Positions 1 to 64,000 of a stretch of 64,000 bases of DNA are shown piece by piece. Each line of letters opens with the position of its first letter. The first letter of the stretch is position 1. The stretch is from a virus. Location of the stretch: IMG/VR virus record IMGVR_UViG_3300046002_004029, positions 1 through 64,000 of that record. The stretch is one strand, 5' to 3'. The position numbers were made by a program, and so were the translations under genes. The notes beneath the pieces are model-generated. The model saw only the letters and a list, made by a program, of their open reading frames with translations. It made no database searches and was not told the DNA's origin.

Positions 1-32
1 GCAAAATCCGGTTGATTTAAATATTGTCCCAT
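1..32 (-). CDS. Partial phage protein, N-terminus only
   Basis: An ATG on the minus strand at 32-30 opens a frame that runs off the left edge of the window and reads MGQYLNQPDF. It starts 4 nt after the stop codon of the upstream minus-strand gene and is in the same orientation as the whole left module, so it is probably the next gene of that operon. Only ten residues are visible, and no function can be given. Confidence 0.45.
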   Translation of the reverse strand, partial: MGQYLNQPDF

Positions 33-36
33 AGTA

Positions 37-258
37 TTATAGTCTTGATTTTACTCGTTGTGTTATTGGCATTCCAGTTGGCTCGTTTGGTTGGTCAAAA
101 CGTAATTTAATACCATTTTTACCGGCGCTATATCCAGGCGCTTTAGGATATGCTGTTGTATCTAATGGTCCATCCCATATTGCGGTTGCCCCAACTCCAT
201 TCAAAGCCGCTTCTTTATCAATAGGAAATATTGGGTGTACTTTTGCTTTTATATTCAT
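37..258 (-). CDS. Small hypothetical phage protein (73 aa)
   Basis: A 73-residue soluble protein without transmembrane segment or recognisable motif. It has a glycine- and proline-containing centre and ends in a basic QRVKSRL. It belongs to the minus-strand chain downstream of groES, with 14 nt to the preceding gene. I do not recognise a family. The tight packing and matching orientation support it as a real gene. Confidence 0.6.
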   Translation of the reverse strand: MNIKAKVHPIFPIDKEAALNGVGATAIWDGPLDTTAYPKAPGYSAGKNGIKLRFDQPNEPTGMPITQRVKSRL

Positions 259-272
259 AATAGTTATATTTA

Positions 273-485
273 TTAAAAAGTAGTTGGTACTACTTGTTGT
301 GGTTGATTTTGTACGCCTTGCGGTTGTTGCATACCAATTTGTGAATTAAAACTGTTTGGTACTTGTGTTCCATATACTCCCTGAATAGTTGACGGAGTAG
401 AAAATAAACCGGGGTTTATTGGCGATGGTTGTACTTGGTTGGGATTTTGTAATCCTGTTTGGTCAATAGGCGTTGGTGCTATCAT
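273..485 (-). CDS. Small Pro/Gln-rich hypothetical protein (70 aa)
   Basis: A 70-residue low-complexity protein rich in proline, glutamine, asparagine and threonine, with repeated NP and QPQ-like patches, probably disordered. Its start overlaps the stop of the 147-aa gene upstream by 4 nt (ATGA-type junction), which supports translational coupling. Such proteins in phage tail and lysis modules are often minor virion components, but that is inference. Confidence 0.6.
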   Translation of the reverse strand: MIAPTPIDQTGLQNPNQVQPSPINPGLFSTPSTIQGVYGTQVPNSFNSQIGMQQPQGVQNQPQQVVPTTF

Positions 486-925
486 TGTCTTTTATCTTTG
501 TTTACGTTATCTATTGCAGTTCTTAACACTGTGTCTGTATATGTTTTGCCTGTCATTATTGTATTTCTATAGCTTGTTGGTATATCTTCTTTACCTAACA
601 TTATACGATACATTTTACTAATTAGTTGTTTACACTTAAATGAAACTTTGTATATGTGATATTTTTGGGTTGTATGGTTTCTTTCTCTCCAAACCACAAT
701 CCATCCCTCTTTCAATAATCTGTTCCAGCGTTTATTGTCCCAACTATAAGCATACGTACCTATCTTGTAATCTTGTTTGGTAAATAAATCCATACAATCA
801 AAATATATTAGCAACTCAAGGTCTGCATCAACCAAGTCATTATTTCTACAAGCCCAACGCCTTATTATACGATAATGTTTTAATAAACCTAGATCTTTTA
901 TGTCTATGGCTTCTAATCGTTTCAT
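482..925 (-). CDS. Putative winged-helix-like phage protein (147 aa)
   Basis: A 147-residue soluble, charged protein. Residues about 15-45 look like two helices (KHYRIIRRWACRNNDL), followed by a segment resembling a winged helix (SWDNKRWNRLLKEGWIVVWRER, about 62-83) with beta-wing-like residues after it (KYHIYKVS). I know similar proteins in marine Bacteroidetes phages, where a MarR-like DNA-binding fold is plausible. Function is not established here. Its stop overlaps the next gene by 4 nt and its start overlaps the end of groES by 4 nt. Confidence 0.6.
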   Translation of the reverse strand: MKRLEAIDIKDLGLLKHYRIIRRWACRNNDLVDADLELLIYFDCMDLFTKQDYKIGTYAYSWDNKRWNRLLKEGWIVVWRERNHTTQKYHIYKVSFKCKQLISKMYRIMLGKEDIPTSYRNTIMTGKTYTDTVLRTAIDNVNKDKRQ

Positions 926-1182
926 AATATTACAGCGATGTCTTGCAACTTAATAACCGTGTATTTTTTACCTTCAGGTTCAATGCCGAATCCGGCTGCT
1001 TTATCATAAAGTATTTTATCGCCGGGTTGTATGACTTGTATGTCTTCGCTTACATAGTCTACGGTTGCTTCTTTATACCTTATGTTTTCTTTATCTTTAT
1101 CTGCTAGTAATAATCCTCCTTCTGTTTTTTCTACAGTTAGTTTTGCTGGTGTTATAACTATATAATTACCTATTGCCCTCAT
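922..1182 (-). CDS. groES: GroES-like co-chaperonin (Cpn10)
   Basis: An 86-residue protein with the Cpn10 layout: an N-terminal strand ending in a PAKL segment, a mobile-loop-like stretch with a GGLLL core (residues 22-26) that in the family contacts GroEL, then a PGDKILYDK barrel strand and a C-terminal ITxxDIAVIL-like strand. It is slightly shorter than bacterial GroES (about 95 aa). It lies directly downstream of the groEL gene and overlaps it by 17 nt, so the two are co-translated in the order groEL-groES, the reverse of bacterial operons. It should act as the lid of the phage or host chaperonin during folding of virion proteins. Confidence 0.85.
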   Translation of the reverse strand: MRAIGNYIVITPAKLTVEKTEGGLLLADKDKENIRYKEATVDYVSEDIQVIQPGDKILYDKAAGFGIEPEGKKYTVIKLQDIAVIL

Positions 1183-2725
1183 TTACTCTTAGATTATTAA
1201 TTACACAATCCGTTGACAATATTGTAATTGCTACCGAGGCAGCATTTTTTAATGCACTTTTAGTTACTAATAATGGATCAATAATGCCAGACTCTATCAT
1301 ATTGACGTAAGTATTTGTTATAACATTAAGACCATACCCGTTTTCACGCACAAATCCTTTATCAACAACTATACCAGCATTGGACACAATTACATTGAAC
1401 GGTGATCTAATTGCTTTTAATAGTACCTCTTCCCCGATATTTTTTGCTTTAATTACATACGATGCATCCAATAAGGCAATTCCACCACCTGATACAATAC
1501 CATCTTTTATAGCGGCCTTAGTTGCGCAAATAGCATCTTCAACTCTATCCGATTTTTCTTTTAATTCTACCTCAGAATTCGCGCCTACTTTTACTACCGC
1601 GACTTTAGCAGACAACCTAGCTAATCTTCTTTCTAATCTAATTACCTCTCCAGGAGCCTTTGTCTCTGATAATTGTAATTTTATATTTTCAATAAGTTCT
1701 ACTACGGCGGGGTTGGATTCATCAACTTGTAAAATAGTTTCAACATCTGTAGTAATACTTTTTATGCACGTTCCTAAGTGTTCAACTGATATTAAGTCCA
1801 TATCGTCACCAAGGTCTTCATTTATAATGACTGCTCCGGTAAGTATTGCTAAATCATTTAAAGTATCTTTTTTATTGATACCATAAGTTGGTGCATTAAT
1901 AACGTTTACTTTTATATTACCTTTTACTTTATTCATAGCTAACGCCGAAAGCACTGATTGCTCTAAGTCCGCAATAATCAATAAAGATTTATTATTTTTT
2001 ATAACGTGTTCTAACACAGACTGAATTTGTCTTATTGTCTCAACTGGTGATTCAACAATCAATATAAGTGGATTATCGAGTTCTGCTGATTTTTTTAATG
2101 GGTTTGTAATAAAGTTTGAATTAACTAAACCTTTATCATACTGTACCCCCTCAATAAACTCAATCTCGGTTTCTTCTAGCATTGATGATTCCATCATTAC
2201 AACACCGTTATCCCCGACAGATCTAAAGGCATCACCAATTATTTTACCAAGTAGTTTATCATTATTAGTAGAGATAGTAGCAACATTATCTATCATATCG
2301 CCTGTAACCTGGATTGCTATTGATTCTAAATATGCAATAACAGAGGCAACTGCCGATTCTATACCTTCTTTTAATTCTCTTGCATTTGTATTAGTTTGTA
2401 CTTTATATGCTTCCTCAAGAATAGCTCTGGCTAATACCGTAGCAGTAGTGGTTCCGTCTCCGGCTTCTTTAACGGTATTTCGGGCTGCTTCTTTCAATAG
2501 TCTAGCGCCCATATTCTCTACAGGATCTAATAACGTGATGCTATTAGCTACCGTTACGCCGTCTTTTGTAATTATTGGTCTGCCAGTATGATCTTCTAGC
2601 ATAACACATTTTCCCCCGGCCCCAAGTGTTGATCGTACAGCTCTTTCTAGTTTATTTATTCCTTCAAACACTTTACTTCTGGCATCCTCGCCAAAATTAA
2701 GATGTTTAACAATTGCATCTGACAT
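1166..2725 (-). CDS. groEL: Phage GroEL-like chaperonin (Cpn60)
   Basis: A 519-residue, full-length chaperonin (bacterial GroEL is about 548 aa). Visible signatures are KDGVTVA (54-60), the nucleotide-binding GDGTTTAT (89-96), DRVEDA with the catalytic Asp at about 397, and the GGG turn near 413-415. The C-terminus ends in VNEGNR and lacks the Gly-Gly-Met tail of bacterial GroEL. An apical domain is present between residues about 185 and 370. It probably folds the capsid protein or other phage proteins in the cytoplasm, with the adjacent GroES. It is strongly diverged from a bacterial housekeeping copy, so recent host capture is unlikely. Confidence 0.95.
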   Translation of the reverse strand: MSDAIVKHLNFGEDARSKVFEGINKLERAVRSTLGAGGKCVMLEDHTGRPIITKDGVTVANSITLLDPVENMGARLLKEAARNTVKEAGDGTTTATVLARAILEEAYKVQTNTNARELKEGIESAVASVIAYLESIAIQVTGDMIDNVATISTNNDKLLGKIIGDAFRSVGDNGVVMMESSMLEETEIEFIEGVQYDKGLVNSNFITNPLKKSAELDNPLILIVESPVETIRQIQSVLEHVIKNNKSLLIIADLEQSVLSALAMNKVKGNIKVNVINAPTYGINKKDTLNDLAILTGAVIINEDLGDDMDLISVEHLGTCIKSITTDVETILQVDESNPAVVELIENIKLQLSETKAPGEVIRLERRLARLSAKVAVVKVGANSEVELKEKSDRVEDAICATKAAIKDGIVSGGGIALLDASYVIKAKNIGEEVLLKAIRSPFNVIVSNAGIVVDKGFVRENGYGLNVITNTYVNMIESGIIDPLLVTKSALKNAASVAITILSTDCVINNLRVNEGNR

Positions 2726-2783
2726 ATTTTATTTGATTAAATTTGATATAATATATATATTACATAGTTATATGTAACTTTAC
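2726..2783 (-). promoter_or_regulatory. Intergenic leader of groEL with inverted repeat
   Basis: A 58-bp AT-rich gap upstream of groEL. It contains the inverted repeat TTACAT/ATGTAA around 2760-2777 and a TATA-rich stretch. This is the natural place for a promoter or operator of groEL-groES, but no known consensus was matched. Confidence 0.3.
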
Positions 2784-2915
2784 CTACCCTTGACCATTAT
2801 AGCTTTTACTATATAGCTTAGATGATTTTAACTTTGATGTTTTGCTTTTTGAATGTACACCTGGTCTTGATACGTTTTTCTTTTCTTTTAAAGAAGTATT
2901 ATTTTGTTTCGCCAT
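2784..2915 (-). CDS. Small basic conserved phage protein (43 aa)
   Basis: A 43-residue lysine- and serine-rich protein, with RPGVHSKSKTSK near residues 17-28 and a C-terminal SYNGQG. It overlaps the 3' end of the spanin-like gene by 28 nt. I know small basic proteins with a GVHxKxKTSK core from other marine phages, usually near structural or lysis genes, function unknown. The recognisable core motif and position in the operon support it as real despite its size. Confidence 0.6.
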   Translation of the reverse strand: MAKQNNTSLKEKKNVSRPGVHSKSKTSKLKSSKLYSKSYNGQG

Positions 2916-3367
2916 AATATATATGCAATTATAATTATTATTAATAAACCTATGTACATAGAATAATCTGCTTCTTTGTCTACTTTCTTATTATTCACAA
3001 CAGTGCGCTCCGTTACTTTTGCTTTTATAGTCCCTACGGAATCAATACGCTTGTTGTTAACGATTATTTTATTATTTGTATATAAACTATTATCTTTTAT
3101 TTTTTTGATCTTTAAAACAACGTTTTTGTATGGTATATTATTAACAAATATTGGTTTAGAATTATCAACCGGAGTCAATGTAATTTCATCCGTTGTTATA
3201 TCCTTTTTTATATTTGTTGTATCTTTAGCGATAAATTTATCTATAGTTACTACTTTAGATGTCGCTTCAACTAAACTATCTTTCTTTATGTTTACTTTAT
3301 CGACTGTAACTTTTCTAGCCCCGCACGATATTAAAAATAAACTAACTAAAATATATAAGTACTTCAT
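2888..3367 (-). CDS. Putative unimolecular spanin (u-spanin)
   Basis: A 159-residue protein with an N-terminal lipoprotein signal (LFLISC, acylated Cys at about residue 15), a long polar periplasmic middle rich in Lys, Asp and Thr, and a C-terminal hydrophobic helix (YIGLLIIIIIAYILW, about 138-152) followed by a short basic tail. An outer-membrane lipid anchor plus an inner-membrane helix in one chain is the defining layout of u-spanins such as T1 gp11, which fuse the two membranes in the last step of lysis. It overlaps the endolysin gene by 26 nt, and two small membrane proteins lie further upstream, completing a lysis cassette. Confidence 0.7.
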   Translation of the reverse strand: MKYLYILVSLFLISCGARKVTVDKVNIKKDSLVEATSKVVTIDKFIAKDTTNIKKDITTDEITLTPVDNSKPIFVNNIPYKNVVLKIKKIKDNSLYTNNKIIVNNKRIDSVGTIKAKVTERTVVNNKKVDKEADYSMYIGLLIIIIIAYILWRNKIILL

Positions 3368-3788
3368 GCTCTCTTCTATTAATTAACCCTTTATTCGGTT
3401 TTTTATTTACATTACACCATTTCATAAATTCTAACTTTATGTTTGGATCATTATCATCTATATTTACTTTTTTTAACAATGTACTTTTAGAGAAAGCATT
3501 TATACCTATGTTATAAGATATACTTACCAGAGCGTTAAATTGGTTTTGTGTTAAAGGTTTTTTTATTAAATCAGAAACCTTGTTTGCAAAATCATCTGCT
3601 ATTTTTTTGAACATATTGAAAGCATCAACCTCTGTTATAGGCTTATCCGCCATAGTTACCTTCTTGCCATCCAAATAGAACGTTGATCCATAACCTATAG
3701 TTGCAACTTTTGCCGAACACAAGTATGGTTTTGCTCTAAAACCTTCAAATCCAGTTATCAATTTATAACCTATATCATTTAACTTCAT
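3342..3788 (-). CDS. Endolysin, GH24 lysozyme (muramidase)
   Basis: A 148-residue phage lysozyme of glycoside hydrolase family 24, which cleaves the MurNAc-GlcNAc bond of peptidoglycan. The catalytic Glu is E15 in GFEGF, and the T4-like triad Glu-x8-Asp-x5-Thr appears as E15, C24, T30 (IGYGST follows). The usual Asp is therefore a Cys, a substitution known among GH24 enzymes. There is no signal peptide or SAR helix, so export depends on a holin. It sits 1 nt after the small membrane gene upstream and overlaps the spanin gene downstream. Confidence 0.9.
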   Translation of the reverse strand: MKLNDIGYKLITGFEGFRAKPYLCSAKVATIGYGSTFYLDGKKVTMADKPITEVDAFNMFKKIADDFANKVSDLIKKPLTQNQFNALVSISYNIGINAFSKSTLLKKVNIDDNDPNIKLEFMKWCNVNKKPNKGLINRREHEVLIYFS

Positions 3789-3789
3789 A

Positions 3790-3963
3790 TTATATCTCCA
3801 CAGTGGGGCTTTTAAGTGCTTTAAACCAGTCGTATATTTTCATACACGTGTACACTATTGACACCAGTAGTAGTACTATTTTTAAAATATCTTCCAAATT
3901 TGTAAAACTTAATACCAATGTTAGGCTATTTAACAAATATAACTTTATTGAATCTTGATTCAT
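3790..3963 (-). CDS. Small membrane protein, holin candidate (57 aa)
   Basis: A 57-residue protein read from the ATG at 3963. It has one clear hydrophobic segment (ILKIVLLLVSIVYTCMKIY, about 25-43), a weaker N-terminal one, and a polar C-terminus. The start overlaps the stop of the next upstream membrane gene, and the endolysin follows after 1 nt, which is typical holin placement. A longer reading from 4110 exists, but its extra 49 residues are out-of-frame translation of the upstream gene, so I chose the short form. Confidence 0.6.
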   Translation of the reverse strand: MNQDSIKLYLLNSLTLVLSFTNLEDILKIVLLLVSIVYTCMKIYDWFKALKSPTVEI

Positions 3964-4145
3964 TATCTTTTTAATTTTTCTACTGCAGTAATGAAAGTTT
4001 CTGCTCCAACATATGCAGTAGCTATTATAACCCAATCCGATGAGGTTAATGTTCCTACGAACAAACCTATGCAGGCTACAATAAATACCATTAGTTTTCG
4101 ACTTATCCATTTGCTTATTAATATATCTAATTGTTCTTTACTCAT
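3963..4145 (-). CDS. Small membrane protein, holin candidate (60 aa)
   Basis: A 60-residue protein with a charged N-terminus (KEQLDILISKWISRK) and two closely spaced hydrophobic segments (about 19-34 and 38-52) joined by a short TSSDW turn, then a basic VEKLKR tail. Size, topology and position just before the endolysin fit a class II-type holin or an accessory antiholin. No sequence family was recognised, so the choice between this gene and its 57-aa neighbour as the true holin is open. Confidence 0.6.
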   Translation of the reverse strand: MSKEQLDILISKWISRKLMVFIVACIGLFVGTLTSSDWVIIATAYVGAETFITAVEKLKR

Positions 4146-4155
4146 TATTCATATT

Positions 4156-4383
4156 TTATTTATTTAAAATCGTTAATATTATTGGGGCTATAATTGTTGA
4201 TAATAAATCTTTGTAGTCAAATCCTTTATAAACTATTTGGTCTCTAATTTCTTTACCTAATGCAAACACAATCACCACACATAGTGAGATTAAATTTGAC
4301 ATTATTAAAGAAGATAGGATAAATATAACAAATCCATATATAAAATGATTTGCTTTGTCGTGCGGTATTAATGGAAGTCTCAT
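4156..4383 (-). CDS. Small polytopic membrane protein of the lysis region (75 aa)
   Basis: A 75-residue protein with an N-terminal polar PHDKANHF motif (residues 7-14), then hydrophobic helices at about 15-28, 30-41 and 63-72, separated by GKEIRDQIVYKGFDY. I have seen similar proteins with a DKxxHF motif beside phage lysis genes in Bacteroidetes phages, function unknown. It probably sits in the inner membrane and may support lysis. Confidence 0.6.
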   Translation of the reverse strand: MRLPLIPHDKANHFIYGFVIFILSSLIMSNLISLCVVIVFALGKEIRDQIVYKGFDYKDLLSTIIAPIILTILNK

Positions 4384-4396
4384 AATATTACTTGTA

Positions 4397-7300
4397 TTAA
4401 AAATCTGTTTCTATGTAAATCTTATTAATGCCTAACTGTACCGAGGTAACCGGTGTTAATGCTCCGTTACTTGCGAGTACACCTGCGGTTAACATTGTTG
4501 TATTCGTTGGCAGGGTGAGTGTAGCGGTGCCACTAGCTTCTGTGCCTGCATTTAGATCCTCAATCTTCCAAGTAATCTCGCTACTGGACGGAGCGCAATA
4601 AATATAAACATCGTATCCTCTACCAGTAGTAATCGTATATCCGGTACTGGCTTTTGTAGGGGCGGCGGTACCTCTTGTTAAAAAAGAAATTACTCCATTA
4701 TCTCCTGAGTCTATACAAAATCCAACAGTATTATTTAAAGCACTTGGTTCCGCTGAAACAACCGCGGTCCCTGAATGCATACCGGCAAATAATCTTGAAC
4801 CATTAGTCCAAATATCCATACCAAATCTAGCATAAAAGAAGAAGCCCCCCTGTGGAGCAATAGGACCTCTAAAAAACATCGCTTCCGTATTTCTTTGCCC
4901 CAATACCTGATTAGTTGTTGTTACTACATTAGCATACCTTGCACGTTTAATAGATGTGTATAATGATGTTGTGTTTGGTAGCGCTTGGGTAAAAGCTCCA
5001 GCTCCTGCGCCTACTGTTCCGCTCCATAATCCAGCTGTTGCATTGGTATTATTCCAAATTGTAACATTATTATCCCAAAAAGAGTTTTGTAATGAAAAGT
5101 CGACACCGTCTGAATCTTTTGTTTTTAAAACTGATTTACCGCCAATCTTTTTTGCATATAATTTTAGACTACCTACAGATGGAGATGTTGGTTCGCTTGT
5201 TTGTATGGTATAGTTTGTAATAGTTGCAATACCACTACCAAAAGTAGCTATTGCCCAACTTTCTGTTGCTAAAGCATTTAAAGCAGTAACACCGCCACCT
5301 GCTAAAAGTATATTAGCATCTGTATCGCCGGATCTTATAATATTATCAGCAACTAAGTCGCCACTTAATGTAAAAGTAGAACTCGTATCGTCTATTGTCA
5401 TTGATGTTCCGCCTGCAATTAATGTAAGAATATCACTATTTGCTCCCAATGAATTGCTTGTAATTCCGTTTGAAAACGTCTTAATGCCGGTAATAGTTTC
5501 ATTTCCTGTTAAGTGTACCACCGATGCGTTATTAGCCGGGGTATATCCTAAAGTTGTGCCTATCGTTTTTGGCTTCCATAATAATGTAGCAGTATCATAA
5601 GTTAATACTTCGTTATTATTTGGAGCAATAGCCGATACGTTATGTAACTCTTCTAACTCATATCCATTATCTACTTTAACGAATATTGTTCCGTTAATGC
5701 CGTGAGCGTATATAACATAACCAACCGTGATAATATGAATTGGAGCAACGGGTTTGATGTTGGTAACTCTACCAGCAACTGTTCCGCTTAAGTATATTAC
5801 GTCTCCATCTGCCCAAGTTTCTCCTTGTAAACTACCCGTTGTGTTTATCCCTCTTACTATACCGCTTGTGTTAATAAATCCTTCTTGATTGTTCAAGATG
5901 GTCTCAGTGACCATACCTATGGTAGTACCGCTATTGACATCGTTATCCGCTAAAGCCAAATCAACTTTAGTCCTTTGTCCTTGCGCGCCTGTAATTCTTA
6001 CCATTTGGTAATTTGATTCTAATAAAGTTATGTTTGTAGCTGTTTTATTAACTACTCTAATTACAGTTTCTTGTCCAATCTGCAATGTGACGTTTCCACC
6101 TTTTAGTCCTAAATCTAAAGTACCATCAGTATCGTTCCATTTTAATTTACCAACAGCGCTTGTCTGAGTATTTATTGTGTTGAATTGAGTATAATCATTT
6201 GTCAAACCCCAAACCCCTAAGTTTACATTACCTGTAGCTCCAGTATAAGGAACAAATCCAGCAGTACTTGCATATGTCGCGTCCGCGTATCCCTTGTCTA
6301 TTAAAGTTCTCGCATCATAACTTGTTGACAAATCAGCTGCATATTTAACCGGAACAGTCGACTGTAATCTTGTTCTGCTAATTCTGAATATCCCTGACGT
6401 AATACCATCTCCTATTGAATTACCAATATTAAATGAGTGCTCTGCAACAGCGACTCCTGACACTTCATTACTTCCGGCCACGTAAGAGTTTCCAAAGTAA
6501 TTTGTCGATGCATAACTAAATGGTTGAGTGATTTGTGGATTACCCAATGCAAAGTTAAATGAGGCTTGCAATCTATTCATTGATAGATTCAATGCACTTA
6601 AATCTGAATATTGGTTTGCAACACCGTTGTAAATATGCAATGTACCGGCATCATTAAAATAAGACAATGCAGTACCTGCGGCATTAAGAATTTGAAACTG
6701 TTTGGTTGTTTGTAATTTAACCTGTACGTTTCCAATATTATTATTCTGAATATCACTTCCAGTTAAAGTCCACTTACTTCCTGAGACAGCTATTCCTGCA
6801 TTCACAGCATCAACAGTAGGATATTTTACACCTGTTCCGTCAACCGTTAAACTATTCTGTTTATTAATAGTAGCTTCTTTTGTATCTACATATATCTTTT
6901 GAGGATAGTCTAGATCTGTGATGTTAGAGGAGAAGTCTTGGATACCCCTAAAACCTGTTGCAGATGGATTATTTGATGAATATGTAAGAGCTTCATTGGT
7001 TATTACTACTTGACCAGTCCATCCTGTAGATTCATCATAAATTTCTATTTTTGGATTATCTTCATCAAAATAAAAGGCTCCTACACCATTTAGCCCATCT
7101 GTACTTTTAATTTTTACGTTTGAAAACAAAAATATATCCCCATTAACAGGATTACCTACTGTAGTACCTGTTAGAGGTATGTAGTTTGTTATAGGAGTTG
7201 GTATATCTGATGTTAATGCTATAGTCCCAGATGCATTTGGCAACTGATACGTGCTATTAGTATCTATATTATCAGCTTTAATAGTCGCCGTGTTCTCGTT

Positions 7301-7972
7301 TGCTGTCTTGCCCAGTTGAATAAACGGTAAATTATTTTCGTCGGTTGCTATTGTAACACTGCCGGTTTCGTCATCTAGACTATTTACAGCAAGGTAGGAA
7401 CCAAGTAACTTTATATTATTAGTTGTGGTAGCTCCTATAGTAGTTACTTGTTGTAAATCCTGAGGACCACCACTTCCAGTACTTAAGGTAAAAGATGTCA
7501 TATCGTAATACAAATCTTTCATCACATTTCCATTACCGCCAATAAATTCCAACGTTAATTTATAAAAGTTTACATTACTAGTTACTACATAACTGACTAT
7601 TCTGTAATGCCCAAAATTATTAGCCGTACTTTGCTGAGATAACAATATATTACTATTAATTAAATAGTCTAAAAATATAGTAACATTTTGACCAGAGTTA
7701 TCGGTTTTACCAACTATTAATTCTGTTATATTAGCAAATGGAGTATTGTCCCCACCAAGTAACGGTAAAGACATTGTTCCTTGAACTGGATTTATAACAA
7801 CAAACTTCCATAACATTTGACCGCCAATAGAAACCTTACCATTTACGTTTAAGTAATTAGCAACAGTTTGCGCAGTAAAGTTTACAGTTTGCCTATTGAT
7901 AATCTTAGTGCCAATAAACACATCGGAATCTTTTATATCCGTATCTCGCTGGTAAGAATTTATTATTGCCAT
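4397..7972 (-). CDS. Large tail fibre or appendage protein (1191 aa)
   Basis: A 1191-residue protein. The N-terminal 60 residues (MAIINSYQRDTDIKDSDVFIG, then TVNFTAQTV) resemble the attachment modules of Bacteroidetes phage tail fibres. The middle is rich in Thr, Asn, Gly and Ser with repeating short beta-strand patterns and recurring GATGNVNLG and YVPYTGA-like motifs. The C-terminal 200 residues look like a globular carbohydrate-binding or trimer-tip domain (TTSLYTSIKRARY onward). It probably forms a host-recognition fibre or spike. It is followed by three short genes encoding similar N-termini or structural proteins. Confidence 0.8.
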   Translation of the reverse strand: MAIINSYQRDTDIKDSDVFIGTKIINRQTVNFTAQTVANYLNVNGKVSIGGQMLWKFVVINPVQGTMSLPLLGGDNTPFANITELIVGKTDNSGQNVTIFLDYLINSNILLSQQSTANNFGHYRIVSYVVTSNVNFYKLTLEFIGGNGNVMKDLYYDMTSFTLSTGSGGPQDLQQVTTIGATTTNNIKLLGSYLAVNSLDDETGSVTIATDENNLPFIQLGKTANENTATIKADNIDTNSTYQLPNASGTIALTSDIPTPITNYIPLTGTTVGNPVNGDIFLFSNVKIKSTDGLNGVGAFYFDEDNPKIEIYDESTGWTGQVVITNEALTYSSNNPSATGFRGIQDFSSNITDLDYPQKIYVDTKEATINKQNSLTVDGTGVKYPTVDAVNAGIAVSGSKWTLTGSDIQNNNIGNVQVKLQTTKQFQILNAAGTALSYFNDAGTLHIYNGVANQYSDLSALNLSMNRLQASFNFALGNPQITQPFSYASTNYFGNSYVAGSNEVSGVAVAEHSFNIGNSIGDGITSGIFRISRTRLQSTVPVKYAADLSTSYDARTLIDKGYADATYASTAGFVPYTGATGNVNLGVWGLTNDYTQFNTINTQTSAVGKLKWNDTDGTLDLGLKGGNVTLQIGQETVIRVVNKTATNITLLESNYQMVRITGAQGQRTKVDLALADNDVNSGTTIGMVTETILNNQEGFINTSGIVRGINTTGSLQGETWADGDVIYLSGTVAGRVTNIKPVAPIHIITVGYVIYAHGINGTIFVKVDNGYELEELHNVSAIAPNNNEVLTYDTATLLWKPKTIGTTLGYTPANNASVVHLTGNETITGIKTFSNGITSNSLGANSDILTLIAGGTSMTIDDTSSTFTLSGDLVADNIIRSGDTDANILLAGGGVTALNALATESWAIATFGSGIATITNYTIQTSEPTSPSVGSLKLYAKKIGGKSVLKTKDSDGVDFSLQNSFWDNNVTIWNNTNATAGLWSGTVGAGAGAFTQALPNTTSLYTSIKRARYANVVTTTNQVLGQRNTEAMFFRGPIAPQGGFFFYARFGMDIWTNGSRLFAGMHSGTAVVSAEPSALNNTVGFCIDSGDNGVISFLTRGTAAPTKASTGYTITTGRGYDVYIYCAPSSSEITWKIEDLNAGTEASGTATLTLPTNTTMLTAGVLASNGALTPVTSVQLGINKIYIETDF

Positions 7973-7973
7973 A

Positions 7974-8225
7974 TTAGCCTACTAATGTTACATTAGAAAT
8001 TAATCCGTTAGCTACTACAATGCTGTATGTTCCAGGTACACTATTTACTTGTCCTAAAACAGATAGGGTACCGCTCCACCCATCCAAAGTGGCAGCCGCT
8101 AATTCTACTATGGATCCAATATTAAAAGATACTGTCTTTGGTTCCTTCGTTATATTATACGATGTCCCAATAACGGTGTCATCTATATTTGGTTGTGCAA
8201 TTGGATATGTATTTAGTAGTGCCAT
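7974..8225 (-). CDS. Short fibre-attachment-like protein (83 aa)
   Basis: Read from the ATG at 8225 (MALLNTYPIAQP). The 83 residues match the N-terminal anchor type of the long fibre encoded just downstream: an LNTYP start, a DDTVIGTSYN segment, TVSFNIGSIVEL, then a beta-rich end. A longer start at 8279 would overlap the upstream gene with an unlikely basic leader, so I rejected it. It may be a free-standing attachment module or a small virion protein. It is separated from the fibre gene by 1 nt. Confidence 0.65.
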   Translation of the reverse strand: MALLNTYPIAQPNIDDTVIGTSYNITKEPKTVSFNIGSIVELAAATLDGWSGTLSVLGQVNSVPGTYSIVVANGLISNVTLVG

Positions 8226-8226
8226 A

Positions 8227-8505
8227 TTATTTTTTTTTATTTTTATTTTTAACGCTAGTTCTATTCGTAGATTTGTCATAATTATAGTTACTCACTGGTT
8301 TTCCAGATTCTTTTGATGCTCTGTCCTTAGCTCGTTCCTCAGCCGTCATATTGTTCCGCTCTCTACCCTTAGCAGTTAATGTTTTACCATCTGCTTTAAG
8401 TTGCCCCCTTTTCTTTAATAAACCAATAGCCATTTCCCTACTACCAACTTGAGCAGTTAGTCTATCTATTAGTTGGCCTTTCCCCATACTTTTCTGTGTA
8501 GCCAT
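8227..8505 (-). CDS. Conserved basic phage protein (92 aa)
   Basis: A 92-residue, strongly basic protein. An N-terminal helix-rich part (MGKGQLIDRLTAQVG, then MAIGLLKKRGQLK) is followed by a TAEERAKDRASK stretch and a Lys- and Asn-rich tail. I know related proteins with MGKGQLIxRLxxQVGS and TAEERAKDRAAK motifs from marine phages. Their role is unknown. Nucleic-acid binding is suggested only by charge. It lies between fibre-type genes. Confidence 0.65.
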   Translation of the reverse strand: MATQKSMGKGQLIDRLTAQVGSREMAIGLLKKRGQLKADGKTLTAKGRERNNMTAEERAKDRASKESGKPVSNYNYDKSTNRTSVKNKNKKK

Positions 8506-8514
8506 ATTATATAT

Positions 8515-8787
8515 TTAACAGTTCCATTTATCAAGCGCTAACTTTTTTCTTGAAGGTTCACCGTTCGGTTTTGTCATAGGTCCAGGCATACCAGACATTC
8601 TAGCGCAGAAAGATTTACGTCTATTTGCATCTTTGCTACCCGCTTTTAATTCAGATGGTTTTTTAGTTACAGCTGTTTGTAATTTACTACCAGGATGTTC
8701 AGCTCTATAACTAGCAACGCCTTTTGCGTTTAACCCACCTTTTGGGTCTTTGCCTTCTTTACGTGTCCATGCTGCTGTTTTTGCCAT
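8515..8787 (-). CDS. Conserved phage protein with RRKSFCARM motif (90 aa)
   Basis: A 90-residue basic protein carrying the motifs EGKDPKGGLNAKG (about 11-23) and RRKSFCARMSGM (about 57-68). This pair is a recognisable signature of a small phage and cyanophage protein family of unknown function, for which I recall a DUF6321 designation but could not check it. Two cysteines, C61 and the C-terminal C90, are present. It is packed within the tail-appendage gene chain. Confidence 0.7.
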   Translation of the reverse strand: MAKTAAWTRKEGKDPKGGLNAKGVASYRAEHPGSKLQTAVTKKPSELKAGSKDANRRKSFCARMSGMPGPMTKPNGEPSRKKLALDKWNC

Positions 8788-8799
8788 TATAATTTCATA

Positions 8800-9294
8800 T
8801 TAATTATATACTCTTATTTTTCTATTTAAAGCAGACTCTCTCATTTTTGCTTTTCTTTCTTCACTATGAGGTTGTGTTTTTACCCCTTTTTTAGCTAAAC
8901 TCATTTTATCTTTGGTCTCTTTGCTATGTCCTTTTCTTTTTACTCCTTTATTAGTTTTTGGAATTCCTTTAGAGGATAAACTTCTTTTCATATTTGATTC
9001 AGGAGTCATTACTATATTTTTGTTCCCCTCTCCTCCATCAGTCATATTTACAAGAGTTCCTAACTTTAAATCTTTTCTCCCAAACCAACTTATTAAAAGT
9101 ATTTCTAATTCTATAGCATCTTCCCAGGATAAATCATTTTTTAATATTTGAACCTCATACCCATATTTCTCAATAATATTATGCCAGTATTTATTTCTAT
9201 TTTGTTTACTGTTAGGCCTTTTGTCATTACCTATACCAATATAGAAAACTTCACCACAAGGTTTTAAATGATAATATATACAATTATTATTCAT
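8800..9294 (-). CDS. GIY-YIG homing endonuclease with NUMOD3 repeats
   Basis: A 164-residue protein. The N-terminal GIY-YIG nuclease domain (IYYHLKPCGEVFYIGIGND, then a catalytic Glu in the EDAIELEILLISWFG region) is followed by three NUMOD3-like DNA-binding motifs in the C-terminal half (SLSSKGIPKTNKG, RKGHSKETKDKMS, PHSEERKAKMRES). This is the layout of Seg-type free-standing homing endonucleases. It sits between two structural genes, and its start overlaps the stop of the gene upstream by 1 nt, as expected for a mobile insertion into a late operon. Confidence 0.9.
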   Translation of the reverse strand: MNNNCIYYHLKPCGEVFYIGIGNDKRPNSKQNRNKYWHNIIEKYGYEVQILKNDLSWEDAIELEILLISWFGRKDLKLGTLVNMTDGGEGNKNIVMTPESNMKRSLSSKGIPKTNKGVKRKGHSKETKDKMSLAKKGVKTQPHSEERKAKMRESALNRKIRVYN

Positions 9295-9944
9295 TATGAA
9301 TATACTCTTATTTCTATTGGGGTGTTATAAAGTAATTCATTATTAGTGCCACCAGCACCATCAACAATAGACGTAATAAACTGATAAGTATTTGCATCAT
9401 TAGCGTAATGGTCAGTTGATACAACAGGTATACCTATATTATTATCTAAAATACCCATAGAAAAAGTAGTTTTATCTATTGTAAACAATGCACCAGAATT
9501 AATAGAATAAATTCCAAATCCATTATAAGTAAACCATATATTACCAATAGTGTTCTCTAGTACCGTTGCTACTGGAGCTCCTGTGTTGTATCCCAACATG
9601 CCTCCATCTCCCCAGCTATTAGGGGTTGTACCTGTAGCAACAAAATAAGTATCATTAATATTGTCTGGAGCACCCACGTTTGTCCAATCCCCAAAAGGAT
9701 CTCCAATATCAACAATTTTATAAGTTCTTCCAACAATAAGATCTCCGCTGTTTATTGTAGTAGGATCATCTCCACCACCCTGTGTTAATAAAGCAGTATA
9801 CACTTTATATGGTCTAATTGTATTGGATACGTCGTTCATTGTGTACCATTCACTTGCTGCTTTTAACGCTGCGCTACCTGAATATCCTGTGTTAGCATTC
9901 TTACTAACCATAAATACTTTTTCTTCTCCTGGAATTATTGCCAT
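9294..9944 (-). CDS. Tail-appendage-type structural protein (216 aa)
   Basis: A 216-residue, acidic protein rich in Thr, Gly, Asn and aromatic residues, with alternating hydrophobic patterns typical of beta-structured phage adhesins. It begins MAIIPGEEKVFMVSKNANTG and contains GDLIVGRTYKIVDIG and GTTPNSWGDGG. It is next to fibre genes and in the same operon, so a minor tail or host-recognition role is inferred. No enzymatic motif was seen. Confidence 0.6.
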   Translation of the reverse strand: MAIIPGEEKVFMVSKNANTGYSGSAALKAASEWYTMNDVSNTIRPYKVYTALLTQGGGDDPTTINSGDLIVGRTYKIVDIGDPFGDWTNVGAPDNINDTYFVATGTTPNSWGDGGMLGYNTGAPVATVLENTIGNIWFTYNGFGIYSINSGALFTIDKTTFSMGILDNNIGIPVVSTDHYANDANTYQFITSIVDGAGGTNNELLYNTPIEIRVYS

Positions 9945-10198
9945 TATTTTTTAGATTTAGTTATTTTATATTTTTTACCACTTTCGCTTTTGGTACCATT
10001 ACCATCGTTGCCTCTGTTCTGCTTAGGGGATTCCCATCTACCATCTTCGTGGTCCCAATCCTTACCTTTACCTTTTGGATCAGCACGATGCCTTCTTTGG
10101 TCGTCTGCTTTCTTTGCTCTTCTATCCGGGGTTTTAGCATAAGCTAAATCTCTCGCTGCTTTATCCTTCGCTGCTTTAGGCGATAATTTCTGTGCCAT
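9944..10198 (-). CDS. Small very basic phage protein (84 aa)
   Basis: An 84-residue protein with about a third Lys plus Arg, containing RRAKKADDQRRHRADPKGKG and DWDHEDGRWESPKQNRGN. Similar small proteins with a KKADNQRR and NRGNDGxGT core occur in other phages, function unknown. It is the first gene of the leftward operon, so its upstream region (10199-10300) should hold the promoter of the whole module. Confidence 0.6.
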   Translation of the reverse strand: MAQKLSPKAAKDKAARDLAYAKTPDRRAKKADDQRRHRADPKGKGKDWDHEDGRWESPKQNRGNDGNGTKSESGKKYKITKSKK

Positions 10199-10253
10199 AC
10201 AATAAGTTTTAATATACTTAATATACTTACGTGCAAAATAAACATCTTACAAC

Positions 10254-10297
10254 GTGACGTTAGCCTACTATTTTTATATATAACTACCTAATGTCAC
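10254..10297. promoter_or_regulatory. GTGAC-type inverted repeat 1
   Basis: The left arm GTGACGTTAG and right arm CTAATGTCAC are complementary except for one position that could form a G-U pair in RNA. A 24-nt AT-rich spacer separates them. It lies upstream of the leftward operon and is one of four related inverted repeats (others at 12477, 12643 and 25251). Operator or RNA hairpin function is inferred. Confidence 0.6.
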
Positions 10298-10370
10298 TCT
10301 TCTACCTTGTGTGTTTACTCTAATAAGATGTAAAAAAATACTGTAAAAATTTTTTTTGTAAAAAAAATAT

Positions 10371-10414
10371 TGTCAGATATATATATGTAATGTGTCAGAT
10401 ATATATATGTAATG
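10371..10414. repeat. Perfect 22-bp tandem direct repeat (2 copies)
   Basis: Two head-to-tail copies of a 22-bp unit beginning TGTCAGATATATATATG occupy 10371-10392 and 10393-10414, after an A/T homopolymer-rich stretch. This is a possible DNA-unwinding or protein-binding site next to the GC-rich block. Confidence 0.85.
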
Positions 10415-10417
10415 TGT

Positions 10418-10798
10418 TACACCCCTATTTCTAAGCTGCCAGCCCTAAAGGGAAACACGTTTCGTTGACCCCACGGGGGTTCCAAGTTCCAGTTTGTACC
10501 AAACGTTTCAGCTTTCGTGTCCCGAACCCTGGGATATTCCTGAGTTTCTGTCTGATGTTCTGTCTTCCCCATCCCCGCACTGGTCCTGCTCCGTGTCTGT
10601 ATCCTGCTCTGGTCCTGTGCCCTGCTCTGTGCCCCGCCTGTGATTGGATCCAACGCGCGTGCCACGTCCGTGATTGTGTCCTTACGATGCGTACGATATG
10701 TTATATGATCCAGTGCATTACGATACGATACAGCTGGCATGTGAGCTGATCCTCGCGTTGTGCATGATATGATACGTGAGCGTTAGCGAACGCAATGT
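10418..10798. other. GC-rich palindrome-rich intergenic region, possible origin
   Basis: About 380 bp with composition unlike the rest of the window. The left part holds short near-perfect palindromes in succession (CCCTAAAGGG, GAAACACGTTTC, CCCCACGGGG). The middle is a pyrimidine-biased tract with recurring CTGCTCTG and CTGTGCCC words (about 10555-10645). The right part has iteron-like repeats of ACGATAC/ACGATATG (about 10681-10765) and ends with a GCGTT/AACGC hairpin (10780-10793). It separates the divergent left and right gene arms. Two weak open frames cross it but look like chance. A replication origin or a structured RNA is the best guess, not proven. Confidence 0.45.
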
Positions 10799-10813
10799 GT
10801 GTATAGCATTTCC

Positions 10814-10847
10814 CTACAGTCTAGATACGATAGGATATTGATAATAT
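10814..10847 (+). promoter_or_regulatory. Early promoter element P1
   Basis: Matches the window-wide element (TTACARTCTRRAYACG, 9 nt, TGATAATAT) with C at the first position. The first rightward gene starts 23 nt later. Confidence 0.75.
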
Positions 10848-10870
10848 ATATGAATCTAAATAATAACATC

Positions 10871-11110
10871 ATGACAAGATTAAATGATCTGAATCCGCAG
10901 ACAAGACTAGACCTAATTGAAGAATCAAGATGGCAGTTCGGACAAGAGCACGTTGCTGAATGTATTGCAGACAACGCTGAGATAAACGGTATGTGCGACT
11001 GGAGTAAGACTAGGCAAGGAGCAGCTTACTGGGCATGGATAGACGCTGGTAGTCCAGATGATTCGATCATCCCTTTTAACAATCGAGTGTTCGATCCGCT
11101 AAGCAACTAA
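10871..11110 (+). CDS. Small hypothetical early protein (79 aa)
   Basis: A 79-residue acidic protein starting MTRLNDLNPQTR, with three Trp in a central WDxxxxGAAYWAWID-like region. I chose the start at 10871 because ATGs further upstream lie inside or just after the promoter element, in the transcription-start zone. It is the first gene of the rightward early region and is followed by a hairpin terminator. No family recognised. Position suggests an early host-takeover protein. Confidence 0.65.
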   Translation: MTRLNDLNPQTRLDLIEESRWQFGQEHVAECIADNAEINGMCDWSKTRQGAAYWAWIDAGSPDDSIIPFNNRVFDPLSN

Positions 11111-11123
11111 CATAAGGATATAG

Positions 11124-11148
11124 GTCCCGGTAAACGGGATCTTTTATT
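11124..11148 (+). terminator. Intrinsic terminator after first early gene
   Basis: A stem TCCCG/CGGGA with loop GTAAA is followed by TCTTTTATT. It lies 14 nt after the stop codon of the first early gene. Confidence 0.65.
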
Positions 11149-11190
11149 GCCCTCTCCCGGGTAATTGGCAGAGCGAAGCATGCGAGCTAG

Positions 11191-11212
11191 CGAGCATCGC
11201 TCGTGTATAGCA
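11191..11212. other. Hairpin plus reversed TGCTATACAC copy before P2
   Basis: CGAGC-ATC-GCTCG forms a short GC hairpin (11191-11203), immediately followed by the minus-strand 10-mer copy at 11203-11212 and, 1 nt later, by promoter P2. A similar hairpin then 10-mer then promoter order is seen at 10780-10847. Confidence 0.6.
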
Positions 11213-11213
11213 C

Positions 11214-11247
11214 TTACAGTCTGAGTACGGAGAGTATTTGATAATAT
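11214..11247 (+). promoter_or_regulatory. Early promoter element P2
   Basis: A full match to the early element with 9-nt spacer. No gene follows before the next promoter 48 nt downstream, so P2 and P3 form a tandem pair. Confidence 0.75.
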
Positions 11248-11294
11248 ATATGAATCAAATAAGTAGTAACAATTTTAAATTAAAATAGAAGTTC

Positions 11295-11328
11295 TTACAA
11301 TCTTAACACGAAGAGTATTTGATAATAT
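11295..11328 (+). promoter_or_regulatory. Early promoter element P3
   Basis: TTACAATCTTAACACG, 9 nt, TGATAATAT. It is followed by a longer A-rich leader (44 nt) before the 123-aa gene. Confidence 0.75.
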
Positions 11329-11372
11329 AAATGTAAGTAAGTAACAAACAAATAACAATAAATAAACAAATT

Positions 11373-11744
11373 ATGAAAAATCAAGTAGAAATTGAAGTAG
11401 TAGAAGTAGAAGTAGTTTTAACTAATAAAGAATTGTTGGCTAATGCGATCGCGAAATTGAGTCCAGAGGACTTGGCATTGATCTATCCACCTATTGAAAG
11501 AGCGAACTTTGTAGTAAGAAAAAGTTGGTTTGGTAGAAATCAAATCATTAGTTTTGTTAACAACAAGAATCAAAGAGTTACCTATAATCACGATGAGGTA
11601 CTTAAGATAATGTTACCTAAATTATCAATAATGCCTTGTTGGATTAAAAGAGAATATTGGTCTCAATCAACTGACTTACCAAGTAATGTTAGAAATACTA
11701 GTGCAATCTTGAGTATTGAACTTCTAGAGCCTACTGAAAAGTAG
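11373..11744 (+). CDS. Hypothetical early protein with acidic N-terminus (123 aa)
   Basis: A 123-residue soluble protein. The first 20 residues are a Val/Glu repeat (EVEVVEVEVV-like), then NKELLANAIAKLSPEDLALIYPPIE and a mixed alpha/beta body. It has its own tandem promoters P2 and P3. No known domain recognised. Codon use and the A-rich leader support it as real. Confidence 0.65.
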   Translation: MKNQVEIEVVEVEVVLTNKELLANAIAKLSPEDLALIYPPIERANFVVRKSWFGRNQIISFVNNKNQRVTYNHDEVLKIMLPKLSIMPCWIKREYWSQSTDLPSNVRNTSAILSIELLEPTEK

Positions 11745-11778
11745 GTTTTAGGTTTCCTAACGGAAAATGCTATACACT

Positions 11779-11812
11779 TTACAGTCTGGGTACGACCCAA
11801 TAACGATAATAA
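11779..11812 (+). promoter_or_regulatory. Early promoter element P4
   Basis: TTACAGTCTGGGTACG, 9 nt, CGATAATAA. It begins 1 nt after a plus-strand TGCTATACAC copy. The next gene starts 23 nt later. Confidence 0.65.
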
Positions 11813-11835
11813 TAATGAATCTAAAAACAAACAAT

Positions 11836-12060
11836 ATGAGTCTAGTTAAAAACACTGCAACGAATGCGGCTGAATTGTACAAATTACTATCCAAAGCGGA
11901 TGCTATACAACATCCAAGCTTCTGGCCCAACCCAGGACTAAACAGAATGGATCTATTATTGAATCCTGCCGCAACAGATGCGGTCGTATATGAACGCGAT
12001 GGAAGCGATTACACGATCTCTATCAAGAGTATTACTAACATTGTAACATACGAGAACTAA
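11836..12060 (+). CDS. Small hypothetical early protein (74 aa)
   Basis: A 74-residue protein from MSLVKNTATNAAELYKLL. A longer reading from 11767 would pass through promoter P4 and was rejected. It contains HPSFWPNPGLNRMDLLL and a beta-rich end (DYTISIKSITNIVTY). The stop overlaps the next start by 1 nt (TAATG). Function unknown. Confidence 0.65.
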   Translation: MSLVKNTATNAAELYKLLSKADAIQHPSFWPNPGLNRMDLLLNPAATDAVVYERDGSDYTISIKSITNIVTYEN

Positions 12061-12236
12061 TGAAAGAACTAATCAAATATGCAGCCCAGATGGCCTCAAA
12101 ATATCCATCTAAATTGAATGAAATAAATGATCTGTTACAATTATGTAAGGATGAAATTGACCAAGGAGGATCTGAATCCCACGAGATAGAATTATGTGCT
12201 GAAGATATTAAACAAACCTGTGAAGATGATGAATAA
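12060..12236 (+). CDS. Small acidic hypothetical protein (58 aa)
   Basis: A 58-residue acidic, probably helical protein starting MKELIKYAAQMASKYPSK, with two Cys and an acidic CEDDE end. It starts on the last base of the previous stop (TAATG) and overlaps the next gene, so it fits the dense early operon. No family recognised. Confidence 0.6.
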   Translation: MKELIKYAAQMASKYPSKLNEINDLLQLCKDEIDQGGSESHEIELCAEDIKQTCEDDE

Positions 12237-12471
12237 AGTAGCTTATTTTGCGAGCGGTATCATTATGGGTGCATTAATGATCGGTATTGGAACAAGTGTT
12301 AAACAACAACAACCAAAACCACATCCAAGACACGAGATTGTGTTCTTATGGAATGATGATGATGAATCCATACCTAAAGACGGGACCATGATTATGATCC
12401 AAGAGACTGTAGGAGATACAATCTGGATTGGTCCAAATGATGATGAGGAAACTTATGATTATACTAATTAA
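12226..12471 (+). CDS. Small membrane-anchored protein (81 aa)
   Basis: The first codons are ATGATG inside the end of the previous gene. I place the start at 12226 rather than 12196. A single N-terminal transmembrane helix (VAYFASGIIMGALMIGIGTSV) is followed by an acidic tail with WNDDDE and DDEETYDY. The early timing and single-pass topology suggest an inner-membrane effector, for example superinfection exclusion, but this is inference only. Confidence 0.6.
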   Translation: MMNKVAYFASGIIMGALMIGIGTSVKQQQPKPHPRHEIVFLWNDDDESIPKDGTMIMIQETVGDTIWIGPNDDEETYDYTN

Positions 12472-12476
12472 AAATA

Positions 12477-12519
12477 GTGACATTAGCCTGTTATTTGTAG
12501 TTTAATAGGCTTTTGTCAC
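12477..12519. promoter_or_regulatory. GTGAC-type inverted repeat 2
   Basis: GTGACATTAGCCT pairs with AGGCTTTTGTCAC around an internal TTA/TTT mismatch. It lies just after the membrane-protein gene, so it may act as a hairpin or an operator. Confidence 0.65.
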
Positions 12520-12698
12520 ACTTTTAGCGAATAGCTTAAATGCTATACACCGGCCTGACTTTGTAATATAGTCGGAAGAGTAGACTCCGTCCAACTTTAT
12601 ATTTAAAGATGCTATACACCGCAGGTGATTAGATCAATTATAGTGACATTAGCCTACTACTTTATTACCTTAATACCCTATTGTCACATTATTCACTT
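12520..12698. other. Intergenic region with two 10-mers and inverted repeat 3
   Basis: No convincing gene. It holds two TGCTATACAC copies only 69 bp apart (12541 and 12610) and the third GTGAC-type repeat at 12643-12687 (GTGACA arms, about 33-nt spacer with TTAGCC and an imperfect partner). It leads directly into promoter P5. Confidence 0.6.
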
Positions 12699-12732
12699 TT
12701 ACAGTCTGAATACGGATCAATATTGATAATAT
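12699..12732 (+). promoter_or_regulatory. Early promoter element P5
   Basis: TTACAGTCTGAATACG, 9 nt, TGATAATAT. The next start codon is 26 nt downstream. Confidence 0.8.
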
Positions 12733-12758
12733 ATATGAATCTAAAAATAATAAAGAAT

Positions 12759-13034
12759 ATGGATACTATAATAGAAAGTAGAGAAATTATAAGATGCTCC
12801 GCAGATGACCGATATATATTGGTAGTCAAAGCACAAGGACTTATAATTGGATTAAATTTTATGCAAGGATGTGAAATAGGAGAATTAGATTATTTTAGAA
12901 AAGAGTATGCAAGCATCGACTATGAATTAACTAATTTCTACAATGCTATACACCAGTCTTTAAGCGGATCTACGGAGATCGACCGTATTAATCAGGCAAT
13001 GTGGGGATATGTTAACTTCTCTAATCCTTGTTAA
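12759..13034 (+). CDS. Hypothetical early protein (91 aa)
   Basis: A 91-residue soluble protein starting MDTIIESREIIRCSADD. The start was chosen 26 nt after promoter P5, since the longer reading begins inside the promoter. It carries a TGCTATACAC copy in the Ala-Ile-His frame. Single-gene transcription unit with about 130 bp to the next gene. Function unknown. Confidence 0.6.
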   Translation: MDTIIESREIIRCSADDRYILVVKAQGLIIGLNFMQGCEIGELDYFRKEYASIDYELTNFYNAIHQSLSGSTEIDRINQAMWGYVNFSNPC

Positions 13035-13104
13035 TTCGTAAGGTACTGAGAGACACTACATTATACCTCTCTTACTTTTAATACTAATAAACAGTTAATA
13101 ACCC

Positions 13105-13138
13105 TTACAATCTGAATACGATAGCGAATTGATAATAT
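13105..13138 (+). promoter_or_regulatory. Early promoter element P6
   Basis: TTACAATCTGAATACG, 9 nt, TGATAATAT. It drives the run of small genes from 13165. Confidence 0.8.
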
Positions 13139-13164
13139 ATGTGTAACAAATTAAAACTAACATT

Positions 13165-13263
13165 ATGAGTGAGATTGAATTAATGGAATTGATTGCGGAA
13201 GAGACAGTTTATATACGTGAATGGCGTGATTCTCTTACTATTGAACAAATAAATAGTATATAA
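13165..13263 (+). CDS. Very small early protein (32 aa)
   Basis: A 32-residue acidic peptide (MSEIELMELIAEETVYIREW then DSLTIEQINSI). It starts 26 nt after promoter P6 and its stop overlaps the next start (TAATG). The spacing matches the other promoter-start pairs, which supports it although it is tiny. Confidence 0.5.
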   Translation: MSEIELMELIAEETVYIREWRDSLTIEQINSI

Positions 13264-13445
13264 TGAGTATGCATGGTACTACCTCTGATGACCTAGATAT
13301 TTTGACTCGTGAAGAGTTGATCGAGTGGTTATGTTGGAATGATAGAAATGGTTGTTACCGTGACGATGAAGCTACAGCCGAATTCGGGGAAATATTACCC
13401 TATGAGGAAGCATATTGGATAGCGAAAAGACAAATTAACCAGTAA
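13263..13445 (+). CDS. Small acidic hypothetical protein (60 aa)
   Basis: A 60-residue acidic protein starting MSMHGTTSDDLDIL, with a TREELIEWLCWNDRNG segment and a YEEAYWIAKRQ end. Likely helical. Overlaps the previous stop by 1 nt and precedes the next gene by 11 nt. No family recognised. Confidence 0.6.
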   Translation: MSMHGTTSDDLDILTREELIEWLCWNDRNGCYRDDEATAEFGEILPYEEAYWIAKRQINQ

Positions 13446-13456
13446 AATACAATAAA

Positions 13457-13672
13457 ATGAGTGAAAAAAGTAGTATAATTTATCGTGGTTTCGAATTTGA
13501 TTTCGAATTTAACTACACACCGGGTAGACCACAAACTTGGGAAGATCCAGAAGAATATGAAGAATGGGAGATATATAATATCACCTTAAATGGAGTTGAT
13601 GCAGATGACCTGTTAGACCCTATGTTGCAGGATTTTGAAATTGAAGTAATTAATAACCTTAAAGATAATTAA
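13457..13672 (+). CDS. Small very acidic hypothetical protein (71 aa)
   Basis: A 71-residue protein rich in Glu, Asp, Phe and Tyr, beginning MSEKSSIIYRGFEFDFEF and containing WEDPEEYEEWEIYNI. The charge and early position recall phage DNA-mimic or inhibitor proteins, but no family match is claimed. It is followed after 1 nt by the next gene. Confidence 0.6.
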   Translation: MSEKSSIIYRGFEFDFEFNYTPGRPQTWEDPEEYEEWEIYNITLNGVDADDLLDPMLQDFEIEVINNLKDN

Positions 13673-13673
13673 A

Positions 13674-13883
13674 ATGACAAATAAAGAATGGTATTTAAGT
13701 CTATCTAATGACTTACAAGATAAAGTGGCACATAATTGTAACTCACTTAATGAGTACTATAGATTCGCCCAATGGTATGATGATAAAAAGGGCGCCTCTA
13801 TATGCGGAGCGTTTTGTTGGGATGATTCTATTGAAGGTAATGAATTTTGGTATGGTGTTTATAAAACAATGGAGAACTTATGA
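13674..13883 (+). CDS. Small hypothetical protein (69 aa)
   Basis: A 69-residue protein starting MTNKEWYLSLSNDLQDKV, with NSLNEYYRFAQWYDDKKG and FCWDDSIEGNEFW, rich in aromatic residues. Its stop (TGA) overlaps the next start (ATGA). An overlapping 61-aa frame from 13708 is a shadow. Function unknown. Confidence 0.6.
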   Translation: MTNKEWYLSLSNDLQDKVAHNCNSLNEYYRFAQWYDDKKGASICGAFCWDDSIEGNEFWYGVYKTMENL

Positions 13884-13978
13884 GAAATTATAGTAAAGCA
13901 TTTAAAATTCTTTTGGCAAGAATTATGTATGAATTGAGAGAAGCCGGGAGATCAGCGGCGTATGCTATACACAGGTAA
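13880..13978 (+). CDS. Very small basic protein (32 aa)
   Basis: A 32-residue basic peptide (MRNYSKAFKILLARIMYELR, then EAGRSAAYAIHR) that starts with an ATGA overlap and ends on a TGCTATACAC copy read as Ala-Ile-His. The coupled start supports translation. No function can be proposed. Confidence 0.45.
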   Translation: MRNYSKAFKILLARIMYELREAGRSAAYAIHR

Positions 13979-13981
13979 GAC

Positions 13982-14161
13982 ATGGAAACTTTTAAAAAAG
14001 AATTCGAAACAAAAGGCGGTAGCGGTTATTTATTAATCACTAAACGAGATGAAACAGGTAGAAACGATACTTATGACATTATAGTTGAAGAAGTATATAC
14101 ATTCCATAATGAGGATGAGGTTATACGTCAAGTAGAAAGTGATATATATAAATATTTATAA
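13982..14161 (+). CDS. Small hypothetical protein (59 aa)
   Basis: A 59-residue mixed-charge protein starting METFKKEFETKGGSGYLL and ending VIRQVESDIYKYL. The pattern suggests a small alpha/beta domain. It sits 3 nt after the previous gene and 7 nt before the next. Not recognised. Confidence 0.55.
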   Translation: METFKKEFETKGGSGYLLITKRDETGRNDTYDIIVEEVYTFHNEDEVIRQVESDIYKYL

Positions 14162-14168
14162 AGAAATT

Positions 14169-14342
14169 ATGGCAAAATTTACAGTAAAAATAACAGAAAC
14201 TTTGGTTAAAGAAATAGCAGTAATCGCTAGCAATCCAGATATGGCAGTTGGAATAGTGGCGCGAATGTATCGCGATGAAGACGTGGTATTAGATTATGCA
14301 GATTTTGACGAAGTGAACTTTGAAATAATTATAACAGAGTAA
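14169..14342 (+). CDS. Small hypothetical protein (57 aa)
   Basis: A 57-residue protein starting MAKFTVKITETLVKEIAV and ending DEVNFEIIITE, a beta-alpha-beta pattern. I chose this ATG over one at 14139, which would read through the end of the previous gene. The context AAATT-ATG is typical of the other early genes. Confidence 0.6.
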   Translation: MAKFTVKITETLVKEIAVIASNPDMAVGIVARMYRDEDVVLDYADFDEVNFEIIITE

Positions 14343-14343
14343 T

Positions 14344-14628
14344 ATGAAACTAATAGAAGTAAGTAAGCAAGGGAATTTATATTTCCAAATGAGTGATGGT
14401 CGATTTGGTATTATATACCCGAAGAGTGGTTATGTTAGAGTAAGCGGTAAAGGTGCAACAAGAAGTAATATGCACTTCCCATTTAGACTATGGCAGATCA
14501 ATAAGGTGGCTAAAGAGGATTATAGAACTAAAGCGGGAGTATCTAGAGTATTGATACCATCCGTAAAAGAACAGTTTGAAACGTTGTTAAAGTTTGACAA
14601 CAGAAATTGTGGTGGCCTTACAATCTAA
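14344..14628 (+). CDS. Hypothetical early protein (94 aa)
   Basis: A 94-residue basic protein: MKLIEVSKQGNLYFQMSDGR, GIIYPKSGYVRVSGKG, then KVAKEDYRTKAGVSRVLIPS. Its last four codons run into promoter P7, so the end of this gene doubles as the promoter upstream box. Similar length and position to other unknown early genes. No family recognised. Confidence 0.6.
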   Translation: MKLIEVSKQGNLYFQMSDGRFGIIYPKSGYVRVSGKGATRSNMHFPFRLWQINKVAKEDYRTKAGVSRVLIPSVKEQFETLLKFDNRNCGGLTI

Positions 14629-14651
14629 ACACGATTAAGTATTGATAATAT
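14618..14651 (+). promoter_or_regulatory. Early promoter element P7
   Basis: TTACAATCTAAACACG, 9 nt, TGATAATAT. The upstream box overlaps the 3' end of the previous gene. The next start is 24 nt downstream. Confidence 0.8.
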
Positions 14652-14675
14652 ATATGAATCTAAAATAAACAAACT

Positions 14676-14858
14676 ATGAAAAAATCAATTAAATTCTTAA
14701 AGAATAACTTTATTAAACTTGATGGAGTGCTATACACACCCTACTTATTGAGTGATCTACCAACAACTTTTGGTTTCAATTTTAATAAAGAAAAAGATCA
14801 AGACGGATATGGCGAATGGTTTAATTTCAAAGGTTTAACCTATATAATCAAGAAATAA
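14676..14858 (+). CDS. Small hypothetical protein (60 aa)
   Basis: A 60-residue basic protein starting MKKSIKFLKNNFIKLDGV and ending FNFKGLTYIIKK. It carries a TGCTATACAC copy read as Val-Leu-Tyr-Thr. First gene behind promoter P7 and followed after 1 nt by the next gene. Function unknown. Confidence 0.6.
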   Translation: MKKSIKFLKNNFIKLDGVLYTPYLLSDLPTTFGFNFNKEKDQDGYGEWFNFKGLTYIIKK

Positions 14859-14859
14859 T

Positions 14860-15108
14860 ATGATAGAGATAGCGAACAATATGAAAGAAGCGTGCCAATA
14901 TCTAGAGGAAAAGAAGGCTCGTAATCGCGCTAATAGAATTTCTGTGGTAAATACAGATGGTCTGTGTGCAGAGTTTAATAGTGATGATTATAAACAAATC
15001 AAGACAAAAATGAAGTCGTCATATGGCGCAAAAGCAAGTGTATTTAGTAAAACAAAGTTGTGGAATCACTACAACTTAACATTAACAGAAATTAAAGAAA
15101 AATATTAA
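14860..15108 (+). CDS. Hypothetical early protein (82 aa)
   Basis: An 82-residue protein with a helical, basic N-terminal part (MKEACQYLEEKKARNRANRIS) and a C-terminal part ending NLTLTEIKEKY. It sits in the P7 operon with 1-nt spacing on both sides. I recognise no family. Confidence 0.6.
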   Translation: MIEIANNMKEACQYLEEKKARNRANRISVVNTDGLCAEFNSDDYKQIKTKMKSSYGAKASVFSKTKLWNHYNLTLTEIKEKY

Positions 15109-15109
15109 A

Positions 15110-15397
15110 ATGAAAGAAATTGTAACAAAATTTAGTGAAAAAGTATTGGTTGAAAACATTGATAACAGCAGTATCGTAGGCATTCAATGGGGAAGTAGTA
15201 ACAAATCCCTTGTAATTGAGGCAAGAGACGGAGGCTTTACAGGCTTAGGTAATTGTAGCAGTAGATTATCACTTAGCAGTTGTTGGGTTGCTGATACTCA
15301 GAAGGAATATGTAGAAAGATCTTTAGGTCAGAGAATGGAAGTCAAAGCTTTTGAGTTTGAAACAGTAACTGCCGCGCTTAAATGGTTTAGTAAATAA
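15110..15397 (+). CDS. Hypothetical early protein (95 aa)
   Basis: A 95-residue protein, beta-rich in the first half (KFSEKVLVENIDNSSIVGIQWG, SNKSLVIEARDGG), with a Ser/Cys-containing centre and a C-terminal helix (FETVTAALKWFSK). No catalytic motif seen. P7 operon. Confidence 0.6.
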   Translation: MKEIVTKFSEKVLVENIDNSSIVGIQWGSSNKSLVIEARDGGFTGLGNCSSRLSLSSCWVADTQKEYVERSLGQRMEVKAFEFETVTAALKWFSK

Positions 15398-15405
15398 CAG
15401 AAATT

Positions 15406-15600
15406 ATGGCAAAGTTAACTGGATTTGAAAGTTATTTAGTTATTCAGGGATTGAATGATTTAAGAGACAAAATGGTATTAGATATTATTGAAATAGAACG
15501 CAACGGAAAAAATCCGTTGATGACTAAAGAGTATGTAAAAATTACTATAGAGGAAGTTATGGAAAAGATTTTGCTATACACTTATAAAACTAAACGATAG
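15406..15600 (+). CDS. Small helical hypothetical protein (64 aa)
   Basis: A 64-residue protein starting MAKLTGFESYLVIQGLND, mostly helical, ending LLYTYKTKR over a TGCTATACAC copy. The next two genes also have helical starts with similar polar and hydrophobic spacing, and the gene at 15902 has a related NxFExxVIxxxLxxLR pattern, hinting at diverged paralogues. Confidence 0.55.
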   Translation: MAKLTGFESYLVIQGLNDLRDKMVLDIIEIERNGKNPLMTKEYVKITIEEVMEKILLYTYKTKR

Positions 15601-15605
15601 AAATT

Positions 15606-15905
15606 ATGGCTGAAACAACAGGACAATTAGATAAATTACTAAGTGATAAAATAGACGAAAAGATTAGAGTGTTTGGGCAGTATTTAACGGAACAAATTTC
15701 TCAATTTTTAAAAGACAATGAAGACTACTCTGGAGATCATTTATATATGGTTAATGGTGGAACTGTTAATGAACCTAATTTTTCCTATGAATCTTTGGCT
15801 ATATTTAAAAGAAATATGATAAAAGGCATTTCTAAACAAGTAAAGGATAAAATGATCCTTAAGGAAACTAAAGCATTGTTAAAAAAACTAGAATTACTAT
15901 CATGA
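15606..15905 (+). CDS. Hypothetical early protein (99 aa)
   Basis: A 99-residue helical, lysine-rich protein: MAETTGQLDKLLSDKIDEKI, FGQYLTEQISQFLKDNED and a C-terminal KQVKDKMILKETKALLKKLELL helix with heptad-like leucines. It overlaps the next gene by 4 nt. No family recognised. Confidence 0.6.
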   Translation: MAETTGQLDKLLSDKIDEKIRVFGQYLTEQISQFLKDNEDYSGDHLYMVNGGTVNEPNFSYESLAIFKRNMIKGISKQVKDKMILKETKALLKKLELLS

Positions 15906-16093
15906 GAACACTGAATACTTTTGAAGTTAACGTCATTGAAGCGGCGTTAACTCACCTTAGAGAAATGCACGATGACCTTAAAAAAGGAACTGAAGATTTT
16001 GTAGATATAGAATTTAGTAATGATGTAGTTATAACTTGCGAGGAACTTTTAAGAATGTTTAAAAACGAAGGTATATTCACTTATGAAAACTAA
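15902..16093 (+). CDS. Small helical hypothetical protein (63 aa)
   Basis: A 63-residue acidic helical protein starting MRTLNTFEVNVIEAALTHLREMHDDL. The pattern of its first 30 residues resembles the protein at 15406 (FESYLVIQGLNDLRDKM), so the two may be paralogues. ATGA-type overlap upstream and an 11-nt overlap downstream. Function unknown. Confidence 0.55.
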   Translation: MRTLNTFEVNVIEAALTHLREMHDDLKKGTEDFVDIEFSNDVVITCEELLRMFKNEGIFTYEN

Positions 16094-16301
16094 ATATATT
16101 GCAATGAGAAACGGTAAAGTCCTTGATTGGTCAGTGCTATACACATATGCCGTGGATAAAGGATTAACTGTGCCACCTGAACTATTTATGGCAGGAGCAC
16201 AAGGATTAGATATTAACGAACTGCTAGATCAATTAGATAAAGAATTTGAATTAACAACCTTATGGGGTAAAGACGGATCATTCATAAAAGTAGTAGAATA
16301 A
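16083..16301 (+). CDS. Small hypothetical protein (72 aa)
   Basis: A 72-residue protein starting MKTKYIAMRNGKVLDWSV, with a TGCTATACAC copy read as Val-Leu-Tyr-Thr and a C-terminal LDQLDKEFELTTLWGKDG. Overlaps both neighbours (11 nt upstream, 1 nt downstream), which fits a translationally coupled operon. Not recognised. Confidence 0.55.
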   Translation: MKTKYIAMRNGKVLDWSVLYTYAVDKGLTVPPELFMAGAQGLDINELLDQLDKEFELTTLWGKDGSFIKVVE

Positions 16302-16627
16302 TGGAAAAGAAATATAAACGTAATAAAAACGGGGAAGTAGAGGTTGGGGTACTAATATCCGCTGGATTTGGCGCTGGATGGAGTACTTGGGGAATGCCCG
16401 AAGAAGCCTTATTTGACCCAATTATAATAGATTTTGTTGAAAATGACAAACTTTTTACATCCGAATTTGATGAGTATATAGAAAATACTTATAACGACTG
16501 TTATAGCGGTGGAAGTGGTGGTTTATATGTTTGTTGGATACCCGAAGGCAAGGAATTTAGAATAGATGAATATGACGGAGCTGAAAGTTTAGTATTAAAA
16601 AATGACCAATCTTGGATAATAGCGTAG
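16301..16627 (+). CDS. Hypothetical early protein (108 aa)
   Basis: A 108-residue acidic, aromatic- and glycine-rich protein with GVLISAGFGAGWSTWG near residues 17-32 and YSGGSGGLYVCWIPEGKEF near 69-87. The GAGWSTWG and GGSGGLYVCWIPEG motifs look like a conserved fold that I know from other phages but cannot name. Its stop precedes promoter P8 by 1 nt. Confidence 0.65.
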   Translation: MEKKYKRNKNGEVEVGVLISAGFGAGWSTWGMPEEALFDPIIIDFVENDKLFTSEFDEYIENTYNDCYSGGSGGLYVCWIPEGKEFRIDEYDGAESLVLKNDQSWIIA

Positions 16628-16661
16628 TTACAATCTGGACACGAATAACAATTGATAATAT
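16628..16661 (+). promoter_or_regulatory. Early promoter element P8
   Basis: TTACAATCTGGACACG, 9 nt, TGATAATAT. It starts immediately after a stop codon. The next gene starts 27 nt downstream. Confidence 0.8.
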
Positions 16662-16688
16662 AAATGTAACAAATTAAAAATAAACAAA

Positions 16689-16910
16689 ATGAAAGAGAAT
16701 TTAACAGCATTAATGAGTATATTAGATGAATTAAGTATTGACCCAGATTCATTCTATGTAATTAGCATTAGACAAGGATATGTTTCTTTGCAAGGTGAGT
16801 TTAACTCCACTATATCCAGCTATTTAATAAAAAAAGGTTTTATAGCAAGCTTTAGTATGTCGGGTTATCCTCAGTATATTTTAGGCGTAATTGAAGTAAC
16901 CTTAACATAA
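16689..16910 (+). CDS. Small hypothetical protein (73 aa)
   Basis: A 73-residue protein starting MKENLTALMSILDELSID, alpha then beta (FYVISIRQGYVSLQGEF) with a hydrophobic end (YILGVIEVTLT). First gene behind P8. No motif recognised. Confidence 0.6.
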   Translation: MKENLTALMSILDELSIDPDSFYVISIRQGYVSLQGEFNSTISSYLIKKGFIASFSMSGYPQYILGVIEVTLT

Positions 16911-16915
16911 CAATT

Positions 16916-17083
16916 ATGACAAATGAACAGTTAGCTTTTCAAAATGCAATAGCTTTTGAACAGTGGATGAGGAATACAGTAAAGACAATACATTATGCAA
17001 ATAATGAAAAAATGTCTGAGGCTTATAATAGAGTTATGAAAAATTATTTAGAATTGAAATTATATGAGAATGTTAAACGATAA
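16916..17083 (+). CDS. Small helical hypothetical protein (55 aa)
   Basis: A 55-residue helical protein starting MTNEQLAFQNAIAFEQWM and ending YLELKLYENVKR. It is 5 nt after the previous stop and overlaps the next gene by 20 nt. It fits the operon spacing and codon use of its neighbours. Function unknown. Confidence 0.5.
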   Translation: MTNEQLAFQNAIAFEQWMRNTVKTIHYANNEKMSEAYNRVMKNYLELKLYENVKR

Positions 17084-17297
17084 AGAGGAAGAATTAACAA
17101 GATTAGCAGTACTTGAGGGTATGACTGATATGATGGATCATTTAGCTATAGACTTTAAAGTAAATTGGAGAAGTATAACTGTTCATCAAAGAAAACGGTT
17201 TGGTGATATTGAGGAGTTGCTATACACACTTTGCGTAGAGATGGTTGAAGATCACGGAGTCTTACAGTCTAAATACGATCCAGAAACGATAATATAA
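17064..17297 (+). CDS. Small hypothetical protein (77 aa)
   Basis: A 77-residue helical acidic protein (MLNDKEEELTRLAVLEGMTD, then VNWRSITVHQRKRFGD). It contains a TGCTATACAC copy read as Leu-Leu-Tyr-Thr, and its last eleven codons are promoter P9 itself. The true start could be 17064 or 17070. Not recognised. Confidence 0.5.
   Translation: MRMLNDKEEELTRLAVLEGMTDMMDHLAIDFKVNWRSITVHQRKRFGDIEELLYTLCVEMVEDHGVLQSKYDPETII
17262..17295 (+). promoter_or_regulatory. Early promoter element P9
   Basis: TTACAGTCTAAATACG, 9 nt, CGATAATAT, entirely inside the 3' end of the preceding gene. The next start is 22 nt downstream. Confidence 0.75.
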
Positions 17298-17317
17298 ATG
17301 AACTTAAAACAAATATA

Positions 17318-17749
17318 ATGGAAAAAATTAATAAATTATTTGAAGCGGAAGTAATACAAATTACGGAGTCATATCCTAGTATTTACTCTAAGGGTGATGT
17401 GGTATCCCTATTAGTTACTTTAAGGCATCGTGCCCTACTAGTAATAAATGAGGAACTTAATGGACTGGTAGATGTGGCATTAGCAGAACGAGGATTAGGG
17501 TTTATTACAATAGACCATATGGAAGAGTTTATGTCTTCAGTTAGCGAAAGTTTAGAAAAATCAATATCACACGGCGAAATAGAATTAGTTGATAATAATA
17601 ACATTGAATTATCAATGAGTTATGATAATCACGTAACTGTAGAATGTGTTGAAATAGATACAGATACTTTATGCAGAGAATTGGAAGATATAATGAGAAA
17701 TGAATATGGAGAATTATTAAATTCTTTAAAAATAAAAGAAGATGAGTAA
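17318..17749 (+). CDS. Hypothetical early protein (143 aa)
   Basis: A 143-residue acidic protein, mostly helical: MEKINKLFEAEVIQITESYP, VVSLLVTLRHRALLVINEELNG, then SVSESLEKSISHGEIEL and a Glu-rich end. No enzymatic motif. Behind P9 and overlapping the next gene by 8 nt. Confidence 0.6.
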   Translation: MEKINKLFEAEVIQITESYPSIYSKGDVVSLLVTLRHRALLVINEELNGLVDVALAERGLGFITIDHMEEFMSSVSESLEKSISHGEIELVDNNNIELSMSYDNHVTVECVEIDTDTLCRELEDIMRNEYGELLNSLKIKEDE

Positions 17750-18005
17750 AGAGCGTGAAAAATTGGAAGTACCTAAATGGTTCACCGGTCAAGTATATGA
17801 AAGCGGTGATACAGTAAGAAATCCATTCAGTGGCGATAGTTATTATCTATCTGGGCCTGAGCTGAGTATGTATGACTTCATTATGGGGTGTAATTATATA
17901 TTAGAAAGGGGACAAGGTCACGATAAAATGTTAGCAGAATTTCATAAAGGTCTTACTTGGTTTAGAAGAGCAAACCCAGAAGCATATATGGTTTTATTAG
18001 ATTAA
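17742..18005 (+). CDS. Hypothetical early protein (87 aa)
   Basis: An 87-residue protein starting MSKEREKLEVPKWFTGQVYE. It has GDTVRNPFSGDSYYLSGPELSMYDF followed by MGCNYILERG and WFRRANPEAYMVLLD. I have seen phage proteins with the YELSPLELSMYDFIMG-type core, function unknown. Its 5' end overlaps the previous gene by 8 nt. Confidence 0.65.
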   Translation: MSKEREKLEVPKWFTGQVYESGDTVRNPFSGDSYYLSGPELSMYDFIMGCNYILERGQGHDKMLAEFHKGLTWFRRANPEAYMVLLD

Positions 18006-18021
18006 TGTAAAAATATAAATT

Positions 18022-18459
18022 ATGGACGCAACAGAATTAGTGAATATATTGTTTGAAAATGGCGGATTTACATATAATTGTAAAACTAAAGAACTTAATC
18101 CAAATGAAGGATACTTTGTGTCAATGGTCGGTGAGGGTCAGGTTTATAATGTTAATGGCTTCCATCATTTTGATATACTCGAATACTATGCTATACACAG
18201 TGAATTATTATCTAGAGGTGATACATTTCTAGGTGGGTGGATATATCAAGACGAAGTATATTTAGATGTGAACGTATCGACATTATCAATTGAAAAAGCT
18301 ATCTATAGAGGTATGATTAATGACCAAAAAGTGATCTACGATGCTTATAACAAAACAGAGATTAAACTACCTAATCGTCAAAAATCAGGTACTGAAACTC
18401 AACAAAAAGCATATAATACAATGAAAGCAGAACAATTAGCAAATGAATTAATAAGTTAA
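18022..18459 (+). CDS. Hypothetical early protein (145 aa)
   Basis: A 145-residue protein starting MDATELVNILFENGGFTYN, with GEGQVYNVNGFHHFDILEYY and GDTFLGGWIYQDEVYLDVNVS. The layout resembles small phage proteins paired with a LELTRLFPSEEA-type end (here KAYNTMKAEQLANELIS). It carries a TGCTATACAC copy (Ala-Ile-His). It ends 4 nt before the tmRNA 5' end, so the two are probably co-transcribed. Confidence 0.6.
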   Translation: MDATELVNILFENGGFTYNCKTKELNPNEGYFVSMVGEGQVYNVNGFHHFDILEYYAIHSELLSRGDTFLGGWIYQDEVYLDVNVSTLSIEKAIYRGMINDQKVIYDAYNKTEIKLPNRQKSGTETQQKAYNTMKAEQLANELIS

Positions 18460-18463
18460 ATAA

Positions 18464-18816
18464 GGGGGCGAATGGCTTTGACAGGTTATGCAAACTAATA
18501 CAATCAGCCAGAGAGATAACTGTAAACTAAGGTGAATTTAATAAATGACAACACAGTAAAATTGTTAGACATCAATCAGATTGAGGCTAATATGAATATG
18601 GTTTTTGCATTGATTAACTCTAATGTTGAAGAGCTAGAAATAGCTGCGTAGTAGACATTAACAAGATTTCTTGGTTAGATTAAATCAAGTGGTGGTTTTG
18701 TCTACACTAGTAGACCCCAGTTGTATGATACTCCAACTTTAAAACCGTATCGACAAGCTGTATAAATTGTATTAACTAAAGTAATCTGGACCTGGGTTCG
18801 AAACCCAGCGCCTCCA
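18464..18816 (+). ncRNA. ssrA: Phage tmRNA (SsrA RNA)
   Basis: A 353-nt RNA. The 5' end GGGGGCG is complementary to CGCCTCC at 18809-18815 (one G-U), followed by discriminator A and no encoded CCA. After the acceptor comes GGCTTTGACAGG, the conserved tmRNA 5' motif. Near the 3' end are TGGAC and a perfect T arm CTGGG-TTCGAAA-CCCAG. The open frame ends VEELEIAA with two TAG stops (18649-18654). If GCT at 18586 is the resume codon the tag has 21 residues, but the resume site is not fixed by the sequence. It rescues stalled ribosomes and tags nascent chains for proteolysis. No smpB was seen in the window. Confidence 0.93.
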
Positions 18817-18949
18817 CAACTGTTATTTGATCTTAGTGCTAGGAAAATAACAAGCGATTGGACGGAACTAAGCGTCTCGAATTGCCCTGTAACAACTCAG
18901 TGTTACCAGATAAGATAGGTTTGAATCCAAGTATGTGAAGTCTTATCAA
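18817..18949 (+). ncRNA. Structured RNA of four consecutive hairpins
   Basis: No gene. Four hairpins follow each other: GTTATTT/AAATAAC (18823-18851), CGATT-GGACG/CGTCT-CG-AATTG (about 18854-18883), CTGTAAC/GTTACCAG with a bulge (about 18887-18909), and GATAAGA/TCTTATC (18910-18946) enclosing a GTTTGAATCC word. It lies between the tmRNA and the first tRNA-like element and is probably transcribed with them. It may be a processing region or a separate RNA. No known family was assigned. Confidence 0.5.
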
Positions 18950-18951
18950 AT

Positions 18952-19076
18952 GGTCAAGTGGTGGAATTGGTAGACACTAAACAACTGTATTGAGGTTAAG
19001 CGATCCTCACTTTAATAAAAAAATTGATCAACGCAGAAGTGCGGATGCGGTACAGGTTCGAATCCTGTCTTGACCA
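18952..19076 (+). ncRNA. Oversized tRNA-like element A (125 nt)
   Basis: The acceptor stem GGTCAAG/CTTGACC (18952-18958 with 19069-19075), discriminator A, a class II Leu-like D region (TGGTGGAATTGGTAGACAC) and a perfect T arm ACAGG-TTCGAAT-CCTGT (19052-19068) are clear. The RNA is 30-40 nt longer than a tRNA-Leu. No standard 7-nt anticodon loop can be placed. Candidate stems are CTAAAC/GTTAAG, with one mismatch and a 12-nt loop, or TGAGG/CCTCA with a 9-nt loop. A CGCA-GAAG-TGCG variable-arm-like hairpin is present. It could be an intron-bearing tRNA, a decayed tRNA, or a tRNA-mimic RNA. Confidence 0.65.
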
Positions 19077-19153
19077 CGATGTCGGATAGCGACCGAATGA
19101 ACTTAGTGGTAACAACGGAATAACCTAAGAGAGATTGACAAAAACTCCGTACA
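19077..19153 (+). other. Spacer between tRNA-like elements A and B
   Basis: Contains a hairpin CTTAG/CTAAG (about 19100-19131) and the word AACTTAGTGG, which recurs before element C. GATTGA also occurs here and again 20 nt later as the acceptor strand of B. Confidence 0.4.
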
Positions 19154-19246
19154 GATTGAGCGGTAGAATGGCTAACTATCTATACCGATTCGGTTAGAGG
19201 CAAAAGAAAATAAGCCCTATTGCAGGTTCGAGTCCTGTCTCAATCA
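19154..19246 (+). ncRNA. tRNA-like element B (93 nt)
   Basis: The acceptor GATTGAG/CTCAATC (19154-19160 with 19239-19245), discriminator A and T arm GCAGG-TTCGAGT-CCTGT (19222-19238) are well formed. The D region is too short (GGTAGAATGGCT). The anticodon-arm position shows CTAAC/GTTAG enclosing 16 nt, in which ACCG-ATT-CGGT is self-complementary. A GGC/GCC variable-arm-like stem follows. No anticodon can be assigned with confidence. The 3' flank CTAATAAT matches that of element C. Confidence 0.6.
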
Positions 19247-19310
19247 CTAATAATTAAATTAAATACTATGACTAATGTAAACTTAGTGGAAACACTATAA
19301 ACATAACAAT

Positions 19311-19487
19311 AACTAAGTGGCGGAATAGTTTAGCTTGTACCGCAAACGCAAGTGCTTAACGGATAAGCTTAAATAGTACAGACGCAAAAAGATAAGGATA
19401 GAGTCATCGCGGGTGTGGAATGGAAAAAGCCCGTTCGAGTCCTTACTTGGAAATCCACAAATGTAGGTTCGAGCCCTACCTTAGTTA
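19311..19487 (+). ncRNA. Oversized tRNA-like element C (177 nt)
   Basis: The acceptor AACTAAG/CTTAGTT (19311-19317 with 19480-19486), discriminator A, a Leu-like GTGGCGGAATAG D region and T arm GTAGG-TTCGAGC-CCTAC (19463-19479) are clear. About 90 extra nt are distributed in nested stems: TTTAGCTT/AAGCTTAAA in the D-loop position, CGGG/CCCG, and TGTGGA/TCCACA in the variable position, the last enclosing a second GTTCGAGTCC word. An upstream ACTTAGT (about 19290) could compete with the acceptor strand ACTAAGT. Identity unknown. Confidence 0.55.
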
Positions 19488-19615
19488 CTAATAATAAACG
19501 CTATAGTAAAAGTTTTTGCTATACACAACCGCTTGCTAATCAATTAATAATAAAATAAATGTTTACAGTTAATGTAAGTTTCAGCGTAAACACGTAATAA
19601 TATAAATATAACCAA
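19488..19615 (+). other. Intergenic leader with one TGCTATACAC copy
   Basis: AT-rich, no gene. It holds the 10-mer at 19517 and a weak promoter-like stretch (about 19579-19607, TTTCAGCGTAAACACG then TAATAATAT) that lacks the fixed 9-nt spacer of the other promoters. Confidence 0.4.
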
Positions 19616-20047
19616 ATGGAAATAGATATGAATATAACGAGTTGGTCAAACAAAGACCTTGAAGCATTATGTATACCTGAAAACCACAAAATTGTTTTTG
19701 ATGGATTTGAGTATTGGTGGATGCATAAAATACATGGGAACAAATGGGAACTACATTGCATTGAAGGATTTAATGATTGGAAGAAACCTTATAGTTGGCT
19801 TAAAGAATGGCTTTACAAATGGAGTCAAGAATTAAGTTTAAGAAAAATAGAGTCTTCCTCTATGTATCTTAATAAAATGAAAGAGTCTTTAGAGTCTACA
19901 AAACAAGTATTAATTATTAGTAATAATAAAAAGTTAAAGACTAAAGATAAAATTAAAATGATACAGGAACTTTTGCCTGAAGAATCGGTAACTTTTATAG
20001 CTAATGTACTTAATATAAGTAGACAAGCAATACATAGACACTTATAA
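19616..20047 (+). CDS. HTH-containing protein next to HNH nuclease (143 aa)
   Basis: A 143-residue protein: a Trp-rich first half (HKIVFDGFEYWWMHKIHGNK, WLKEWLYKWSQELS), a basic linker, and a C-terminal helix-turn-helix (TFIANVLNISRQAIHRHL, about 126-143). The next gene, 1 nt downstream, is an HNH endonuclease, so the pair may be a mobile nuclease with its DNA-binding partner, inserted between two structured-RNA blocks. Start could also be residue 5. Function is inferred. Confidence 0.6.
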   Translation: MEIDMNITSWSNKDLEALCIPENHKIVFDGFEYWWMHKIHGNKWELHCIEGFNDWKKPYSWLKEWLYKWSQELSLRKIESSSMYLNKMKESLESTKQVLIISNNKKLKTKDKIKMIQELLPEESVTFIANVLNISRQAIHRHL

Positions 20048-20048
20048 T

Positions 20049-20492
20049 ATGAAAGCTTTAACAAAAGAACAAAAAGTAAAAAAAGCAATAAAAGATAAGG
20101 AATGGGTTGCTAATAATAAAGCAAAAGTAAATGAATATAAAAGAATATACAAAGCAAATAGAATAAAAACAGATCCAAATTTTAAATTATTAAATTTACT
20201 TAGATCAAGATTATATCATAGTTTTAAAGCATCACAATGGATGAAATCAGATAAAAGAGAAGCTTTATTAGGTGCAAATATTATTACAGTAAAAGCGCAT
20301 ATTGAATCTTTATTTACTGAGGGTATGAATTGGGATAATATGGGTGAATGGCATATAGATCATATACTACCCATTGGCAAATGTGAATCTTTAGAAGAAA
20401 TGGTAAATAGATGTAACTATAAAAATCTACAACCTTTATGGGCAATAGATAATCTTAAAAAGTCTTGCAGTTTAAACACGAATATAAAATGA
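20049..20492 (+). CDS. HNH homing-type endonuclease (147 aa)
   Basis: A 147-residue basic protein. The N-terminal 55 residues are Lys-rich and helical (DNA contact). The C-terminal HNH motif is WHIDHILPIGK (about 103-113) with NYKNLQPLWAIDNLKKS (about 126-142), matching the H...N...N zinc/metal-binding nuclease core of phage HNH enzymes. It probably makes a site-specific cut and acts as a mobile gene. It is located between tRNA-like RNA blocks, a classic site for such insertions. Its 3' end overlaps promoter P10. Confidence 0.85.
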   Translation: MKALTKEQKVKKAIKDKEWVANNKAKVNEYKRIYKANRIKTDPNFKLLNLLRSRLYHSFKASQWMKSDKREALLGANIITVKAHIESLFTEGMNWDNMGEWHIDHILPIGKCESLEEMVNRCNYKNLQPLWAIDNLKKSCSLNTNIK

Positions 20493-20498
20493 TAATAT
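20465..20498 (+). promoter_or_regulatory. Early promoter element P10
   Basis: TTGCAGTTTAAACACG, 9 nt, TGATAATAT. It overlaps the end of the HNH gene. The KTSC-domain gene starts 21 nt downstream. Confidence 0.7.
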
Positions 20499-20519
20499 TA
20501 ATATATAAAAACAAATAAT

Positions 20520-20744
20520 ATGAATGTAAATTTAATTGAAAAACTAGAAGTAAACAGTAGCGCTATCTTTGAAGTTGCTTACTATCCTAATGTTGAAAGA
20601 TTATTTATAACTTTCAAAAATGGTAGAGAATATGAATACTTAAATGTACCTATTCATATTATGTGTGGCTTACGTGAAGCATCGTCTAAAGGTAAATTTC
20701 TTAACAAGTATGTTTTAGCACAATACAGGTTTAAGAAAGTATAG
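20520..20744 (+). CDS. KTSC-domain protein (74 aa)
   Basis: A 74-residue single-domain protein of the KTSC type: VNSSAIFEVAYYPNVERLFITF (about 11-32), the GREYEYLNVP strand and a KFLNKYV end that corresponds to the family GKxxNxxI motif. KTSC domains are small beta proteins common in phages and bacteria, often fused to nucleases or RNA-modifying enzymes, with no settled function. It has its own promoter. A TGCTATACAC copy begins 2 nt after its stop. Confidence 0.85.
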   Translation: MNVNLIEKLEVNSSAIFEVAYYPNVERLFITFKNGREYEYLNVPIHIMCGLREASSKGKFLNKYVLAQYRFKKV

Positions 20745-20756
20745 TTGCTATACACG

Positions 20757-20928
20757 GTCCTTGCTATTACTTGGGTGAAATAGTCGACTCAGGGTGCAGT
20801 GAGTTCGTTAAACAAGAACTGTACAAAATGTGGACACTCGGGGTTACGTGAAAATTAACCAAGCCTTGCTAGCTGGTTGTAACTGAAATATGGGATAAAG
20901 AATTTAACCGGTCCTCGGATTAACAAAA
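20757..20928 (+). ncRNA. Highly structured leader RNA upstream of element D
   Basis: About 170 nt with no gene and many consecutive stems: CTATT/AATAG, ACTCA/TGAGT, AGTTC/GAACT, GTTAC/GTAAC enclosing AACCA-A-GC/GC-TGGTT, and TTAACCG/CGG-A-TTAA. Together with element D it forms a 268-nt structured unit. I looked for group I intron core elements and could not align them convincingly. Possibly a novel RNA or a diverged intron. Confidence 0.5.
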
Positions 20929-20929
20929 G

Positions 20930-21023
20930 AACTAAGTACTGGGCTAAATGTATCCTGTTCATTTAACGGAATGCCGGCATGTTACAACCGACGGGTTTTG
21001 GGGTTCGATTCCCCTTTTAGTTC
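20930..21023 (+). ncRNA. tRNA-like element D (94 nt)
   Basis: The acceptor AACTAAG/TTTAGTT (20930-20936 with 21016-21022, one G-U), discriminator C, and T arm GGGG-TTCGATT-CCCC (21000-21014) are visible. GTAC/GTAT could be a D stem. The middle holds TCC-T-GTT/AAC-GGA around CATTT and the palindrome ATGCCGGCAT. CAT could be read as a Met anticodon, but the stem is irregular. It shares its acceptor strand with element C. It could be a diverged or intron-bearing tRNA. Confidence 0.55.
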
Positions 21024-21037
21024 CTAAATTAAATATC

Positions 21038-21196
21038 ATGAGTAGGACAGTAAAACAACAGTACAGAAAATCTAGAAGATTTGATAAGCAATGCCGAAAT
21101 AATGGCTGTTGTAGTTATTGTAAGGGTAATAGACTACATAGTTCAAATACAAGAATACAAGCAGCGTCTTACAGTCTGAACACGATTGTAAAATGA
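21038..21196 (+). CDS. Small Cys-rich basic protein (52 aa)
   Basis: A 52-residue basic protein with RKSRRFDKQCRNNGCCSYCKGNRLHS. The four closely spaced cysteines suggest a zinc knuckle. I know similar short KxYRKSxxFDxxCRNHGSCxYCxGNR proteins from Bacteroidetes phages, function unknown. A longer frame from 20948 would read through tRNA-like element D and is rejected. Its last codons overlap promoter P11. Confidence 0.65.
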   Translation: MSRTVKQQYRKSRRFDKQCRNNGCCSYCKGNRLHSSNTRIQAASYSLNTIVK

Positions 21197-21202
21197 TAAT
21201 AT
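21169..21202 (+). promoter_or_regulatory. Early promoter element P11
   Basis: TTACAGTCTGAACACG, 9 nt, TGATAATAT, overlapping the 3' end of the Cys-rich gene. The next start is 24 nt downstream. Confidence 0.8.
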
Positions 21203-21226
21203 AAATGTAACAAAAACAATTTAATT

Positions 21227-21475
21227 ATGAAAGTAACATTAAGGTTTACATTACCAGAAGATGAAGCACAATATAATCAATATTCTAAAGCTCCAGATAT
21301 GGCTTATGCTTTATGGGATATAGCTCATAATCTTAAAAAAGAATGTATTAGATTAATAGAGGCTGATGCAAATGGTGGCCTAGCATATGACGCATATGAT
21401 GGCGTTGAAGTAGTATTTACTCAAATATATAATATATTAGAGCAACATAATATAAACACTGATGAATTAATGTAG
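21227..21475 (+). CDS. Conserved small phage protein (82 aa)
   Basis: An 82-residue protein with the layout (beta strand)-LPEDEAQYNQYSKAPDMAYALWDIAHNLKKE and a C-terminal helix. This pattern, MKxxLxFxLPEDxxxF...ALWDxxxxLR, is common in phages of many hosts and has no known function. First gene of the P11 operon. Ends 1 nt before the next gene. Confidence 0.75.
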   Translation: MKVTLRFTLPEDEAQYNQYSKAPDMAYALWDIAHNLKKECIRLIEADANGGLAYDAYDGVEVVFTQIYNILEQHNINTDELM

Positions 21476-21476
21476 T

Positions 21477-22064
21477 ATGAAAAAATTAACAAATTACCAA
21501 CTAAACAAAGTATCTAAGAGTCTTGATTGTTATCTAGAACTCGCCACAAGTAAGGACTTTACCGAAGGTGTTTTATGGTATGAGCAAGCCCATTTTATTT
21601 GTAGAGATTTAGCTAAAAAGTATAACACTACTACATATATTGTAGCCGGTATTATAAGTTCACTATCTCCTAGAAATAAATGGCCTCAAAATATTAAAGA
21701 TGCAGAAATAGTGTTGAGTGCTATACACGCTGGCCTTGAGCCAAAAGATGTTAAAGTATGCACTTTCCATAGAAATAAAGATAAAGCATTTTCTATAGCT
21801 AAAGGCGAATCAATTATTACCGATCAAAGTATGAAAACTTTTAGTTTCATTAATAACATTGCTAACCTTAATAATTTCTATATAACCATTGATGTGTGGC
21901 ATTTAAGGGCTTGTTTTGGTAAAGATATACGTACAACTCCAGGTAAAATTGCTTATGAACAATTACGAAAATTAACCATAAGTAAAGCTAAAAAATTAAA
22001 TTTACAAGGATTTGAGTATCAAGCTGTTTTATGGAACTCTGTTAAAAATAATTTTAAAAAATAG
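21477..22064 (+). CDS. Conserved phage protein with SLSPRNKW motif (195 aa)
   Basis: A 195-residue soluble protein. Key motifs are WYEQAHFICRDLAKKY (about 35-50), IISSLSPRNKWPQNIKDA (about 60-77), KAFSIAKGE, KTFSFINNIA and ITIDVWHLRACFG. This set is typical of a widespread phage family of unknown function that has features of a helix-hairpin-helix DNA glycosylase-like fold (the SPRNKWxxNxxDA segment and an invariant D before H). I would expect a DNA-binding role but cannot assign a reaction. Confidence 0.7.
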   Translation: MKKLTNYQLNKVSKSLDCYLELATSKDFTEGVLWYEQAHFICRDLAKKYNTTTYIVAGIISSLSPRNKWPQNIKDAEIVLSAIHAGLEPKDVKVCTFHRNKDKAFSIAKGESIITDQSMKTFSFINNIANLNNFYITIDVWHLRACFGKDIRTTPGKIAYEQLRKLTISKAKKLNLQGFEYQAVLWNSVKNNFKK

Positions 22065-22067
22065 AAA

Positions 22068-22268
22068 ATGGTTAGTAAAGAAACAAGAGAATTAGCAAGA
22101 GATAAAGTATATTCAATATATACTGTAAAAATGTTTAAAGTGGATGACAAAGACCCCTATTGGAGTGTGTCTCAAGAATCAGCAGAATTTTGCAAAGAAT
22201 CAGATCAAAGGGATTTGGACGCTTGGAGTTATATATTAGGTCTAATAGAAAAAGATAATAAATTATGA
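22068..22268 (+). CDS. Small hypothetical protein (66 aa)
   Basis: A 66-residue charged protein starting MVSKETRELARDKVYSIY and ending DAWSYILGLIEKDNKL, mostly helical. It is 3 nt after the previous gene and its TGA overlaps the next ATG. Not recognised. Confidence 0.6.
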   Translation: MVSKETRELARDKVYSIYTVKMFKVDDKDPYWSVSQESAEFCKESDQRDLDAWSYILGLIEKDNKL

Positions 22269-22444
22269 AAATTACAATAGAAGCAGAAGATAGAGTGCAT
22301 TCATCTTCGATTAATAGTGATGATTGCGCAATAAGTGAGTATATAGATATTTTTTATGCATTATTGATATGTACTACATTCCATCCAGAAACAATAATAA
22401 ACGGATTCAAAGAATTTATAGAAGAAAAAGAAGCATTTAATTAA
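22265..22444 (+). CDS. Small acidic hypothetical protein (59 aa)
   Basis: A 59-residue acidic protein: MKITIEAEDRVHSSSINSDD, then SEYIDIFYALLICTTFHPET and an FKEFIEEKEAFN helix. ATGA coupling with the upstream gene and 10 nt to the next. The layout is common in small phage genes of unknown role. Confidence 0.6.
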   Translation: MKITIEAEDRVHSSSINSDDCAISEYIDIFYALLICTTFHPETIINGFKEFIEEKEAFN

Positions 22445-22454
22445 ACAATAAGTT

Positions 22455-23132
22455 ATGAAAATATGGCATATATCAGATACTCACGGGTATCATGACCTAT
22501 TGAAAGTTCCTGATGGAATAGATATGGTTATTCATTCCGGCGATTGTAGTAATCCAAGAGATCCTTATAATAATGAACCAGAAGTAAGAGAATTTATACA
22601 TTGGTATAAAAATTTACCTATAAAACATAAAATATATGTAGCTGGTAACCACGATACTAGTATTGAAAAAGGTTTAGTTAGCGTTTCTCAATTCTATGAA
22701 TATAATATTCATTATTTAGAAAATGATTACGTGGACATTGAAGGTATTAAAATATTTGGTTCACCTAATACACCGAATTTTGGTAATTGGGCTTTCATGA
22801 AAGATAGAGCTAAACTGGAAAGACATTGGAAACTTGCTATACACGAAGAATGTGATATTATTGTAACTCACGGTCCGCCAAAAGGAATGTTAGATTTATC
22901 AGTAAATAGAGACCATAAACTAGAATTCTGCGGTGATAAATCTTTACTTAATAGAGTATTAGAAATACAACCAGCATACCATTTATTTGGACATATTCAT
23001 AATACTGGTGATATAGTAAATGCTGGAATACAAAAATTAAGTACTCATAATACTTGGTTTAGTAATGGATCAGTGGTAACAGATAGAAAGTTTGGAATAT
23101 TAACTAGTAATGGCAATATATTTAAACTATGA
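22455..23132 (+). CDS. Metallophosphoesterase (calcineurin-like, 225 aa)
   Basis: A 225-residue enzyme with all motifs of the calcineurin-like phosphoesterase fold: SDTHG (7-11), HSGDC (about 27-31), GNHD (about 65-68), THGPPKG (about 138-144) and FGHIHN (about 179-184). These bind a dinuclear metal centre and hydrolyse phosphomonoesters or phosphodiesters. The substrate is unknown. In phages such enzymes may act on nucleotides, RNA ends or cyclic nucleotides. It carries a TGCTATACAC copy (Ala-Ile-His) and overlaps the next gene by 4 nt. Confidence 0.9.
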   Translation: MKIWHISDTHGYHDLLKVPDGIDMVIHSGDCSNPRDPYNNEPEVREFIHWYKNLPIKHKIYVAGNHDTSIEKGLVSVSQFYEYNIHYLENDYVDIEGIKIFGSPNTPNFGNWAFMKDRAKLERHWKLAIHEECDIIVTHGPPKGMLDLSVNRDHKLEFCGDKSLLNRVLEIQPAYHLFGHIHNTGDIVNAGIQKLSTHNTWFSNGSVVTDRKFGILTSNGNIFKL

Positions 23133-24040
23133 AAAACATACACATATTACCAACAGAACGCACGAGTAGGCTCTATTACAATAGTCAAGAAAAAGCATAT
23201 CAATTATGTGAATTTCCAAAATACCATACAGATATTAAGTCTACACATAATTTGTACATCACTAATGATGAAGAAATTAAAGAAGGAGATTGGGTAATAG
23301 ACGATGAACAAGATGTGTTCCAAGTTTTAGAAGTAAATAATTTACAAGGTATATTAAGAAGTGATGGATTTACCTATGTAATAGATGTTTGTAAAAAAAT
23401 CATCCTAACAACAGACCAAGACTTAGATGGGGTACAAGCTATTGATGATGAGTTTTTAGAATGGTTTGTGAAAAATAGTAGTTGTAAAGAAGTTGGTATT
23501 GTTAATGATACTTTAACAGTTGGAGAGATGTCTAAGCTTCCATTAGGAACAAGAAATCATAAATACAAAATCATCATTCCAAAAGAAGAACCTAAACAAG
23601 ACTCTGTATTTGATAAATTAGAAGTAGAAAAAGAATATGAGCAAGAGATATTTGAATTAGGAGAAGAACCTAGACAAGAAATTACTATTAACGAAGTTTC
23701 TAAAAAATTAAAAGGAAAAGAGTTGTTTAAAGAAAGTAATGACAGAGCAAGAAAAACTTTATCTGAAATCAAATCATTACCTATACAAGAAACACTTGAA
23801 GAAGATGCTTTAAGACTATTGCCTGATAGAAATGGTTTTACAAATAGAGATAGATTTAATTTTATTGAAGGAGCAACTTATAAACAAATTGAGATTAATG
23901 CTTTGAAAATTAAACAAGAAAGAAGTTATAGTGAGGAAGATTTAGAATATGCTTTTGAACAAGGAAAACTAAATTCAAATATATGTTATAGACGAACATT
24001 TAGAAATGTACTTGAAATTTTACAATTTAAAAAGAAATAA
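23129..24040 (+). CDS. Hypothetical flavobacterial-phage-type protein (303 aa)
   Basis: A 303-residue protein. The N-terminal part (DEEIKEGDWVIDDEQ...KKIILTTDQDLDGVQAI) is a type often seen in flavobacterial phage proteins. The centre contains FLEWFVKNSSCKEVGI and KYKIIIPKEEPKQ, then a Glu/Lys-rich linker and a C-terminal RSYSEEDLEYAFEQGK motif shared at DNA level with the next gene. It looks modular and recombined. Function unknown. Confidence 0.7.
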   Translation: MKNIHILPTERTSRLYYNSQEKAYQLCEFPKYHTDIKSTHNLYITNDEEIKEGDWVIDDEQDVFQVLEVNNLQGILRSDGFTYVIDVCKKIILTTDQDLDGVQAIDDEFLEWFVKNSSCKEVGIVNDTLTVGEMSKLPLGTRNHKYKIIIPKEEPKQDSVFDKLEVEKEYEQEIFELGEEPRQEITINEVSKKLKGKELFKESNDRARKTLSEIKSLPIQETLEEDALRLLPDRNGFTNRDRFNFIEGATYKQIEINALKIKQERSYSEEDLEYAFEQGKLNSNICYRRTFRNVLEILQFKKK

Positions 24041-24044
24041 GATT

Positions 24045-24287
24045 ATGGACTTTAGAACAGAATTATCAAAATGGGGTTACAATAAAGGTAACTCAATTGA
24101 TGTTGAAATATTGGTTAATGAAATACTGCCGAGTTTGTTTTCTCAACAAGAAAGAAGTTATAGTGAGGAAGATATGATTGAAGCATTTATCGCTGGTGGA
24201 AACTCACAAATTGAAGAGGATGATGCTTATGGCAGTGCCTATATGGAATATATGGAAGAATGGTTTGAACAATTTAGAAAGAAATAA
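24045..24287 (+). CDS. Small protein sharing the SEED module (80 aa)
   Basis: An 80-residue protein starting MDFRTELSKWGYNKGNSID. Its QERSYSEEDMIEAFIAGG segment repeats the C-terminal motif of the 303-aa protein upstream, including an almost identical 26-nt DNA stretch (near 23918 and 24147). Its 3' end and the following ATG also repeat the upstream gene junction. The start is placed after the previous stop. Probably a product of local duplication. Confidence 0.65.
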   Translation: MDFRTELSKWGYNKGNSIDVEILVNEILPSLFSQQERSYSEEDMIEAFIAGGNSQIEEDDAYGSAYMEYMEEWFEQFRKK

Positions 24288-24291
24288 GATT

Positions 24292-24387
24292 ATGGATTAT
24301 TACGTTATAGGGTATAGTTATTTAATAATAGCTATAGTGGTTATAATAACATATATTATGGATACATTTAAACATAGAAAAAAATGA
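24292..24387 (+). CDS. Very small membrane protein (31 aa)
   Basis: A 31-residue peptide that is nearly all one transmembrane helix (VIGYSYLIIAIVVIITYIMD) with a basic KHRKK tail, so the C-terminus should face the cytoplasm. A longer frame from 24178 is out-of-frame reading of the previous gene. Its TGA overlaps the next ATG. Confidence 0.5.
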   Translation: MDYYVIGYSYLIIAIVVIITYIMDTFKHRKK

Positions 24388-24647
24388 GTACAACATTTGG
24401 AATACCAGAAAGACAAGTTGAATTAAACAAATTAGTAGACGAAGATGGCGATTTATTAGACTATATTAGTACAGATTTTTTTATACCTGTATTTTTTAGA
24501 GGTGGTAATAGTAGATGGTTAAGTTCATTAGCTTCTCGTTTAACGGATGATACTTTAGTATTTCCGTTAGATAACTCCGCTCAAGGAATATTTACAATTA
24601 AAGATATTAAAGAATTTTTAAGATCAAAAGATGAAACCAATTTATAA
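24384..24647 (+). CDS. Hypothetical protein (87 aa)
   Basis: An 87-residue protein starting MSTTFGIPERQVELNKLVDEDG, with PVFFRGGNSRWLSSLASRL and DNSAQGIFTIKDIKEFL. No family recognised, though the compact alpha/beta pattern with an RGGNSRW core is distinctive. Overlaps the next gene by 17 nt. Confidence 0.65.
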   Translation: MSTTFGIPERQVELNKLVDEDGDLLDYISTDFFIPVFFRGGNSRWLSSLASRLTDDTLVFPLDNSAQGIFTIKDIKEFLRSKDETNL

Positions 24648-24933
24648 ATTTAATAATGGTAATGGCGCAACATTATGTCATAAATGTCGTGCAATAATTT
24701 CTACAGGTAAAATGACTGATGATTTATATTGCGAACAATGTCTTAATGATCCATCTCTTTACGGCAAAATTGCTGTATCTAAAACAAATAACAGTAACTA
24801 CGATGGTGTAATGCTTAACAGTAATATAATTGATGAAGCCAGCCAGTTTGTAAAACCCGGCAGTGCTATACACAGTTTCTGGGATCAAATGGATCAAGAG
24901 GTTCATAAAGGATTAAATGATCTAAATATATAG
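24631..24933 (+). CDS. Small zinc-ribbon protein (100 aa)
   Basis: A 100-residue protein with a treble or ribbon-type metal site, CHKC (16-19) and CEQC (34-37), 14 residues apart. The remainder is polar, with VKPGSAIHSFWDQMDQEVHKG near the end over a TGCTATACAC copy. Likely binds Zn. A role in transcription or nucleic-acid binding is only inferred. Promoter P12 begins 2 nt after the stop. Confidence 0.65.
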   Translation: MKPIYKFNNGNGATLCHKCRAIISTGKMTDDLYCEQCLNDPSLYGKIAVSKTNNSNYDGVMLNSNIIDEASQFVKPGSAIHSFWDQMDQEVHKGLNDLNI

Positions 24934-24935
24934 TC

Positions 24936-24969
24936 TTACAGTCAAGACACGAACAATGATTGATAATAT
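24936..24969 (+). promoter_or_regulatory. Early promoter element P12
   Basis: TTACAGTCAAGACACG, 9 nt, TGATAATAT. The start codon follows unusually closely (11 nt). It probably drives genes up to the sigma factor. Confidence 0.75.
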
Positions 24970-24980
24970 TAATATAAAAA

Positions 24981-25244
24981 ATGAATATGACAGACGAAGA
25001 GATTGAAAAAATTGCAGAAACTATTTTCCAAAAAATGTTAGCAAAACAAGACCAATGGGATAAAGAATTTATTACTAGTATTAGTACTCCTGCTGTTATT
25101 GGCCGCGACGCAGTTATTAATGAGATAACTGAGTTAAATTTAATGAAAGCTGAGTTTGTAAAAGAAGAAAAGTATGAGGAAGCTTATAAGGTTATGAAAA
25201 AAATAAAAATCTTAAGTGACCAATTAAGGAACAATAAGGACTAG
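24981..25244 (+). CDS. Helical protein with UVR-like motif (87 aa)
   Basis: An 87-residue helical protein. Residues about 52-80 (LMKAEFVKEEKYEEAYKVMKKIKIL) resemble the UVR motif, a helical hairpin used by UvrB, UvrC and ClpC-type proteins for protein contacts. The N-terminus (MTDEEIEKIAETIFQKML) is a helix common in small phage proteins. A direct link to DNA repair is not shown. Confidence 0.6.
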   Translation: MNMTDEEIEKIAETIFQKMLAKQDQWDKEFITSISTPAVIGRDAVINEITELNLMKAEFVKEEKYEEAYKVMKKIKILSDQLRNNKD

Positions 25245-25250
25245 AGTTAT

Positions 25251-25294
25251 GTGACACTAGCCAATTAATATAAAAAATAGCAGGCTAATGTCAT
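25251..25294. promoter_or_regulatory. GTGAC-type inverted repeat 4 over a start codon
   Basis: GTGACACTAGCC and GGCTAATGTCAT are imperfectly complementary arms separated by about 20 nt. The right arm contains the ATG (25288) of the next gene, so a bound protein or an RNA hairpin here would block its translation or transcription. Confidence 0.65.
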
Positions 25295-25911
25295 CATTTG
25301 ATAGAAATACAGAATTTTTAAATAAAAGAAGAGTGATATATCGAAGAGGACCAATTAATGACAAACCAACAGAAGAGTTCGAATGGGGTTCTTTCTACGA
25401 AAGCGGTACTACGGAATGCTACGAGTTATTCAGAAGCAAAGCTAAAATACCAACATATAAGGCGCTAAAGTGGCATTTGTATGTTATATGGTATCTGAAT
25501 CCTAGCATCGATCAAAATGAATTTGAGGCCATTGTAAGACACATTTGCGACAAAAAGAATGGATTTGTAACATTTAATGTTAGCGAACAGTTATTGCAAA
25601 ATATGATGTACGACGTCTCTTTAAAAGATCTTGAAGATCCTCCTTATAATAAAGTAAGAAAAATTATATTTAAAGACAATTGTAAACTTACCTTAAGTGA
25701 AAAATTATCTATAGTTGGCAAAATGATTGGTAAAACTAAAAAAGTAACTGAATCTGATATTTACGATGCGATGCTATACATAAATGATTTGAATACTAAG
25801 ATAACAATTAAAGGATTAGCAGATCATTTTGGATGTGTTATGAGAACGATACATCGTAATATGAGTAATGAACTAAAAAAAGAAAAAGAACTATTAAATC
25901 AAAACTTATGA
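25288..25911 (+). CDS. Putative DNA-binding protein with C-terminal HTH (207 aa)
   Basis: A 207-residue protein starting MSSFDRNTEFLNKRRVIY. The body is alpha-rich (YKALKWHLYVIWYLNPSID), and the C-terminus has a helix-turn-helix (TIKGLADHFGCVMRTIHRNMSNELKKEK, about 170-197). The start codon lies in the right arm of a GTGAC-type inverted repeat, which suggests autoregulation. No family name is claimed. A role as an early or middle regulator is inferred from the HTH and from the sigma gene that follows in the same operon. Confidence 0.65.
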   Translation: MSSFDRNTEFLNKRRVIYRRGPINDKPTEEFEWGSFYESGTTECYELFRSKAKIPTYKALKWHLYVIWYLNPSIDQNEFEAIVRHICDKKNGFVTFNVSEQLLQNMMYDVSLKDLEDPPYNKVRKIIFKDNCKLTLSEKLSIVGKMIGKTKKVTESDIYDAMLYINDLNTKITIKGLADHFGCVMRTIHRNMSNELKKEKELLNQNL

Positions 25912-26087
25912 ATGTATTTGATGTCGAAGCAATAAATGCGCAAATAGAAGCTAATCAAAAAGAAATAGATGATTTTGCTATTAACTTTGGAGGTTGGTTT
26001 ATCTGCCATTATATAGAAGAAGCGTTTTATAACAAAGAGTATATAAAAAAGATGTTAGAAATCTATAAAAAAGAAAAAGGATTATGA
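25908..26087 (+). CDS. Small acidic helical protein (59 aa)
   Basis: A 59-residue protein starting MNVFDVEAINAQIEANQKEI, helical, with FGGWFICHYIEEAF and a Lys-rich end. ATGA overlaps at both ends couple it to the HTH gene and the next gene. Unrecognised. Confidence 0.55.
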   Translation: MNVFDVEAINAQIEANQKEIDDFAINFGGWFICHYIEEAFYNKEYIKKMLEIYKKEKGL

Positions 26088-26284
26088 CACCGAAAGAAAA
26101 AGCAGAAGAATTGGTTAATAAGTTTATTCAATTTACTCCAGCTGAAGAAGAATTTGAATATGATTATGCCAAACAATGTGCATTAATAGCAGTTGATGAA
26201 TTAATATACGAAACACAATTTGAAGTCCCTAATATTAGACAAAGATATTGGCAAGAAGTTAAACAAGAAATAAAAAAATTATGA
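26084..26284 (+). CDS. Small conserved helical protein (66 aa)
   Basis: A 66-residue protein starting MTPKEKAEELVNKFIQFTP, followed by YAKQCALIAVDELI and a KQEIKKL end. This TPKEKAxELVxKF...AKxCALIAVDEII pattern is a frequent small phage protein of unknown function. Coupled to both neighbours by 4-nt overlaps. Confidence 0.75.
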   Translation: MTPKEKAEELVNKFIQFTPAEEEFEYDYAKQCALIAVDELIYETQFEVPNIRQRYWQEVKQEIKKL

Positions 26285-26415
26285 AAGATTACATAAAAAA
26301 GTGGTGGAACAGAGAATGGAGCAACTGGGAAGTATATTATGATGGCAGTTGGAAACTTTTACTTAAAAGAATTTCAAATGATGGATTAATTGAATTTAAA
26401 GCAATACTTAAATAA
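26281..26415 (+). CDS. Very small Trp-rich protein (44 aa)
   Basis: A 44-residue basic peptide (MKDYIKKWWNREWSNWEVYY, then DGSWKLLLKRISNDGL). It starts in an ATGA overlap and ends TAATG with the sigma gene, so it is likely translated. Similar short WWxREWSNWE peptides occur in phage genomes, function unknown. Confidence 0.55.
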   Translation: MKDYIKKWWNREWSNWEVYYDGSWKLLLKRISNDGLIEFKAILK

Positions 26416-27179
26416 TGAAAAGTTATAACATACCAAATTACGTAAGATATAAAGAGGATATTAAACAAGCAAACAAAGATAGTTTGTCAAATAATTTCCA
26501 TTTATACGATAGAAATAAATTAATTGTCAAATTCCTTCCATTAGTAGAGAACATTGCTAAGAAATTTTCTACTACAACTCAAGCATCAGGAGTATTAGAT
26601 ATTACAGATCTTATACAATGCGGGTCTAAAGGTTTAATACAAGCAGTTGATAAAATAGAATGGACTACAATAAGCGAATCTATTGATCCAGAAAAAACTA
26701 TTAAGTCATTTCTATCAAAAAGAATAAAAGGCTCAATTAGAAGAGATATAGACATCCATAGAGGCAGTATAAAGATCCCGGAACACAAACTAAATGAGAT
26801 TAGAAAAGACAATGGTCAAGACCACTCGATGGTTGCAATGTTTTTTAACTCTATATTCTTAAGTATTGATGAACAATTAGCTGACGAAGATGACGACCAT
26901 ATGTTGTATCAAATTCCAGATCAATCTGAACCATATAATATTCAATTAATGAATATCTATTTAACTAGTTTATTAAAAAAGCATTTAGATGATAAAGAAT
27001 TTGAAGTATTGCGATTAAGTTATGGATTAGATTGCGATAAACATTCCGCAATGGCAATTGCTATAAAATTGGGAATTGAAGGAACTAGTTCATATGTGCG
27101 AGTTTCTGAACTAAAAAAACAAGCAATTAAAAAGTTAGTTGACAACGTTGAGCCCTCCCAAGTCCTTGATTACCTATAG
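26415..27179 (+). CDS. Sigma-70-family RNA polymerase sigma factor (254 aa)
   Basis: Region 2 is visible as RNKLIVKFLPLVENIAKKFS (about 33-52), DITDLIQCGSKGLIQAVDKIEW (about 62-83) and FLSKRIKGSIRRDI (about 98-111). It is followed by a region-3-like KIPEHKLNEIRK and a region-4-like HTH near the C-terminus (FEVLRLSYGLD...AMAIAIKLG...VRVSELKKQAIKKL). It should bind host core polymerase and redirect it to phage promoters. It is the best candidate to read either the twelve early elements or the unseen late promoters. The last gene of the tightly coupled run from 25288, so expression is tied to the HTH protein. Confidence 0.85.
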   Translation: MKSYNIPNYVRYKEDIKQANKDSLSNNFHLYDRNKLIVKFLPLVENIAKKFSTTTQASGVLDITDLIQCGSKGLIQAVDKIEWTTISESIDPEKTIKSFLSKRIKGSIRRDIDIHRGSIKIPEHKLNEIRKDNGQDHSMVAMFFNSIFLSIDEQLADEDDDHMLYQIPDQSEPYNIQLMNIYLTSLLKKHLDDKEFEVLRLSYGLDCDKHSAMAIAIKLGIEGTSSYVRVSELKKQAIKKLVDNVEPSQVLDYL

Positions 27180-27185
27180 GTTAAA

Positions 27186-27221
27186 TGTAAATTGAACACA
27201 AAATGTGTAATTATAATAATA
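27186..27221 (+). promoter_or_regulatory. Degenerate promoter-like element
   Basis: AAATTGAACACA, 9 nt, ATTATAATA resembles the early element with a poor upstream box. It sits before the 82-aa gene that opens the recombination and replication cluster. Weak. Confidence 0.3.
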
Positions 27222-27235
27222 TAAAACAAAAACAA

Positions 27236-27484
27236 ATGAAAAAAATCTTATTAATGTTATTTCCTGTTAATAGTACTTTAATTGAAGGAGCATCAGAAAA
27301 AGCCTTAGGATCATTTTACAAAGTCGTAGATGAACTAAAAATGTTGAATAAGTTGTCCCAAGTAAAAAAAGATAAATTAGTTTCAAAACAAGATGAAATT
27401 GAAATTGAAATAAAAAGATTTGATTCCATTACTTTAGCAAATACAAAAGTAATCAATAATATTGAAAGATTTTTAAAACAATAA
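27236..27484 (+). CDS. Small helical coiled-coil protein (82 aa)
   Basis: An 82-residue protein starting MKKILLMLFPVNSTLIEGAS, then a long charged helix (KLSQVKKDKLVSKQDEIEIEIKRFDS) with heptad spacing, likely a coiled coil. The start was chosen over 27203, which lies in the promoter-like stretch. Unknown function. Confidence 0.6.
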   Translation: MKKILLMLFPVNSTLIEGASEKALGSFYKVVDELKMLNKLSQVKKDKLVSKQDEIEIEIKRFDSITLANTKVINNIERFLKQ

Positions 27485-27494
27485 ATTAAATTAT

Positions 27495-27671
27495 ATGGAA
27501 ACACTAGTAACGCACGAAATAGGGCGAAAAACAGATGGAACAAGGATTGTTAGAAACTTCTTCTTTAACGAAGACAAAACAAATTATCTTGTACAAGCTC
27601 AATCTTATTTCACTAAAGATGAAAAGAAAAAAGCAAAATTAGCATATAAAAATAGTAACAAGTCAAATTAA
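27495..27671 (+). CDS. Small basic hypothetical protein (58 aa)
   Basis: A 58-residue basic protein starting METLVTHEIGRKTDGTRIV and ending KAKLAYKNSNKSN. It lies 5 nt before the ERF gene with an A-rich leader like other genes, so it is probably translated. Not recognised. Confidence 0.5.
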   Translation: METLVTHEIGRKTDGTRIVRNFFFNEDKTNYLVQAQSYFTKDEKKKAKLAYKNSNKSN

Positions 27672-27676
27672 ATCTT

Positions 27677-28237
27677 ATGGCAGAAAAGAAAGAAGTGGAA
27701 GTATTAACGCTTAACAAAAAGTTAGCAATAATACAAACAGAATTTAAGTCTAAAAAGTCTAGATTCAATTCATTTGGAAAGTACAACTTTAGATCGGCTG
27801 AAGATATTTTAGAAGCTACCAAACCATTTTTACTAAGACTTGGTGTAACTGTTGTTGTAACAGAAGAACTTATTACATCAAACCAATTGTTCCCTATCTT
27901 AAAGTCTACAGCGACAATTTCCGACGGAAGTGGTGCTATACACGCTGTAGCAATCGTCGGGGTTGATCTTGACCAAAAAGGTATGCAAATGCCTCAGAAG
28001 TTTGGCTCAGCATCAAGTTATGGTAAAAAATATGCGCTTGGTAATCTGTTCTTAATTGATGATACTCAAGATGCAGATCACGGAAAGGCAGAGCCTGTCG
28101 CAAAGATTAAACTTGATGTTACCGATGCTGCTTTTGATAAAGCATTACAATTTGTAACAACAGGGGGCAAACTCGACCTAATTAAAAACAAGTATGACTT
28201 ATCACCAGAAGCTGAAACTATTCTAGGAAAACTTTAA
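27677..28237 (+). CDS. erf: ERF-family single-strand annealing protein (186 aa)
   Basis: A 186-residue ERF recombinase. ERF hallmarks are the N-terminal KKLAIIQTEFKSKKSRFNSFGKYNFRSAEDIL stretch (the YxYRxxEDI motif appears as YNFRSAEDI, about 36-44) and QKFGSASSYGKKYALGNLFLIDD (about 111-133). It anneals complementary ssDNA during phage recombination and concatemer formation. The next genes encode an exonuclease and an SSB-like protein, a standard annealing cassette. A TGCTATACAC copy is inside (Ala-Ile-His). Confidence 0.92.
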   Translation: MAEKKEVEVLTLNKKLAIIQTEFKSKKSRFNSFGKYNFRSAEDILEATKPFLLRLGVTVVVTEELITSNQLFPILKSTATISDGSGAIHAVAIVGVDLDQKGMQMPQKFGSASSYGKKYALGNLFLIDDTQDADHGKAEPVAKIKLDVTDAAFDKALQFVTTGGKLDLIKNKYDLSPEAETILGKL

Positions 28238-28238
28238 T

Positions 28239-28970
28239 ATGACAAAAGAAGAAATATTAGAAAAGTTAAAAGAAGATGAACATTATTATGGCAAATTTGG
28301 TAAACAGTTCTTAAGTAATTCTAACATATCTACATTGTTAACTAATCCATTATTGCTTGGGGAACAACAAGCTCCTAATATAAATTTTGCTATTGGAGGT
28401 TATTTTCATACTGCAATATTAGAACCAGAAAAGTTAATAAAATATAAGATAATAGATGCAACTACAAGAAATACTAATAAGTATAAAGAATTATCAGATG
28501 GTGAAATGTGTTTGCTACAACATGAAGTAGACAAGATTGAATTAATGAAAGATAAGATGCTATCAAACGATATATGTGGTGGTCTTATAAAAGGTTTTAA
28601 TGTTGAATATGAAATACCTGGTATTACAGAAATAAATAATGTAATGTGGAAAGGTAAAGCGGATATTATAAACCACGATGAGGGACTAATTATAGATTTA
28701 AAGACTACATCAGATATTTCATCATTCCCTTATTCTGCTAAAAAGTATAATTACGACAGTCAAGCATATATTTATAGAAAGTTATTTGGGTATGACCTAA
28801 TATTTATGGCAATTGACAAACAAACCAGTCAAATAGGTATATTTGATTGCTCTGAGGCATTCTTAAAGAGTGGTGAGGATAAAGTTATGAGAGCAATAGA
28901 TGCTTATACATTATTTTATAAAACAGAGGATTTTGATCCTCAACAACATTTAGTTACAAAAACACTTTAA
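28239..28970 (+). CDS. PD-(D/E)XK exonuclease, RecB/RecE-like (243 aa)
   Basis: A 243-residue nuclease. The active-site set is EYEIPGI, WKGKADII (D at about 142), IIDLKTT (about 150-156, the D-x-K core) and the Tyr/Gln motif YDSQAYIYRKLFG (about 171-183). This is typical of phage exonucleases with a PDDEXK core related to RecE and Cas4-like proteins. It resects DNA ends to give ssDNA for the adjacent ERF protein. Starts 1 nt after erf. Confidence 0.88.
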   Translation: MTKEEILEKLKEDEHYYGKFGKQFLSNSNISTLLTNPLLLGEQQAPNINFAIGGYFHTAILEPEKLIKYKIIDATTRNTNKYKELSDGEMCLLQHEVDKIELMKDKMLSNDICGGLIKGFNVEYEIPGITEINNVMWKGKADIINHDEGLIIDLKTTSDISSFPYSAKKYNYDSQAYIYRKLFGYDLIFMAIDKQTSQIGIFDCSEAFLKSGEDKVMRAIDAYTLFYKTEDFDPQQHLVTKTL

Positions 28971-28990
28971 TTAAACAAACAACGAAAATT

Positions 28991-29305
28991 ATGGCATCGA
29001 TCATTAAAGCGAGTATCAATTTGAATGAAATCCCTAAACACAAAATTATTGAGGGAAAAAAAGGAAAGTATCTTCCTATTACAATTACAATCAACGACGA
29101 AGTTGACCAATTTGGTAACCAAGGTCCTGTAACTGTAGAACAATCTAAAGAAGAAAGAGACGGCAAAGTAGCAAAAGTTTACTTAGGCAATGTTAAAGTT
29201 GTATGGACGAATGATAAAAACGTACCTGCAGCGCCAAGAATGGACAGCCAAACAAACCAACCGGCCCAAAAAGCATCTGCGCCTGCAGACGATTTGCCTT
29301 TCTAA
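28991..29305 (+). CDS. Single-stranded DNA-binding-like protein (104 aa)
   Basis: A 104-residue protein. A beta-rich first two thirds (ASIIKASINLNEIPKHKI, KYLPITITINDE, AKVYLGNVKVVW) is followed by a low-complexity Pro/Gln linker and an acidic hydrophobic tip DDLPF. The DDLPF end mimics the C-terminal tip of bacterial SSB that recruits replication proteins. Position between the exonuclease and primase-helicase supports an SSB role. Fold assignment is inferred from layout rather than a clear OB motif. Confidence 0.75.
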   Translation: MASIIKASINLNEIPKHKIIEGKKGKYLPITITINDEVDQFGNQGPVTVEQSKEERDGKVAKVYLGNVKVVWTNDKNVPAAPRMDSQTNQPAQKASAPADDLPF

Positions 29306-29328
29306 AAAAATCCAACTAAAACATTCCT

Positions 29329-31041
29329 ATGAACGTAGAGACAACAGAAATTAACGGCTTCTTAATTGATTCGTTTAATCAACATGGTTTAGATGAAGGA
29401 AAAACACAGGGGATTTGTCCTCTGTGTTCACCTGATAGAAAACCTAAGAATGAGAAAGCTAAATGCGCGTCCTATGATTGGGAACGCGGTATTGGAACTT
29501 GTCATAACTGTAACAAGACATTCCAATTACATACTTATAAAAGAAAAGGTAATGGCGATAAGATATACCTTAAACCTGAATCAGTTACAATTTCACCACC
29601 AAGTTCTAAAATAGTTGAATGGTTTGGAACACGCGGAATATCAGAACAAACATTAGTTGATTTAAGAGTTTCAGAAGGTATTGAATTTATGCCTCAAACT
29701 GGTAAAACTGAGAATGCTATACATTTTAACTATTTTATTGGAGATGAATTAATCAACATTAAGTACAGAGATGGACATAAACATTTCAAATTATTTAAAG
29801 GAGCTGAAAAAGTATTCTACAATATTGATAGCATTGTAGGGTTTGAATATTGTATCATTGTTGAAGGAGAAATGGATGTATTGGCATTACACGAAGTTGG
29901 AATTACTAATTCTATTTCAGTTCCAAATGGTGCTACGCTACATTCTAACAATCTAGAATATCTAGATAACTGCATTGATTACTTTGAAGACAAAGCAAAA
30001 ATAATTATTGCAGTTGATTCAGATGCTGCTGGACAAGCGCTACAAACAGAATTGGTTCGAAGACTAGGATCAGAAACGTGTTATATTGCAACTTTCGATG
30101 ATTGTAAAGATGCAAATGAGTATTTAATTAAATATGGTAAGGAAGCATTATCTCAAAGAATATCGAGAGCTAAACCTGTGCCATTAGAAAATGTTACAAC
30201 TTTTAGAGACATTGAAGATGAGGTTACTGATTTTGTTAGGAATGGATTTAAACCGGGCTTCCAAATTGGCCTCGATAATTTCGACAGTATTTTTTCTACT
30301 TATACAGGCCAGTTTATTACTGTTACCGGTATACCTAGCTCTGGAAAGTCTGATTTTGTTGACCAAATGGTTATAGGTTACAATGCAAAATATGGTTGGA
30401 AAACTGCTTATGCATCTCCAGAGAATTCGCCTACATATTTGCATGCTCATAAGTTAATGAGAAAGACTTGGCAGGGAATGCCTGGTATTGAGGATATTAA
30501 GACTGAAAAGTGGAACCAAGTAGCAGATCAAGTTAATGATAATTATTTCTTCATTGATATGGAACGTTATACATTAGATTCCGTACTTCGTAAAGGAGCT
30601 GAATTAGTTAAACGTAAAGGAATAAAGTGCCTTGTTATTGATCCATTTAACAAAGTTAGAGATAACGATGCTTCCGGCGATGTAAACGTTTATACCTTAG
30701 AGTACCTTACTAAAATAGAAATCTTTGCTAAAAAATATGATGTATTAGTTATGATTGTTGCTCACCCCACTAAAATGTACAAAGATAGTAGTGGTAAAAT
30801 TGAAGAGCCAACTATGTACAACATTAAAGGCGGTGGTGAATGGTATGACGCTTCTTATCACGGACTATTAGTTCATAGAAATTATGAAGATAAAACTGTA
30901 AAAGTAAAGGTACTTAAATGTAAATTCCAAAACTTAGGTGAGAATGGAGCTGAATGTCATTTCAAATGGGATCCAGCGTCGGGATGCTTCATACCACACG
31001 AACCGATTGCAAGTAGCAATGACAAAATGCCGTGGGAATAA
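29329..31041 (+). CDS. DNA primase-helicase, T7 gp4/Twinkle-like (570 aa)
   Basis: Domains in order: a zinc-binding CPLC...C...CHNC (about 24-64), a Toprim primase core with IIVEGEMDVLAL (about 176-187) and AVDSDAAGQAL (about 227-237), and a RecA-like helicase with Walker A GIPSSGKS (about 332-339), Walker B CLVIDPF (about 431-437) and an H-motif MIVAHPTK. It unwinds the fork and synthesises primers. Length matches T7 gp4 (566 aa). The C-terminal tail is acidic-polar. A near copy of the dispersed 10-mer lies inside. No DNA polymerase gene is near it. Confidence 0.93.
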   Translation: MNVETTEINGFLIDSFNQHGLDEGKTQGICPLCSPDRKPKNEKAKCASYDWERGIGTCHNCNKTFQLHTYKRKGNGDKIYLKPESVTISPPSSKIVEWFGTRGISEQTLVDLRVSEGIEFMPQTGKTENAIHFNYFIGDELINIKYRDGHKHFKLFKGAEKVFYNIDSIVGFEYCIIVEGEMDVLALHEVGITNSISVPNGATLHSNNLEYLDNCIDYFEDKAKIIIAVDSDAAGQALQTELVRRLGSETCYIATFDDCKDANEYLIKYGKEALSQRISRAKPVPLENVTTFRDIEDEVTDFVRNGFKPGFQIGLDNFDSIFSTYTGQFITVTGIPSSGKSDFVDQMVIGYNAKYGWKTAYASPENSPTYLHAHKLMRKTWQGMPGIEDIKTEKWNQVADQVNDNYFFIDMERYTLDSVLRKGAELVKRKGIKCLVIDPFNKVRDNDASGDVNVYTLEYLTKIEIFAKKYDVLVMIVAHPTKMYKDSSGKIEEPTMYNIKGGGEWYDASYHGLLVHRNYEDKTVKVKVLKCKFQNLGENGAECHFKWDPASGCFIPHEPIASSNDKMPWE

Positions 31042-31392
31042 ATGGGTAGTGGATCTAAAAAAAAGAAAGGCGAAATAGATATGGGTAATTATTCTGGTAA
31101 TGTTAAAGAACGTTTAGCATACGAATGGTGCATGCACAATGGTATATATATTTCTCCATTTGCTAGAACCCCAATTGAGTGGTATATTTGCATTGTAATA
31201 AACGGCAAATCAAACATCAGTCCAGAGTCATATAAAAAAGATGATATATGGAAAAACTTGTATAAGTTCTACGTATATTATTATGATAAATATAATAATA
31301 TACCTAAGAAAGTAGAGGAAGTTACAAATAAAAAAGTACCTACAAAACGGACACAAAAAGTAATTAGTACTGATAATTTAAAACTATTTTAA
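31042..31392 (+). CDS. Hypothetical protein downstream of primase-helicase (116 aa)
   Basis: A 116-residue basic protein. A 13-residue Lys-rich leader is followed by MGNYSGNVKERLAYEWCMHNG (a second possible start at 31081), FARTPIEWYICIVINGKS and a C-terminal KRTQKVISTDNLKLF. It begins directly on the helicase stop codon. I recognise no family. Confidence 0.65.
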   Translation: MGSGSKKKKGEIDMGNYSGNVKERLAYEWCMHNGIYISPFARTPIEWYICIVINGKSNISPESYKKDDIWKNLYKFYVYYYDKYNNIPKKVEEVTNKKVPTKRTQKVISTDNLKLF

Positions 31393-31393
31393 T

Positions 31394-32164
31394 ATGAAAG
31401 AAAGGTATGAAACGCAATACAAATCAATATTATGGGAATGCCTACAATATGGCATAAACAGAAACGATAGAACAGGTGTTGGGTGTAAATCTATATTTAA
31501 CGCCTCACTTAAGATTGATATATCTGAACGTTTCCCTATAATCACAGGTAGAAAAATGTTTCAAAAAACTTTTGACACAGAATTCGATTGGTTTATGAAT
31601 GGTGAAACAAATGTAAAAAGATTCCAAGACGCCGGCGTAAAAATATGGGACGCTTGGGCAGATGAGAATGGAGACTTAGGACCTGTTTATGGGCATCAAA
31701 TGCGCAATTTTAACGATCAAAACGTAGATCAAATGCAAATACTTATAAAAAATTTAATAGCTGATCCAGACGGCCGTAGGCACATCATAAGTTTATGGAA
31801 TCCAGCACAATTGGATCAAATGCGATTACCGCCTTGTTATTTATATTTTCAATTCTTTGTAGATAACGGTAAACTTAATATGTTTGTTATACAACGATCT
31901 GGTGATATGTTTTTAGGCGTGCCTTATGATATTGCTTTATTCACTAAGATACTTTTATACGTATCGTGGAGGGTAGGTTTGAAAGCTAACTTACTAGAAG
32001 TACAAATTATAGATGCTCATATTTATAATAATCAACTCGATGCTATACACAAATACTTCGATGAAGAGTCATTTGACTTGCCAAAGTACACATATGAAAA
32101 CGGAGCATTAAACCTAATTAATTATGAACACGGACCAATAATAACAGCAAAAGTGGCTATTTAA
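31394..32164 (+). CDS. thyA: Thymidylate synthase (ThyA, 256 aa)
   Basis: A 256-residue ThyA-type enzyme, which methylates dUMP to dTMP with methylene-THF. Visible motifs are NDRTGVG (near 23-29), DLGPVYGHQMRNF (about 94-106), RRHIISLWNPAQLDQMRLPPCYLYFQFF with the catalytic Cys near 151, RSGDMFLGVPYDIA and DAHIYNNQ. Part of a nucleotide-metabolism block with MazG-like proteins and the ribonucleotide reductase, supplying dNTPs. A TGCTATACAC copy sits within it. Confidence 0.95.
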   Translation: MKERYETQYKSILWECLQYGINRNDRTGVGCKSIFNASLKIDISERFPIITGRKMFQKTFDTEFDWFMNGETNVKRFQDAGVKIWDAWADENGDLGPVYGHQMRNFNDQNVDQMQILIKNLIADPDGRRHIISLWNPAQLDQMRLPPCYLYFQFFVDNGKLNMFVIQRSGDMFLGVPYDIALFTKILLYVSWRVGLKANLLEVQIIDAHIYNNQLDAIHKYFDEESFDLPKYTYENGALNLINYEHGPIITAKVAI

Positions 32165-32173
32165 CCCATATTT

Positions 32174-33049
32174 ATGGAAAAAGAAAATGAAATTTACTAT
32201 ATTTATCACATTTTTGGTAAAAAAATAGGAGTGACGCGTAATCTTAATAGAAGATTAACCTCACAACAAGGTTATCAGCCTGGAGAATATGAAGTTCTTG
32301 AATCTAGTAATGATATAGACTATATATCAGAACGAGAATCAGAACTTCAACTTATCTACGGTTATAAAATAGATAGAGATTCATATAAAAAATTAATGAC
32401 TAAAAACAAAAATCAAATGGTATTAAATGTAACTGAACAAACAACAACTTTTCCGTGTCCTTTAAATAAGTTAAAAGGCAACCTATTCGACAATATGGGA
32501 ATACAATTTGTAACAAATTTTGGTAGTTATACATTAACACCTGTAATTGTTGAATGGATTGTGGCGAATGCAAAAGAATCTATGTATAACCAGTCGCGCT
32601 CTTATGTTTATAATAAAGCATTACACGAATTCGCAAAAAAAATAGGTAACAAACCAGACACTACAGAAATATTTGTTGCTGACCCCACTATTTTTGACCA
32701 TATTAGAGATTGGGCGTATGAAAGAGGAATATATACGTCTGGTGATGCTAAAACGCAATTTATAAAATTACAAGAAGAAACTGGCGAATTGGCAAGAGCT
32801 ATCCTTAAAAATGATCGGAATGAGTTAATTGATGCTATTGGCGATGTTGTTGTTGTATTAACCAATTTAGCGGCTATAGAAGGACTAAGAATAGAAGAGT
32901 GTATTGAGGATGCTTATAATGTTATTAAATCTAGAAAAGGCTCTATGGTTAATGGTACATTTGTAAAAGAACAGCCTCAAGTTGCTCAAGGAGTTGCTTA
33001 TGATATAAATAGAGGAGTATTAAATTACCATTTAAAATCAACACTATAA
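32174..33049 (+). CDS. GIY-YIG-like/MazG-like fusion protein (291 aa)
   Basis: A 291-residue protein. The N-terminal 75 residues look like a GIY-YIG domain (IYYIYHIFGKKIGVTRNLNRRL, about 7-28). The centre is of unknown type with FVTNFGSYTLTPVIVEW. The C-terminal 90 residues carry a MazG-type NTP pyrophosphatase core: FIKLQEETGELARAIL (about 196-211) and ELIDAIGDVVVVLTNLAAIEG (about 216-236) with the EExxE and ExxD metal ligands. It may remove aberrant NTPs or lower ppGpp. Overlaps the next gene by 1 nt. Confidence 0.8.
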   Translation: MEKENEIYYIYHIFGKKIGVTRNLNRRLTSQQGYQPGEYEVLESSNDIDYISERESELQLIYGYKIDRDSYKKLMTKNKNQMVLNVTEQTTTFPCPLNKLKGNLFDNMGIQFVTNFGSYTLTPVIVEWIVANAKESMYNQSRSYVYNKALHEFAKKIGNKPDTTEIFVADPTIFDHIRDWAYERGIYTSGDAKTQFIKLQEETGELARAILKNDRNELIDAIGDVVVVLTNLAAIEGLRIEECIEDAYNVIKSRKGSMVNGTFVKEQPQVAQGVAYDINRGVLNYHLKSTL

Positions 33050-33363
33050 TGAGAGAAAAAACTATTGTTTTTCGTGATCCAACAGTTGAATCAGTTGTAG
33101 ACAAATTTGTTGAAAGATCCGATGTTGGCTTTAAAAAGTATGGTACAACTATGCGTAATGACCCATCTGATTTATTTGTATGGCTAAACCATTTACAAGA
33201 AGAATTGATGGACGCAACGTTATATATCCAACGTTTAAAAGAAGAAGTAACAAATCTACGCGAGGAAGAGTCATTAATGAATGATCTAGAAATAATGGAG
33301 GTTGTGGACGCGTTTGTAGAACGCGGGTATCCATATTCAATTACTATTGATGAAGAGGATTAG
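33049..33363 (+). CDS. Small MazG-like or nucleotide-associated protein (104 aa)
   Basis: A 104-residue protein with VDKFVERSDVGFKKYGTTM and the helix WLNHLQEELMDATLYIQRLKEEV (about 42-65). This KYGTTL...WLxHLQEELMDAxxYI pattern is common in phages and resembles the all-alpha MazG-type phosphohydrolase core, so nucleotide clean-up is plausible. The C-terminal 40 residues are acidic and unrelated. It lies between the fusion protein and the resolvase. Confidence 0.75.
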   Translation: MREKTIVFRDPTVESVVDKFVERSDVGFKKYGTTMRNDPSDLFVWLNHLQEELMDATLYIQRLKEEVTNLREEESLMNDLEIMEVVDAFVERGYPYSITIDEED

Positions 33364-33796
33364 TAGAAAAAAAGGACCGGTTGTTTCAAAAGTGGTATCA
33401 TATGATGGTATCACTTTTGCCTCTGGCCTTGAGAAGTATATGTATATAGCTTTAAAGAAAGCTGATATTGATTTTGACTATGAAGGCAAAACGTTTGAGC
33501 TTGTTCCATCGTTTACTTTTAAAAATGAATGCTTTGAAAGGCAATCAAATGGCAAGGGTGATTTTATAAATAGAGGGTGTAAAAAAGTATTAAACTTGAA
33601 GTATACACCTGATTTTCTTGGTATTGATTTCATTATAGAAACTAAAGGCAGGGCTAATGATTCATTTCCTTTACGTTGGAAGTTATTCAAAGAGTGGATG
33701 ATGGATAATAATGACGATAGAACCTTATATAAACCCCAAAATAATAGCGAGTGCGACAAGACAATAAAGTTAATTATGGACAAGAGAAATTCTTAG
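33347..33796 (+). CDS. Endonuclease I/Holliday junction resolvase-like nuclease (149 aa)
   Basis: A 149-residue basic nuclease. FASGLEKYMYIALKKA (about 25-40), with an early acidic residue, and the active-site pair YTPDFLGIDFIIETKGR (D at about 89, E-x-K at about 97-99) match the PD-(D/E)XK core of phage T7 endonuclease I-type enzymes. Likely cleaves branched DNA for packaging or recombination. It overlaps the gene before by 17 nt and the next by about 46 nt. Confidence 0.78.
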   Translation: MMKRISRKKGPVVSKVVSYDGITFASGLEKYMYIALKKADIDFDYEGKTFELVPSFTFKNECFERQSNGKGDFINRGCKKVLNLKYTPDFLGIDFIIETKGRANDSFPLRWKLFKEWMMDNNDDRTLYKPQNNSECDKTIKLIMDKRNS

Positions 33797-33924
33797 CCCG
33801 TAAACGCTATGCCGAAAGACAGTTTGATAAATGGATCAAATGGTCATTTGAGGTATGCGGTAAAATAAAATATAAAGATATAATAAGAATGCAGGAAGAA
33901 TTAAATATAACACAAAAACCTTAA
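33751..33924 (+). CDS. Small basic protein with GTG start (57 aa)
   Basis: A GTG-started frame of 57 residues: VRQDNKVNYGQEKFLARKRY, then FDKWIKWSFEVCGKIKYKD and RMQEELNITQKP. It overlaps the resolvase gene by 46 nt and ends 2 nt before the next gene. Highly basic with Trp, consistent with a nucleic-acid-linked role, which is inferred. No ATG start is available for the main part, so confidence is limited. Confidence 0.5.
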   Translation: MRQDNKVNYGQEKFLARKRYAERQFDKWIKWSFEVCGKIKYKDIIRMQEELNITQKP

Positions 33925-33926
33925 TT

Positions 33927-34109
33927 ATGAAAAAAGCAAAAATGAAAGTTGTTCCCGAAATTGAACCAGAAAATGAAAGTTATTGGTGTATTACAGTAGG
34001 TTTTTATCCAGGAATATTGTTTGGAATACGGACATATGATGAACCAACATTTTCAACACACGTATTATATTTACCATTCGTAGACATCGCAATCGAAATA
34101 TCAAAATAA
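33927..34109 (+). CDS. Small conserved hypothetical protein (60 aa)
   Basis: A 60-residue protein starting MKKAKMKVVPEIEPENESY, with GFYPGILFGIRTYDEP and STHVLYLPFVDIAIEISK. Short YPGILFGxRxY...HVxYxPFVDIAIxI proteins recur in phages, often beside the nucleotide reductase, as here (3-nt gap). Function unknown. Confidence 0.7.
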   Translation: MKKAKMKVVPEIEPENESYWCITVGFYPGILFGIRTYDEPTFSTHVLYLPFVDIAIEISK

Positions 34110-34112
34110 AAA

Positions 34113-35981
34113 ATGAGTTTAAGTTTAGACAAACAAATTTTATCGGACATTACAGTATACACAAAGTATGCAAAATATTTACCAAGTAAAGAGAGAAGAG
34201 AAACTTGGGAAGAATTAGTAACAAGGAACTTAGAGATGCATGTCTCTAGGTTTCCTCAAATGAAAGAATCAATTGAACAAATTTACAAGAATTTTGTCTT
34301 CAATAAAAAGGTTTTACCTTCGATGCGAAGCTTACAGTTTGGCGGTAAAGCTATTGAACTTAATAATGCTCGTGTTTATAACTGTGCTTTTCTACCTATT
34401 GATAGTATCTATAGTTTTTCTGAGACTATGTTTTTATTACTTGGTGGAACCGGTGTTGGTTATAGTGTCCAAAATCACCAAATTGAAAAGTTACCTGAAA
34501 TTAGAAAGCCTAATTACGAACGTAAAAAAAGATATGTAGTTCAAGATTCTATTATCGGGTGGGCCGACGCGGTTAAGGTATTGCTTAAGTCTTATACTGG
34601 TGAACTAACGTCACACATCCAGTTTGATCTGTCTGATATAAGACAAAAAGGCGCATTATTAGTTACAGCTGGGGGTAAAGCTCCTGGACCAGAGCCATTA
34701 AGAATTGCGTTAGTCAAAATTGAAGCTATCTTACGTAATAAAAAAGATAGGTCAAAACTTACAGATATTGAATGCCATAGAATACAATGTTTTATTGCAG
34801 ATTCTGTTTTAGCTGGAGGTATTAGAAGGGCAGCTATGATCGCTTTATTTGATCTTGATAGTGATGCAATGTTAAATTGTAAAGCTGGTAGTTGGTGGGA
34901 AACAATGCCTGAACTTGGTAGAGCTAATAATTCTGTAGTATTGCTACGCCATAAGATTGATAAGAAAACATTTGACAAAGTATGGGAACGTATTGAAGCT
35001 TCTGGATGTGGTGAGCCTGGTATATACTTAACTAATGATAAAGATTGGGGCACTAACCCTTGTTGCGAAATCGCTTTAAGACCTTATCAGTTTTGTAATT
35101 TGACGGAAATTAATATGTCAGATATTGAGGATCAAGAGGATTTTAATGCTAGATCTTCTGCCGCCGCGTTTATAGGAACATTACAGGCATCGTATACTGA
35201 TTTTCATTACTTACGTGATATATGGAGAAAAACAACAGAGAAAGACGCATTACTTGGTGTATCTATGACTGGTATCGCGTCAGAGTCAAACTTAAAATTA
35301 AATTATGAAGAAGCCGCGCAAGTCGTTAAAGACACAAACAACGTTATCTCGGCTGCTCTCGGAATCAATAAAGCCGCAAGAACCACAGCTGTCAAACCTG
35401 CCGGAACCACTAGTTTGGTTTTGGGGACTTCTTCTGGGATCCACGCCTGGCATAATGATTATTATATCCGTCGTATGCGATTAGGTAAAAATGAAGCTAT
35501 CTATTCTTACCTTGCTATACACAATCCAGAATTGCTAGAAGATGAATATTTTAATCCAACACTACAGGCGGTCATTTCTGTTCCGCAGAAGGCTCCTAAT
35601 GGCGCTATAACACGACACGAGTCAACGCTTGATCTATTGGAAAGAGTAAAACTTATATCTAAAGATTGGGTTAAAACTGGGCATACAAAAGGCGAAAATA
35701 CACATAACGTTTCTTGTACAGTTTCAGTGCGGGATGATGAATGGAAAATAGTTGGTGAATGGATGTGGGCAAATAAAGATTATTATAATGGTCTATCTGT
35801 TTTACCATTTCACGGTGGTACATATAAACAAACGCCATTTGAAGATTGCACTAAAGAATTATACGAGGAAATGATGTTAAAACTGCATACCATAGATTTA
35901 TCTAAAGTAATAGAAATACAGGATAATACAAATTTTAGTGATGTAGTAGCTTGTGGAGGCGGTAATTGTGAAATAACTTAA
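34113..35981 (+). CDS. nrdJ: Class II (B12-dependent) ribonucleotide reductase (622 aa)
   Basis: A 622-residue adenosylcobalamin-dependent ribonucleoside-triphosphate reductase of the NrdJ monomer type. Visible are SMRSLQFGG (about 70-78), ARVYNCAFLPID (about 85-96, first active Cys), GGTGVGYSVQ, the finger-loop region NPCCEIALRPYQFCNLTEIN (about 312-331, thiyl Cys plus Glu), KPAGTTSLVLGTSSGIH and the C-terminal CGGGNC shuttle pair. Shorter than the 740-residue Lactobacillus enzyme, so some insertions are missing. A TGCTATACAC copy lies at 35513. It needs host cobalamin. Confidence 0.93.
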   Translation: MSLSLDKQILSDITVYTKYAKYLPSKERRETWEELVTRNLEMHVSRFPQMKESIEQIYKNFVFNKKVLPSMRSLQFGGKAIELNNARVYNCAFLPIDSIYSFSETMFLLLGGTGVGYSVQNHQIEKLPEIRKPNYERKKRYVVQDSIIGWADAVKVLLKSYTGELTSHIQFDLSDIRQKGALLVTAGGKAPGPEPLRIALVKIEAILRNKKDRSKLTDIECHRIQCFIADSVLAGGIRRAAMIALFDLDSDAMLNCKAGSWWETMPELGRANNSVVLLRHKIDKKTFDKVWERIEASGCGEPGIYLTNDKDWGTNPCCEIALRPYQFCNLTEINMSDIEDQEDFNARSSAAAFIGTLQASYTDFHYLRDIWRKTTEKDALLGVSMTGIASESNLKLNYEEAAQVVKDTNNVISAALGINKAARTTAVKPAGTTSLVLGTSSGIHAWHNDYYIRRMRLGKNEAIYSYLAIHNPELLEDEYFNPTLQAVISVPQKAPNGAITRHESTLDLLERVKLISKDWVKTGHTKGENTHNVSCTVSVRDDEWKIVGEWMWANKDYYNGLSVLPFHGGTYKQTPFEDCTKELYEEMMLKLHTIDLSKVIEIQDNTNFSDVVACGGGNCEIT

Positions 35982-35991
35982 ATAAAACAAT

Positions 35992-36210
35992 ATGAAAGAA
36001 CAAACATTGGTTGAAATGAAAAACAAAGTTGATGGTTTAGTAACCTTTAGTAAACAAATGGCAGCGCAATTAGACAATTTAAGGGATCTATCCGTTGGAA
36101 CATTAGAAATACTTAAGAATATGCCGGCTTATCAAGATGCGGTTAATAAGTTAAAAGACGATGTCTTAAATAGGAAGGATGGGCAGCTTTTAGAAATACC
36201 CAAAGAGTAA
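35992..36210 (+). CDS. Small coiled-coil protein at early operon end (72 aa)
   Basis: A 72-residue helical protein starting MKEQTLVEMKNKVDGLVT, with LNNLRDLSVGTLEIL-type heptads. Downstream of the reductase, the last gene before the terminator. Function unknown. Confidence 0.6.
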   Translation: MKEQTLVEMKNKVDGLVTFSKQMAAQLDNLRDLSVGTLEILKNMPAYQDAVNKLKDDVLNRKDGQLLEIPKE

Positions 36211-36221
36211 ACAAAATAAAA

Positions 36222-36251
36222 AAAGGGGATCCTCATCACGAGGTCCCCTTT
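36222..36251. terminator. Bidirectional intrinsic terminator
   Basis: A strong hairpin AAAGGGGA-T-CCTC/GAGG-TCCCCTTT with loop ATCAC, followed by T-rich sequence on both strands. It separates the rightward early operon from the leftward virion operon. Confidence 0.9.
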
Positions 36252-36258
36252 CCTTTAT

Positions 36259-36299
36259 TAAGAACGCTTGAGTATGGTGCTCAATTTTATTTGTTCTTA
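36259..36299. terminator. Second nested hairpin at the convergence point
   Basis: TAAGAAC/GTTCTTA encloses TTGAG/CTCAA. It overlaps the stop codon of the leftward 2419-aa gene. It probably backs up the first terminator or protects the mRNA end. Confidence 0.6.
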
Positions 36300-39200
36300 T
36301 TTTTTTCTGCTATATCCCAAATCATTTTTCTTTTTTTTGCTTGAGCCCTTTTTTCTGTTTTTAAAGAATCTTTATACACTTTTTTTTCTTCCAAAGTCAT
36401 TCCGCGAAGGCGTTCCCTTAGCTTTATTCTTTCTGCTTTATTTTTTTCAACAGTTGCGACTGAACTTTCAGTTTTTCTTACTTCTTTAGCTTTTGCTTTT
36501 ATTTCAACATCCGCTTTATTTTCAATACCAATAGTAAAAGGATTCCATCCAAGGCCAACCATAACTCTTTGCCAAGCTTCATTTTGCGAATTTAATGCTT
36601 GAGATACATTTTCAATTTTGGAAACTAATCTATCCATTGGAATATTTGTACCAGCCTCAACTAACTTTCCAGTTATAGAATACATAGGCCCTAAATGTAC
36701 CCTACCATCTTGCATAATACTCCACCCTCTTTCTTTTATAAGATCTTTATCATATTTAGTAGATTGTAACCCGCTATATATTTTTCTAAGTTTGGATCCA
36801 ATTGGTGGAGATATATTAGCTGCCTCTAGAACCACTTTTGCGTAATCTGCTTTGAACTTTTTGTCTTTTTCATCTAAGTATTTTAAAGCAACATTTTTTA
36901 ACGTAGCAGCAACGCCTCCATAAAAACCAGTACCCCTTAATATTGTATCTAATACTCCATCTGCGGCATCTATTATTTTACGTTTTTTATCTTTAGCTTT
37001 AGCTTTAGCTTTTTCTTCATCCTCTTCATCATCAGAACCAAAACCAACAGCAAATAATCCATTTTGCAAAGCAGAGAACATTATATTTTGTATTGCTAAA
37101 TAATAAACAATCTTAGCCATATGTGTTTTAGCATCTCCTCTACCATTTTTAAGATCCAAAAAGGATTTTTTAACAATTCTGGATTGTTGCATTGCAGTAT
37201 TTTGGAATGTAAGCAATAATCTACCTGCGCCACTTGCTTGCTGTTTTGATATATCTCTTGGATCACCAGATTGTTGCGTTTCATCTGATACTTTAGTAAA
37301 GTCATTCCAAGCGGCTTTTTCAGCTTCTGCATCAGACATGCCTTCTTTTAAATAAGACTTAATTCTATTCCTATAAAATGATGCTCCTCCTGAAGCAATC
37401 GCAAAACTATCTGCTAATTGCGTAGGTGTATACCCTATTTTTAAAAGATAAGACGTAACCGCAACAGCTTTGTTTTTACTACCAGCAGCAGAATTAGCTA
37501 TTTCAGCGGCAGCAACATCATCTTTTAATCCGCCTCGCCTTTCTTTCATTTTATCTGAATTCCATATATGAGCAAAATCTTTCCAATATTGTGGTTGATC
37601 TGCGAATCTTGCCGCGGCAGATACTGGATTATTATCTCTTAAATTCAAGAAATTGACAGCTCCGATTAACTGTAGCACAGCAGATCTTGTATTCAAAAAC
37701 ATAATAGTTCCAGTAGAGCCATTAATCCAATTACTCCAAGCGCTTGTTTCTTTGTCTTTTCCTGAACTTCTATTTTTACCAGATGTCATTCTATATACAA
37801 CATCCTCGATGGCTTCCCTTACATTTGTCCCATATACAGCTTCAATTTTATTCATATTAGGGCCTACTAAACTGCCTTTATCCCATTTGCCAAATATCTG
37901 TTCAACATTAGCAATAAATTCTCCTAAGAATTTTTTTCTGCCATCGCCTTCTGTTATGTTGTGTAAATCAGCAATAATTGTATCGGCATCCCAGTGCTTA
38001 GTTGGCTCAATCCAACCTGGACCTTGGCGGCCCATTACAATCAACCCATTCTTAAAAGCATTAAGTTCAGGATCATCTGCAACTAATTGTGTTAATTTTG
38101 TAGCATCACGCTCTGATAAACCGGGAATATCTATGCCAGCCTCGGTCCACATTGCTACACGGATGGCTTGGTCATATGTAAAATCTTTATCGGGCGTTAG
38201 TGTTTCTATCTTTTTTCTAACTTCTGGAAATGCGTTTGTTAATGCTTTATATTCTCTTTTTATAGATTGTCTAGCTGCGTCCATTAGGTCGTTGCCATTT
38301 GTATAGGGCTTTAACAATGCATCGTTAAAAAACTTAAGATGCTCCTCCCCTTGTTTGCCTTTTCCAACAAAGTTGTATAGCAATAATTCAAAGTCAGCAG
38401 CGGACGGCGGAACATAAAAATCGAATTTGTTTTTAGTTGCCCCTCTTCTCCTGGCTACAATGTCCGAGAACTCTTTATAGTGTTCCATTCCGCTAGTCTC
38501 CTCAATTATTTTATTAAACTCAGGACTAAGTGTTTTACTCTCCCTTACTTTTTCTGCATCAAAAGAATTAGAAGCAATCTCGGAATTTTCTATATTTTGT
38601 TTTATTTCAGTATTACGCTTGTATTCTGAAAATAAGGCATTGTTAGATGTAGCGTTATCTACATTATATTTTGATTTTTGTTTAAAATTAACTAAGGTAG
38701 GGAATACTCTAATTCTATTATAATCTCCTCCTCTAACTATTCGAGCTGTTAATTTAACATCACTAGAAAGCAATGGAACCCCCAAATTTAATTTATCTTT
38801 ACCTAAAGCAAACAATCCGTGTTTACCTATATTAATATAGTGGACATTTTTTCCATTATATAACTGTTCTATTATTTTTTGATCGGTAGCAATAGAAACT
38901 GTTAAACTTTTTTGGAAACCTTTTGTTTTTAGTATTGAGTGTTGCTCTTTGGTAACTTTGTATGGCCAAGAATCCGTTTTTACACCCAGTTTTTCTGCCT
39001 CTTTTTTATATTCTTCAAATTTATCAAGTTTACTTTTTAACAAATCTATTAATTCATTAGAAATATTTAACTCTTTTGTAGGAGAAAATGTATTATTATC
39101 AAAGTTAGCATTAATAGTAAAGCTACCCATCTGAGCTAAAGCATTTAATTTAACTTCTATATTTAGCAAATCTTTGCCCAATTGCAAGTGTATATCCCCA

Positions 39201-42200
39201 TCCCCAGTAGAATCATACCCTTTTACTTCTTTAGTTAATACTTTTACGCCTTTAATTTTTAAAGCTTTTAATTCCTTTAATATTATTGACTCATAAGCAA
39301 CGCCACGAATACCAGCTTTAATTTTTTGCATTTTAGCAACAAGATCAATATGGTCTTCAAATACGTGCTGTTTAATTTTATATCTATCCTCCTCGGGGAT
39401 GGAATTTAATATGTTTTCAACTTCTAAGGACTCGATGCCGTATTCATCGGCGGTATGAAATAATTTGGACGAAATGGCATTAAAGTCTTTTGTTGGCATT
39501 GATAATTTAACATTACCTCTTTCTACTTGGCGGGAAACTTCAATAGCCACGTCATTAACTAGCTCAACGCCCAATCTTTGTTGATTAGCGGTAAATGCTT
39601 CATAGATTAATCCTTCATTATTTAGATCATCGGTAATTATATCAAATGCAGATTCTTCTGAGATAGCTTTAGCTAAAGATTCTTTTCTGCCTCTTAGTGG
39701 GTTACCATCTGGTCCAATAACCTGGTTCAAAAATTCTTCGTTTGAAATATTATTAGCTACATTAGGTAATCTTCTCGCTAACTCATGACCTGATGTTCTA
39801 CCGGCTTGATCCGTTGAAACGCTCTCTCTGTCTATGGACTTACCAACCCATTCGGGGAAACTTACCCATCGGCCATCAACTCTTTTTTGAACGGCAATAG
39901 GCATTCCTCCTTGGCCATCTTTACCCATAAGCCAAGTAGTTGTCATATTTTCAAGAACATATTTTTTATTCTTTAATAACCAGTTTTTTAATTGGTTATC
40001 TTTTTTACCGCCCATTGCGGTCTTAACGTCAATGTCAATTTGTTTACCAATTTCGTCTCTAATTTCAGCAATTAGGGGGGTAACGGTTTTATTTAGCGAA
40101 ACAGGTTCGTTTATTTTACTTTTAAGAGTTCTAACAACAGTCAGTATCTTATTATTGATTGTTTTTAATACATCTGGTTCAAAAACATTTGATTCTAATA
40201 CATTTTTATACTTTGGTTTTTCGAGCGCATTTACAGTCATATTTTGATCTGCAGTTTCTGTGGCTTTCAAGCCTACTTCTTCTGCAGCATCTTTCATAAA
40301 CTCTGTGCCTAATACTCTTTTCGAGGCGGCAATAGCCCTCATAGGTAAATATTTATTTATCCATGCTGCTAATGGTATTCCGCTTTCTGGTTTATATTTA
40401 GTAATTAAATCTAATATACCACCTGTTCCGGTTTCTATTTCATCAGTAAGTAATTCTCTATCAAATCCAGGAGCATCTCTTCTTTTGTCAACAATCTTTT
40501 TTGTAATGGGTTTGAACAAACTAATTATTTCAGCAGCTCCTTCTTTGCCTTTCTTATCATAAATTTGTTGTACTTTGTCAGATGATAAAGTACCTCTCTC
40601 ATTTTTTATAATTTCTTTTACTTCATCCTCTTCTGTAACCTCTTTACTTTTTGTAGGTTCGGTAGTTTTAGCCTCAGATTCTTTTTTTATAGCAGACTTT
40701 ATTTTTGCTTCTAAATTTTGTTTTTTAGGCAAATATTCAGCTTCATCCATATCGCCATAACCTTCATCATACTTTTCGTTAAGATCCTCAAGTTCTTTTT
40801 TTAGTTCTAAAGATTTTGATTCTTTTACCTCTTTAGTTTCTGAAATCTTGCCTTCAGTTCCTAATTTTTTAAATGCTTTTGTAAATTCTCCTTTCTCAAA
40901 ACTTTTATTATAATCTCTTACAAAATCAAATACGTCTTTTCCATTACCAAAATTAACGTTTTTTATACCGATATTTTGTAATACTTGCCTAAGTAAATCT
41001 CCAAGTTTGATAAAAAATGTTTCATTATATTTTATATCGCCTTTAGACAAAGATTCAGATAATAACGGTAAAGTCTCTTCTAACATATTACCTTTAGCTT
41101 TGGCTAAGCTAGCATTTGTTTTTTCAACTATGGCATCATGATCCTCTTGGGATACTTTTCCTTCTTTTAAATTAGATGCGTTAGTCCCTAATATAGATTT
41201 TGCTTTAGTATTTTGTTGTTCAAATTCCAATTTATAACCATTATACCGATGCTTAAATTCCGATCTATTGAAAGCTTCTGTACCTAAATAATCCTCAATA
41301 TGCCTATATAACGACTCTCCAACTTTAGCTTGCATTTCCGGGTTTTGACCAATAGCTTTATTCACCAATTTATGCATAAATTCGTGCTGACCTGTAGTTA
41401 TATTAAAACCCATAGCAGCTTCTTCTTGATTTACAATTAAAGCCTGCTTCCCGTTGTTTAATGTAACAAATAACCCATTACTATCCTCATATTTATTAAT
41501 ATCCTCCGGTGACAACTTTGTATTATTTTCTAAATATGTTCTAACATCATTTGCTGTTTTTAATTCTGGAATTTCTGTTTCATTACTAAGACCCAATTTT
41601 TCAACAGCAACTCTTGCCTTATTAACGTCGTCAGATATATTAGCCTCAATGGCCTCCTCATTTGTTAATTTGTCTTTATCACCGGTTCTTTTTGCCGCGG
41701 TAGCTTCAACTGATTCTCTGGCAATGCCTGTTAATTGAATATTTATTTCAGCAATTCTTTCTAACTGTGGGGTAGTAAGTTCTTTATCTCCAACATGTTT
41801 AACTATTCTAAGAAGATCATTTTTCTCTTTAGATAATTGTACCGCTTCTGGTAATTTAGATTCTAATAAGTTTAACGGCTCTAGTTTTTTGCTTATTCCA
41901 TAGGTTGTAGCAAAATCTTTTTTAATTTGATTACCTTCATCCTCTGTCATATCCCCTTTATTTATAGCATCTTGTATTTGATTACTTAATACTTTAGGAG
42001 CGCCTTTTATTTTTGTTATATTTATTTGGGCTTGTGATACTGGTGTATTTGGATTGAATGCTTCTAACATTGAGTTGGAAACATCCGATTTTAACTCTGA
42101 ATTTACTCTATATAAAGCAACGCCATCTTTAAATCCCGATATACCTTTAGCAATAGTTATAGGTGATCCATATAAACCGCCGCCGGCAACGCCTTGAATA

Positions 42201-43546
42201 AATGAATCTAATACATTATCAAATGGTTTTTTATTGTCAATTAAATTTTGGGTTATTGTAGTAGCAACTTCTTCAATTCCTTCGCCAGCCATAGCAACTG
42301 GCATACCGAATTTTTTAAGCGCCGTTTGATACGCGAGAACTAAACCATTCTTCATTATAGAAGCACCTTGATCTATACCCTCTTTTTTTATTATATCTTT
42401 ATACACTTTACCAATACTACCTTCCCCTATAGATGAAAACACGCTTTCAGCCGCGGCCATACCAAATCCACTTAGAACTTGAGACATTTCAGAGTCCTCT
42501 GGATGTTCCTCTTTTTGTTGCCTAATATTAGGCCCAGCAAATAATGTTGTAGCTCCAATTGCTGTTTTAGCAATGCCCACTTCAGCTCCTCCTAACATCA
42601 TCCCAATACTTACCGGAGCACTTTCTGCAATCCCGCTGCCAATTAATTTAAAAGCATCAGTCCAATTTCCATCAGCCATATTTTGAGATATGCTAGTTGA
42701 ATCATAATTGGCATTGTCATATATATCGTTTTCTTTACCTATTCTTTTCTGTTCATTTATAAAATGATCCATTACAGGGTTAGATGTACCGGTTTGAGTT
42801 TTAAATTTTTCGGGGGATGCTTCTAAATCTTTATTACCGGTAGCCCAAGCAATAGCATTTTGCGGCAAAGCAAAGAAACTATATGTAGTTTCAGGAACAG
42901 AAGCAAACATCTCTCCAACATAATTCAATCCTTTAGCAAGTCCGCTTAAACCACGTTCCGCATATGTTTCATCTTCAACTGATTTTTTCTTATTATTAGC
43001 TTTAGATAATAACTCCATAGATTTTAATTCTATGTCCGATGTCGAAAGTTTGTAATCCTCACCTTGCTCATATCCTTTTGATAGTAATGAAACTGCGCTG
43101 TCATCTATAGATTGTTTTTCTTCTGGTGATAAATATTTATAATTAAAAGTAGAAAAAGTGTCAAATACATTAGAAACTGTTTTTTGTTCTTCTTCTTTTA
43201 CTTTAATGCCGCTTGTTTTGATATTCTTTTCGCCTTTTGTATAAAATCCTTTAACAGAATCCAGTGTTTTTTCTTTAGCAAACTTTTTTGCATCAAATTC
43301 AATTTCGGGTTTTTGAACAACTGATTTGCTAACTGGCATTTTTTTCATTTTTTCTACTCCAAGTACGTCTATTTCCTGTGCCTTTGGAAATACCTCTTTT
43401 TGTTTTGGTACTGTTTTTTGTTTAGGTCGTAATGTTAAATTATTTTTCTTAATATACTCATTAATAGTCAACCCGTTCTGTAAAGCACGGGTTGTTATCT
43501 CGTTTTCTGGTAGTGTTACTCCATCTGTATCTACGTATTCAAACAT
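36287..43546 (-). CDS. Giant multidomain virion (cargo/injected) protein (2419 aa)
   Basis: A 2419-residue protein, the longest in the window and last of the virion operon. Segments seen: basic low-complexity N-terminus; hydrophobic GIGMM/GGAEVGIAKTAIGATTLF region near 310-340; a zincin-type HEFMH near 720; a segment resembling sigma-70 region 2 near 1010-1080 (LTDEIETGTGGILDLITKYKPESGIPLAAWINKYLP); a PD-(D/E)XK-like GDGDIHLQLG...LNIEVKLN near 1450; and a large helical C-terminal part with RSAVLQLIGAVNFL. Placement next to other internal proteins suggests it is packaged and injected with DNA, as in podovirus ejection proteins. Domain calls are from motifs only. Confidence 0.75.
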   Translation of the reverse strand: MFEYVDTDGVTLPENEITTRALQNGLTINEYIKKNNLTLRPKQKTVPKQKEVFPKAQEIDVLGVEKMKKMPVSKSVVQKPEIEFDAKKFAKEKTLDSVKGFYTKGEKNIKTSGIKVKEEEQKTVSNVFDTFSTFNYKYLSPEEKQSIDDSAVSLLSKGYEQGEDYKLSTSDIELKSMELLSKANNKKKSVEDETYAERGLSGLAKGLNYVGEMFASVPETTYSFFALPQNAIAWATGNKDLEASPEKFKTQTGTSNPVMDHFINEQKRIGKENDIYDNANYDSTSISQNMADGNWTDAFKLIGSGIAESAPVSIGMMLGGAEVGIAKTAIGATTLFAGPNIRQQKEEHPEDSEMSQVLSGFGMAAAESVFSSIGEGSIGKVYKDIIKKEGIDQGASIMKNGLVLAYQTALKKFGMPVAMAGEGIEEVATTITQNLIDNKKPFDNVLDSFIQGVAGGGLYGSPITIAKGISGFKDGVALYRVNSELKSDVSNSMLEAFNPNTPVSQAQINITKIKGAPKVLSNQIQDAINKGDMTEDEGNQIKKDFATTYGISKKLEPLNLLESKLPEAVQLSKEKNDLLRIVKHVGDKELTTPQLERIAEINIQLTGIARESVEATAAKRTGDKDKLTNEEAIEANISDDVNKARVAVEKLGLSNETEIPELKTANDVRTYLENNTKLSPEDINKYEDSNGLFVTLNNGKQALIVNQEEAAMGFNITTGQHEFMHKLVNKAIGQNPEMQAKVGESLYRHIEDYLGTEAFNRSEFKHRYNGYKLEFEQQNTKAKSILGTNASNLKEGKVSQEDHDAIVEKTNASLAKAKGNMLEETLPLLSESLSKGDIKYNETFFIKLGDLLRQVLQNIGIKNVNFGNGKDVFDFVRDYNKSFEKGEFTKAFKKLGTEGKISETKEVKESKSLELKKELEDLNEKYDEGYGDMDEAEYLPKKQNLEAKIKSAIKKESEAKTTEPTKSKEVTEEDEVKEIIKNERGTLSSDKVQQIYDKKGKEGAAEIISLFKPITKKIVDKRRDAPGFDRELLTDEIETGTGGILDLITKYKPESGIPLAAWINKYLPMRAIAASKRVLGTEFMKDAAEEVGLKATETADQNMTVNALEKPKYKNVLESNVFEPDVLKTINNKILTVVRTLKSKINEPVSLNKTVTPLIAEIRDEIGKQIDIDVKTAMGGKKDNQLKNWLLKNKKYVLENMTTTWLMGKDGQGGMPIAVQKRVDGRWVSFPEWVGKSIDRESVSTDQAGRTSGHELARRLPNVANNISNEEFLNQVIGPDGNPLRGRKESLAKAISEESAFDIITDDLNNEGLIYEAFTANQQRLGVELVNDVAIEVSRQVERGNVKLSMPTKDFNAISSKLFHTADEYGIESLEVENILNSIPEEDRYKIKQHVFEDHIDLVAKMQKIKAGIRGVAYESIILKELKALKIKGVKVLTKEVKGYDSTGDGDIHLQLGKDLLNIEVKLNALAQMGSFTINANFDNNTFSPTKELNISNELIDLLKSKLDKFEEYKKEAEKLGVKTDSWPYKVTKEQHSILKTKGFQKSLTVSIATDQKIIEQLYNGKNVHYINIGKHGLFALGKDKLNLGVPLLSSDVKLTARIVRGGDYNRIRVFPTLVNFKQKSKYNVDNATSNNALFSEYKRNTEIKQNIENSEIASNSFDAEKVRESKTLSPEFNKIIEETSGMEHYKEFSDIVARRRGATKNKFDFYVPPSAADFELLLYNFVGKGKQGEEHLKFFNDALLKPYTNGNDLMDAARQSIKREYKALTNAFPEVRKKIETLTPDKDFTYDQAIRVAMWTEAGIDIPGLSERDATKLTQLVADDPELNAFKNGLIVMGRQGPGWIEPTKHWDADTIIADLHNITEGDGRKKFLGEFIANVEQIFGKWDKGSLVGPNMNKIEAVYGTNVREAIEDVVYRMTSGKNRSSGKDKETSAWSNWINGSTGTIMFLNTRSAVLQLIGAVNFLNLRDNNPVSAAARFADQPQYWKDFAHIWNSDKMKERRGGLKDDVAAAEIANSAAGSKNKAVAVTSYLLKIGYTPTQLADSFAIASGGASFYRNRIKSYLKEGMSDAEAEKAAWNDFTKVSDETQQSGDPRDISKQQASGAGRLLLTFQNTAMQQSRIVKKSFLDLKNGRGDAKTHMAKIVYYLAIQNIMFSALQNGLFAVGFGSDDEEDEEKAKAKAKDKKRKIIDAADGVLDTILRGTGFYGGVAATLKNVALKYLDEKDKKFKADYAKVVLEAANISPPIGSKLRKIYSGLQSTKYDKDLIKERGWSIMQDGRVHLGPMYSITGKLVEAGTNIPMDRLVSKIENVSQALNSQNEAWQRVMVGLGWNPFTIGIENKADVEIKAKAKEVRKTESSVATVEKNKAERIKLRERLRGMTLEEKKVYKDSLKTEKRAQAKKRKMIWDIAEKNKNK

Positions 43547-43578
43547 ACTATTTTTTTATTTTATATTATAATTATATT

Positions 43579-45078
43579 TTATTTGCCAACATTAGCAATT
43601 ATTGTAGCTTCATCCACAGGTATAAAATCACTTACGCCACTAACATCACTTTTTTGGTAATATCCAAATGATTTTTCAACTGGGTCATATACAAACTTAG
43701 TACCAAATACAGTGCCTTTGCCTGCTTTTTTTACTCTTGTTACTTCTGCACTTAACTTCTTATTGAATGCGGCGTTTTTAGCTCCGCTTACTCCGCCCGC
43801 TCCACTTTTTACGGTTTTTTGTTTTGGAGCAACGTATTTTTCAATAGTGCGCATTGGCTGACCGTTAACATCTGTTTGTACATATTCACCTTTTGGCAAT
43901 GCTTGAGCAACGTAATAATTAGCAAATGCTTTTGCATATTTTTCATTATTTGCTAAAGCTTCCTGAGCGGACTCAACATTTTGGCACATTGAATTATCCC
44001 CGCTAAAGTCGGGGTCATATTTATATCCAATACTATTATACCACATATTAAGTTTCATTGGACTATCCTGCATACCCTCTATTTTAGCTTTTGCTAACTC
44101 CATTATTTCAGGTTGCGATGCTATAATTTTTATATTTGGTATTATTGTTTTAGTCTTGTAACTTGTTAAAGGGTTACCTGTTTTTGCATCAGTTGTAGCA
44201 GTGCCTGATTCACGGGAATTTTCAGTAAATCCTCCACTTATGCTTTTAATATAGTCAATATTTATTTCCTCTGTATACCCTTTGTTCTTATCTTTGTCAG
44301 TCTTTTTTTGAAATATAGAAGTTCTTACATTCATATCATTTATTGCATCCTTAGTGGATGGTAAACTAAATCTAGTGCTGCCTCCATAATTATTATTATA
44401 AACTGTCAACCCAGACTCTGTTATTTCTGGTAATGGTACATTTTTACCATCCATACTTGTAACATTAAATTTAGCCTGTACATCAAGTAGTTCACCATCG
44501 CTACCAAAAATAGCTCCGGGATTCATTGTGTTTTTAGAAAACCCTTTATTTTGGTATACTTTATTAATTGTATTCTCTTCATCCCAAGCAGCTTTCAACT
44601 CAGGACTAAATCCATATGACGTATTTGACATACCGCCTTCGGTACCTATATCGTGAGATAATACGTCCAGAGCCGCATCTGATCTAACTCCAGACTGAGT
44701 ATAAAAAGATGTAAGTTTCCCCATTGAAGCCTGTTTAAGCCTATTAACCTTATTTATACTATCTGCGGTATTTTTACCTTCTTGCTTATATATAGTATTA
44801 ACTTGCGGAGCAAGAACAGCGGTAATATCATTAAAGTAGGCGTCATTATTACTATTGTTTACTCCTTTCCCTATACCTGTTACTTCGCTACTATATTTAT
44901 TAATATAATCAGCTTCTTTAGCTTCTGCTTCTTGTGCTAGTTTCCGTTCTTCTTCGTGTTTTTTAGAGATTGCCTTTATAGCTTCCGACGCGCTATTAGA
45001 TACGGAACTAAGCATTTCTCTAATGTATTGTCCTGACTGAGTGTCTATCGCTATTTCTGGATTTGTGTATGCTCCCAT
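43579..45078 (-). CDS. Internal virion-type protein (499 aa)
   Basis: A 499-residue, polar, mostly helical protein. Helical N-terminus (IREMLSSVSNSASEAIKAISKKHEEERKLAQEAEAKE), long Asn/Lys/Thr-rich middle, and a C-terminal KTVKSGAGGVSGAKNAAFNKKL linker. It sits between the 2419-aa protein and a Gln-rich protein, the position of podovirus internal or cargo proteins. No enzymatic motif. The virion role is inferred from order and composition. Confidence 0.65.
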   Translation of the reverse strand: MGAYTNPEIAIDTQSGQYIREMLSSVSNSASEAIKAISKKHEEERKLAQEAEAKEADYINKYSSEVTGIGKGVNNSNNDAYFNDITAVLAPQVNTIYKQEGKNTADSINKVNRLKQASMGKLTSFYTQSGVRSDAALDVLSHDIGTEGGMSNTSYGFSPELKAAWDEENTINKVYQNKGFSKNTMNPGAIFGSDGELLDVQAKFNVTSMDGKNVPLPEITESGLTVYNNNYGGSTRFSLPSTKDAINDMNVRTSIFQKKTDKDKNKGYTEEINIDYIKSISGGFTENSRESGTATTDAKTGNPLTSYKTKTIIPNIKIIASQPEIMELAKAKIEGMQDSPMKLNMWYNSIGYKYDPDFSGDNSMCQNVESAQEALANNEKYAKAFANYYVAQALPKGEYVQTDVNGQPMRTIEKYVAPKQKTVKSGAGGVSGAKNAAFNKKLSAEVTRVKKAGKGTVFGTKFVYDPVEKSFGYYQKSDVSGVSDFIPVDEATIIANVGK

Positions 45079-45097
45079 TTATGTTTTTATATTTTAT

Positions 45098-45889
45098 TTA
45101 TAAATTTGGTGATCCGTCCGCATTTACGGAATAGTTTGGTAGACTGGATTTTACATTACTAGGGGTTGATTTTGCATAAGAACCTCCAACTGCACCAGCT
45201 ATATTAGAAACAGCTCCTATACCCCCCGTAATCGCGCCCATTTTATCCGCGCTAGCTTGAGTCTGTTGTTGTTGTGCTCCCCCTAATTGAGCAGCAACAC
45301 GATCCATTTTTTGCATTTCTCTGCCTTCCCGTGTTTGAAACATAAATTGAGCACCAGCAGCCTCTGTACTTTGTATTCTTTGAGCTTCCGACATTTGTAT
45401 ATCTTGTACTCTTTGAGCTTGTTGCAATTGTACTTGTTCCATTTGTTGTTGGCCTTGTGCTTTTAATTTTTCATTATTGGCCTCTTGCTGTTCTATGTCT
45501 GCAGTAACACCTTGTTTAGATTTTAATGCTGCCATTGCTAATGCAGTCGCTCCGCCGGCGCTTGCTCCGGTTTCTCTTAATGTATCTAACGTATTCGCTA
45601 AAGCTTGATCTGTTTCTTGTATTTGCATTTCTGTAGCAGCGGTAGCAACGCCAAGATTAGCATAAGGATTACTCATTATTCCAGATAAATCTGTAGCCAT
45701 ACTACTGACATCTTTTGATGTAGCGTATGGGTTTATTATAGCTTGCCTATTAGCCTCCAATGAATTTAATTCTCTCTGCAATGCAGCCGCTTGTTTTTTA
45801 GCTGCCTTTTCTTTTTTGCTGGCTTTGCTAGCTCCAAATATACTACCAACAACTGATATGGCCATTCCGCCGACCGCTATATATGACAT
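45098..45889 (-). CDS. Gln/Ala-rich internal virion-like protein (263 aa)
   Basis: A 263-residue protein with an N-terminal hydrophobic glycine-rich helix (YIAVGGMAISVVGSIFGAS), then a long Ala/Gln/Glu helix (LQRELNSLEANRQAI, QQMEQVQLQQAQRVQDIQMSEAQRIQ) and another glycine-rich hydrophobic segment near the C-terminus (MGAITGGIGAVSNIAGAVGGS). This pattern resembles podovirus ejection proteins that insert in the host membrane, such as T7 gp14. Assignment is by analogy. Confidence 0.65.
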   Translation of the reverse strand: MSYIAVGGMAISVVGSIFGASKASKKEKAAKKQAAALQRELNSLEANRQAIINPYATSKDVSSMATDLSGIMSNPYANLGVATAATEMQIQETDQALANTLDTLRETGASAGGATALAMAALKSKQGVTADIEQQEANNEKLKAQGQQQMEQVQLQQAQRVQDIQMSEAQRIQSTEAAGAQFMFQTREGREMQKMDRVAAQLGGAQQQQTQASADKMGAITGGIGAVSNIAGAVGGSYAKSTPSNVKSSLPNYSVNADGSPNL

Positions 45890-45892
45890 ATA

Positions 45893-46330
45893 TTATTTTT
45901 TTAATTGTTTAAATTTTTCATATTCTAAATAGTTTTTAGCTATCCAAGTGTTTTCAATACTTTCTAAGTCCATTTCATTATTTGGGTTTGGGTATACATT
46001 TATAAAAACGGAATCCTCATGGGCAACAACCGCTTTTTTTTCACCTGCTTTTGCTTTAACGTAACACGGAGCTTCATAATCTTCTGTACCAGATATTGTA
46101 GTAACCGTTAATCGACCCTTCAGTAATATCCATAAATGTTCATATTTCTGTAGTTTTCCAATAGCAAAGGTATCTTTAGCCATTGTTAGTTCTCTAATAT
46201 ATAAACCATCCACAAATGTATGTTTTAAAGGGAACATTTCTGAATCCCCAACTACTAACCCTAATTCTTCACTATGTTCAATTAAAGCGGTCTCCAATGC
46301 ATCTATTTTGTCCCTTATTGTTAATTCCAT
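45893..46330 (-). CDS. Cupin-like protein in the virion operon (145 aa)
   Basis: A 145-residue protein with a beta-barrel profile of the cupin type: IRELTMAKDTFAIGKLQKYEHLWILLKGRLTVTTISG and the second motif KAKAGEKKAVVAHEDSVFINVYPNP. Only some metal ligands (KYEH, VVAHEDS) are conserved, so catalysis is doubtful. Proteins of this kind occur in marine phage structural operons. A structural or adaptor role is inferred. Confidence 0.7.
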   Translation of the reverse strand: MELTIRDKIDALETALIEHSEELGLVVGDSEMFPLKHTFVDGLYIRELTMAKDTFAIGKLQKYEHLWILLKGRLTVTTISGTEDYEAPCYVKAKAGEKKAVVAHEDSVFINVYPNPNNEMDLESIENTWIAKNYLEYEKFKQLKK

Positions 46331-46343
46331 TTAATTTGTTTAT

Positions 46344-48023
46344 TTAGCCTGCATATGTAGAACTAACTGCCCACAACTCTTTTTTTCCGCCAACATCAGT
46401 TATATTATCAGTTGATATTGTTACAGTTGCATATCTACCTTTTATTCCAGATATTTTATCACCCCAGATTATCTCGCCATTTGTAGGTTGGCTATTATTT
46501 ATTAGGTTTGCATAGTATTTATTTTCATTTCGAACGAAACCAGCATAGTTGATTGGGGGTATTAATATAGCTGGGTATACACTACCATAATCATCATATG
46601 AACCACCTAAATAACTTCTTACCAATGCAATACTATCTTTAGTCATTTTCCAATTACCAAAAGTACCGTTTATATCCTGCCCACGCTGGTCGCTATTAAA
46701 ACTATTCACTTGCCATCCACTATCACCCTCGTAATTAACTGTTTGATATACCTTCGATGTACTAGATTCTTGATTAAATATAAAAGTTATAGTAGATGGA
46801 CTAGCTATATTATAAAATGTGCCGGCATTTGTATTGTAATAACCGTTACTGTAATGCTCATACAGGTTGTTATGTTTAAAACTGTAAAATTTATTTTTAA
46901 GACTAGTAATAAATGTAGGTTTATATGTAAAATAACTTATCCATCCCGACACAAGCTCATCGAAAGATAGGGTATTATAGTAATCGGAACTATCTATCCA
47001 CGTTGGGCTTGACTGAATTGACAACGCATAGTTCTTGTTATGTATGTCATACCCACCTATAACTTTACTGCTAAATAATGTAGTAAAAGATATTGTATCA
47101 CCTAATGTTACACTACACCCTGGGTTTGATAAAATTATATTATTACCAGATTTATTTCTAACATATACTCCAGGTATTACAGCATTATTTACATTTACAC
47201 TCATACCAATCTGTATATTAGCAGTTTCGCCTGTAACAAGGATGCTGGTTAATACAGTATTAGTTTCGGAAACTATAGTATCTATAATAAGTTCTCCACT
47301 ATCTGGTAGTGCTGTTAATTGATCCCTAAAGTAATTAGACATCCCATAAGATGAAATTTCAGTAAGTCCATCCTGTGACAACCTTAACACCACATTACGA
47401 TATTTATCTGTAAAGTATTTTTGATAACCATATGTAGCAAAACTTTCCGGGTTTTTACTTATGCCATAATTACCAGAATAAGCTTGGATAGTGCCTATCA
47501 CGGCATCGGATGTGGTCATTGTTCCGCCTCCCTCTGCTGAATAGATTATATTTTTATCTATTGGCGCTCTACTCACTTTATTCTCTTGTAATACTATCAA
47601 GTTCGTATCTTCAGCAAATAACTTTTGTATTGATCCATTAGCAGGATCTGTACTTTTGGTTATATCTTCTCCAACAGAAAACTGATTTGAATTATTTACA
47701 CCGGTTCTAGAATTAAATATTCCGGAATATATAAGGGAATTAAACCTATGTTGCTGGTTAGGATTTGACTCTACCAAATATGCTTTAACTCCTAAATCAA
47801 CTTGAGTATTATTATACCCACCGTGTATTCTAGATTCTTCTATTACCCATTGGTCTATAGCAGCAACCGAGGCATCACCTGGAAATGCAGGAACACCTTC
47901 TATTGGTATTACCGCATTATATGGATAACCATTAGGCCAAGTAGCTACTTCTGGTGCTCCTGTTTTTGATACCTGTTTTAACCAAAACGAATTAAAGTAG
48001 GATACTTCTATTACTGTTGCCAT
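46344..48023 (-). CDS. Tail structural protein (559 aa)
   Basis: A 559-residue beta-rich protein with many Asn, Tyr, Ser and Thr, starting MATVIEVSYFNSFWLKQVSK and containing IIYSAEGGGTMTTSDAVIGTIQAYSGNYGISKNP, LYEHYSNGYYNT and VSTIVSETNT-like stretches. The gene lies just downstream of the 1164-aa protein. The YSAEGGGTMTTSDAVIGTIQ block looks like a conserved tail-tip motif I know from marine phages. Role in the podoviral tail (nozzle or muzzle) is inferred. Confidence 0.7.
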   Translation of the reverse strand: MATVIEVSYFNSFWLKQVSKTGAPEVATWPNGYPYNAVIPIEGVPAFPGDASVAAIDQWVIEESRIHGGYNNTQVDLGVKAYLVESNPNQQHRFNSLIYSGIFNSRTGVNNSNQFSVGEDITKSTDPANGSIQKLFAEDTNLIVLQENKVSRAPIDKNIIYSAEGGGTMTTSDAVIGTIQAYSGNYGISKNPESFATYGYQKYFTDKYRNVVLRLSQDGLTEISSYGMSNYFRDQLTALPDSGELIIDTIVSETNTVLTSILVTGETANIQIGMSVNVNNAVIPGVYVRNKSGNNIILSNPGCSVTLGDTISFTTLFSSKVIGGYDIHNKNYALSIQSSPTWIDSSDYYNTLSFDELVSGWISYFTYKPTFITSLKNKFYSFKHNNLYEHYSNGYYNTNAGTFYNIASPSTITFIFNQESSTSKVYQTVNYEGDSGWQVNSFNSDQRGQDINGTFGNWKMTKDSIALVRSYLGGSYDDYGSVYPAILIPPINYAGFVRNENKYYANLINNSQPTNGEIIWGDKISGIKGRYATVTISTDNITDVGGKKELWAVSSTYAG

Positions 48024-48059
48024 TATTTAATAATTACTTGTTTTTTAATATATTTAAGT

Positions 48060-51000
48060 TTAGGTTGTTAGGTAAGCATCTACTATAAAGTCATCATCAC
48101 TCTCTTCTATTGTAGTAACGGTATAAGAGTAGTTTATAGCGCCTGTATTATTTTCATAGTGAACCGTAGATCCTGGAATAATGTCTCCATTTTTTACCAA
48201 ACGCACGGTTAATATTTCACCAAATCCTAATATTTCCGAAGTATAGAATCTACCTATTAATGTTGTATCGGGCAAAGGCCATACTATTGCTTTAATTTGG
48301 AGATCCAGTTTTGCATCGTAGTTTGTCGTAAGTACCTTGAAGTACAATGAAGTAAATGTGCTTCTCAAAAAACTTGCATTTGCCGTAAAAGATGGATCAT
48401 CTATAGTTTGTAACGTAAAACCAAATGTTTTGTTTTGTGTTAACATTGCATATATAACTTCAAAATCATATAGTTCATATAACCCTCCAGCATCTTGTAG
48501 TTTAATATATATTCTATAGGGGGTTGTAGATACCACGGTAGAACTATTACTGACTATACCTAACCCTGATATTGAAAACCCTCTAAGTGTTGAGTCGTCC
48601 AAACCGCCAAGAGTAACATTTACTATAGACCAGGTTAGGCCTTGAGTTTGCATAGATAACAAAGCTAAAGTATTAACTCCATTTATACCGTTAAAATCAT
48701 ATACTGTAGTTACACCATTTTCTAAGGAAATTGTATTACCACTAATTTTATTTGTTATTAAAGGAACAGTATTTGATAATGACCCGGTTAATTGTAACTG
48801 TGTTGTAGTAGAATTTAGTACATCATAACAGTCAATGTTAAATGTAAAGTTTCTGGCATTTGCATCAAATGAACTTGTACTACCATAATAGAAAAAATCA
48901 TCTGTAAATAATTTAAACTTTGATGGAGTAAGAATAGACGGGGTTACTGCATAGTTAAACAACGTAAACTTGGGACTTATATCAGCTCCATTACCATCTA
49001 TAACAGATGCTAAAGTGAAAACGATTTCAGTACCAATATTCTCACCTGAGGAGGATACGGTAGATACATTATCGATAACCGTAGTGCCAATGTTAAAATT
49101 TTCATTTTGTGAATAAGGAGTACCTATTTTTAATCCAACTGGGCCAACAAATGTTTGACTTACTAGTCTATTTAACTCTGAAATTAATCCAGTTGTACTA
49201 GTCTCAAAATATATATCTAATAAAGATTCTACAGGTGATGTTTCATAAATCCCTAACTTAATATTGTAACCAGCAGCAGCACTAGCGAGTTTTCCAATAG
49301 GTTGTTTAATAGATACTCTACCTATCAACGGATTTGTATCGCTTTGATAAAATTCAGGATATGCTAGGACAGTCCCTAATTGTTGATTATAATTTGTATC
49401 CGCTAATGTTGATATAGACACTACCGTATCTGCTAATATTCCAGGATAGTATTGTATACTGTATATATCTGTAATAATTTCTTGCGGAGTAACTCTGCCG
49501 TACATTTGTACACTACTTCTATATTGCCTTTGGTCAGGGCCTACTTCTGTTAAGTCTCTGGGCACTTTGTTTATATTATCATTAAATAAAACTATATTTG
49601 CTATTTCATCAGTTTCATCTAAAGTAGGTGTAGTACTATATGGATAACCATTAAGAATACCTGGGAGGTACACATTATAGTAGTCTTGCTCAGTCTGTCT
49701 TACAACTATTTTATAAGAATACCAACCAAGTGGATTAGGTAGATTTACAGTCAATGTTAATGTCGCGTCAGTAGTTCCGCCCGTTACTTGTACTATATCA
49801 CTATTTTGATAGCCAGTTCCTGGACTATGCACAGCAACGGTAATTAATCCACTGCCATCACTAGTATAGTCAACAGTAAGTCCAGAGCCAGAACCGCCGG
49901 TACAAGGTACATTAGTAGCGTCTATTGTATAACCCACGCCGGCTGTTAAAATAATTGCATTGTCAACACTATAACTTGCGTCCTTATATATACCAGGATA
50001 ACCATTTATAGTTGATATCGGCGGTATTGCAGAACTTGATCCTTCGGCTGTGTCAAATAATATTTTAAGAGAGTAACCAGGCCAATTTAAAGCATTTGTA
50101 CCAGCTGGAATATACGGAACATATATAGTTGATCCACCATATAAGGTGCCAGCATCAGTGGAGCCATTATCTTTAGATGATAATATTACAGAAGATTGTC
50201 TACCAAACCTATCGGATAAAACAATCCCTACTTGGTAATTTCTATTCTGTTTTAATGTTGAATTAGGATATTCTATTTGAGTATATGCTTTGTTTTCTAA
50301 TGGATCAACCGTTGGTTTTACACTATAACCTACTCCATAATTTAAAGATATAGGCGGTGAGTTTTTATCAAAAAAGTTTCCATAAACTATTCTATTACTA
50401 ATTATTTCTTGAGTAAGAGACCTAACAGGTACTTTATCATATACTCTGATTGTTTGACTATCTGATATAGTCCTAAATGGTTTGGTTGATATATATTTAA
50501 AATCATATACATTTTTTACTGTATTACCAGCCATTTTACTAAGAATTTGTTGTATTGTAATTGTCTCTACAACTTTAACATTAGTACTATCTGATTGTTT
50601 ATATAATATATCAACCTCAGACACGTGTAGGTCTGTTTTAGGATCATTTGATGGAAATATTATATTTAGTATTACTTGTGATACGTTATTCTCCATAAAT
50701 GATACTATGGTGCTTCTATATGCATTAGTAGCATCATCTGGTCCAAAGTATCCTTGTTGTTTTGGTATAAAACATATTTGTGTAAATGGTGCAAATATAG
50801 AGTATTCGCCATCATCAAACTTAAGCCTATAACTAAACCTAACTAACCTTTGCTGTAAATATTGTGGATCACCACCCCAACTAGCTAGATAATCTGGATT
50901 GTCTACAGAAGGTATATCAGCAAATCCTTCATCAAGATATTCTTGGGATGGGTTTGACATAGTGGATTCTTTCAGAATACCGTCTTTTGCATTTAATAAT

Positions 51001-51554
51001 TGTATGGCAGTAATCGGGGCATATTTCGCTACAGATATATGGTCTTCATTAAAATAATAGTTAAGGTTAACAGCGGCAGTGTCAATATTTATCTTTCTAG
51101 GTTGGTTTCTATTGTCCGTCCAAAAAAGTAAATTTTCAATAACATTCATACCGGTTATTGGACTATTTTTAGAAAAGTTAAGAAAATACCCTTCAACTAA
51201 TTTAGTAGTAACATTTGTATCTGTATTAATTCTATATATATAACACTTAGCTGTTGTAGGAGCAAAGTTAGCTAATCCTGAGGCAGAACTATCTACATAA
51301 TTTGTTAGAAATATATAAAAACAACTTTTAGATAAATCTGGATATTGTCCTATAACATCCAGATTACTAATTGTTGTTTCTAAAGATTTTACTAAAGTAT
51401 TGCCTAATACAGTTCCTAATGCTCCAACGTCAGAACCTTCTGCTCTACTTATTGAAATATTTTGAGCGCTTCTATATTCTCCACTAGGAACCAACCTATC
51501 ATCTAGGTCCTGGTTCATTTTAGATTGTACAAAATTATTTTTAATTTCAATCAT
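48060..51554 (-). CDS. Large tail (muzzle/nozzle-like) protein (1164 aa)
   Basis: A 1164-residue protein. The N-terminal motif MNQDLDDRLVPSGEYRSAQNISISRAEGSDVGALGTVLGN (about 13-52) is a signature I recognise from large tail proteins of marine and crAss-like podoviruses, where it is part of the tail tube end. The rest is beta-rich, with immunoglobulin-like C-terminal repeats (about 850-1100). It probably forms the distal tail tube or muzzle that opens on host contact. Confidence 0.78.
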   Translation of the reverse strand: MIEIKNNFVQSKMNQDLDDRLVPSGEYRSAQNISISRAEGSDVGALGTVLGNTLVKSLETTISNLDVIGQYPDLSKSCFYIFLTNYVDSSASGLANFAPTTAKCYIYRINTDTNVTTKLVEGYFLNFSKNSPITGMNVIENLLFWTDNRNQPRKINIDTAAVNLNYYFNEDHISVAKYAPITAIQLLNAKDGILKESTMSNPSQEYLDEGFADIPSVDNPDYLASWGGDPQYLQQRLVRFSYRLKFDDGEYSIFAPFTQICFIPKQQGYFGPDDATNAYRSTIVSFMENNVSQVILNIIFPSNDPKTDLHVSEVDILYKQSDSTNVKVVETITIQQILSKMAGNTVKNVYDFKYISTKPFRTISDSQTIRVYDKVPVRSLTQEIISNRIVYGNFFDKNSPPISLNYGVGYSVKPTVDPLENKAYTQIEYPNSTLKQNRNYQVGIVLSDRFGRQSSVILSSKDNGSTDAGTLYGGSTIYVPYIPAGTNALNWPGYSLKILFDTAEGSSSAIPPISTINGYPGIYKDASYSVDNAIILTAGVGYTIDATNVPCTGGSGSGLTVDYTSDGSGLITVAVHSPGTGYQNSDIVQVTGGTTDATLTLTVNLPNPLGWYSYKIVVRQTEQDYYNVYLPGILNGYPYSTTPTLDETDEIANIVLFNDNINKVPRDLTEVGPDQRQYRSSVQMYGRVTPQEIITDIYSIQYYPGILADTVVSISTLADTNYNQQLGTVLAYPEFYQSDTNPLIGRVSIKQPIGKLASAAAGYNIKLGIYETSPVESLLDIYFETSTTGLISELNRLVSQTFVGPVGLKIGTPYSQNENFNIGTTVIDNVSTVSSSGENIGTEIVFTLASVIDGNGADISPKFTLFNYAVTPSILTPSKFKLFTDDFFYYGSTSSFDANARNFTFNIDCYDVLNSTTTQLQLTGSLSNTVPLITNKISGNTISLENGVTTVYDFNGINGVNTLALLSMQTQGLTWSIVNVTLGGLDDSTLRGFSISGLGIVSNSSTVVSTTPYRIYIKLQDAGGLYELYDFEVIYAMLTQNKTFGFTLQTIDDPSFTANASFLRSTFTSLYFKVLTTNYDAKLDLQIKAIVWPLPDTTLIGRFYTSEILGFGEILTVRLVKNGDIIPGSTVHYENNTGAINYSYTVTTIEESDDDFIVDAYLTT

Positions 51555-51559
51555 CTATA

Positions 51560-52804
51560 TTAGTGTTTTATCCATTTAGATTGCCCCCTTAACACTTGAG
51601 TTATTTCTTCAAGTTTTATATTTGACAATCTTATTTTAGTATTTCTTAATTTAGCACTTCTTTCTTGTTTCAACCTCTGCACAAGGTATTCAGGTTGATT
51701 AGCGCGTGTTGCAATTATGGCGTGTAGTATATGAGCATACATAGCTTCTTCCGCCATTTTCGGCACTCTAGTGTCCCTGTCATAAGCCAACCCATCAGAA
51801 ACATATTCTAATACAATCAATAACCCAACAAGTTGACTAGAAAAAGAGATCTTACCTTCCCTGTCATTTATTGAAAACCATCCATTTATATTAGCATACT
51901 GTGGCTCCATGCCAAAACGTTTTTGCGAACTCCATTGACTGCCTGTCCCCCAATCATAACCCCACCAGTCCAATCCAGCATTATAATCAAGCGTACTGTA
52001 ATATCCGTTAATCAATGTGCTTTTCGCTGTATCCCATCTTTCTTCTGTTAACGATGTCCCCTCAATATTGTCATTAAAATTTCCCTGCGTAGGCACTCCT
52101 TTATTGTCTTGTACAGGATTTTCATACGGGTTAATTGTTAAATTATTTGCCGGGTAGATAGGATGTTTTATCCCTAAGTTATCAATCCAGGCAACCTTAA
52201 CGTAGTTAACATAGTCTTGTGGTAATATAACGCTTAATGAGGGCGGTATTGTTAGTTCCTGAGATTTTATACTTTTTAATGTATCATAACTAAACTCTTG
52301 TAATCCACGTTTGGCGTGAAACATTATGTCGGTTCTTTTTACGTCAGGTATTAACTTCCCGACTCCAACATAAGCAACTATAAAGTTATTTATAATATCG
52401 TCTAAAGTAATGTAAGCATAACCTCCATAATTATTTTCAACAGTATTACCGTAAGCTTCTCTATCGCCATATTCTCCTCCACTTAAAATCTTTAACTGGA
52501 CAACAATATTAGAATATTGTTCAATACTACCTGTTATTTTTATTGTATTATTTACTACAGTATAAGGCAATATATATTCTTCATAAACCATACCATTTTG
52601 AATAGGAGTACTCAAATATAACTTAAAGTTATTCAATGCATAATTTATATCATTAGGGTCCCAACTACCAAATACTAAATCAGTATTGAAAGTAAATGTC
52701 CACGACTTACCCAATGCAGTGATAGATTCATCAAAGAATCCTTGCGCACCGGCGTAATATTGTCTATTTGTTTCGGTAATTAAACCTCCATTCGGGATTG
52801 GCAT
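51560..52804 (-). CDS. Tail tube or ring protein, conserved (414 aa)
   Basis: A 414-residue protein. VKRTDIMFHAKRGLQEFSYDTLKSIKSQELTIPPSLSVILPQDYVNYVKVAWID (about 153-206) is a conserved block of head-to-tail ring proteins in crAss-like and marine podoviruses. The C-terminus has EEAMYAHILHAIIATRANQPEYLVQRLKQERSAKLRNTKIRLSNIKLEEITQVLRG, helical. It likely forms one of the connector rings or tail adaptor. Confidence 0.75.
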   Translation of the reverse strand: MPIPNGGLITETNRQYYAGAQGFFDESITALGKSWTFTFNTDLVFGSWDPNDINYALNNFKLYLSTPIQNGMVYEEYILPYTVVNNTIKITGSIEQYSNIVVQLKILSGGEYGDREAYGNTVENNYGGYAYITLDDIINNFIVAYVGVGKLIPDVKRTDIMFHAKRGLQEFSYDTLKSIKSQELTIPPSLSVILPQDYVNYVKVAWIDNLGIKHPIYPANNLTINPYENPVQDNKGVPTQGNFNDNIEGTSLTEERWDTAKSTLINGYYSTLDYNAGLDWWGYDWGTGSQWSSQKRFGMEPQYANINGWFSINDREGKISFSSQLVGLLIVLEYVSDGLAYDRDTRVPKMAEEAMYAHILHAIIATRANQPEYLVQRLKQERSAKLRNTKIRLSNIKLEEITQVLRGQSKWIKH

Positions 52805-52810
52805 ATTTTA

Positions 52811-53530
52811 TTAGCTTTTAGAATTAATCATTTCTGCTTGCGCTTGTTGTGCGGCTACTTGTATAAATTGGTAGTCTTGTATTATTATACCCATATACAT
52901 CAGTACCTTAATAATAACTGTTGGTTGTTCAGACACATCTAATTCAAAATTAGTAGATCCAGCCGCGTCATATATATATTGCCCAACAGATCCTTGAGTA
53001 AAAGCCCATTTTACATTAGATGGTTTCCTTATATAAGATGCTGTTATATTAGACACTATGGTTTTTGGATATACGTATATATTAGGAATATCAGAAGTTG
53101 TTGAAATTCCGCCTTCTCTTTCGTATATATAAACTGGATATGTTGTTGTTGGTTTTGTTAACTTAGATTTATTAATATATAATATATCATTTTTTTGTAC
53201 CCTTTGTAGTTCAGTATCATCATTATATATGATGGTTCCTATTCGATACATATTAGTTGGTAATGAAAAATAACCAGACGCATAAGTGCATGCACCGGTT
53301 GTTTTAAATGGAGATATTTTGTCGTCTAAACTTTTTTGTCTATCGGCATATTCTGAATCATTTTGAGTAACCCTTAATTGTTGGTTAAGATCTTCAAAAT
53401 AAGACTCTAGTATTTCTAATTGTACTTGAGTACTTATCTTACCAAATTCTTCAGGTGTTATATAACCACGTTGCTCTTTATTAAGTATTAGCAAAACAGT
53501 TTTATATACCCAATCTACATTTATTGCCAT
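52811..53530 (-). CDS. Head-tail connector/stabilisation protein (239 aa)
   Basis: A 239-residue protein starting MAINVDWVYKTVLLILNKEQRGYITPEEFGKISTQVQLEILESYFEDLN, then SGYFSLPTNMYRIGTII and IYVYPKTI. This gene is known upstream of the ring protein in similar phages, and the EQRGYITPEEF motif is distinctive. Probable ring or adaptor joining portal to tail. A strong hairpin (53554-53589) precedes it. Confidence 0.75.
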   Translation of the reverse strand: MAINVDWVYKTVLLILNKEQRGYITPEEFGKISTQVQLEILESYFEDLNQQLRVTQNDSEYADRQKSLDDKISPFKTTGACTYASGYFSLPTNMYRIGTIIYNDDTELQRVQKNDILYINKSKLTKPTTTYPVYIYEREGGISTTSDIPNIYVYPKTIVSNITASYIRKPSNVKWAFTQGSVGQYIYDAAGSTNFELDVSEQPTVIIKVLMYMGIIIQDYQFIQVAAQQAQAEMINSKS

Positions 53531-53553
53531 TTTCTATATTTATTATAATATTA

Positions 53554-53589
53554 AGGTAGATACTGTAGGTTTATTTACAATATCTACCT
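53554..53589. terminator. Hairpin between head and connector genes
   Basis: A 9-bp stem AGGTAGATA/TATCTACCT with an 18-nt loop lies in the 77-bp gap between the 254-aa and 239-aa genes. It may tune expression or process the late mRNA. There is no long T-run, so termination is uncertain. Confidence 0.5.
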
Positions 53590-53607
53590 ATATATTAGTA
53601 TTACGTA

Positions 53608-54372
53608 TTATTTTAATTTTTTCTCTATAGACTTAAAGATTTCTACACCTTCATCAGTCTTGAAAAATACAGCCATCGCTGAATATGGATTTTCATCAAA
53701 TGGCACTGTCATTAATTTCTTATCATTAGTTCCCCAAGTAAATGTGCGTTGGTCTTGCGATAATTTTATAATATTCATTTCACTTGCTTTAATTGCAATA
53801 TTACGAAGATGTACATTTTCATCACTGGCTAATTCTAAGAACAAACTAGGGTTTCGTTTAGAGAATATTAACAAATCTCTTTTTATCTCCTTAGAAGTCA
53901 TTTTAGATACCTTAGATCCAAGTTCTACTCTTAATATTGCTTCTGCTTGGTCAACATCCATTGTTGATGCAGCATTCATAGCTTGTAATTGCAATTCTAG
54001 ATCATCTAATTCATCTACTGCTACGGCAACAGAATCAAATTCATAGTATTTATTATTTAGCATTGGGTGGTATAAAGACAATAACTTCTGTAAGTTTTGT
54101 TTTGCTTTAGGTACCGTTAAAACCCCATCTTCAAACATAATATGGCCTAATGTAGCTTCGCCTTTTTGAGCTTCCACAAACGGACTATTTTGATTAGTTG
54201 CGTATCTTAATTCTTTTTGTTCACCGGTACTCTCGTCAAACCATAATAATGGAAATCTTCTTGAGTGTCTAGCGGAAATTGTATATGTTAACGGACTATA
54301 ATCGCCGGTTAATAAATAAGTTCTATCTTTTACTTCCCAAACTGCGGAATTGTCTGTTTTTTTTGTTGACAT
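53608..54372 (-). CDS. Head-associated conserved protein (254 aa)
   Basis: A 254-residue soluble protein: SPLTYTISARHSRRFPLLWFDESTGEQKELRYA (about 26-58), FVEAQKGEATLGHIMFEDGVLTVPK, NPSLFLELASDENVHLRNIAIKASEMNII. Directly downstream of the capsid gene, in the position of a head auxiliary, decoration or completion protein. The PLLWFDESTGEQKELRYA-type motif recurs in phages with this module. Confidence 0.7.
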   Translation of the reverse strand: MSTKKTDNSAVWEVKDRTYLLTGDYSPLTYTISARHSRRFPLLWFDESTGEQKELRYATNQNSPFVEAQKGEATLGHIMFEDGVLTVPKAKQNLQKLLSLYHPMLNNKYYEFDSVAVAVDELDDLELQLQAMNAASTMDVDQAEAILRVELGSKVSKMTSKEIKRDLLIFSKRNPSLFLELASDENVHLRNIAIKASEMNIIKLSQDQRTFTWGTNDKKLMTVPFDENPYSAMAVFFKTDEGVEIFKSIEKKLK

Positions 54373-54409
54373 GATATGATATAATTAATTGTTTTATTTA
54401 AAATAAAAA

Positions 54410-54436
54410 TTACCCCCACTGATATAGCAGGGGTAA
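54410..54436 (-). terminator. Intrinsic terminator after major capsid gene
   Basis: On the minus strand, TTACCCC-TGCTATATCAGTG-GGGGTAA is followed by TTTTTATTTT. It would end or attenuate transcription after the highly expressed capsid gene. Confidence 0.75.
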
Positions 54437-54454
54437 GATTTACATATTCTAATA

Positions 54455-55909
54455 CTATACTGTGGCAGTAAACAATACGAAGTTGTTTGCTCCTTGTACG
54501 CATAGACATCTTTCAGACAAGAAGTTTACCTCCATTGCATCAAGATCGGAAGTATAAGCACCTCCAACAGATCCAGTTACCCAAGACTTCATTTTTCTAT
54601 CGTCAGCCTGTGCAGCTCTATAACGAACGTGAAGGAATGGTCTACGAATATTTGTTCCTAGGATTTGATCGTATACAGTAGATGTTCCGGCAGGAACCAA
54701 AATACCATCAATGCTTGAATGAGCCATTGCACCACGAGTGGAAGCGTCATTTAAATATTTCCAGTCTGTTTTGTAGAAATCATAAGATCCTCTACGGAAA
54801 CCAGAAAATCCAAGGTTAAGCGCCATCTCAGATGAATTTTCAAACAAACCATAAGCAACACCACCATTTGCGCCAGCTGATAACTGAGCAAGCATATCGT
54901 CAAAGTTAAGCGAAGTTTGACGGTTCAAGAATAACATATTTTCTTCAATAGCTCCTTGAGTATCTAAGTTTTTTAAGATAGTATCAAATTCTACTAATCC
55001 ACCAACTGCATCAAAGTTATTCAATACATTACCTCTGGATTTAACAGCAGCAAATAGACCTTGAGTACCTTTTTTACCAGCGGTAGCAGCAGCTGATCCT
55101 GTACCCGCTAATTCACCTTCAACAACAGCCATTTCAAGGTAATCCTCAAAACGCAATCTTGTTTCAGATTCAGCTTTCAAATACCAGTAGTATCCAGAAG
55201 CACCTTCTTCAGTAGCAATTTCTACCCATCCAATCTGAGCCGTATCAGATCCATTAACAACATATTTGTTACGGATAATAATAGGGGAGTTGCTAAATTG
55301 AGTAAATGTTGGAGTAACGCTATTATAGTTATCATTAGCTAATGTTGAACCTTTAGCATATTCAGAACCATAAACGAAGATTTTCAAATCATCCATACCA
55401 TCTGTAAATCCAGCAGCAGCTAAAGTAGCAGCAGTATAGGGAGCTACAGTTAATGCCCCTGTAGTAACATTACTTGCGGTAACAATTGCTTTTACTTCTA
55501 ATCCAGTGGCTGGATTTATAATAACAATAGTCTGGTTAATTGAAATAACATTTTGCACAAAATCTTTTGGAAGCGCAGGTGTTAAATTAACTGGTATAAG
55601 CAATGTATTTGCAGCAGCACTTACTACATCAACACCTACATAAGCAACGTGTAATCTATTTTGTTCTGACCAAATAACTTGATCGGAAGACATAGGCATT
55701 TCTGCTCCTACCATACGTAAGAAACCAGAAAGAGTTCTATTACCATAACGTTCTACTTCTTGTTCGTAGATCTCAGGTAAATATTGTTTAGCAAAAGACG
55801 AAAAGTCAGGATTTGCTGGGTCTGTAAAATTTAAGTAGTTAGTACTTAATGCTTGTTGTCTTTGAGAAGGCGTAATGCTACCAAAAGACGGCGAAACTGC
55901 GTCTGCCAT
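54455..55909 (-). CDS. Major capsid protein (484 aa)
   Basis: A 484-residue protein, the right size for the HK97-fold capsid protein of crAss-like podoviruses. It begins MADAVSPSFGSITPSQRQQA and has FLRMVGAEMPMSSDQVIWSEQNRLHVAY, LKAESETRLRFEDYLEMAVVEGEL, IEENMLFLNRQTSLNFDDML and HSSIDGILVPAGTSTVYD. It lies after a Glu-rich scaffold-like protein and the portal, as expected. A strong terminator follows it. A plausible client of the phage GroEL. Confidence 0.88.
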   Translation of the reverse strand: MADAVSPSFGSITPSQRQQALSTNYLNFTDPANPDFSSFAKQYLPEIYEQEVERYGNRTLSGFLRMVGAEMPMSSDQVIWSEQNRLHVAYVGVDVVSAAANTLLIPVNLTPALPKDFVQNVISINQTIVIINPATGLEVKAIVTASNVTTGALTVAPYTAATLAAAGFTDGMDDLKIFVYGSEYAKGSTLANDNYNSVTPTFTQFSNSPIIIRNKYVVNGSDTAQIGWVEIATEEGASGYYWYLKAESETRLRFEDYLEMAVVEGELAGTGSAAATAGKKGTQGLFAAVKSRGNVLNNFDAVGGLVEFDTILKNLDTQGAIEENMLFLNRQTSLNFDDMLAQLSAGANGGVAYGLFENSSEMALNLGFSGFRRGSYDFYKTDWKYLNDASTRGAMAHSSIDGILVPAGTSTVYDQILGTNIRRPFLHVRYRAAQADDRKMKSWVTGSVGGAYTSDLDAMEVNFLSERCLCVQGANNFVLFTATV

Positions 55910-55931
55910 AATTTTTTAATTTTTAATTAGT

Positions 55932-57104
55932 TTATCTTTTTTGAATTCTAAGTTTTGAGGTATCAACCCCGTTTATTGCTCTAACTTTAAATCCTCCTAC
56001 ATTCAAATCCCCTGCATTTTTGCGGGGTTCTAATGAAATATTGTTTGATTTTGCAACCAGTTCTTTTAGGCCGTCGGCTTTGCCTTGTTCATAAAAGTGT
56101 TTGGCTATAGAGTCTGCATTCTCCGCAGCATACATTGCTTTGTGATAACCTTTAACATCTGACACTTGACCTTCTGTATCCAAGAACTTCTTGATTAGGT
56201 TAGTGATGTTTGATTGTTTATCAGCAACTACTTCCGGATTTGCTACATTATATCTAAAACTTTTTTCACCTAAGTTGAAATCAAAACCTTTGAAATCTTG
56301 TGTGAAAAATTCTTTAGTGTTGTTTTTAAATCCTTCGTGTTTTTGTTCCACGGATTGTTGCTCTTCATTATATCTATTAAAAAAGTCAGTTGCTTTTTGT
56401 TGGTCCTTGTTTACCGATGGTCTCAACCTGATCTCATCATAGTATTTACTCTTGGTCTCCTCTAAAAAGGTTCTAGCTTTATTAACTTCTTCTTTAAAAG
56501 CAAGTTTTTTTCTTTTTATATCTCGTTCCTCATCCTCCTCCTCATCATAACTAAAATTCTCTTCCATTATGAATTGAATTTCTTCTGCGTCTAAATGAGG
56601 TCTAGACTTTCTATAATATTCTTTTAATAACGTCTCAGACGATACTGATGAATAATCAGCGTTTAAACGTACATAGTCTTCAACTGTGCCCCCTGTTTCT
56701 TCCATAAAGGAAACTAGTTTTTCTATGTTATCCGGTAATTTTCTACCTTGATTTTGAACAGGATCGATTACTTTACTTAACTCTTCGACTAATGCCACCT
56801 GAGTTGGCGTAATTTCTACATTAGGTATTTCAGTAATAGACCCAACTATTTCTTCGGCTTGCTCTGGTTTTTCAATGGTAACGACTTTATTGATTTCGTT
56901 TCCTTCGCCCACTTTTGGCAATCCCACTTCGGATTGTTTTGGGACCAACAAGCTTTCATCTGTTCTTTGTTCTTGAATGGCATCTACTGATTGTTTATTG
57001 GTTAAATTTACTTTTGCTACCGTATTCTCGACGTTTAATTTTTTTACCGCTGGTTTCCTTTTTTGTACTTTAAAAGTCCCCTCTTGTTTTACTTCTTCTG
57101 ACAT
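55932..57104 (-). CDS. Scaffold-like protein between portal and capsid (390 aa)
   Basis: A 390-residue, highly charged protein rich in Glu, Lys and Gln with long predicted helices (KLAFKEEVNKARTFLEETKSKYYDEIRLRPS) and low-complexity N-terminus (KVQKRKPAVKKLNVENTVAK). It lies between portal and capsid genes, the usual place of the scaffold or capsid-assembly protein. No protease motif seen. The assignment is from position and composition. Confidence 0.7.
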   Translation of the reverse strand: MSEEVKQEGTFKVQKRKPAVKKLNVENTVAKVNLTNKQSVDAIQEQRTDESLLVPKQSEVGLPKVGEGNEINKVVTIEKPEQAEEIVGSITEIPNVEITPTQVALVEELSKVIDPVQNQGRKLPDNIEKLVSFMEETGGTVEDYVRLNADYSSVSSETLLKEYYRKSRPHLDAEEIQFIMEENFSYDEEEDEERDIKRKKLAFKEEVNKARTFLEETKSKYYDEIRLRPSVNKDQQKATDFFNRYNEEQQSVEQKHEGFKNNTKEFFTQDFKGFDFNLGEKSFRYNVANPEVVADKQSNITNLIKKFLDTEGQVSDVKGYHKAMYAAENADSIAKHFYEQGKADGLKELVAKSNNISLEPRKNAGDLNVGGFKVRAINGVDTSKLRIQKR

Positions 57105-57135
57105 GATATAATATTATAAAATTGGTTATTATTTT

Positions 57136-59547
57136 TTATTCAAACAAACCTGTACCTAATCCACTTAGGTTATCAAAGTTGGATTCAAAATCTTTAGGCA
57201 TTGAATCATTCTGTCTCTGGTCTATTAATTGACTTTGTTGAGTGCCTTGCATTTTTATTCTTTTATCTTTACGATTTTCAATATCATCAACTTTTTGTTT
57301 TTGATTTTGCATTTCCGCAGTGGCTAGTTGCATCTTGTAATTAAACTCCTCTGCCATTAATTGTTTCTTTATAATCAATTCTTGTTGGAGTCGTTGTATT
57401 TCAAAATTAGATTTGGCTTGTTCAATCTGTATTTGTGTTTGCGCTAACGCTTGTTGCTTTTGTACTTCGGCCATTGCAGCGCTTTCCGCCGCTTGTGCAT
57501 TAAGTTGATTTTGCATTTCCATATTAGCTTGTTGGGCTTGTTGCAATTGTTCCGCTTTCCTCTTACGTCGATATTTCAAAGACTGATTAGCTAATTTTAA
57601 ATTCTTAATCTGTCGTATATCAATTACATCCTCCAAATCTATTCCTCCAGTCTGTAACGCTATCTGTATATTTTGTTCTAGTTGAGCTTTTTCTTCTTCG
57701 TCCGGCTCTATTTCTAAAAATATGCCAAAGTCGTGTAAATTAAGTGCAGATAGTTCTTTTAATGTTTCAACATTAAATATTGATATACTCTGTTTTAATG
57801 ATTCTGCTGTTAATGGAAATTGTAAAGCGTCTGCTACTCTTAAAGAAATATTTTCACAAAATCTTAATGTAAGGTATTGACTAGACTGGTTTATATGCCT
57901 AGTAGCAGTGTTTGAACTTGCTGCCGCCATTTTTTGTAAACCAACTAATGAATCTGGATCTGGCATACTTGCATCTCTCGCTTCATTGAGTCCAGTAACA
58001 TCCCTTATCATTTGCAAATAATACTGGTACGTTGAAATTAATGATTGTATTTTAGCTCCACCCGACGACGTTTGTAGTTCCTGAATTGGCACCTTGCCGG
58101 GGTTCCCAGATCCATCCTGGGTCATAGACCTACCAACAATACTACCAGTTTGGAAATACATATTAAGGGCTTCCGCTGCATTATAATTTGTACCATTGCC
58201 TAAGTCAACCTCTGATAATCCATCAACATCCACAAATACACCATCAGGTACCATTCTGGATAATACTTGTTGTAATTTTAAATGTGTTAGTTGAATCATA
58301 TCTGCAAAACCAGTAATTCTACTAACCGTAGACTCAATATTACCTTTATACATTCTTGGTGCGCAAATAACATAATTCATCTCTACTTTCGTAGTATCTG
58401 CGCCGGATCTTGTCATATTTTCAGCAAGTTCCCACTTTAGCATTTTTTTATGCCCCAATATTTTAGCTCCAGAATATAATACTTCTATTGATCTAGAAAT
58501 AGTTGTAAAGTTATCACTAGGAGGTGGGTTGAACGCATCAGTTTTTTGTAATGCTTTTTCAAGACCTGTATCGGTTTGTTTTATTTTAAAAACCTGGTTT
58601 GCATAAGTAAGATATTCAAAATATAATACCTGCACATTTGATCCTTTATAATCCTGTCCACTCCAGTTATTTATATAGTTACGATCACCTGGATACTTCT
58701 CTATTTCTAATAAGTCTTCTTCAGTTAAATCGGGGAATTGTTTTTTTAATTCTTCTAAACTTATTGATTTAGCTTCACCTACATAATACAAGTCTTCAAA
58801 ATATGGGTCTTCTGTATAAGAATATACTAAGTTTGCTGGATCAACATATTCAAGTTTAATACCTTCCGCTTTTGTAAAACTTGTTTTACCGGAAGCAATA
58901 CCTAAAGTAACTAAATCGTAGTTTAATCTTTTATTAAGCAAATTATATTTATTCCTGGCTAATACACTATTTATTACTTCTTCTTCCGCTATTTCAACAG
59001 ACTCTTTGTAACTTAGTTGTAAACGCAGTTGTAGTTCATCGTCGTCTTGCGGTAATGAGTCAGGATCAGCGGTACTAAAAAGGTTTACACCATACTGTTC
59101 TTTTACTTGTGAAAAATATGCTTTGTTTTGCATATCTTTAATCATATTCTGAGCAAATGTTGTTTTCTTGTTTATCGATTCAGGATCTTGCGCATAAGCG
59201 TTAATCTCAAATTCTTTTGCTGATATGCCATTTACCATAATATCCACAAATTTTGGTATAACAGGTACAACCTTCCAGTCTAAATTTAAGTAAGATAAAT
59301 CACCATTAATAGACAATTCATCTTTGTACTTTTTTATTGATTGTTCTCCTCTAGCATATAATCGTAGGTTATTGAACTTATTCCAATTTGAACCCCATCT
59401 ATTACCAGCGCCGAACCCAGATTTATTACCTGTAAACCATTCATTTTCAATAGCTCTCCCGACGGCTTCGCCATATTCTAAACTTTGTTTTACCTCATCT
59501 GGTACTACCTGACTTGGGAAAGAACTATTAGTATTAGTATAAATCAT
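57136..59547 (-). CDS. Portal protein (803 aa)
   Basis: An 803-residue protein, the size of crAss-like portals (about 800 aa). N-terminal NEWFTGNKSGFGAGNRWGSNWNKFNNLRLYARGEQS (about 37-72) is followed by helix-rich stem and wing parts; RDVTGLNEARDASMPDPDSLVGLQKMAAASSNTATRHINQS (about 514-554) is the conserved crown or stem segment. The C-terminal 180 residues are Gln-rich coiled coil. It forms the dodecameric DNA gate of the capsid vertex. It follows the terminase gene directly. Confidence 0.88.
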   Translation of the reverse strand: MIYTNTNSSFPSQVVPDEVKQSLEYGEAVGRAIENEWFTGNKSGFGAGNRWGSNWNKFNNLRLYARGEQSIKKYKDELSINGDLSYLNLDWKVVPVIPKFVDIMVNGISAKEFEINAYAQDPESINKKTTFAQNMIKDMQNKAYFSQVKEQYGVNLFSTADPDSLPQDDDELQLRLQLSYKESVEIAEEEVINSVLARNKYNLLNKRLNYDLVTLGIASGKTSFTKAEGIKLEYVDPANLVYSYTEDPYFEDLYYVGEAKSISLEELKKQFPDLTEEDLLEIEKYPGDRNYINNWSGQDYKGSNVQVLYFEYLTYANQVFKIKQTDTGLEKALQKTDAFNPPPSDNFTTISRSIEVLYSGAKILGHKKMLKWELAENMTRSGADTTKVEMNYVICAPRMYKGNIESTVSRITGFADMIQLTHLKLQQVLSRMVPDGVFVDVDGLSEVDLGNGTNYNAAEALNMYFQTGSIVGRSMTQDGSGNPGKVPIQELQTSSGGAKIQSLISTYQYYLQMIRDVTGLNEARDASMPDPDSLVGLQKMAAASSNTATRHINQSSQYLTLRFCENISLRVADALQFPLTAESLKQSISIFNVETLKELSALNLHDFGIFLEIEPDEEEKAQLEQNIQIALQTGGIDLEDVIDIRQIKNLKLANQSLKYRRKRKAEQLQQAQQANMEMQNQLNAQAAESAAMAEVQKQQALAQTQIQIEQAKSNFEIQRLQQELIIKKQLMAEEFNYKMQLATAEMQNQKQKVDDIENRKDKRIKMQGTQQSQLIDQRQNDSMPKDFESNFDNLSGLGTGLFE

Positions 59548-61770
59548 TTATTTTATTATTTGTGAATTATCTCCTGAATTATTATATTTTCTAAAATTTA
59601 ATGGTAACTTGTCTTTTGTAAAATTTGCTACTGGAGTATATAAATGTCTATTACAAGCCATAATAGCTAAGCCAGAGCTTATAGAGGCATCGTGTTTAGT
59701 TCTATCATTTATATTAAATCTGGACCAGTCATTTAGTGTATGTTGAAAATACATAGTGCCATACCCATCACCTATCCTTCCAATGTGATTATCAATGTGC
59801 GATTCTATAGCCGAAGCGTGTGCTTGTTTTATATCTTCACTAGAGTTTGGTATTCCACCTATTTCCTTTTCACTGACCGACAAATTATTCCACACTTTGT
59901 CTGGTCTATTCATTGAGAAACCCCTATAACCTCTTCGTTTGAAATGATATAATAGCCTTGGCTTATTATTCTCAGCAAGAATAGGCATTCCATAAAATAT
60001 ACAAGCCATTAATACATCCTCAAAAAATATCTCTGCAGTCTGTGGTCTTGCTACATATTCTAAAAAAAAATGATTGGGAGGCACATCTTCCATTGAAAAT
60101 TTAGTTAGCCCGTGTAAAGCCCCGTTTGAACCCTTACCATCAACAGTACCCGATATATCATAACTATCACAGCCAAAAGCGCCACAGTGTTCATTACCTG
60201 GAAATTTTATACCATCCTTTATTATTACACGGTTTTGCAAGTGTTTAGGTGGTGCCCAGGATATTAAAAATCTACCGTCTTTATTAGGATAGAATTCCAC
60301 TAATGTATCTTGTATTCCGTTCTGCCATTGAAAGCTTCCTCTGGTCACTACGCTAGTGTTACGTAGATCATCATTGTAATCAATTTGCTCGTATATCTTT
60401 GTAAGATTGAATAATGATTGTTTTGCTTCATCCCTAAAAGCGTGTTGCTCTGTTCTTGGAAATTGGCGATAAAATTCATTTAAAGCATCTGGATCTCCTT
60501 TCAAACCTTCCACTTCATTTTCCCAATGCTCTATAACACCATAATCTATTGTATTCCCATCTACGCCAGTGACGGCGGTTTTTGGTTTATCGAATACAGG
60601 TATGCCATAAGCATCAATAAATCCTTCGTAGGACCATTCCATAGGTATGAACAAATTATATAGTCCTGAGCTAGTCTGTCCATTGCGGTTTCTTTTTGTG
60701 ACATCGGAATTGTAGTAAAGTTTTTTAAAATTTTCTCCCCCCTTATCTAAGGCATTTGAGGTAGAGCCCATCATACACCTACCAATAATCTTACTCCCTA
60801 ACCTTAAAGTTGTTTTTGTTACCCTCCAGTTATTTAGAATGTTGTCAGGTCTCTCCCATTTGCCACTCTCGTCGTGTGCTAATAGTTTTAACTTTTCACC
60901 ATCATAGGAGTTGTCTCCTGTATTTTTCCAGTCAATCGTTGTATCAAGTCCGTCTAATTCTTCTAATTTCTCATTAGAATCTAATTTTCTTCTTGTTAAC
61001 TTAGACGCTGGTATTCTATATGCTAATTCTGTTTTAGGTCTATCCATACCATCTTGGATAGGTTTAAAAAAGAATGGGTAATTTACAGATATTGGCACTA
61101 CCTTGTCTGTAAACATTTTCTTAGCATCTGCTCCAGATTTTGATAATATACCAAACCTAGAATCACTTGATATTGTCGCTAGGTTGACTAACTCTGACGA
61201 TGCCATAAATGAGAAACCAGAACGTCTATTCTTTAAATAACATATCCCGTAACATCTTGAATCAGCTTTGCAAGCTTCCCAAAATATAAAGAATAATCTA
61301 TTCGATTCCCTAAAATTTGGCGCACCGACATCAATCTTGCTCCATTGTAGATACATATAGTGGCTACCTGTAACATATGTTGGTATTCCATTATTATAAA
61401 AAAACATACCCTCTTCACGGTATTTAAACTCGTTGTCTATATAATCATACCAACGTTCTTTAAATACATCCGGTTGTTTATTCCAATCAAAAGTACTTTT
61501 TATCTTACTTATTTCTTTTGGGAAATTCATTTGTTCCCAATATTGGTCTTCTTTTTTATTAGATCTTGAATAAACTGATTCTGATAATGGCAAAGCTATC
61601 TTTAAATTTTTAATCTCGTATATCTCACCAATCTTTCCAGTTTTACTAATAACAACCATATCATAGTCCTTATTATACCCATACTTCCATTTATTAAGGC
61701 GATTGTTTTGTTTTATAACGCTAGGCTTTATATGGTCCTTTGTTATATTATAAAGTGTTTGATCGTACAT
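59548..61770 (-). CDS. terL: Large terminase subunit (TerL, 740 aa)
   Basis: A 740-residue packaging ATPase-nuclease. The ATPase region contains LKNRRSGFSFMASSEL (about 179-194), where a Walker A-like loop lacks the usual Lys (RRSGFSF), Walker B LLAHDE (about 296-301) and a coupling motif GSTSNAL (about 335-341). The nuclease has Asp pair D535 and D538 in GCDSYDISGTVDGKGS. It cuts the concatemer and powers DNA entry into the prohead. Upstream is a candidate small terminase, downstream the portal. Confidence 0.88.
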   Translation of the reverse strand: MYDQTLYNITKDHIKPSVIKQNNRLNKWKYGYNKDYDMVVISKTGKIGEIYEIKNLKIALPLSESVYSRSNKKEDQYWEQMNFPKEISKIKSTFDWNKQPDVFKERWYDYIDNEFKYREEGMFFYNNGIPTYVTGSHYMYLQWSKIDVGAPNFRESNRLFFIFWEACKADSRCYGICYLKNRRSGFSFMASSELVNLATISSDSRFGILSKSGADAKKMFTDKVVPISVNYPFFFKPIQDGMDRPKTELAYRIPASKLTRRKLDSNEKLEELDGLDTTIDWKNTGDNSYDGEKLKLLAHDESGKWERPDNILNNWRVTKTTLRLGSKIIGRCMMGSTSNALDKGGENFKKLYYNSDVTKRNRNGQTSSGLYNLFIPMEWSYEGFIDAYGIPVFDKPKTAVTGVDGNTIDYGVIEHWENEVEGLKGDPDALNEFYRQFPRTEQHAFRDEAKQSLFNLTKIYEQIDYNDDLRNTSVVTRGSFQWQNGIQDTLVEFYPNKDGRFLISWAPPKHLQNRVIIKDGIKFPGNEHCGAFGCDSYDISGTVDGKGSNGALHGLTKFSMEDVPPNHFFLEYVARPQTAEIFFEDVLMACIFYGMPILAENNKPRLLYHFKRRGYRGFSMNRPDKVWNNLSVSEKEIGGIPNSSEDIKQAHASAIESHIDNHIGRIGDGYGTMYFQHTLNDWSRFNINDRTKHDASISSGLAIMACNRHLYTPVANFTKDKLPLNFRKYNNSGDNSQIIK

Positions 61771-62045
61771 TACTTAGATCTCCCTTCCGCAAAACCTTTA
61801 AAAACTTTATCACTAGTCTCTTTTTCGCTGTCAACTAATATTTTTTGTTCTTCTTCTATTCTATTCAAAATTTCAAATGCATCAAATATCGCTAGTTTTT
61901 TAGTAGCTGCTGCATTCTTTAATTTGTCTGCGCTTAAATCATCATCCCCATTATCTAGTATAGCTTCCTCAGCTACCTTAATTAATTCAAGTACCGCTTT
62001 GTGCCCAGCTAGGATTATATTCTGTTTCGTTTCCTTTATATTCAT
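61770..62045 (-). CDS. Putative small terminase subunit (91 aa)
   Basis: A 91-residue helical, acidic protein just upstream of TerL and overlapping it by 1 nt. Its core LSADKLKNAAATKKLAIFDAFEILNRIEEEQKI (about 38-70) is a motif I recognise from proteins encoded directly before TerL in Bacteroidetes and marine phages. DNA-recognition TerS function is inferred from position and size. Confidence 0.65.
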   Translation of the reverse strand: MNIKETKQNIILAGHKAVLELIKVAEEAILDNGDDDLSADKLKNAAATKKLAIFDAFEILNRIEEEQKILVDSEKETSDKVFKGFAEGRSK

Positions 62046-62595
62046 ATTTAATTACAATATCATTAGATTTCATACAATAAAGTCGTTGATTATCTATTAT
62101 AAATTCAAATTCCCCATATGGAGTATAACCAACAAGGTCACCCTCATTTATTTTAAGCGCTTTTAAGGAACTATTACCGTATTTTAATATACCAATAAGC
62201 TTTTGTTCTTTATCTAGCTTTAAATAGTCTGTATTCCTTATTGGTTTTACAAAACATCTATCGCCAAAAGCTTTCCAGTTGCCTGAATCGCCATACATAT
62301 AAATTTGGTCGAGTGTAACAAAGAACATATCTTCCATAAAATAAGCACGACTATTTTTTTGTTCTCCTCGTATATTATAGAATCTTCTAAATACATTGTG
62401 GTGCATAATTATCTTATCACCCACTTTTATATCAGTTTTAAAAGCTAATGGTATTGCAGTTACTTCTGCTAAATTATTAACTGCCTTAAAACTTTCTATT
62501 TTCGTATTTATAATTAATTCTGTACCACCAATATTTACAGTATTGTCATATCTATAACCAACTGGTTTTACTATAAAACTGGAAAATGCTCTCAT
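61987..62595 (-). CDS. Tandem GroES-fold-like structural-region protein (202 aa)
   Basis: A 202-residue protein of two similar beta-barrel halves. Both have a barrel pattern like Cpn10: TDIKVGDKIIMHHNVFRRFYNIRG (about 54-77) in the first half and INEGDLVGYTPYGEFEFIIDNQRLYCMKSNDIVIKYE (about 149-185) in the second. This double Cpn10-like family appears before terminase in many marine phages. A role as a co-chaperonin variant for GroEL or as a head-assembly factor is inferred. It overlaps the TerS-like gene by 59 nt. Confidence 0.6.
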   Translation of the reverse strand: MRAFSSFIVKPVGYRYDNTVNIGGTELIINTKIESFKAVNNLAEVTAIPLAFKTDIKVGDKIIMHHNVFRRFYNIRGEQKNSRAYFMEDMFFVTLDQIYMYGDSGNWKAFGDRCFVKPIRNTDYLKLDKEQKLIGILKYGNSSLKALKINEGDLVGYTPYGEFEFIIDNQRLYCMKSNDIVIKYEYKGNETEYNPSWAQSGT

Positions 62596-62822
62596 TAGTA
62601 TTCTAGATCATATTCAACCGAAATAGCCATATGAAGATTAAACTTTTTCCACGGCATAACTTCTTCTCCCTTTTTAATATAAATATTATAAGAGTTGTCA
62701 GACTCATCAAACAGTATATGGGAAATCTCGTGACCACCATATACTATTTGATTTATTGAATAATGCATTGCATCATTTTTGTAGTCTGAACCGATGCTAA
62801 TTTTTCTAATTAGCTTTGACAT
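62595..62822 (-). CDS. Small conserved protein of the terminase cluster (75 aa)
   Basis: A 75-residue protein starting MSKLIRKISIGSDYKNDAMHY, with NQIVYGGHEISHILFDES and YNIYIKKGEEVMPWKKFN. I know similar proteins with GSDYKNAMHYxVGQ from other phages, beside the same double-barrel gene. Function unknown. It overlaps both neighbours, which indicates coupled translation. Confidence 0.7.
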   Translation of the reverse strand: MSKLIRKISIGSDYKNDAMHYSINQIVYGGHEISHILFDESDNSYNIYIKKGEEVMPWKKFNLHMAISVEYDLEY

Positions 62823-63060
62823 CTTCCTCTATTTTTGTAAATTCCCCTGTAGATAGGTTTATAGATACTGGACCGTATATTTCTTCCAATACTTTTTTAT
62901 ATTCTTCTACGCTTCTATTCAGTTCCGCTAGGTTATGTAGCAATCCGTGCTTTTGTGATTCTAATACACCGATATTTCCAAGAACATTTTGCAAGTCAGT
63001 TTGTTGCGTTGTTAGTTTTGTTAATTGTTCCTCAGAAATGTAATTTGTTGTTTCTTCCAT
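62806..63060 (-). CDS. Small coiled-coil protein (84 aa)
   Basis: An 84-residue helical protein with clear heptad spacing (LTKLTTQQTDLQNVLGNIGVLESQKHGLLHNLAELNRSVEEYKKVLEE in pieces) and a C-terminal YGPVSINLSTGEF strand. The GxxSIDLxTGE end is shared by small proteins next to terminase genes in other phages. Probably oligomeric. Confidence 0.65.
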   Translation of the reverse strand: MEETTNYISEEQLTKLTTQQTDLQNVLGNIGVLESQKHGLLHNLAELNRSVEEYKKVLEEIYGPVSINLSTGEFTKIEEDVKAN

Positions 63061-63091
63061 TTGATTTAATTTAATTGTTTATTTATTTTTA

Positions 63092-63454
63092 TTATGATAA
63101 TGTTAAAAGGTATTTCATTCTAGCAGCTTCCCCGGATAGTGATTGTGCCATATTACATATATCTCCAAATTTATTTGAATCACCATAAGACTCTAACTCT
63201 TTGGAAAACTTTAATACTTCATCCACTATTTTTGTAGAATCTGCTTTAGAGGAAATAGGTTCAATTTTTAATGATTGAATTCGTTTACCAGTATACCCCA
63301 TTATTTTTTCTATAACATCATCTTTGAAGCATTGTAGAAATTCATAAAACCCACCAGTTGCCTTATGCTCTGCAAAACTTCTAGTCTCCCAATGAATCAT
63401 ATGAATCTGTTCGTGGAAGAATGCTAATTTACCTGCAATCTCTTCTGTTGTCAT
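63092..63454 (-). CDS. Ferritin-like-fold phage protein, DUF5856-type (120 aa)
   Basis: A 120-residue helical protein. The motif FHEQIHMIHWETRSFAEHKATGGFYEFLQ (about 12-40) is typical of a phage family I recall as DUF5856, whose four-helix pattern resembles Dps/ferritin-like proteins. Two His and a Glu lie in positions that could bind metal, but iron storage has not been shown. It precedes the terminase cluster in the operon. Confidence 0.65.
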   Translation of the reverse strand: MTTEEIAGKLAFFHEQIHMIHWETRSFAEHKATGGFYEFLQCFKDDVIEKIMGYTGKRIQSLKIEPISSKADSTKIVDEVLKFSKELESYGDSNKFGDICNMAQSLSGEAARMKYLLTLS

Positions 63455-63468
63455 AATAATTTATTTAA

Positions 63469-63939
63469 TTATTTCCAATCTGCTATTTTAACGTTTTTTC
63501 CTGGATTTTTACTTCTAACATAAGAAGCGATCTCTTCTCTATGAGTAGGATTCATTACCCTTCCCTTTACCGTAGTGTATGTTTGAGTGGTCTCACCTGG
63601 GCCAGACGTAGACATACTACCTTTAGTTACATAATCCTTGTATTTACCTAAGTTTAATTCAACATTTTTTGTATTACTAGGCTGTGCAATAGAATTAATG
63701 CCTTCTTTTGTAAATTCAATACCAGTTGCTCCTTTAACTTGACCAATTGCGGTTTTGTTTGCGTAACTAGTATTGGTAGTTGTGGTATTACCTTCTTTTG
63801 TAGAAGTATTTGTAGAACTTAATTTTTTAACAGGAGGATCAATTAACCTGCTTGCAGTAGATCCGCTATTTAAACCTGTAGGTAATTTATCCCCCGTTTT
63901 TGGGTTATTACCTCTGCCTGGTATTTGTGTATATGCCAT
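63469..63939 (-). CDS. Thr/Asn-rich hypothetical protein (156 aa)
   Basis: A 156-residue, Thr-, Asn- and Gly-rich protein, mostly disordered (NTSTKEGNTTTTNTSYANK) with a small folded C-terminus (THREEIASYVRSKNPGKNVKIADWK). It is the most upstream complete gene of the minus-strand virion operon in the window. Likely a structural accessory protein, by location only. Confidence 0.55.
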   Translation of the reverse strand: MAYTQIPGRGNNPKTGDKLPTGLNSGSTASRLIDPPVKKLSSTNTSTKEGNTTTTNTSYANKTAIGQVKGATGIEFTKEGINSIAQPSNTKNVELNLGKYKDYVTKGSMSTSGPGETTQTYTTVKGRVMNPTHREEIASYVRSKNPGKNVKIADWK

Positions 63940-63983
63940 TTTATTTACCGTTTAATATGTTATTTTATTATTATTACACTTAT

Positions 63984-64000
63984 TTATTTCTTTTTAGTCA
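63984..64000 (-). CDS. Possible C-terminal end of the next upstream gene
   Basis: On the minus strand a frame entering from the right edge reads ...TKKK and stops at 63986-63984. A Lys-rich end and a 45-nt gap to the next gene fit the operon, but only a few codons are visible. Confidence 0.25.

Follow-up and report, generated by a model that had tools for sequence, protein, structure and literature searches.

Identification of a phage-borne tmRNA

A 64,000-nucleotide stretch of viral DNA (the window), part of an IMG/VR virus record of 67,575 bases, was suggested by its initial annotation to carry a tmRNA with an unusual tag ending in EIAA, which raises the questions of whether the gene is genuine, where its tag begins and what a phage would do with a tag of its own. 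The roles suggested for tmRNAs in phages range from keeping translation running to the selective breakdown of proteins of the host (PMC9004378).

The proposal was borne out by comparison with the Rfam tmRNA model: cmscan matched RF00023 over its full length (model positions 1-374) to 18464-18819 on the + strand, scoring 77.4 bits (E 2.5e-28) against a gathering cut-off of 47 bits. The span of 18464-18816 originally given for the gene is exact, its last base being the discriminator A73; the following three bases, 18817-18819, read CAA, so the CCA end is not encoded. The RNA begins GGGGGCG and its 3' end reads CTGGGTTCGAAACCCAGCGCCTCCA-CAA. The acceptor, T arm and 5' motif are as had been pointed out, and in an alignment of relatives the acceptor stem covaries, a lack of such covariation having been named beforehand by the initial annotation among the observations that would refute the claim. 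ARAGORN, also put forward as a check, reported no tmRNA anywhere in the window; this program overlooks some long-tag phage tmRNA genes or shortens their tags. The tmRNA is real and phage-borne, and is a variant with a long tag (Table 1).

Table 1. Positions of the tmRNA, its structural elements and adjacent features in the window
Feature	Position	Strand	Evidence
One-piece tmRNA (ssrA), 353 nt through discriminator A73	18464-18816	+	Rfam RF00023; 31-sequence covarying alignment
Acceptor stem, 5' strand GGGGGCG	18464-18470	+	Pairs with 18809-18815; 100% paired, 31 sequences
H2 outer helix, 5' strand	18483-18489	+	4/7 pairs compensatory, 97% paired; partner 18781-18787
H2 inner helix, 5' strand TACAATCAGC	18499-18508	+	Partners 18757-18760 and 18766-18771; 98-99% paired, compensatory changes
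PK1-position element CAGAGAGATAACTGTAAACTAAGGTGAA, S1 stem CAG/CTG	18509-18536	+	Near-invariant across family; S1 covaries
Probable tag reading frame, 34 codons, DNTVKLLDINQIEANMNMVFALINSNVEELEIAA	18547-18648	+	Host-like resume context; in-frame pN/pS
Probable resume codon GAC	18547-18549	+	Conserved resume signal after PK1 element
Conserved tag core QIEANMNMVFALI (Q..ANM..V)	18577-18615	+	78/80 unique tags; core pN/pS; predicted helix
Two tandem TAG stops	18649-18654	+	Sequence
First post-tag hairpin CTTGGTT-AGATTA-AATCAAG	18670-18689	+	Outer four pairs all compensatory, 98% paired
Second post-tag hairpin GTCTAC-ACTA-GTAGAC	18700-18715	+	5/6 pairs compensatory, 80% paired
H2 inner helix, 3' strand GCTGTATAAATTGTA	18757-18771	+	Covarying alignment
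H2 outer helix, 3' strand	18781-18787	+	Covarying alignment
T arm CTGGG-TTCGAAA-CCCAG	18792-18808	+	100% paired, with both bases changed in 3/5 pairs
Acceptor stem, 3' strand CGCCTCC, with G3.U70 wobble	18809-18815	+	G-U in 31/31
Hypothetical gene	18022-18459	+	ORF list; stop 4 nt 5' of tmRNA
Promoter-like repeated motif ACAGTCTAAATACGA, copy nearest upstream of tmRNA	17264-17278	+	Repeat count; putative promoter

RNA structure

The fold was examined in the alignment of 31 sequences, in which 45 base pairs were assigned to the acceptor, H2, the first stem of PK1, two hairpins 3' of the tag and the T arm. At these positions 96.3% of cells were paired, compared with 37-50% when the structure was slid along the alignment, a generous control in that the structure had been read from the same 31 sequences. 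Compensatory changes, involving both sides of a pair, are the stronger evidence for the fold; they were found in 25 of the 45 pairs, against a mean of 10.8 for shuffled alignments and 6-8 for slid versions, and the covariation score was 0.263 as opposed to 0.03-0.05 after sliding. H2, which joins the tRNA-like and mRNA-like domains, accounts for 17 pairs (97-99% paired, nine compensatory), whilst the S1 stem of the PK1-position element occurs in the variants GCAG/CTGC, CCAG/CTGG and ACCG/CGGT. The second stem of PK1 was not identified in this alignment because its region is nearly invariant. Where PK2-PK4 belong, 3' of the tag, two covarying hairpins are seen.

Start and extent of the tag

The reading frame ends VEELEIAA followed by TAG TAG, as originally described. 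The initial annotation had translation resuming at GCT 18586, from which a tag of 21 residues is correctly counted; however, GAC 18547, where the conserved signal for resumption is found, is 39 nt further upstream. In 31 host tmRNAs the resume codon (GGC, GGA or GAC) directly follows TTTAAAT, TTAATT or TTTAAAC. Just beyond the PK1 element the phage RNAs have the corresponding signal, for which the window reads AATAAAT|GAC and other members TTAAAT|GGC or TTTAAAC|GGA. Starts picked solely on this context put the ANM core in frame at 119 of the 120 loci, even though the distance from the PK1 element to the start (10, 11, 12 or 13 nt) spans all three phases. Therefore GAC 18547 is the best-supported resume codon, and the tag probably comprises 34 coded residues rather than 21. 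A reading frame opening 5' of GAC was ruled out, both by the shifts of 1-2 nt in the PK1 distance between members and by an in-frame stop three codons upstream in 34 of the 120 loci.

Alanine is the usual first tag codon in many bacteria, and ARAGORN begins the tags of relatives at internal positions (e.g. ANAQIEANM and ANMNKVF), as would be expected if a genuine tmRNA were decoded from GCT 18586 or another internal alanine codon to give a tag of about 21 residues. We nevertheless regard an internal start as very unlikely: the ARAGORN tag calls disagree between near-identical members, and GCT 18586 is remote from the signal after which the Flavobacteriaceae tmRNAs resume.

Distribution of long-tag tmRNAs

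An exact pattern made from the window's own 22-nt 5' end matched zero IMG/VR contigs, a relaxed form of it matched 86 IMG/VR stretches, and a pattern for the PK1-position element gave at least 119 matches. Among the 120 loci with a complete tag there are 80 unique tags, with a median length of 35 residues (range 24-49); 75 of them end in AA and 78 have Q..ANM..V. The group is defined by this motif in the tag together with the PK1-position motif GAGATAACTG...AACTAAGGTGAA, and the window has both. The EIAA ending recurs in the close relatives L118 and L143, with EMAA in L108. A terminase matching that of the window (phrog_6681) is encoded by 37 of 40 tested contigs, hence the tmRNA belongs to one broad phage assemblage; the majority of terminase relatives show no tmRNA, many of these records being fragments.

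Other phage tmRNA-like loci (on L132, L172, L166, L170 and L299) have long frames without the QxxANM core, with endings such as LLATETVATEESVYAMAA; the tag of L299 is 49 residues long. Five tmRNA-bearing contigs (G110, G114, G118, G123 and G124) have one TAG or TAA within the large-terminase frame, which could represent stop recoding, introns or errors.

Selection on the tag

Pooled over whole tags, pN/pS was 0.555 in the tag frame and 1.18 and 1.06 in the other two. The equivalent values for the 13-codon core were 0.40 in frame and 0.84 and 1.27 out of frame, although these sequences were pre-selected for Q..ANM..V, which lowers pN, making the whole-tag set, gathered with looser motifs, the fairer test. 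The core Ala, Asn and Val codons vary at their third bases. Hence the tag evolves as a protein, and this frame-specific signal makes it unlikely that the conservation arose by chance or acts purely on the RNA. The N-terminal segment is weakly constrained, with pN/pS of 0.6-0.85 in most groups and 1.77 in one group of five, and the tags appear modular, combining N-terminal segments, the core and acidic C-terminal tails of varied length in different ways.

AlphaFold2, given 24 aligned tags, predicted a single helix over residues 2-33 with a mean pLDDT of 77, rising to 92 over residues 11-20, which for a chain of 34 residues is weak evidence. The spacing of the hydrophobic residues I/V2, M6, V9 and L/I13 fits an amphipathic helix in the core. 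No match to the tag was found among PHROG families or PDB sequences, and an origin as a copied segment of a phage protein was rejected, the core motif being absent from the long ORFs (2.5 million translated residues).

The weak constraint on the N-terminal segment, along with the shortness of the RNA between tag and H2 in many members, where two hairpins are visible, is what might be anticipated of an ordinary tmRNA in which a tag with no special role grew as the middle pseudoknots were lost, only the C-terminal AA being of importance. This is rather unlikely given that QxxANMxxV has been retained in 78 of the 80 unique tags despite synonymous codon changes, and that pN/pS in frame falls well under the out-of-frame values.

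Comparison with known tmRNAs

The tag was correctly noted as unusual relative to those of hosts: all 31 readable host tags, mostly sampled from the Zeaxanthinibacter family, Flavobacteriaceae, have nine residues (GENNYALAA and similar) and end in AA, mostly as ALAA, which rules out long tags being shared by these hosts. Host ssrA of the standard RF00023 form resembles the phage RNA in its GGGG acceptor start, T arm, H2 and resume context, as well as in a first tag residue of Gly or Asp and a C-terminal AA. However, the Flavobacteriaceae RNAs are approximately 395-400 nt long and score 125-162 bits, compared with 77 for the window and 88 for the Cellulophaga phage phi38:1, whereas the long-tag phage RNAs are approximately 315-440 nt long, with a different PK1 sequence and a tag that has a helical core by prediction.

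Two groups of named phages have similar RNAs. A tmRNA scoring 87.6 bits, unannotated in KC821614, was found in phi38:1; this RNA, and that previously reported in Calle (PMC8776804), belong to the same family as the window RNA, sharing the PK1 element and a QIEANM core, but their 30-residue tag, GNNTNAVNAQIEANMEAVNAILNLEVAVGV, ends in VGV. Hence a C-terminal degron is not universal. Fpv1 and FpV4 (Fipvunavirus, infecting Flavobacterium psychrophilum) also have an unannotated tmRNA, 412 nt long, with a 35-residue tag, GNTNNSVVSLEDNAQVEANMNMAFSLIREDVAVAA, that differs from that of the window in ending AVAA.

Phage tmRNAs as such are known already: 402 of 18,146 phage genomes carry one (PMC9004378), and those of mycobacteriophages (Bxz1, Wildcat and others) and of Bacillus phage G, which have other hosts, are described in the available parts of PMC4131195, which mention no long conserved tag. 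Permuted two-piece tmRNAs, in which the tRNA-like 3' part comes first, are likewise phage-carried; one is reported in Melnitz (PMC9004378), and that reported in the Maribacter phage Panino (PMC11590407) is apparently another, as the 3' part precedes the 5' part in its annotation (1558-1890 of L364, PP540027), in a genome of the window's terminase group. ARAGORN assigned tags of 9-10 residues, such as GEQVEMAMAA, to permuted tmRNAs on L107, L112, L121, L137, L138 and L142. In the sections consulted of the 2025 tmRNA database paper (PMC11915505), the commonest tag length is given as ten residues and it is very short tags that are remarked upon. Nowhere does the open-access literature searched describe a phage tag that is long and has a conserved helical core, and its relevant passages make no mention of long conserved phage tags.

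Possible role of the tag

We think it likely that the phage RNA takes part in host-assisted trans-translation, adding a phage-specific tag made up of a docking helix and an EIAA degron. A G3.U70 pair is the alanine identity element recognised by AlaRS, through which the host enzyme would charge the RNA. No SmpB gene was detected, either in the record itself or among 40 relatives, by a search that was positive for 10 of 14 well-known control genomes; the RNA would therefore presumably have to work with host SmpB. In infected cells it would then enter ribosomes that had stalled on broken messages, with translation resuming at GAC 18547, and alanine plus the 34-residue tag would be appended in place of the nine-residue GENNYALAA-type tag of the host; the peptide expected to be found joined to other proteins is, for example, NAQIEANMEAVNAILNLEVAVGV. 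The EIAA end may be read as a C-terminal hydrophobic-AA degron, preceded by a putative phage-specific amphipathic helix with the QxxANMxxV core that would dock a partner, whether a host or phage adaptor, a protease or another factor. The initial annotation had proposed that the RNA might keep ribosomes free when the host shuts down, or might route tagged proteins to a different protease; the conserved core, predicted to be helical, lends some indirect support to the second of these. More broadly, and somewhat less probably than otherwise, a large group of Bacteroidetes phages may have reprogrammed trans-translation from a short degron to a docking helix plus degron, such that stalled proteins, including those of the host, are captured by a partner of the phage's choosing.

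The altered C termini, EIAA and VGV, would also suit a decoy, either competing with host tmRNA for SmpB and AlaRS or adding a poor degron that shields proteins from host ClpXP, and a phage RNA consisting solely of the tRNA-like domain (DS6A-like) does inhibit tmRNA, according to the part of PMC4131195 citing Mao 2009. We consider such a function quite unlikely, since titrating SmpB needs no long selected reading frame and AA is retained by 75 of the 80 tags. That the RNA is chiefly a messenger for a free 34-residue effector, made either on stalled complexes that are almost empty or by starting at the invariant AUG inside the tag, is scarcely credible despite the selection on the peptide and the invariant ATG within the core, as this methionine suits the hydrophobic face of the helix and the Q, A and N upstream are just as invariant.

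The EIAA ending singled out by the initial annotation is a small part of something more interesting that it had overlooked: a tag body that is long, conserved and selected as protein. The tags of tmRNAs are thought of as degrons. Those of this large phage group, at 24-49 residues, have a protein-selected middle, which says that the tag itself acts specifically in infection and suggests that phages have made it more than a 'destroy me' label. The QxxANMxxV motif, simple mutants and phages in culture with their Cellulophaga hosts (phi38:1 and Calle) offer handles on its function.

Genomic setting

PHROG matches in the record include a terminase, portal, primase-helicase and ribonucleotide reductase. 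The named terminase relatives infect Flavobacteriia of the genera Flavobacterium (elemo), Cellulophaga, Maribacter and Tenacibaculum, with one uncultured podovirus at 64% in addition, and because of these relatives a member of the Flavobacteriia is probably the host. The hypothetical gene upstream of the tmRNA has no Pfam match. As the tmRNA starts just 4 nt past the stop codon of this gene, it is probably cotranscribed with it and cut from the longer transcript by 5' processing.

A promoter-like motif, ACARTCTRNNTACGA with TTGATAATATAAATG-like sequence after it, is present in nine copies 5' of gene runs (10816-21185), against 0.28 expected in the window. The sequence TGCTATACAC occurs 20 times in the window (10799-35522), 18 of these on the + strand, compared with an expectation of 0.15; the copies lie both within ORFs, in various frames, and in intergenic DNA. 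There are 15 copies in G117 (the L133 contig) and six in G001, with zero in phi38:1, Fpv1 and elemo.

Adjoining the tmRNA downstream are tRNA-like genes with oversized middles, at 18952-19076, 19154-19248, 19311-19490 and 20928-21025. The first has an insert of 69 nt by Rfam (38 bits); ARAGORN, with introns allowed, called it as tRNA-Tyr and gave the intron as 32 nt. The other three, for which the score threshold had been lowered, were called as Arg, Thr and Lys with introns of 3, 106 and 65 nt respectively. The inserts are too short to be group I introns. Portions of this array are also found in L108 and L152. The closest named terminase relative (L083, MW202828.1) has annotated GroEL and GroES-like genes at 8937-10827.

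What the first reader, a model, noticed from the sequence alone, without database searches (positions are those of the whole stretch)
18952..19487. Cluster of oversized tRNA-like RNAs without a normal anticodon loop
Three elements (125, 93 and 177 nt) each have a perfect 7-bp acceptor stem, a discriminator base and a textbook T arm, and two have a Leu-like D region. All have extra stems inserted in the D-loop, anticodon or variable positions, and none offers a clear 7-nt anticodon loop. They could carry very short introns, be decayed tRNAs, or be a new class of tRNA-mimic RNA. The intact acceptor and T arms in all of them argue against simple decay.
Basis: partly seen in the sequence, partly recalled or inferred. 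Interest (0 to 1): 0.8.

Follow-up and report, generated by a model that had tools for sequence, protein, structure and literature searches.

The report
Phage tRNA scaffolds carrying exchangeable RNAs
A bacterial virus carries three genes shaped like the ends and elbow of a leucine tRNA, but with the decoding part replaced by unrelated folded RNAs; many other viruses do the same with more than a hundred different inserts, which looks like a natural 'tRNA scaffold' for delivering small RNAs.

Summary
The three tRNA-like elements are real and at the stated coordinates, next to a phage tmRNA, in a crAss-like phage with no ordinary tRNA gene detected. They are not intron-bearing or decayed tRNAs. 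Each is a tRNA-Leu-type scaffold (acceptor stem, D arm, T arm) whose anticodon and variable region is replaced by a conserved structured 'payload' RNA. E1's payload recurs in at least 45 viral contigs with strong covariation, including a loop-loop pair that switched 8 or more times; E2's occurs in 7 contigs; E3's in 2. The loci fetched here hold 184 distinct oversized Leu-type scaffolds (0 in shuffled sequence) and about 141 payload clusters, in arrays and in prophages of cultured Bacteroidota. At one conserved locus the same scaffold and flanks hold different payloads in different phages. The scaffolds keep the leucine-identity elements of elbow and acceptor end; E. coli tRNA-Leu lacking anticodon and variable arms is still leucylated. 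Best explanation: host tRNA enzymes process, stabilise and probably leucylate these RNAs, and the payload is the effector. Scaffold and payload are shown by comparison; processing, charging and targets are inferred. I found no description in Rfam or in the open papers searched.

The parts
18464..18819 (+). phage tmRNA gene immediately upstream, same strand
   Evidence: RF00023, 77.4 bits
18952..19076 (+). E1: Leu-type tRNA scaffold with payload 'E1 core' in place of anticodon and variable arms; A73 at 19076
   Evidence: RF00005 38.1 bits; 30-member alignment and covariation
18978..19051 (+). E1 payload: AACTGYA, hairpin TGAGG/CCTCA, A-rich strand, hairpin CGCA-GRAG-TGCG whose loop pairs with CTGY
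   Evidence: conserved in at least 45 viral contigs; loop-loop pair covaries
19078..19153 (+). conserved leader between E1 and E2; a relative of it stands directly before the tmRNA in L009
   Evidence: alignment A3; stem ACGGA/TCCGT in three members, ACGGG/CCCGT in L009
19154..19246 (+). E2: scaffold GATTGAG/CTCAATC with A73, divergent D arm (GTA/TAT)
   Evidence: 7-member family
19179..19221 (+). E2 payload: ACCG-NNN(N)-CGGT hairpin + TAGAGGCAAANNNAAATAAGYCC
   Evidence: invariant columns in A2 across several different acceptor stems
19311..19487 (+). E3: Leu-type scaffold AACTAAG/CTTAGTT with A73 and an extra hairpin in the D loop
19327..19373 (+). hairpin insert in the D loop of E3
   Evidence: absent from the E3 homologue L177:838-964 (-); D arms ending at position 32 or later in 28 of 179 scaffolds
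19386..19462 (+). E3 payload
   Evidence: 93.5% identical over 93 nt to L177, in a different acceptor stem; 2 compensatory pairs
20838..21024 (+). E4: further conserved non-coding RNA ending in a tRNA-like acceptor GAACTAA/TTAGTTC and T arm (20929-21024)
   Evidence: similar DNA in L096, L102, L007, L108, L105 and others

Best explanation
The elements are tRNA-scaffolded phage RNAs. A tRNA-Leu acceptor stem, D arm and T arm form an intact tRNA elbow, and an independent structured RNA (the payload) sits where the anticodon and variable arms should be. I infer that they are transcribed in a cluster with the tmRNA, that host RNase P, the 3' tRNA-processing enzymes and the CCA-adding enzyme give them exact ends, that the scaffold protects them from exonucleases, and that host leucyl-tRNA synthetase, which does not need the anticodon, can charge many of them. 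The payload, which is exchanged between scaffolds, would be the effector, most likely an RNA that binds and modulates a host or defence protein. Shown by comparison: scaffold, conserved and covarying payloads, exchange, arrays, spread in phages. Inferred: processing, charging, stability, target.
For: E1 family: 98% of cells paired, 13 pairs with double changes (shuffles 5.7), covariation 0.256 against 0.112 shuffled and at most 0.071 slid. Loop-loop pair U-A 16, C-G 10, G-C 1, other 3, at least 8 switches on the tree. Payload independent of scaffold: E1 core with no T arm in L207 and in a quite different scaffold in L183; E2 core in several acceptor stems; E3 core in two. Array with one scaffold and four payloads in L177. 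Payload exchange in place: L168 against L385/L384 share flanks but not payload. Census: 184 Leu-type oversized scaffolds against 0 in shuffles; 206 payloads of 40 nt or more in 141 clusters; 20 other payload families hold 26 compensatory pairs against 8.5 (max 15) after column shuffling. Scaffolds have their own signature acceptor AGTCAGG (103 of 184), whereas ordinary tRNA-Leu genes in these contigs mostly start with G and have anticodons. Leu elbow kept: U48 94% against 45% in other tRNA-like genes, A73 82-91%. E. coli tRNA-Leu variants without anticodon and variable arm remain active if A73 and D-T loop contacts are kept (PMC9976931). Prophage setting: terminase, portal, primase near scaffolds in cultured Bacteroidota and one Paenibacillus.
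Against: No transcript, charging or binding data. A73 is missing in 9-18% of scaffolds, so charging cannot be universal. The acceptor pair A1-U72 is untypical of tRNA-Leu and its effect on LeuRS is unknown to me. A15 and U48 are also tRNA-fold features, and the search pattern itself required A14/A15 for many members. The E3 payload rests on two sequences. No payload target was identified.
Confidence: 0.62

Rival explanations
1. Leucyl-acceptor RNAs that act on translation itself: charged by LeuRS and carried by EF-Tu, they enter ribosomes, or sequester LeuRS, EF-Tu or leucine, in the manner of tmRNA (an alanyl acceptor without anticodon). The payload then adapts them to the ribosome.
For: Leu identity elements retained; E1 lies next to a tmRNA; the oversized scaffolds found are mostly Leu-type.
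Against: About 141 unrelated payload clusters fit poorly with one ribosomal target; the Leu bias is partly imposed by the search pattern, and 57 oversized scaffolds with other D arms exist; no tag-like open frame is shared by the E1 subfamilies (by eye).
Confidence: 0.17
2. Ordinary tRNAs interrupted by very short introns that are spliced to give a normal anticodon arm.
Against: The same settings call payload-shuffled scaffolds equally often with the same mix of isotypes. The predicted stem AACAA/TTGAT is lost in L007 and L009. The supposed intron is among the most conserved parts. No common junction.
Confidence: 0.03
3. Decaying tRNA genes that accumulated small hairpin insertions.
For: D-loop hairpin inserts of variable sequence; poor fold statistics for E2 alone.
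Against: Acceptor and T stems covary, the payload is conserved and covaries, and the same payload recurs in different scaffolds.
Confidence: 0.04
4. Y RNAs (YrlA type): tRNA-mimicking partners of a Ro60 ring protein.
For: YrlA also joins a tRNA-like domain to another module (cited in PMC7790460). A Lachnospiraceae subgroup of scaffolds lies beside or under sub-threshold RF02553 matches.
Against: No TROVE domain in any of 20 virus records carrying E1, including the window's own; no YrlA match in the window; the payloads are unrelated to each other.
Confidence: 0.06
5. DNA-level elements: scaffold repeats that serve as recombination or integration sites, with the RNA shape incidental.
For: Repeated near-identical scaffold ends flank different inserts, which would favour cassette exchange by homologous recombination.
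Against: Covariation in stems and in the loop-loop contact needs an RNA. Recombination may still explain how payloads move.
Confidence: 0.05

Closest known systems
tmRNA (RF00023)
   Same: tRNA acceptor and T arm with the anticodon region replaced; charged by an anticodon-independent synthetase (Ala); phage-borne here too
   Different: E1-E3 have a D arm with a stem, a Leu-type elbow, no tag reading frame and no match to the tmRNA model; payloads are unrelated to each other
Bacterial Y RNA YrlA (RF02553)
   Same: tRNA-mimic domain joined to a second functional RNA module; occurs in bacteria and phages (literature)
   Different: no Ro60/TROVE gene in the phages tested, no YrlA match in the window, many payload families
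Artificial tRNA scaffold for recombinant RNA expression in E. coli (e.g. PMC3753655, listed)
   Same: same design: a structured RNA replaces the anticodon region of a tRNA to be processed and protected
   Different: man-made; here natural, in arrays, Leu-type, in phages
Minimal tRNA-Leu variants leucylated by E. coli LeuRS (reviewed in PMC9976931)
   Same: elbow and acceptor end without anticodon and variable arm; A15-U48, G18 G19, U54-A58 and A73 retained
   Different: laboratory constructs without payload; G1-C72 rather than A1-U72 is usual in tRNA-Leu (from memory)
GOLLD and ROOL RNAs
   Same: large structured RNAs of phages, often near tRNAs (from memory)
   Different: far larger, multimeric, not built on a tRNA scaffold; no Rfam match here

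Membership tests
decoding tRNA (RF00005) | acceptor stem, D arm and T arm | tested here: met
   E1 38.1 bits over the 29-bit cut-off; stems covary. E2 and E3 are below the cut-off
decoding tRNA (RF00005) | anticodon arm with a 7-nt loop | tested here: not met
   ARAGORN finds none by default; intron-mode calls equal shuffled controls
intron-containing tRNA | exons that join to a conserved anticodon arm | tested here: not met
tmRNA (RF00023) | match to the covariance model with tag frame and pseudoknots | tested here: not met
   only 18464-18819 matches
tmRNA (RF00023) | aminoacylation without an anticodon | not testable with these tools
   Leu identity elements kept, charging not tested
YrlA Y RNA (RF02553) | match to the family model | tested here: not met
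   no match in the window; only sub-threshold matches in a Lachnospiraceae subgroup
YrlA Y RNA (RF02553) | Ro60 (TROVE) gene nearby | tested here: not met
   0 of 20 virus records; some records may be fragments

The most novel reading that the evidence does not exclude
Phages have evolved a general RNA-delivery chassis: a tRNA-Leu scaffold, processed and leucylated by host enzymes, that carries interchangeable folded RNA effectors (over a hundred families) against host or defence proteins, swapped between phages like cassettes.
Probability: 0.5. Interest if true: 0.94.

Novelty: categorically new. Interest (0 to 1): 0.88.

Why it matters
Only a few natural RNAs are known to mimic tRNA (tmRNA, Y RNAs). 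Here a tRNA is used as a reusable carrier for many unrelated RNAs, the trick that biotechnologists invented for expressing aptamers. It opens a large set of structured phage RNAs of unknown target, some in prophages of cultured bacteria where they can be tested at once. It also warns that 'odd' or 'undetermined' tRNA calls in phage genomes may be something else entirely.

Tried and rejected
Intron model: rejected by the shuffled-payload control. Pseudoknot between the E1 hairpin loop and the strand after the A-rich stretch: tempting by eye, no better than random re-pairing (p = 0.56), so not claimed. E1 core as a small open frame: its loop length differs by one base between subfamilies, so no frame is shared (by eye). 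Y RNA: no TROVE. Known Rfam families inside payloads: none in four loci. A tight E1 pattern in 84,980 bacterial and archaeal genomes: no hit. BLAST in annotated phages with E1, the L177 array and a Sphingobacterium prophage scaffold: only short tRNA fragments and one weak faecal-phage match. The tmRNA-to-E1 gap 18823-18950 folds no better than shuffles and has no clear relatives. Literature searches gave no description; the library lacks most subscription journals and holds no bioRxiv preprints, and the key Y-RNA paper could not be read.

Full report
What is there. The window is most of a 67,575-base IMG/VR virus record. Its terminase, portal and primase match PHROG phage families (the crAss-like label is my reading of them), and its tmRNA is similar to those of Flavobacterium and Cellulophaga phages. 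A tmRNA occupies 18464-18819. Downstream on the same strand lie E1 (18952-19076), E2 (19154-19246) and E3 (19311-19487). Each has seven paired acceptor bases, a discriminator A and a full T arm. No other tRNA is called in the window, and the own-record tRNA search gave only these elements and the tmRNA end, so there is no sign of a codon-usage role.

Relatives. Relatives of two nearby phage proteins brought in 160 loci. E1 has close homologues in L007, L009 and L036. A pattern built on its middle part found 28 and then 44 viral stretches, with one more divergent member in L267; the tight pattern occurs in no bacterial or archaeal genome of the GTDB collection. The family has a nearly invariant middle: AACTGYA, a TGAGG/CCTCA hairpin, an A-rich strand and a CGCA-GRAG-TGCG hairpin.

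E1 is a structured RNA. On 30 members, 98% of the cells of the proposed structure pair; 13 of 27 pairs show changes on both sides (5.7 in shuffles), and sliding the partners destroys the signal. Besides the acceptor, D and T stems, position N of CTGN pairs with N' of the GN'AG loop: U-A in 16, C-G in 10, G-C in 1, unpaired in 3. On a tree built without those two columns the two positions change at least 8 and 10 times. This contact lies between the former anticodon region and the former variable arm, so it is not a tRNA feature. A second pseudoknot that I suspected by eye failed its test.

The payload is a module. In L207 the E1 core sits inside a plain stem with no T arm. In L183 it sits in a different scaffold. 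The E2 core occurs in seven contigs within several different acceptor stems. The E3 core occurs once more, in L177, in another acceptor and without the D-loop hairpin of the window copy, with two compensatory pairs. L177 carries four tandem scaffolds with the same AGTCAGG acceptor and different payloads, two of them being the E1 and E3 cores. In L168 and in L385/L384 the E2 locus has the same flanks; L385 and L384 carry the E2 payload, L168 another one.

Scale. A scaffold pattern that leaves the payload free hit the 120-stretch limit in viral contigs and 41 loci in bacterial genomes; most of the latter are true scaffolds with seven acceptor pairs, a few are ordinary or doubtful. A uniform scan of all fetched loci gives 184 oversized Leu-type and 57 other oversized scaffolds, against 0 and 2 in shuffled sequence. 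The 206 payloads of 40 bases or more fall into 141 sequence clusters. Twenty multi-member families other than E1 hold 26 compensatory pairs, against 8.5 on average and 15 at most after column shuffling. Genomes of Riemerella, Sphingobacterium, Chitinophaga, Chryseobacterium and Paenibacillus carry scaffolds beside terminase, portal, primase or recombination genes, that is, in prophages.

Not introns, not decay. ARAGORN with introns calls E1 a tRNA-Tyr with a 32-base intron. The same settings of 184 scaffolds, with anticodons of all kinds, and after the payload is shuffled, with the same share of Leu. The anticodon stem that it uses in the window is lost in L007 and L009.

Why a leucine tRNA. 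The scaffolds keep T8, A14, A15, the D-loop GG, U48, U54-U55-C56, A58 and, in 82-91%, A73. T8, A14 and partly A15 were imposed by the search; U48 (94% against 45% in other tRNA-like genes of the same loci) and A73 were not. The review PMC9976931 reports that E. coli leucine identity needs A73, A15-U48, G18 G19 and the D-T loop contacts, not the anticodon or variable arm, and that variants lacking both arms remain active. These RNAs therefore look like natural minimal LeuRS substrates. tmRNA uses the same freedom with alanine. Whether they are charged is untested. Genuine tRNA-Leu genes in these contigs mostly begin with G (GCCGAGA, GGCTCCT, GCCCAGG, GCTTCCA) and have anticodons, whereas 103 of 184 scaffolds share AGTCAGG with A1-U72, so the two classes are distinct.

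Mechanism proposed. Transcription with the tmRNA cluster; release by RNase P and 3' processing; protection by the tRNA fold and perhaps by charging; action through the payload. Scaffold, payload conservation, exchange and phage location are shown here by comparison. Processing, charging and the effector role are inferred. The diversity and exchange of payloads suggest conflict with host factors; that is a guess.

Known kinds. tmRNA and YrlA are the nearest relatives in design. Neither membership test is met: no tmRNA model match for E1-E3, no TROVE gene in 20 carrier records, no YrlA match in the window. The engineered tRNA scaffold (for example PMC3753655, listed) is the closest match in principle. 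I found no account of a natural version in the papers searched; that library excludes most subscription journals and bioRxiv preprints.

Noticed in passing
window 20838-21024: A fourth conserved RNA of about 190 nt ending in a tRNA-like acceptor and T arm (GAACTAA/TTAGTTC), similar in L096, L102, L007, L108, L105, L086, L087; a strand upstream of the acceptor (GGTTGTAAC) is complementary to one inside (GTTACAACC).
   Followed up: partly
window 19078-19153; L009:6697-6772: Conserved leader directly before E2 in the window and before the tmRNA in L009; ACGGA/TCCGT becomes ACGGG/CCCGT, so it may form an H-type pseudoknot.
   Followed up: partly
L193 D loop (within 3546-3742), L208, L216, free-standing in L168 near 2155-2205: A mini-module with its own acceptor-like stem and T-arm-like hairpin (for example ACCCCGT..ACGGGGT) occurs alone and also nested inside the D loop of other scaffolds.
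   Followed up: partly
L116:2097, L138:3432, L141:379, L151:2328, L156:2399: In relatives of this phage (found by their primase) another scaffold, GGGCGTG-AAATGGTTAG...GCAGGTTCGATTCCTGCCACGTCCA, holds a different payload in each, often closed by its own stem.
   Followed up: no
L340, L341, L361, L363, L365, L377: Lachnospiraceae arrays of oversized tRNA-like genes whose payloads share TCATG..GTGA and CAGCAATC-like motifs; sub-threshold YrlA matches; in L341 a DUF2828/DUF7788 protein gene lies next to them.
   Followed up: partly
upstream of scaffolds in L184, L309, L333, L211, L221, L253, L289: A spacer hairpin GACxGCT-TGGAAAGACA-AGC with varying stem lies within 60 nt upstream of 7 of 240 scaffolds (background about 0.0006 per 60 nt).
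   Followed up: partly
L009:5951-6023, L011:5327-5399: A tRNA-like gene of normal length with an odd anticodon loop (ARAGORN reports anticodon 'ataa').
   Followed up: no
L166, L172, L202, L204 (TATCGAAT or similar) and L176, L191 (TTCACAAT): Some E1 members have an 8-nt T loop.
   Followed up: no
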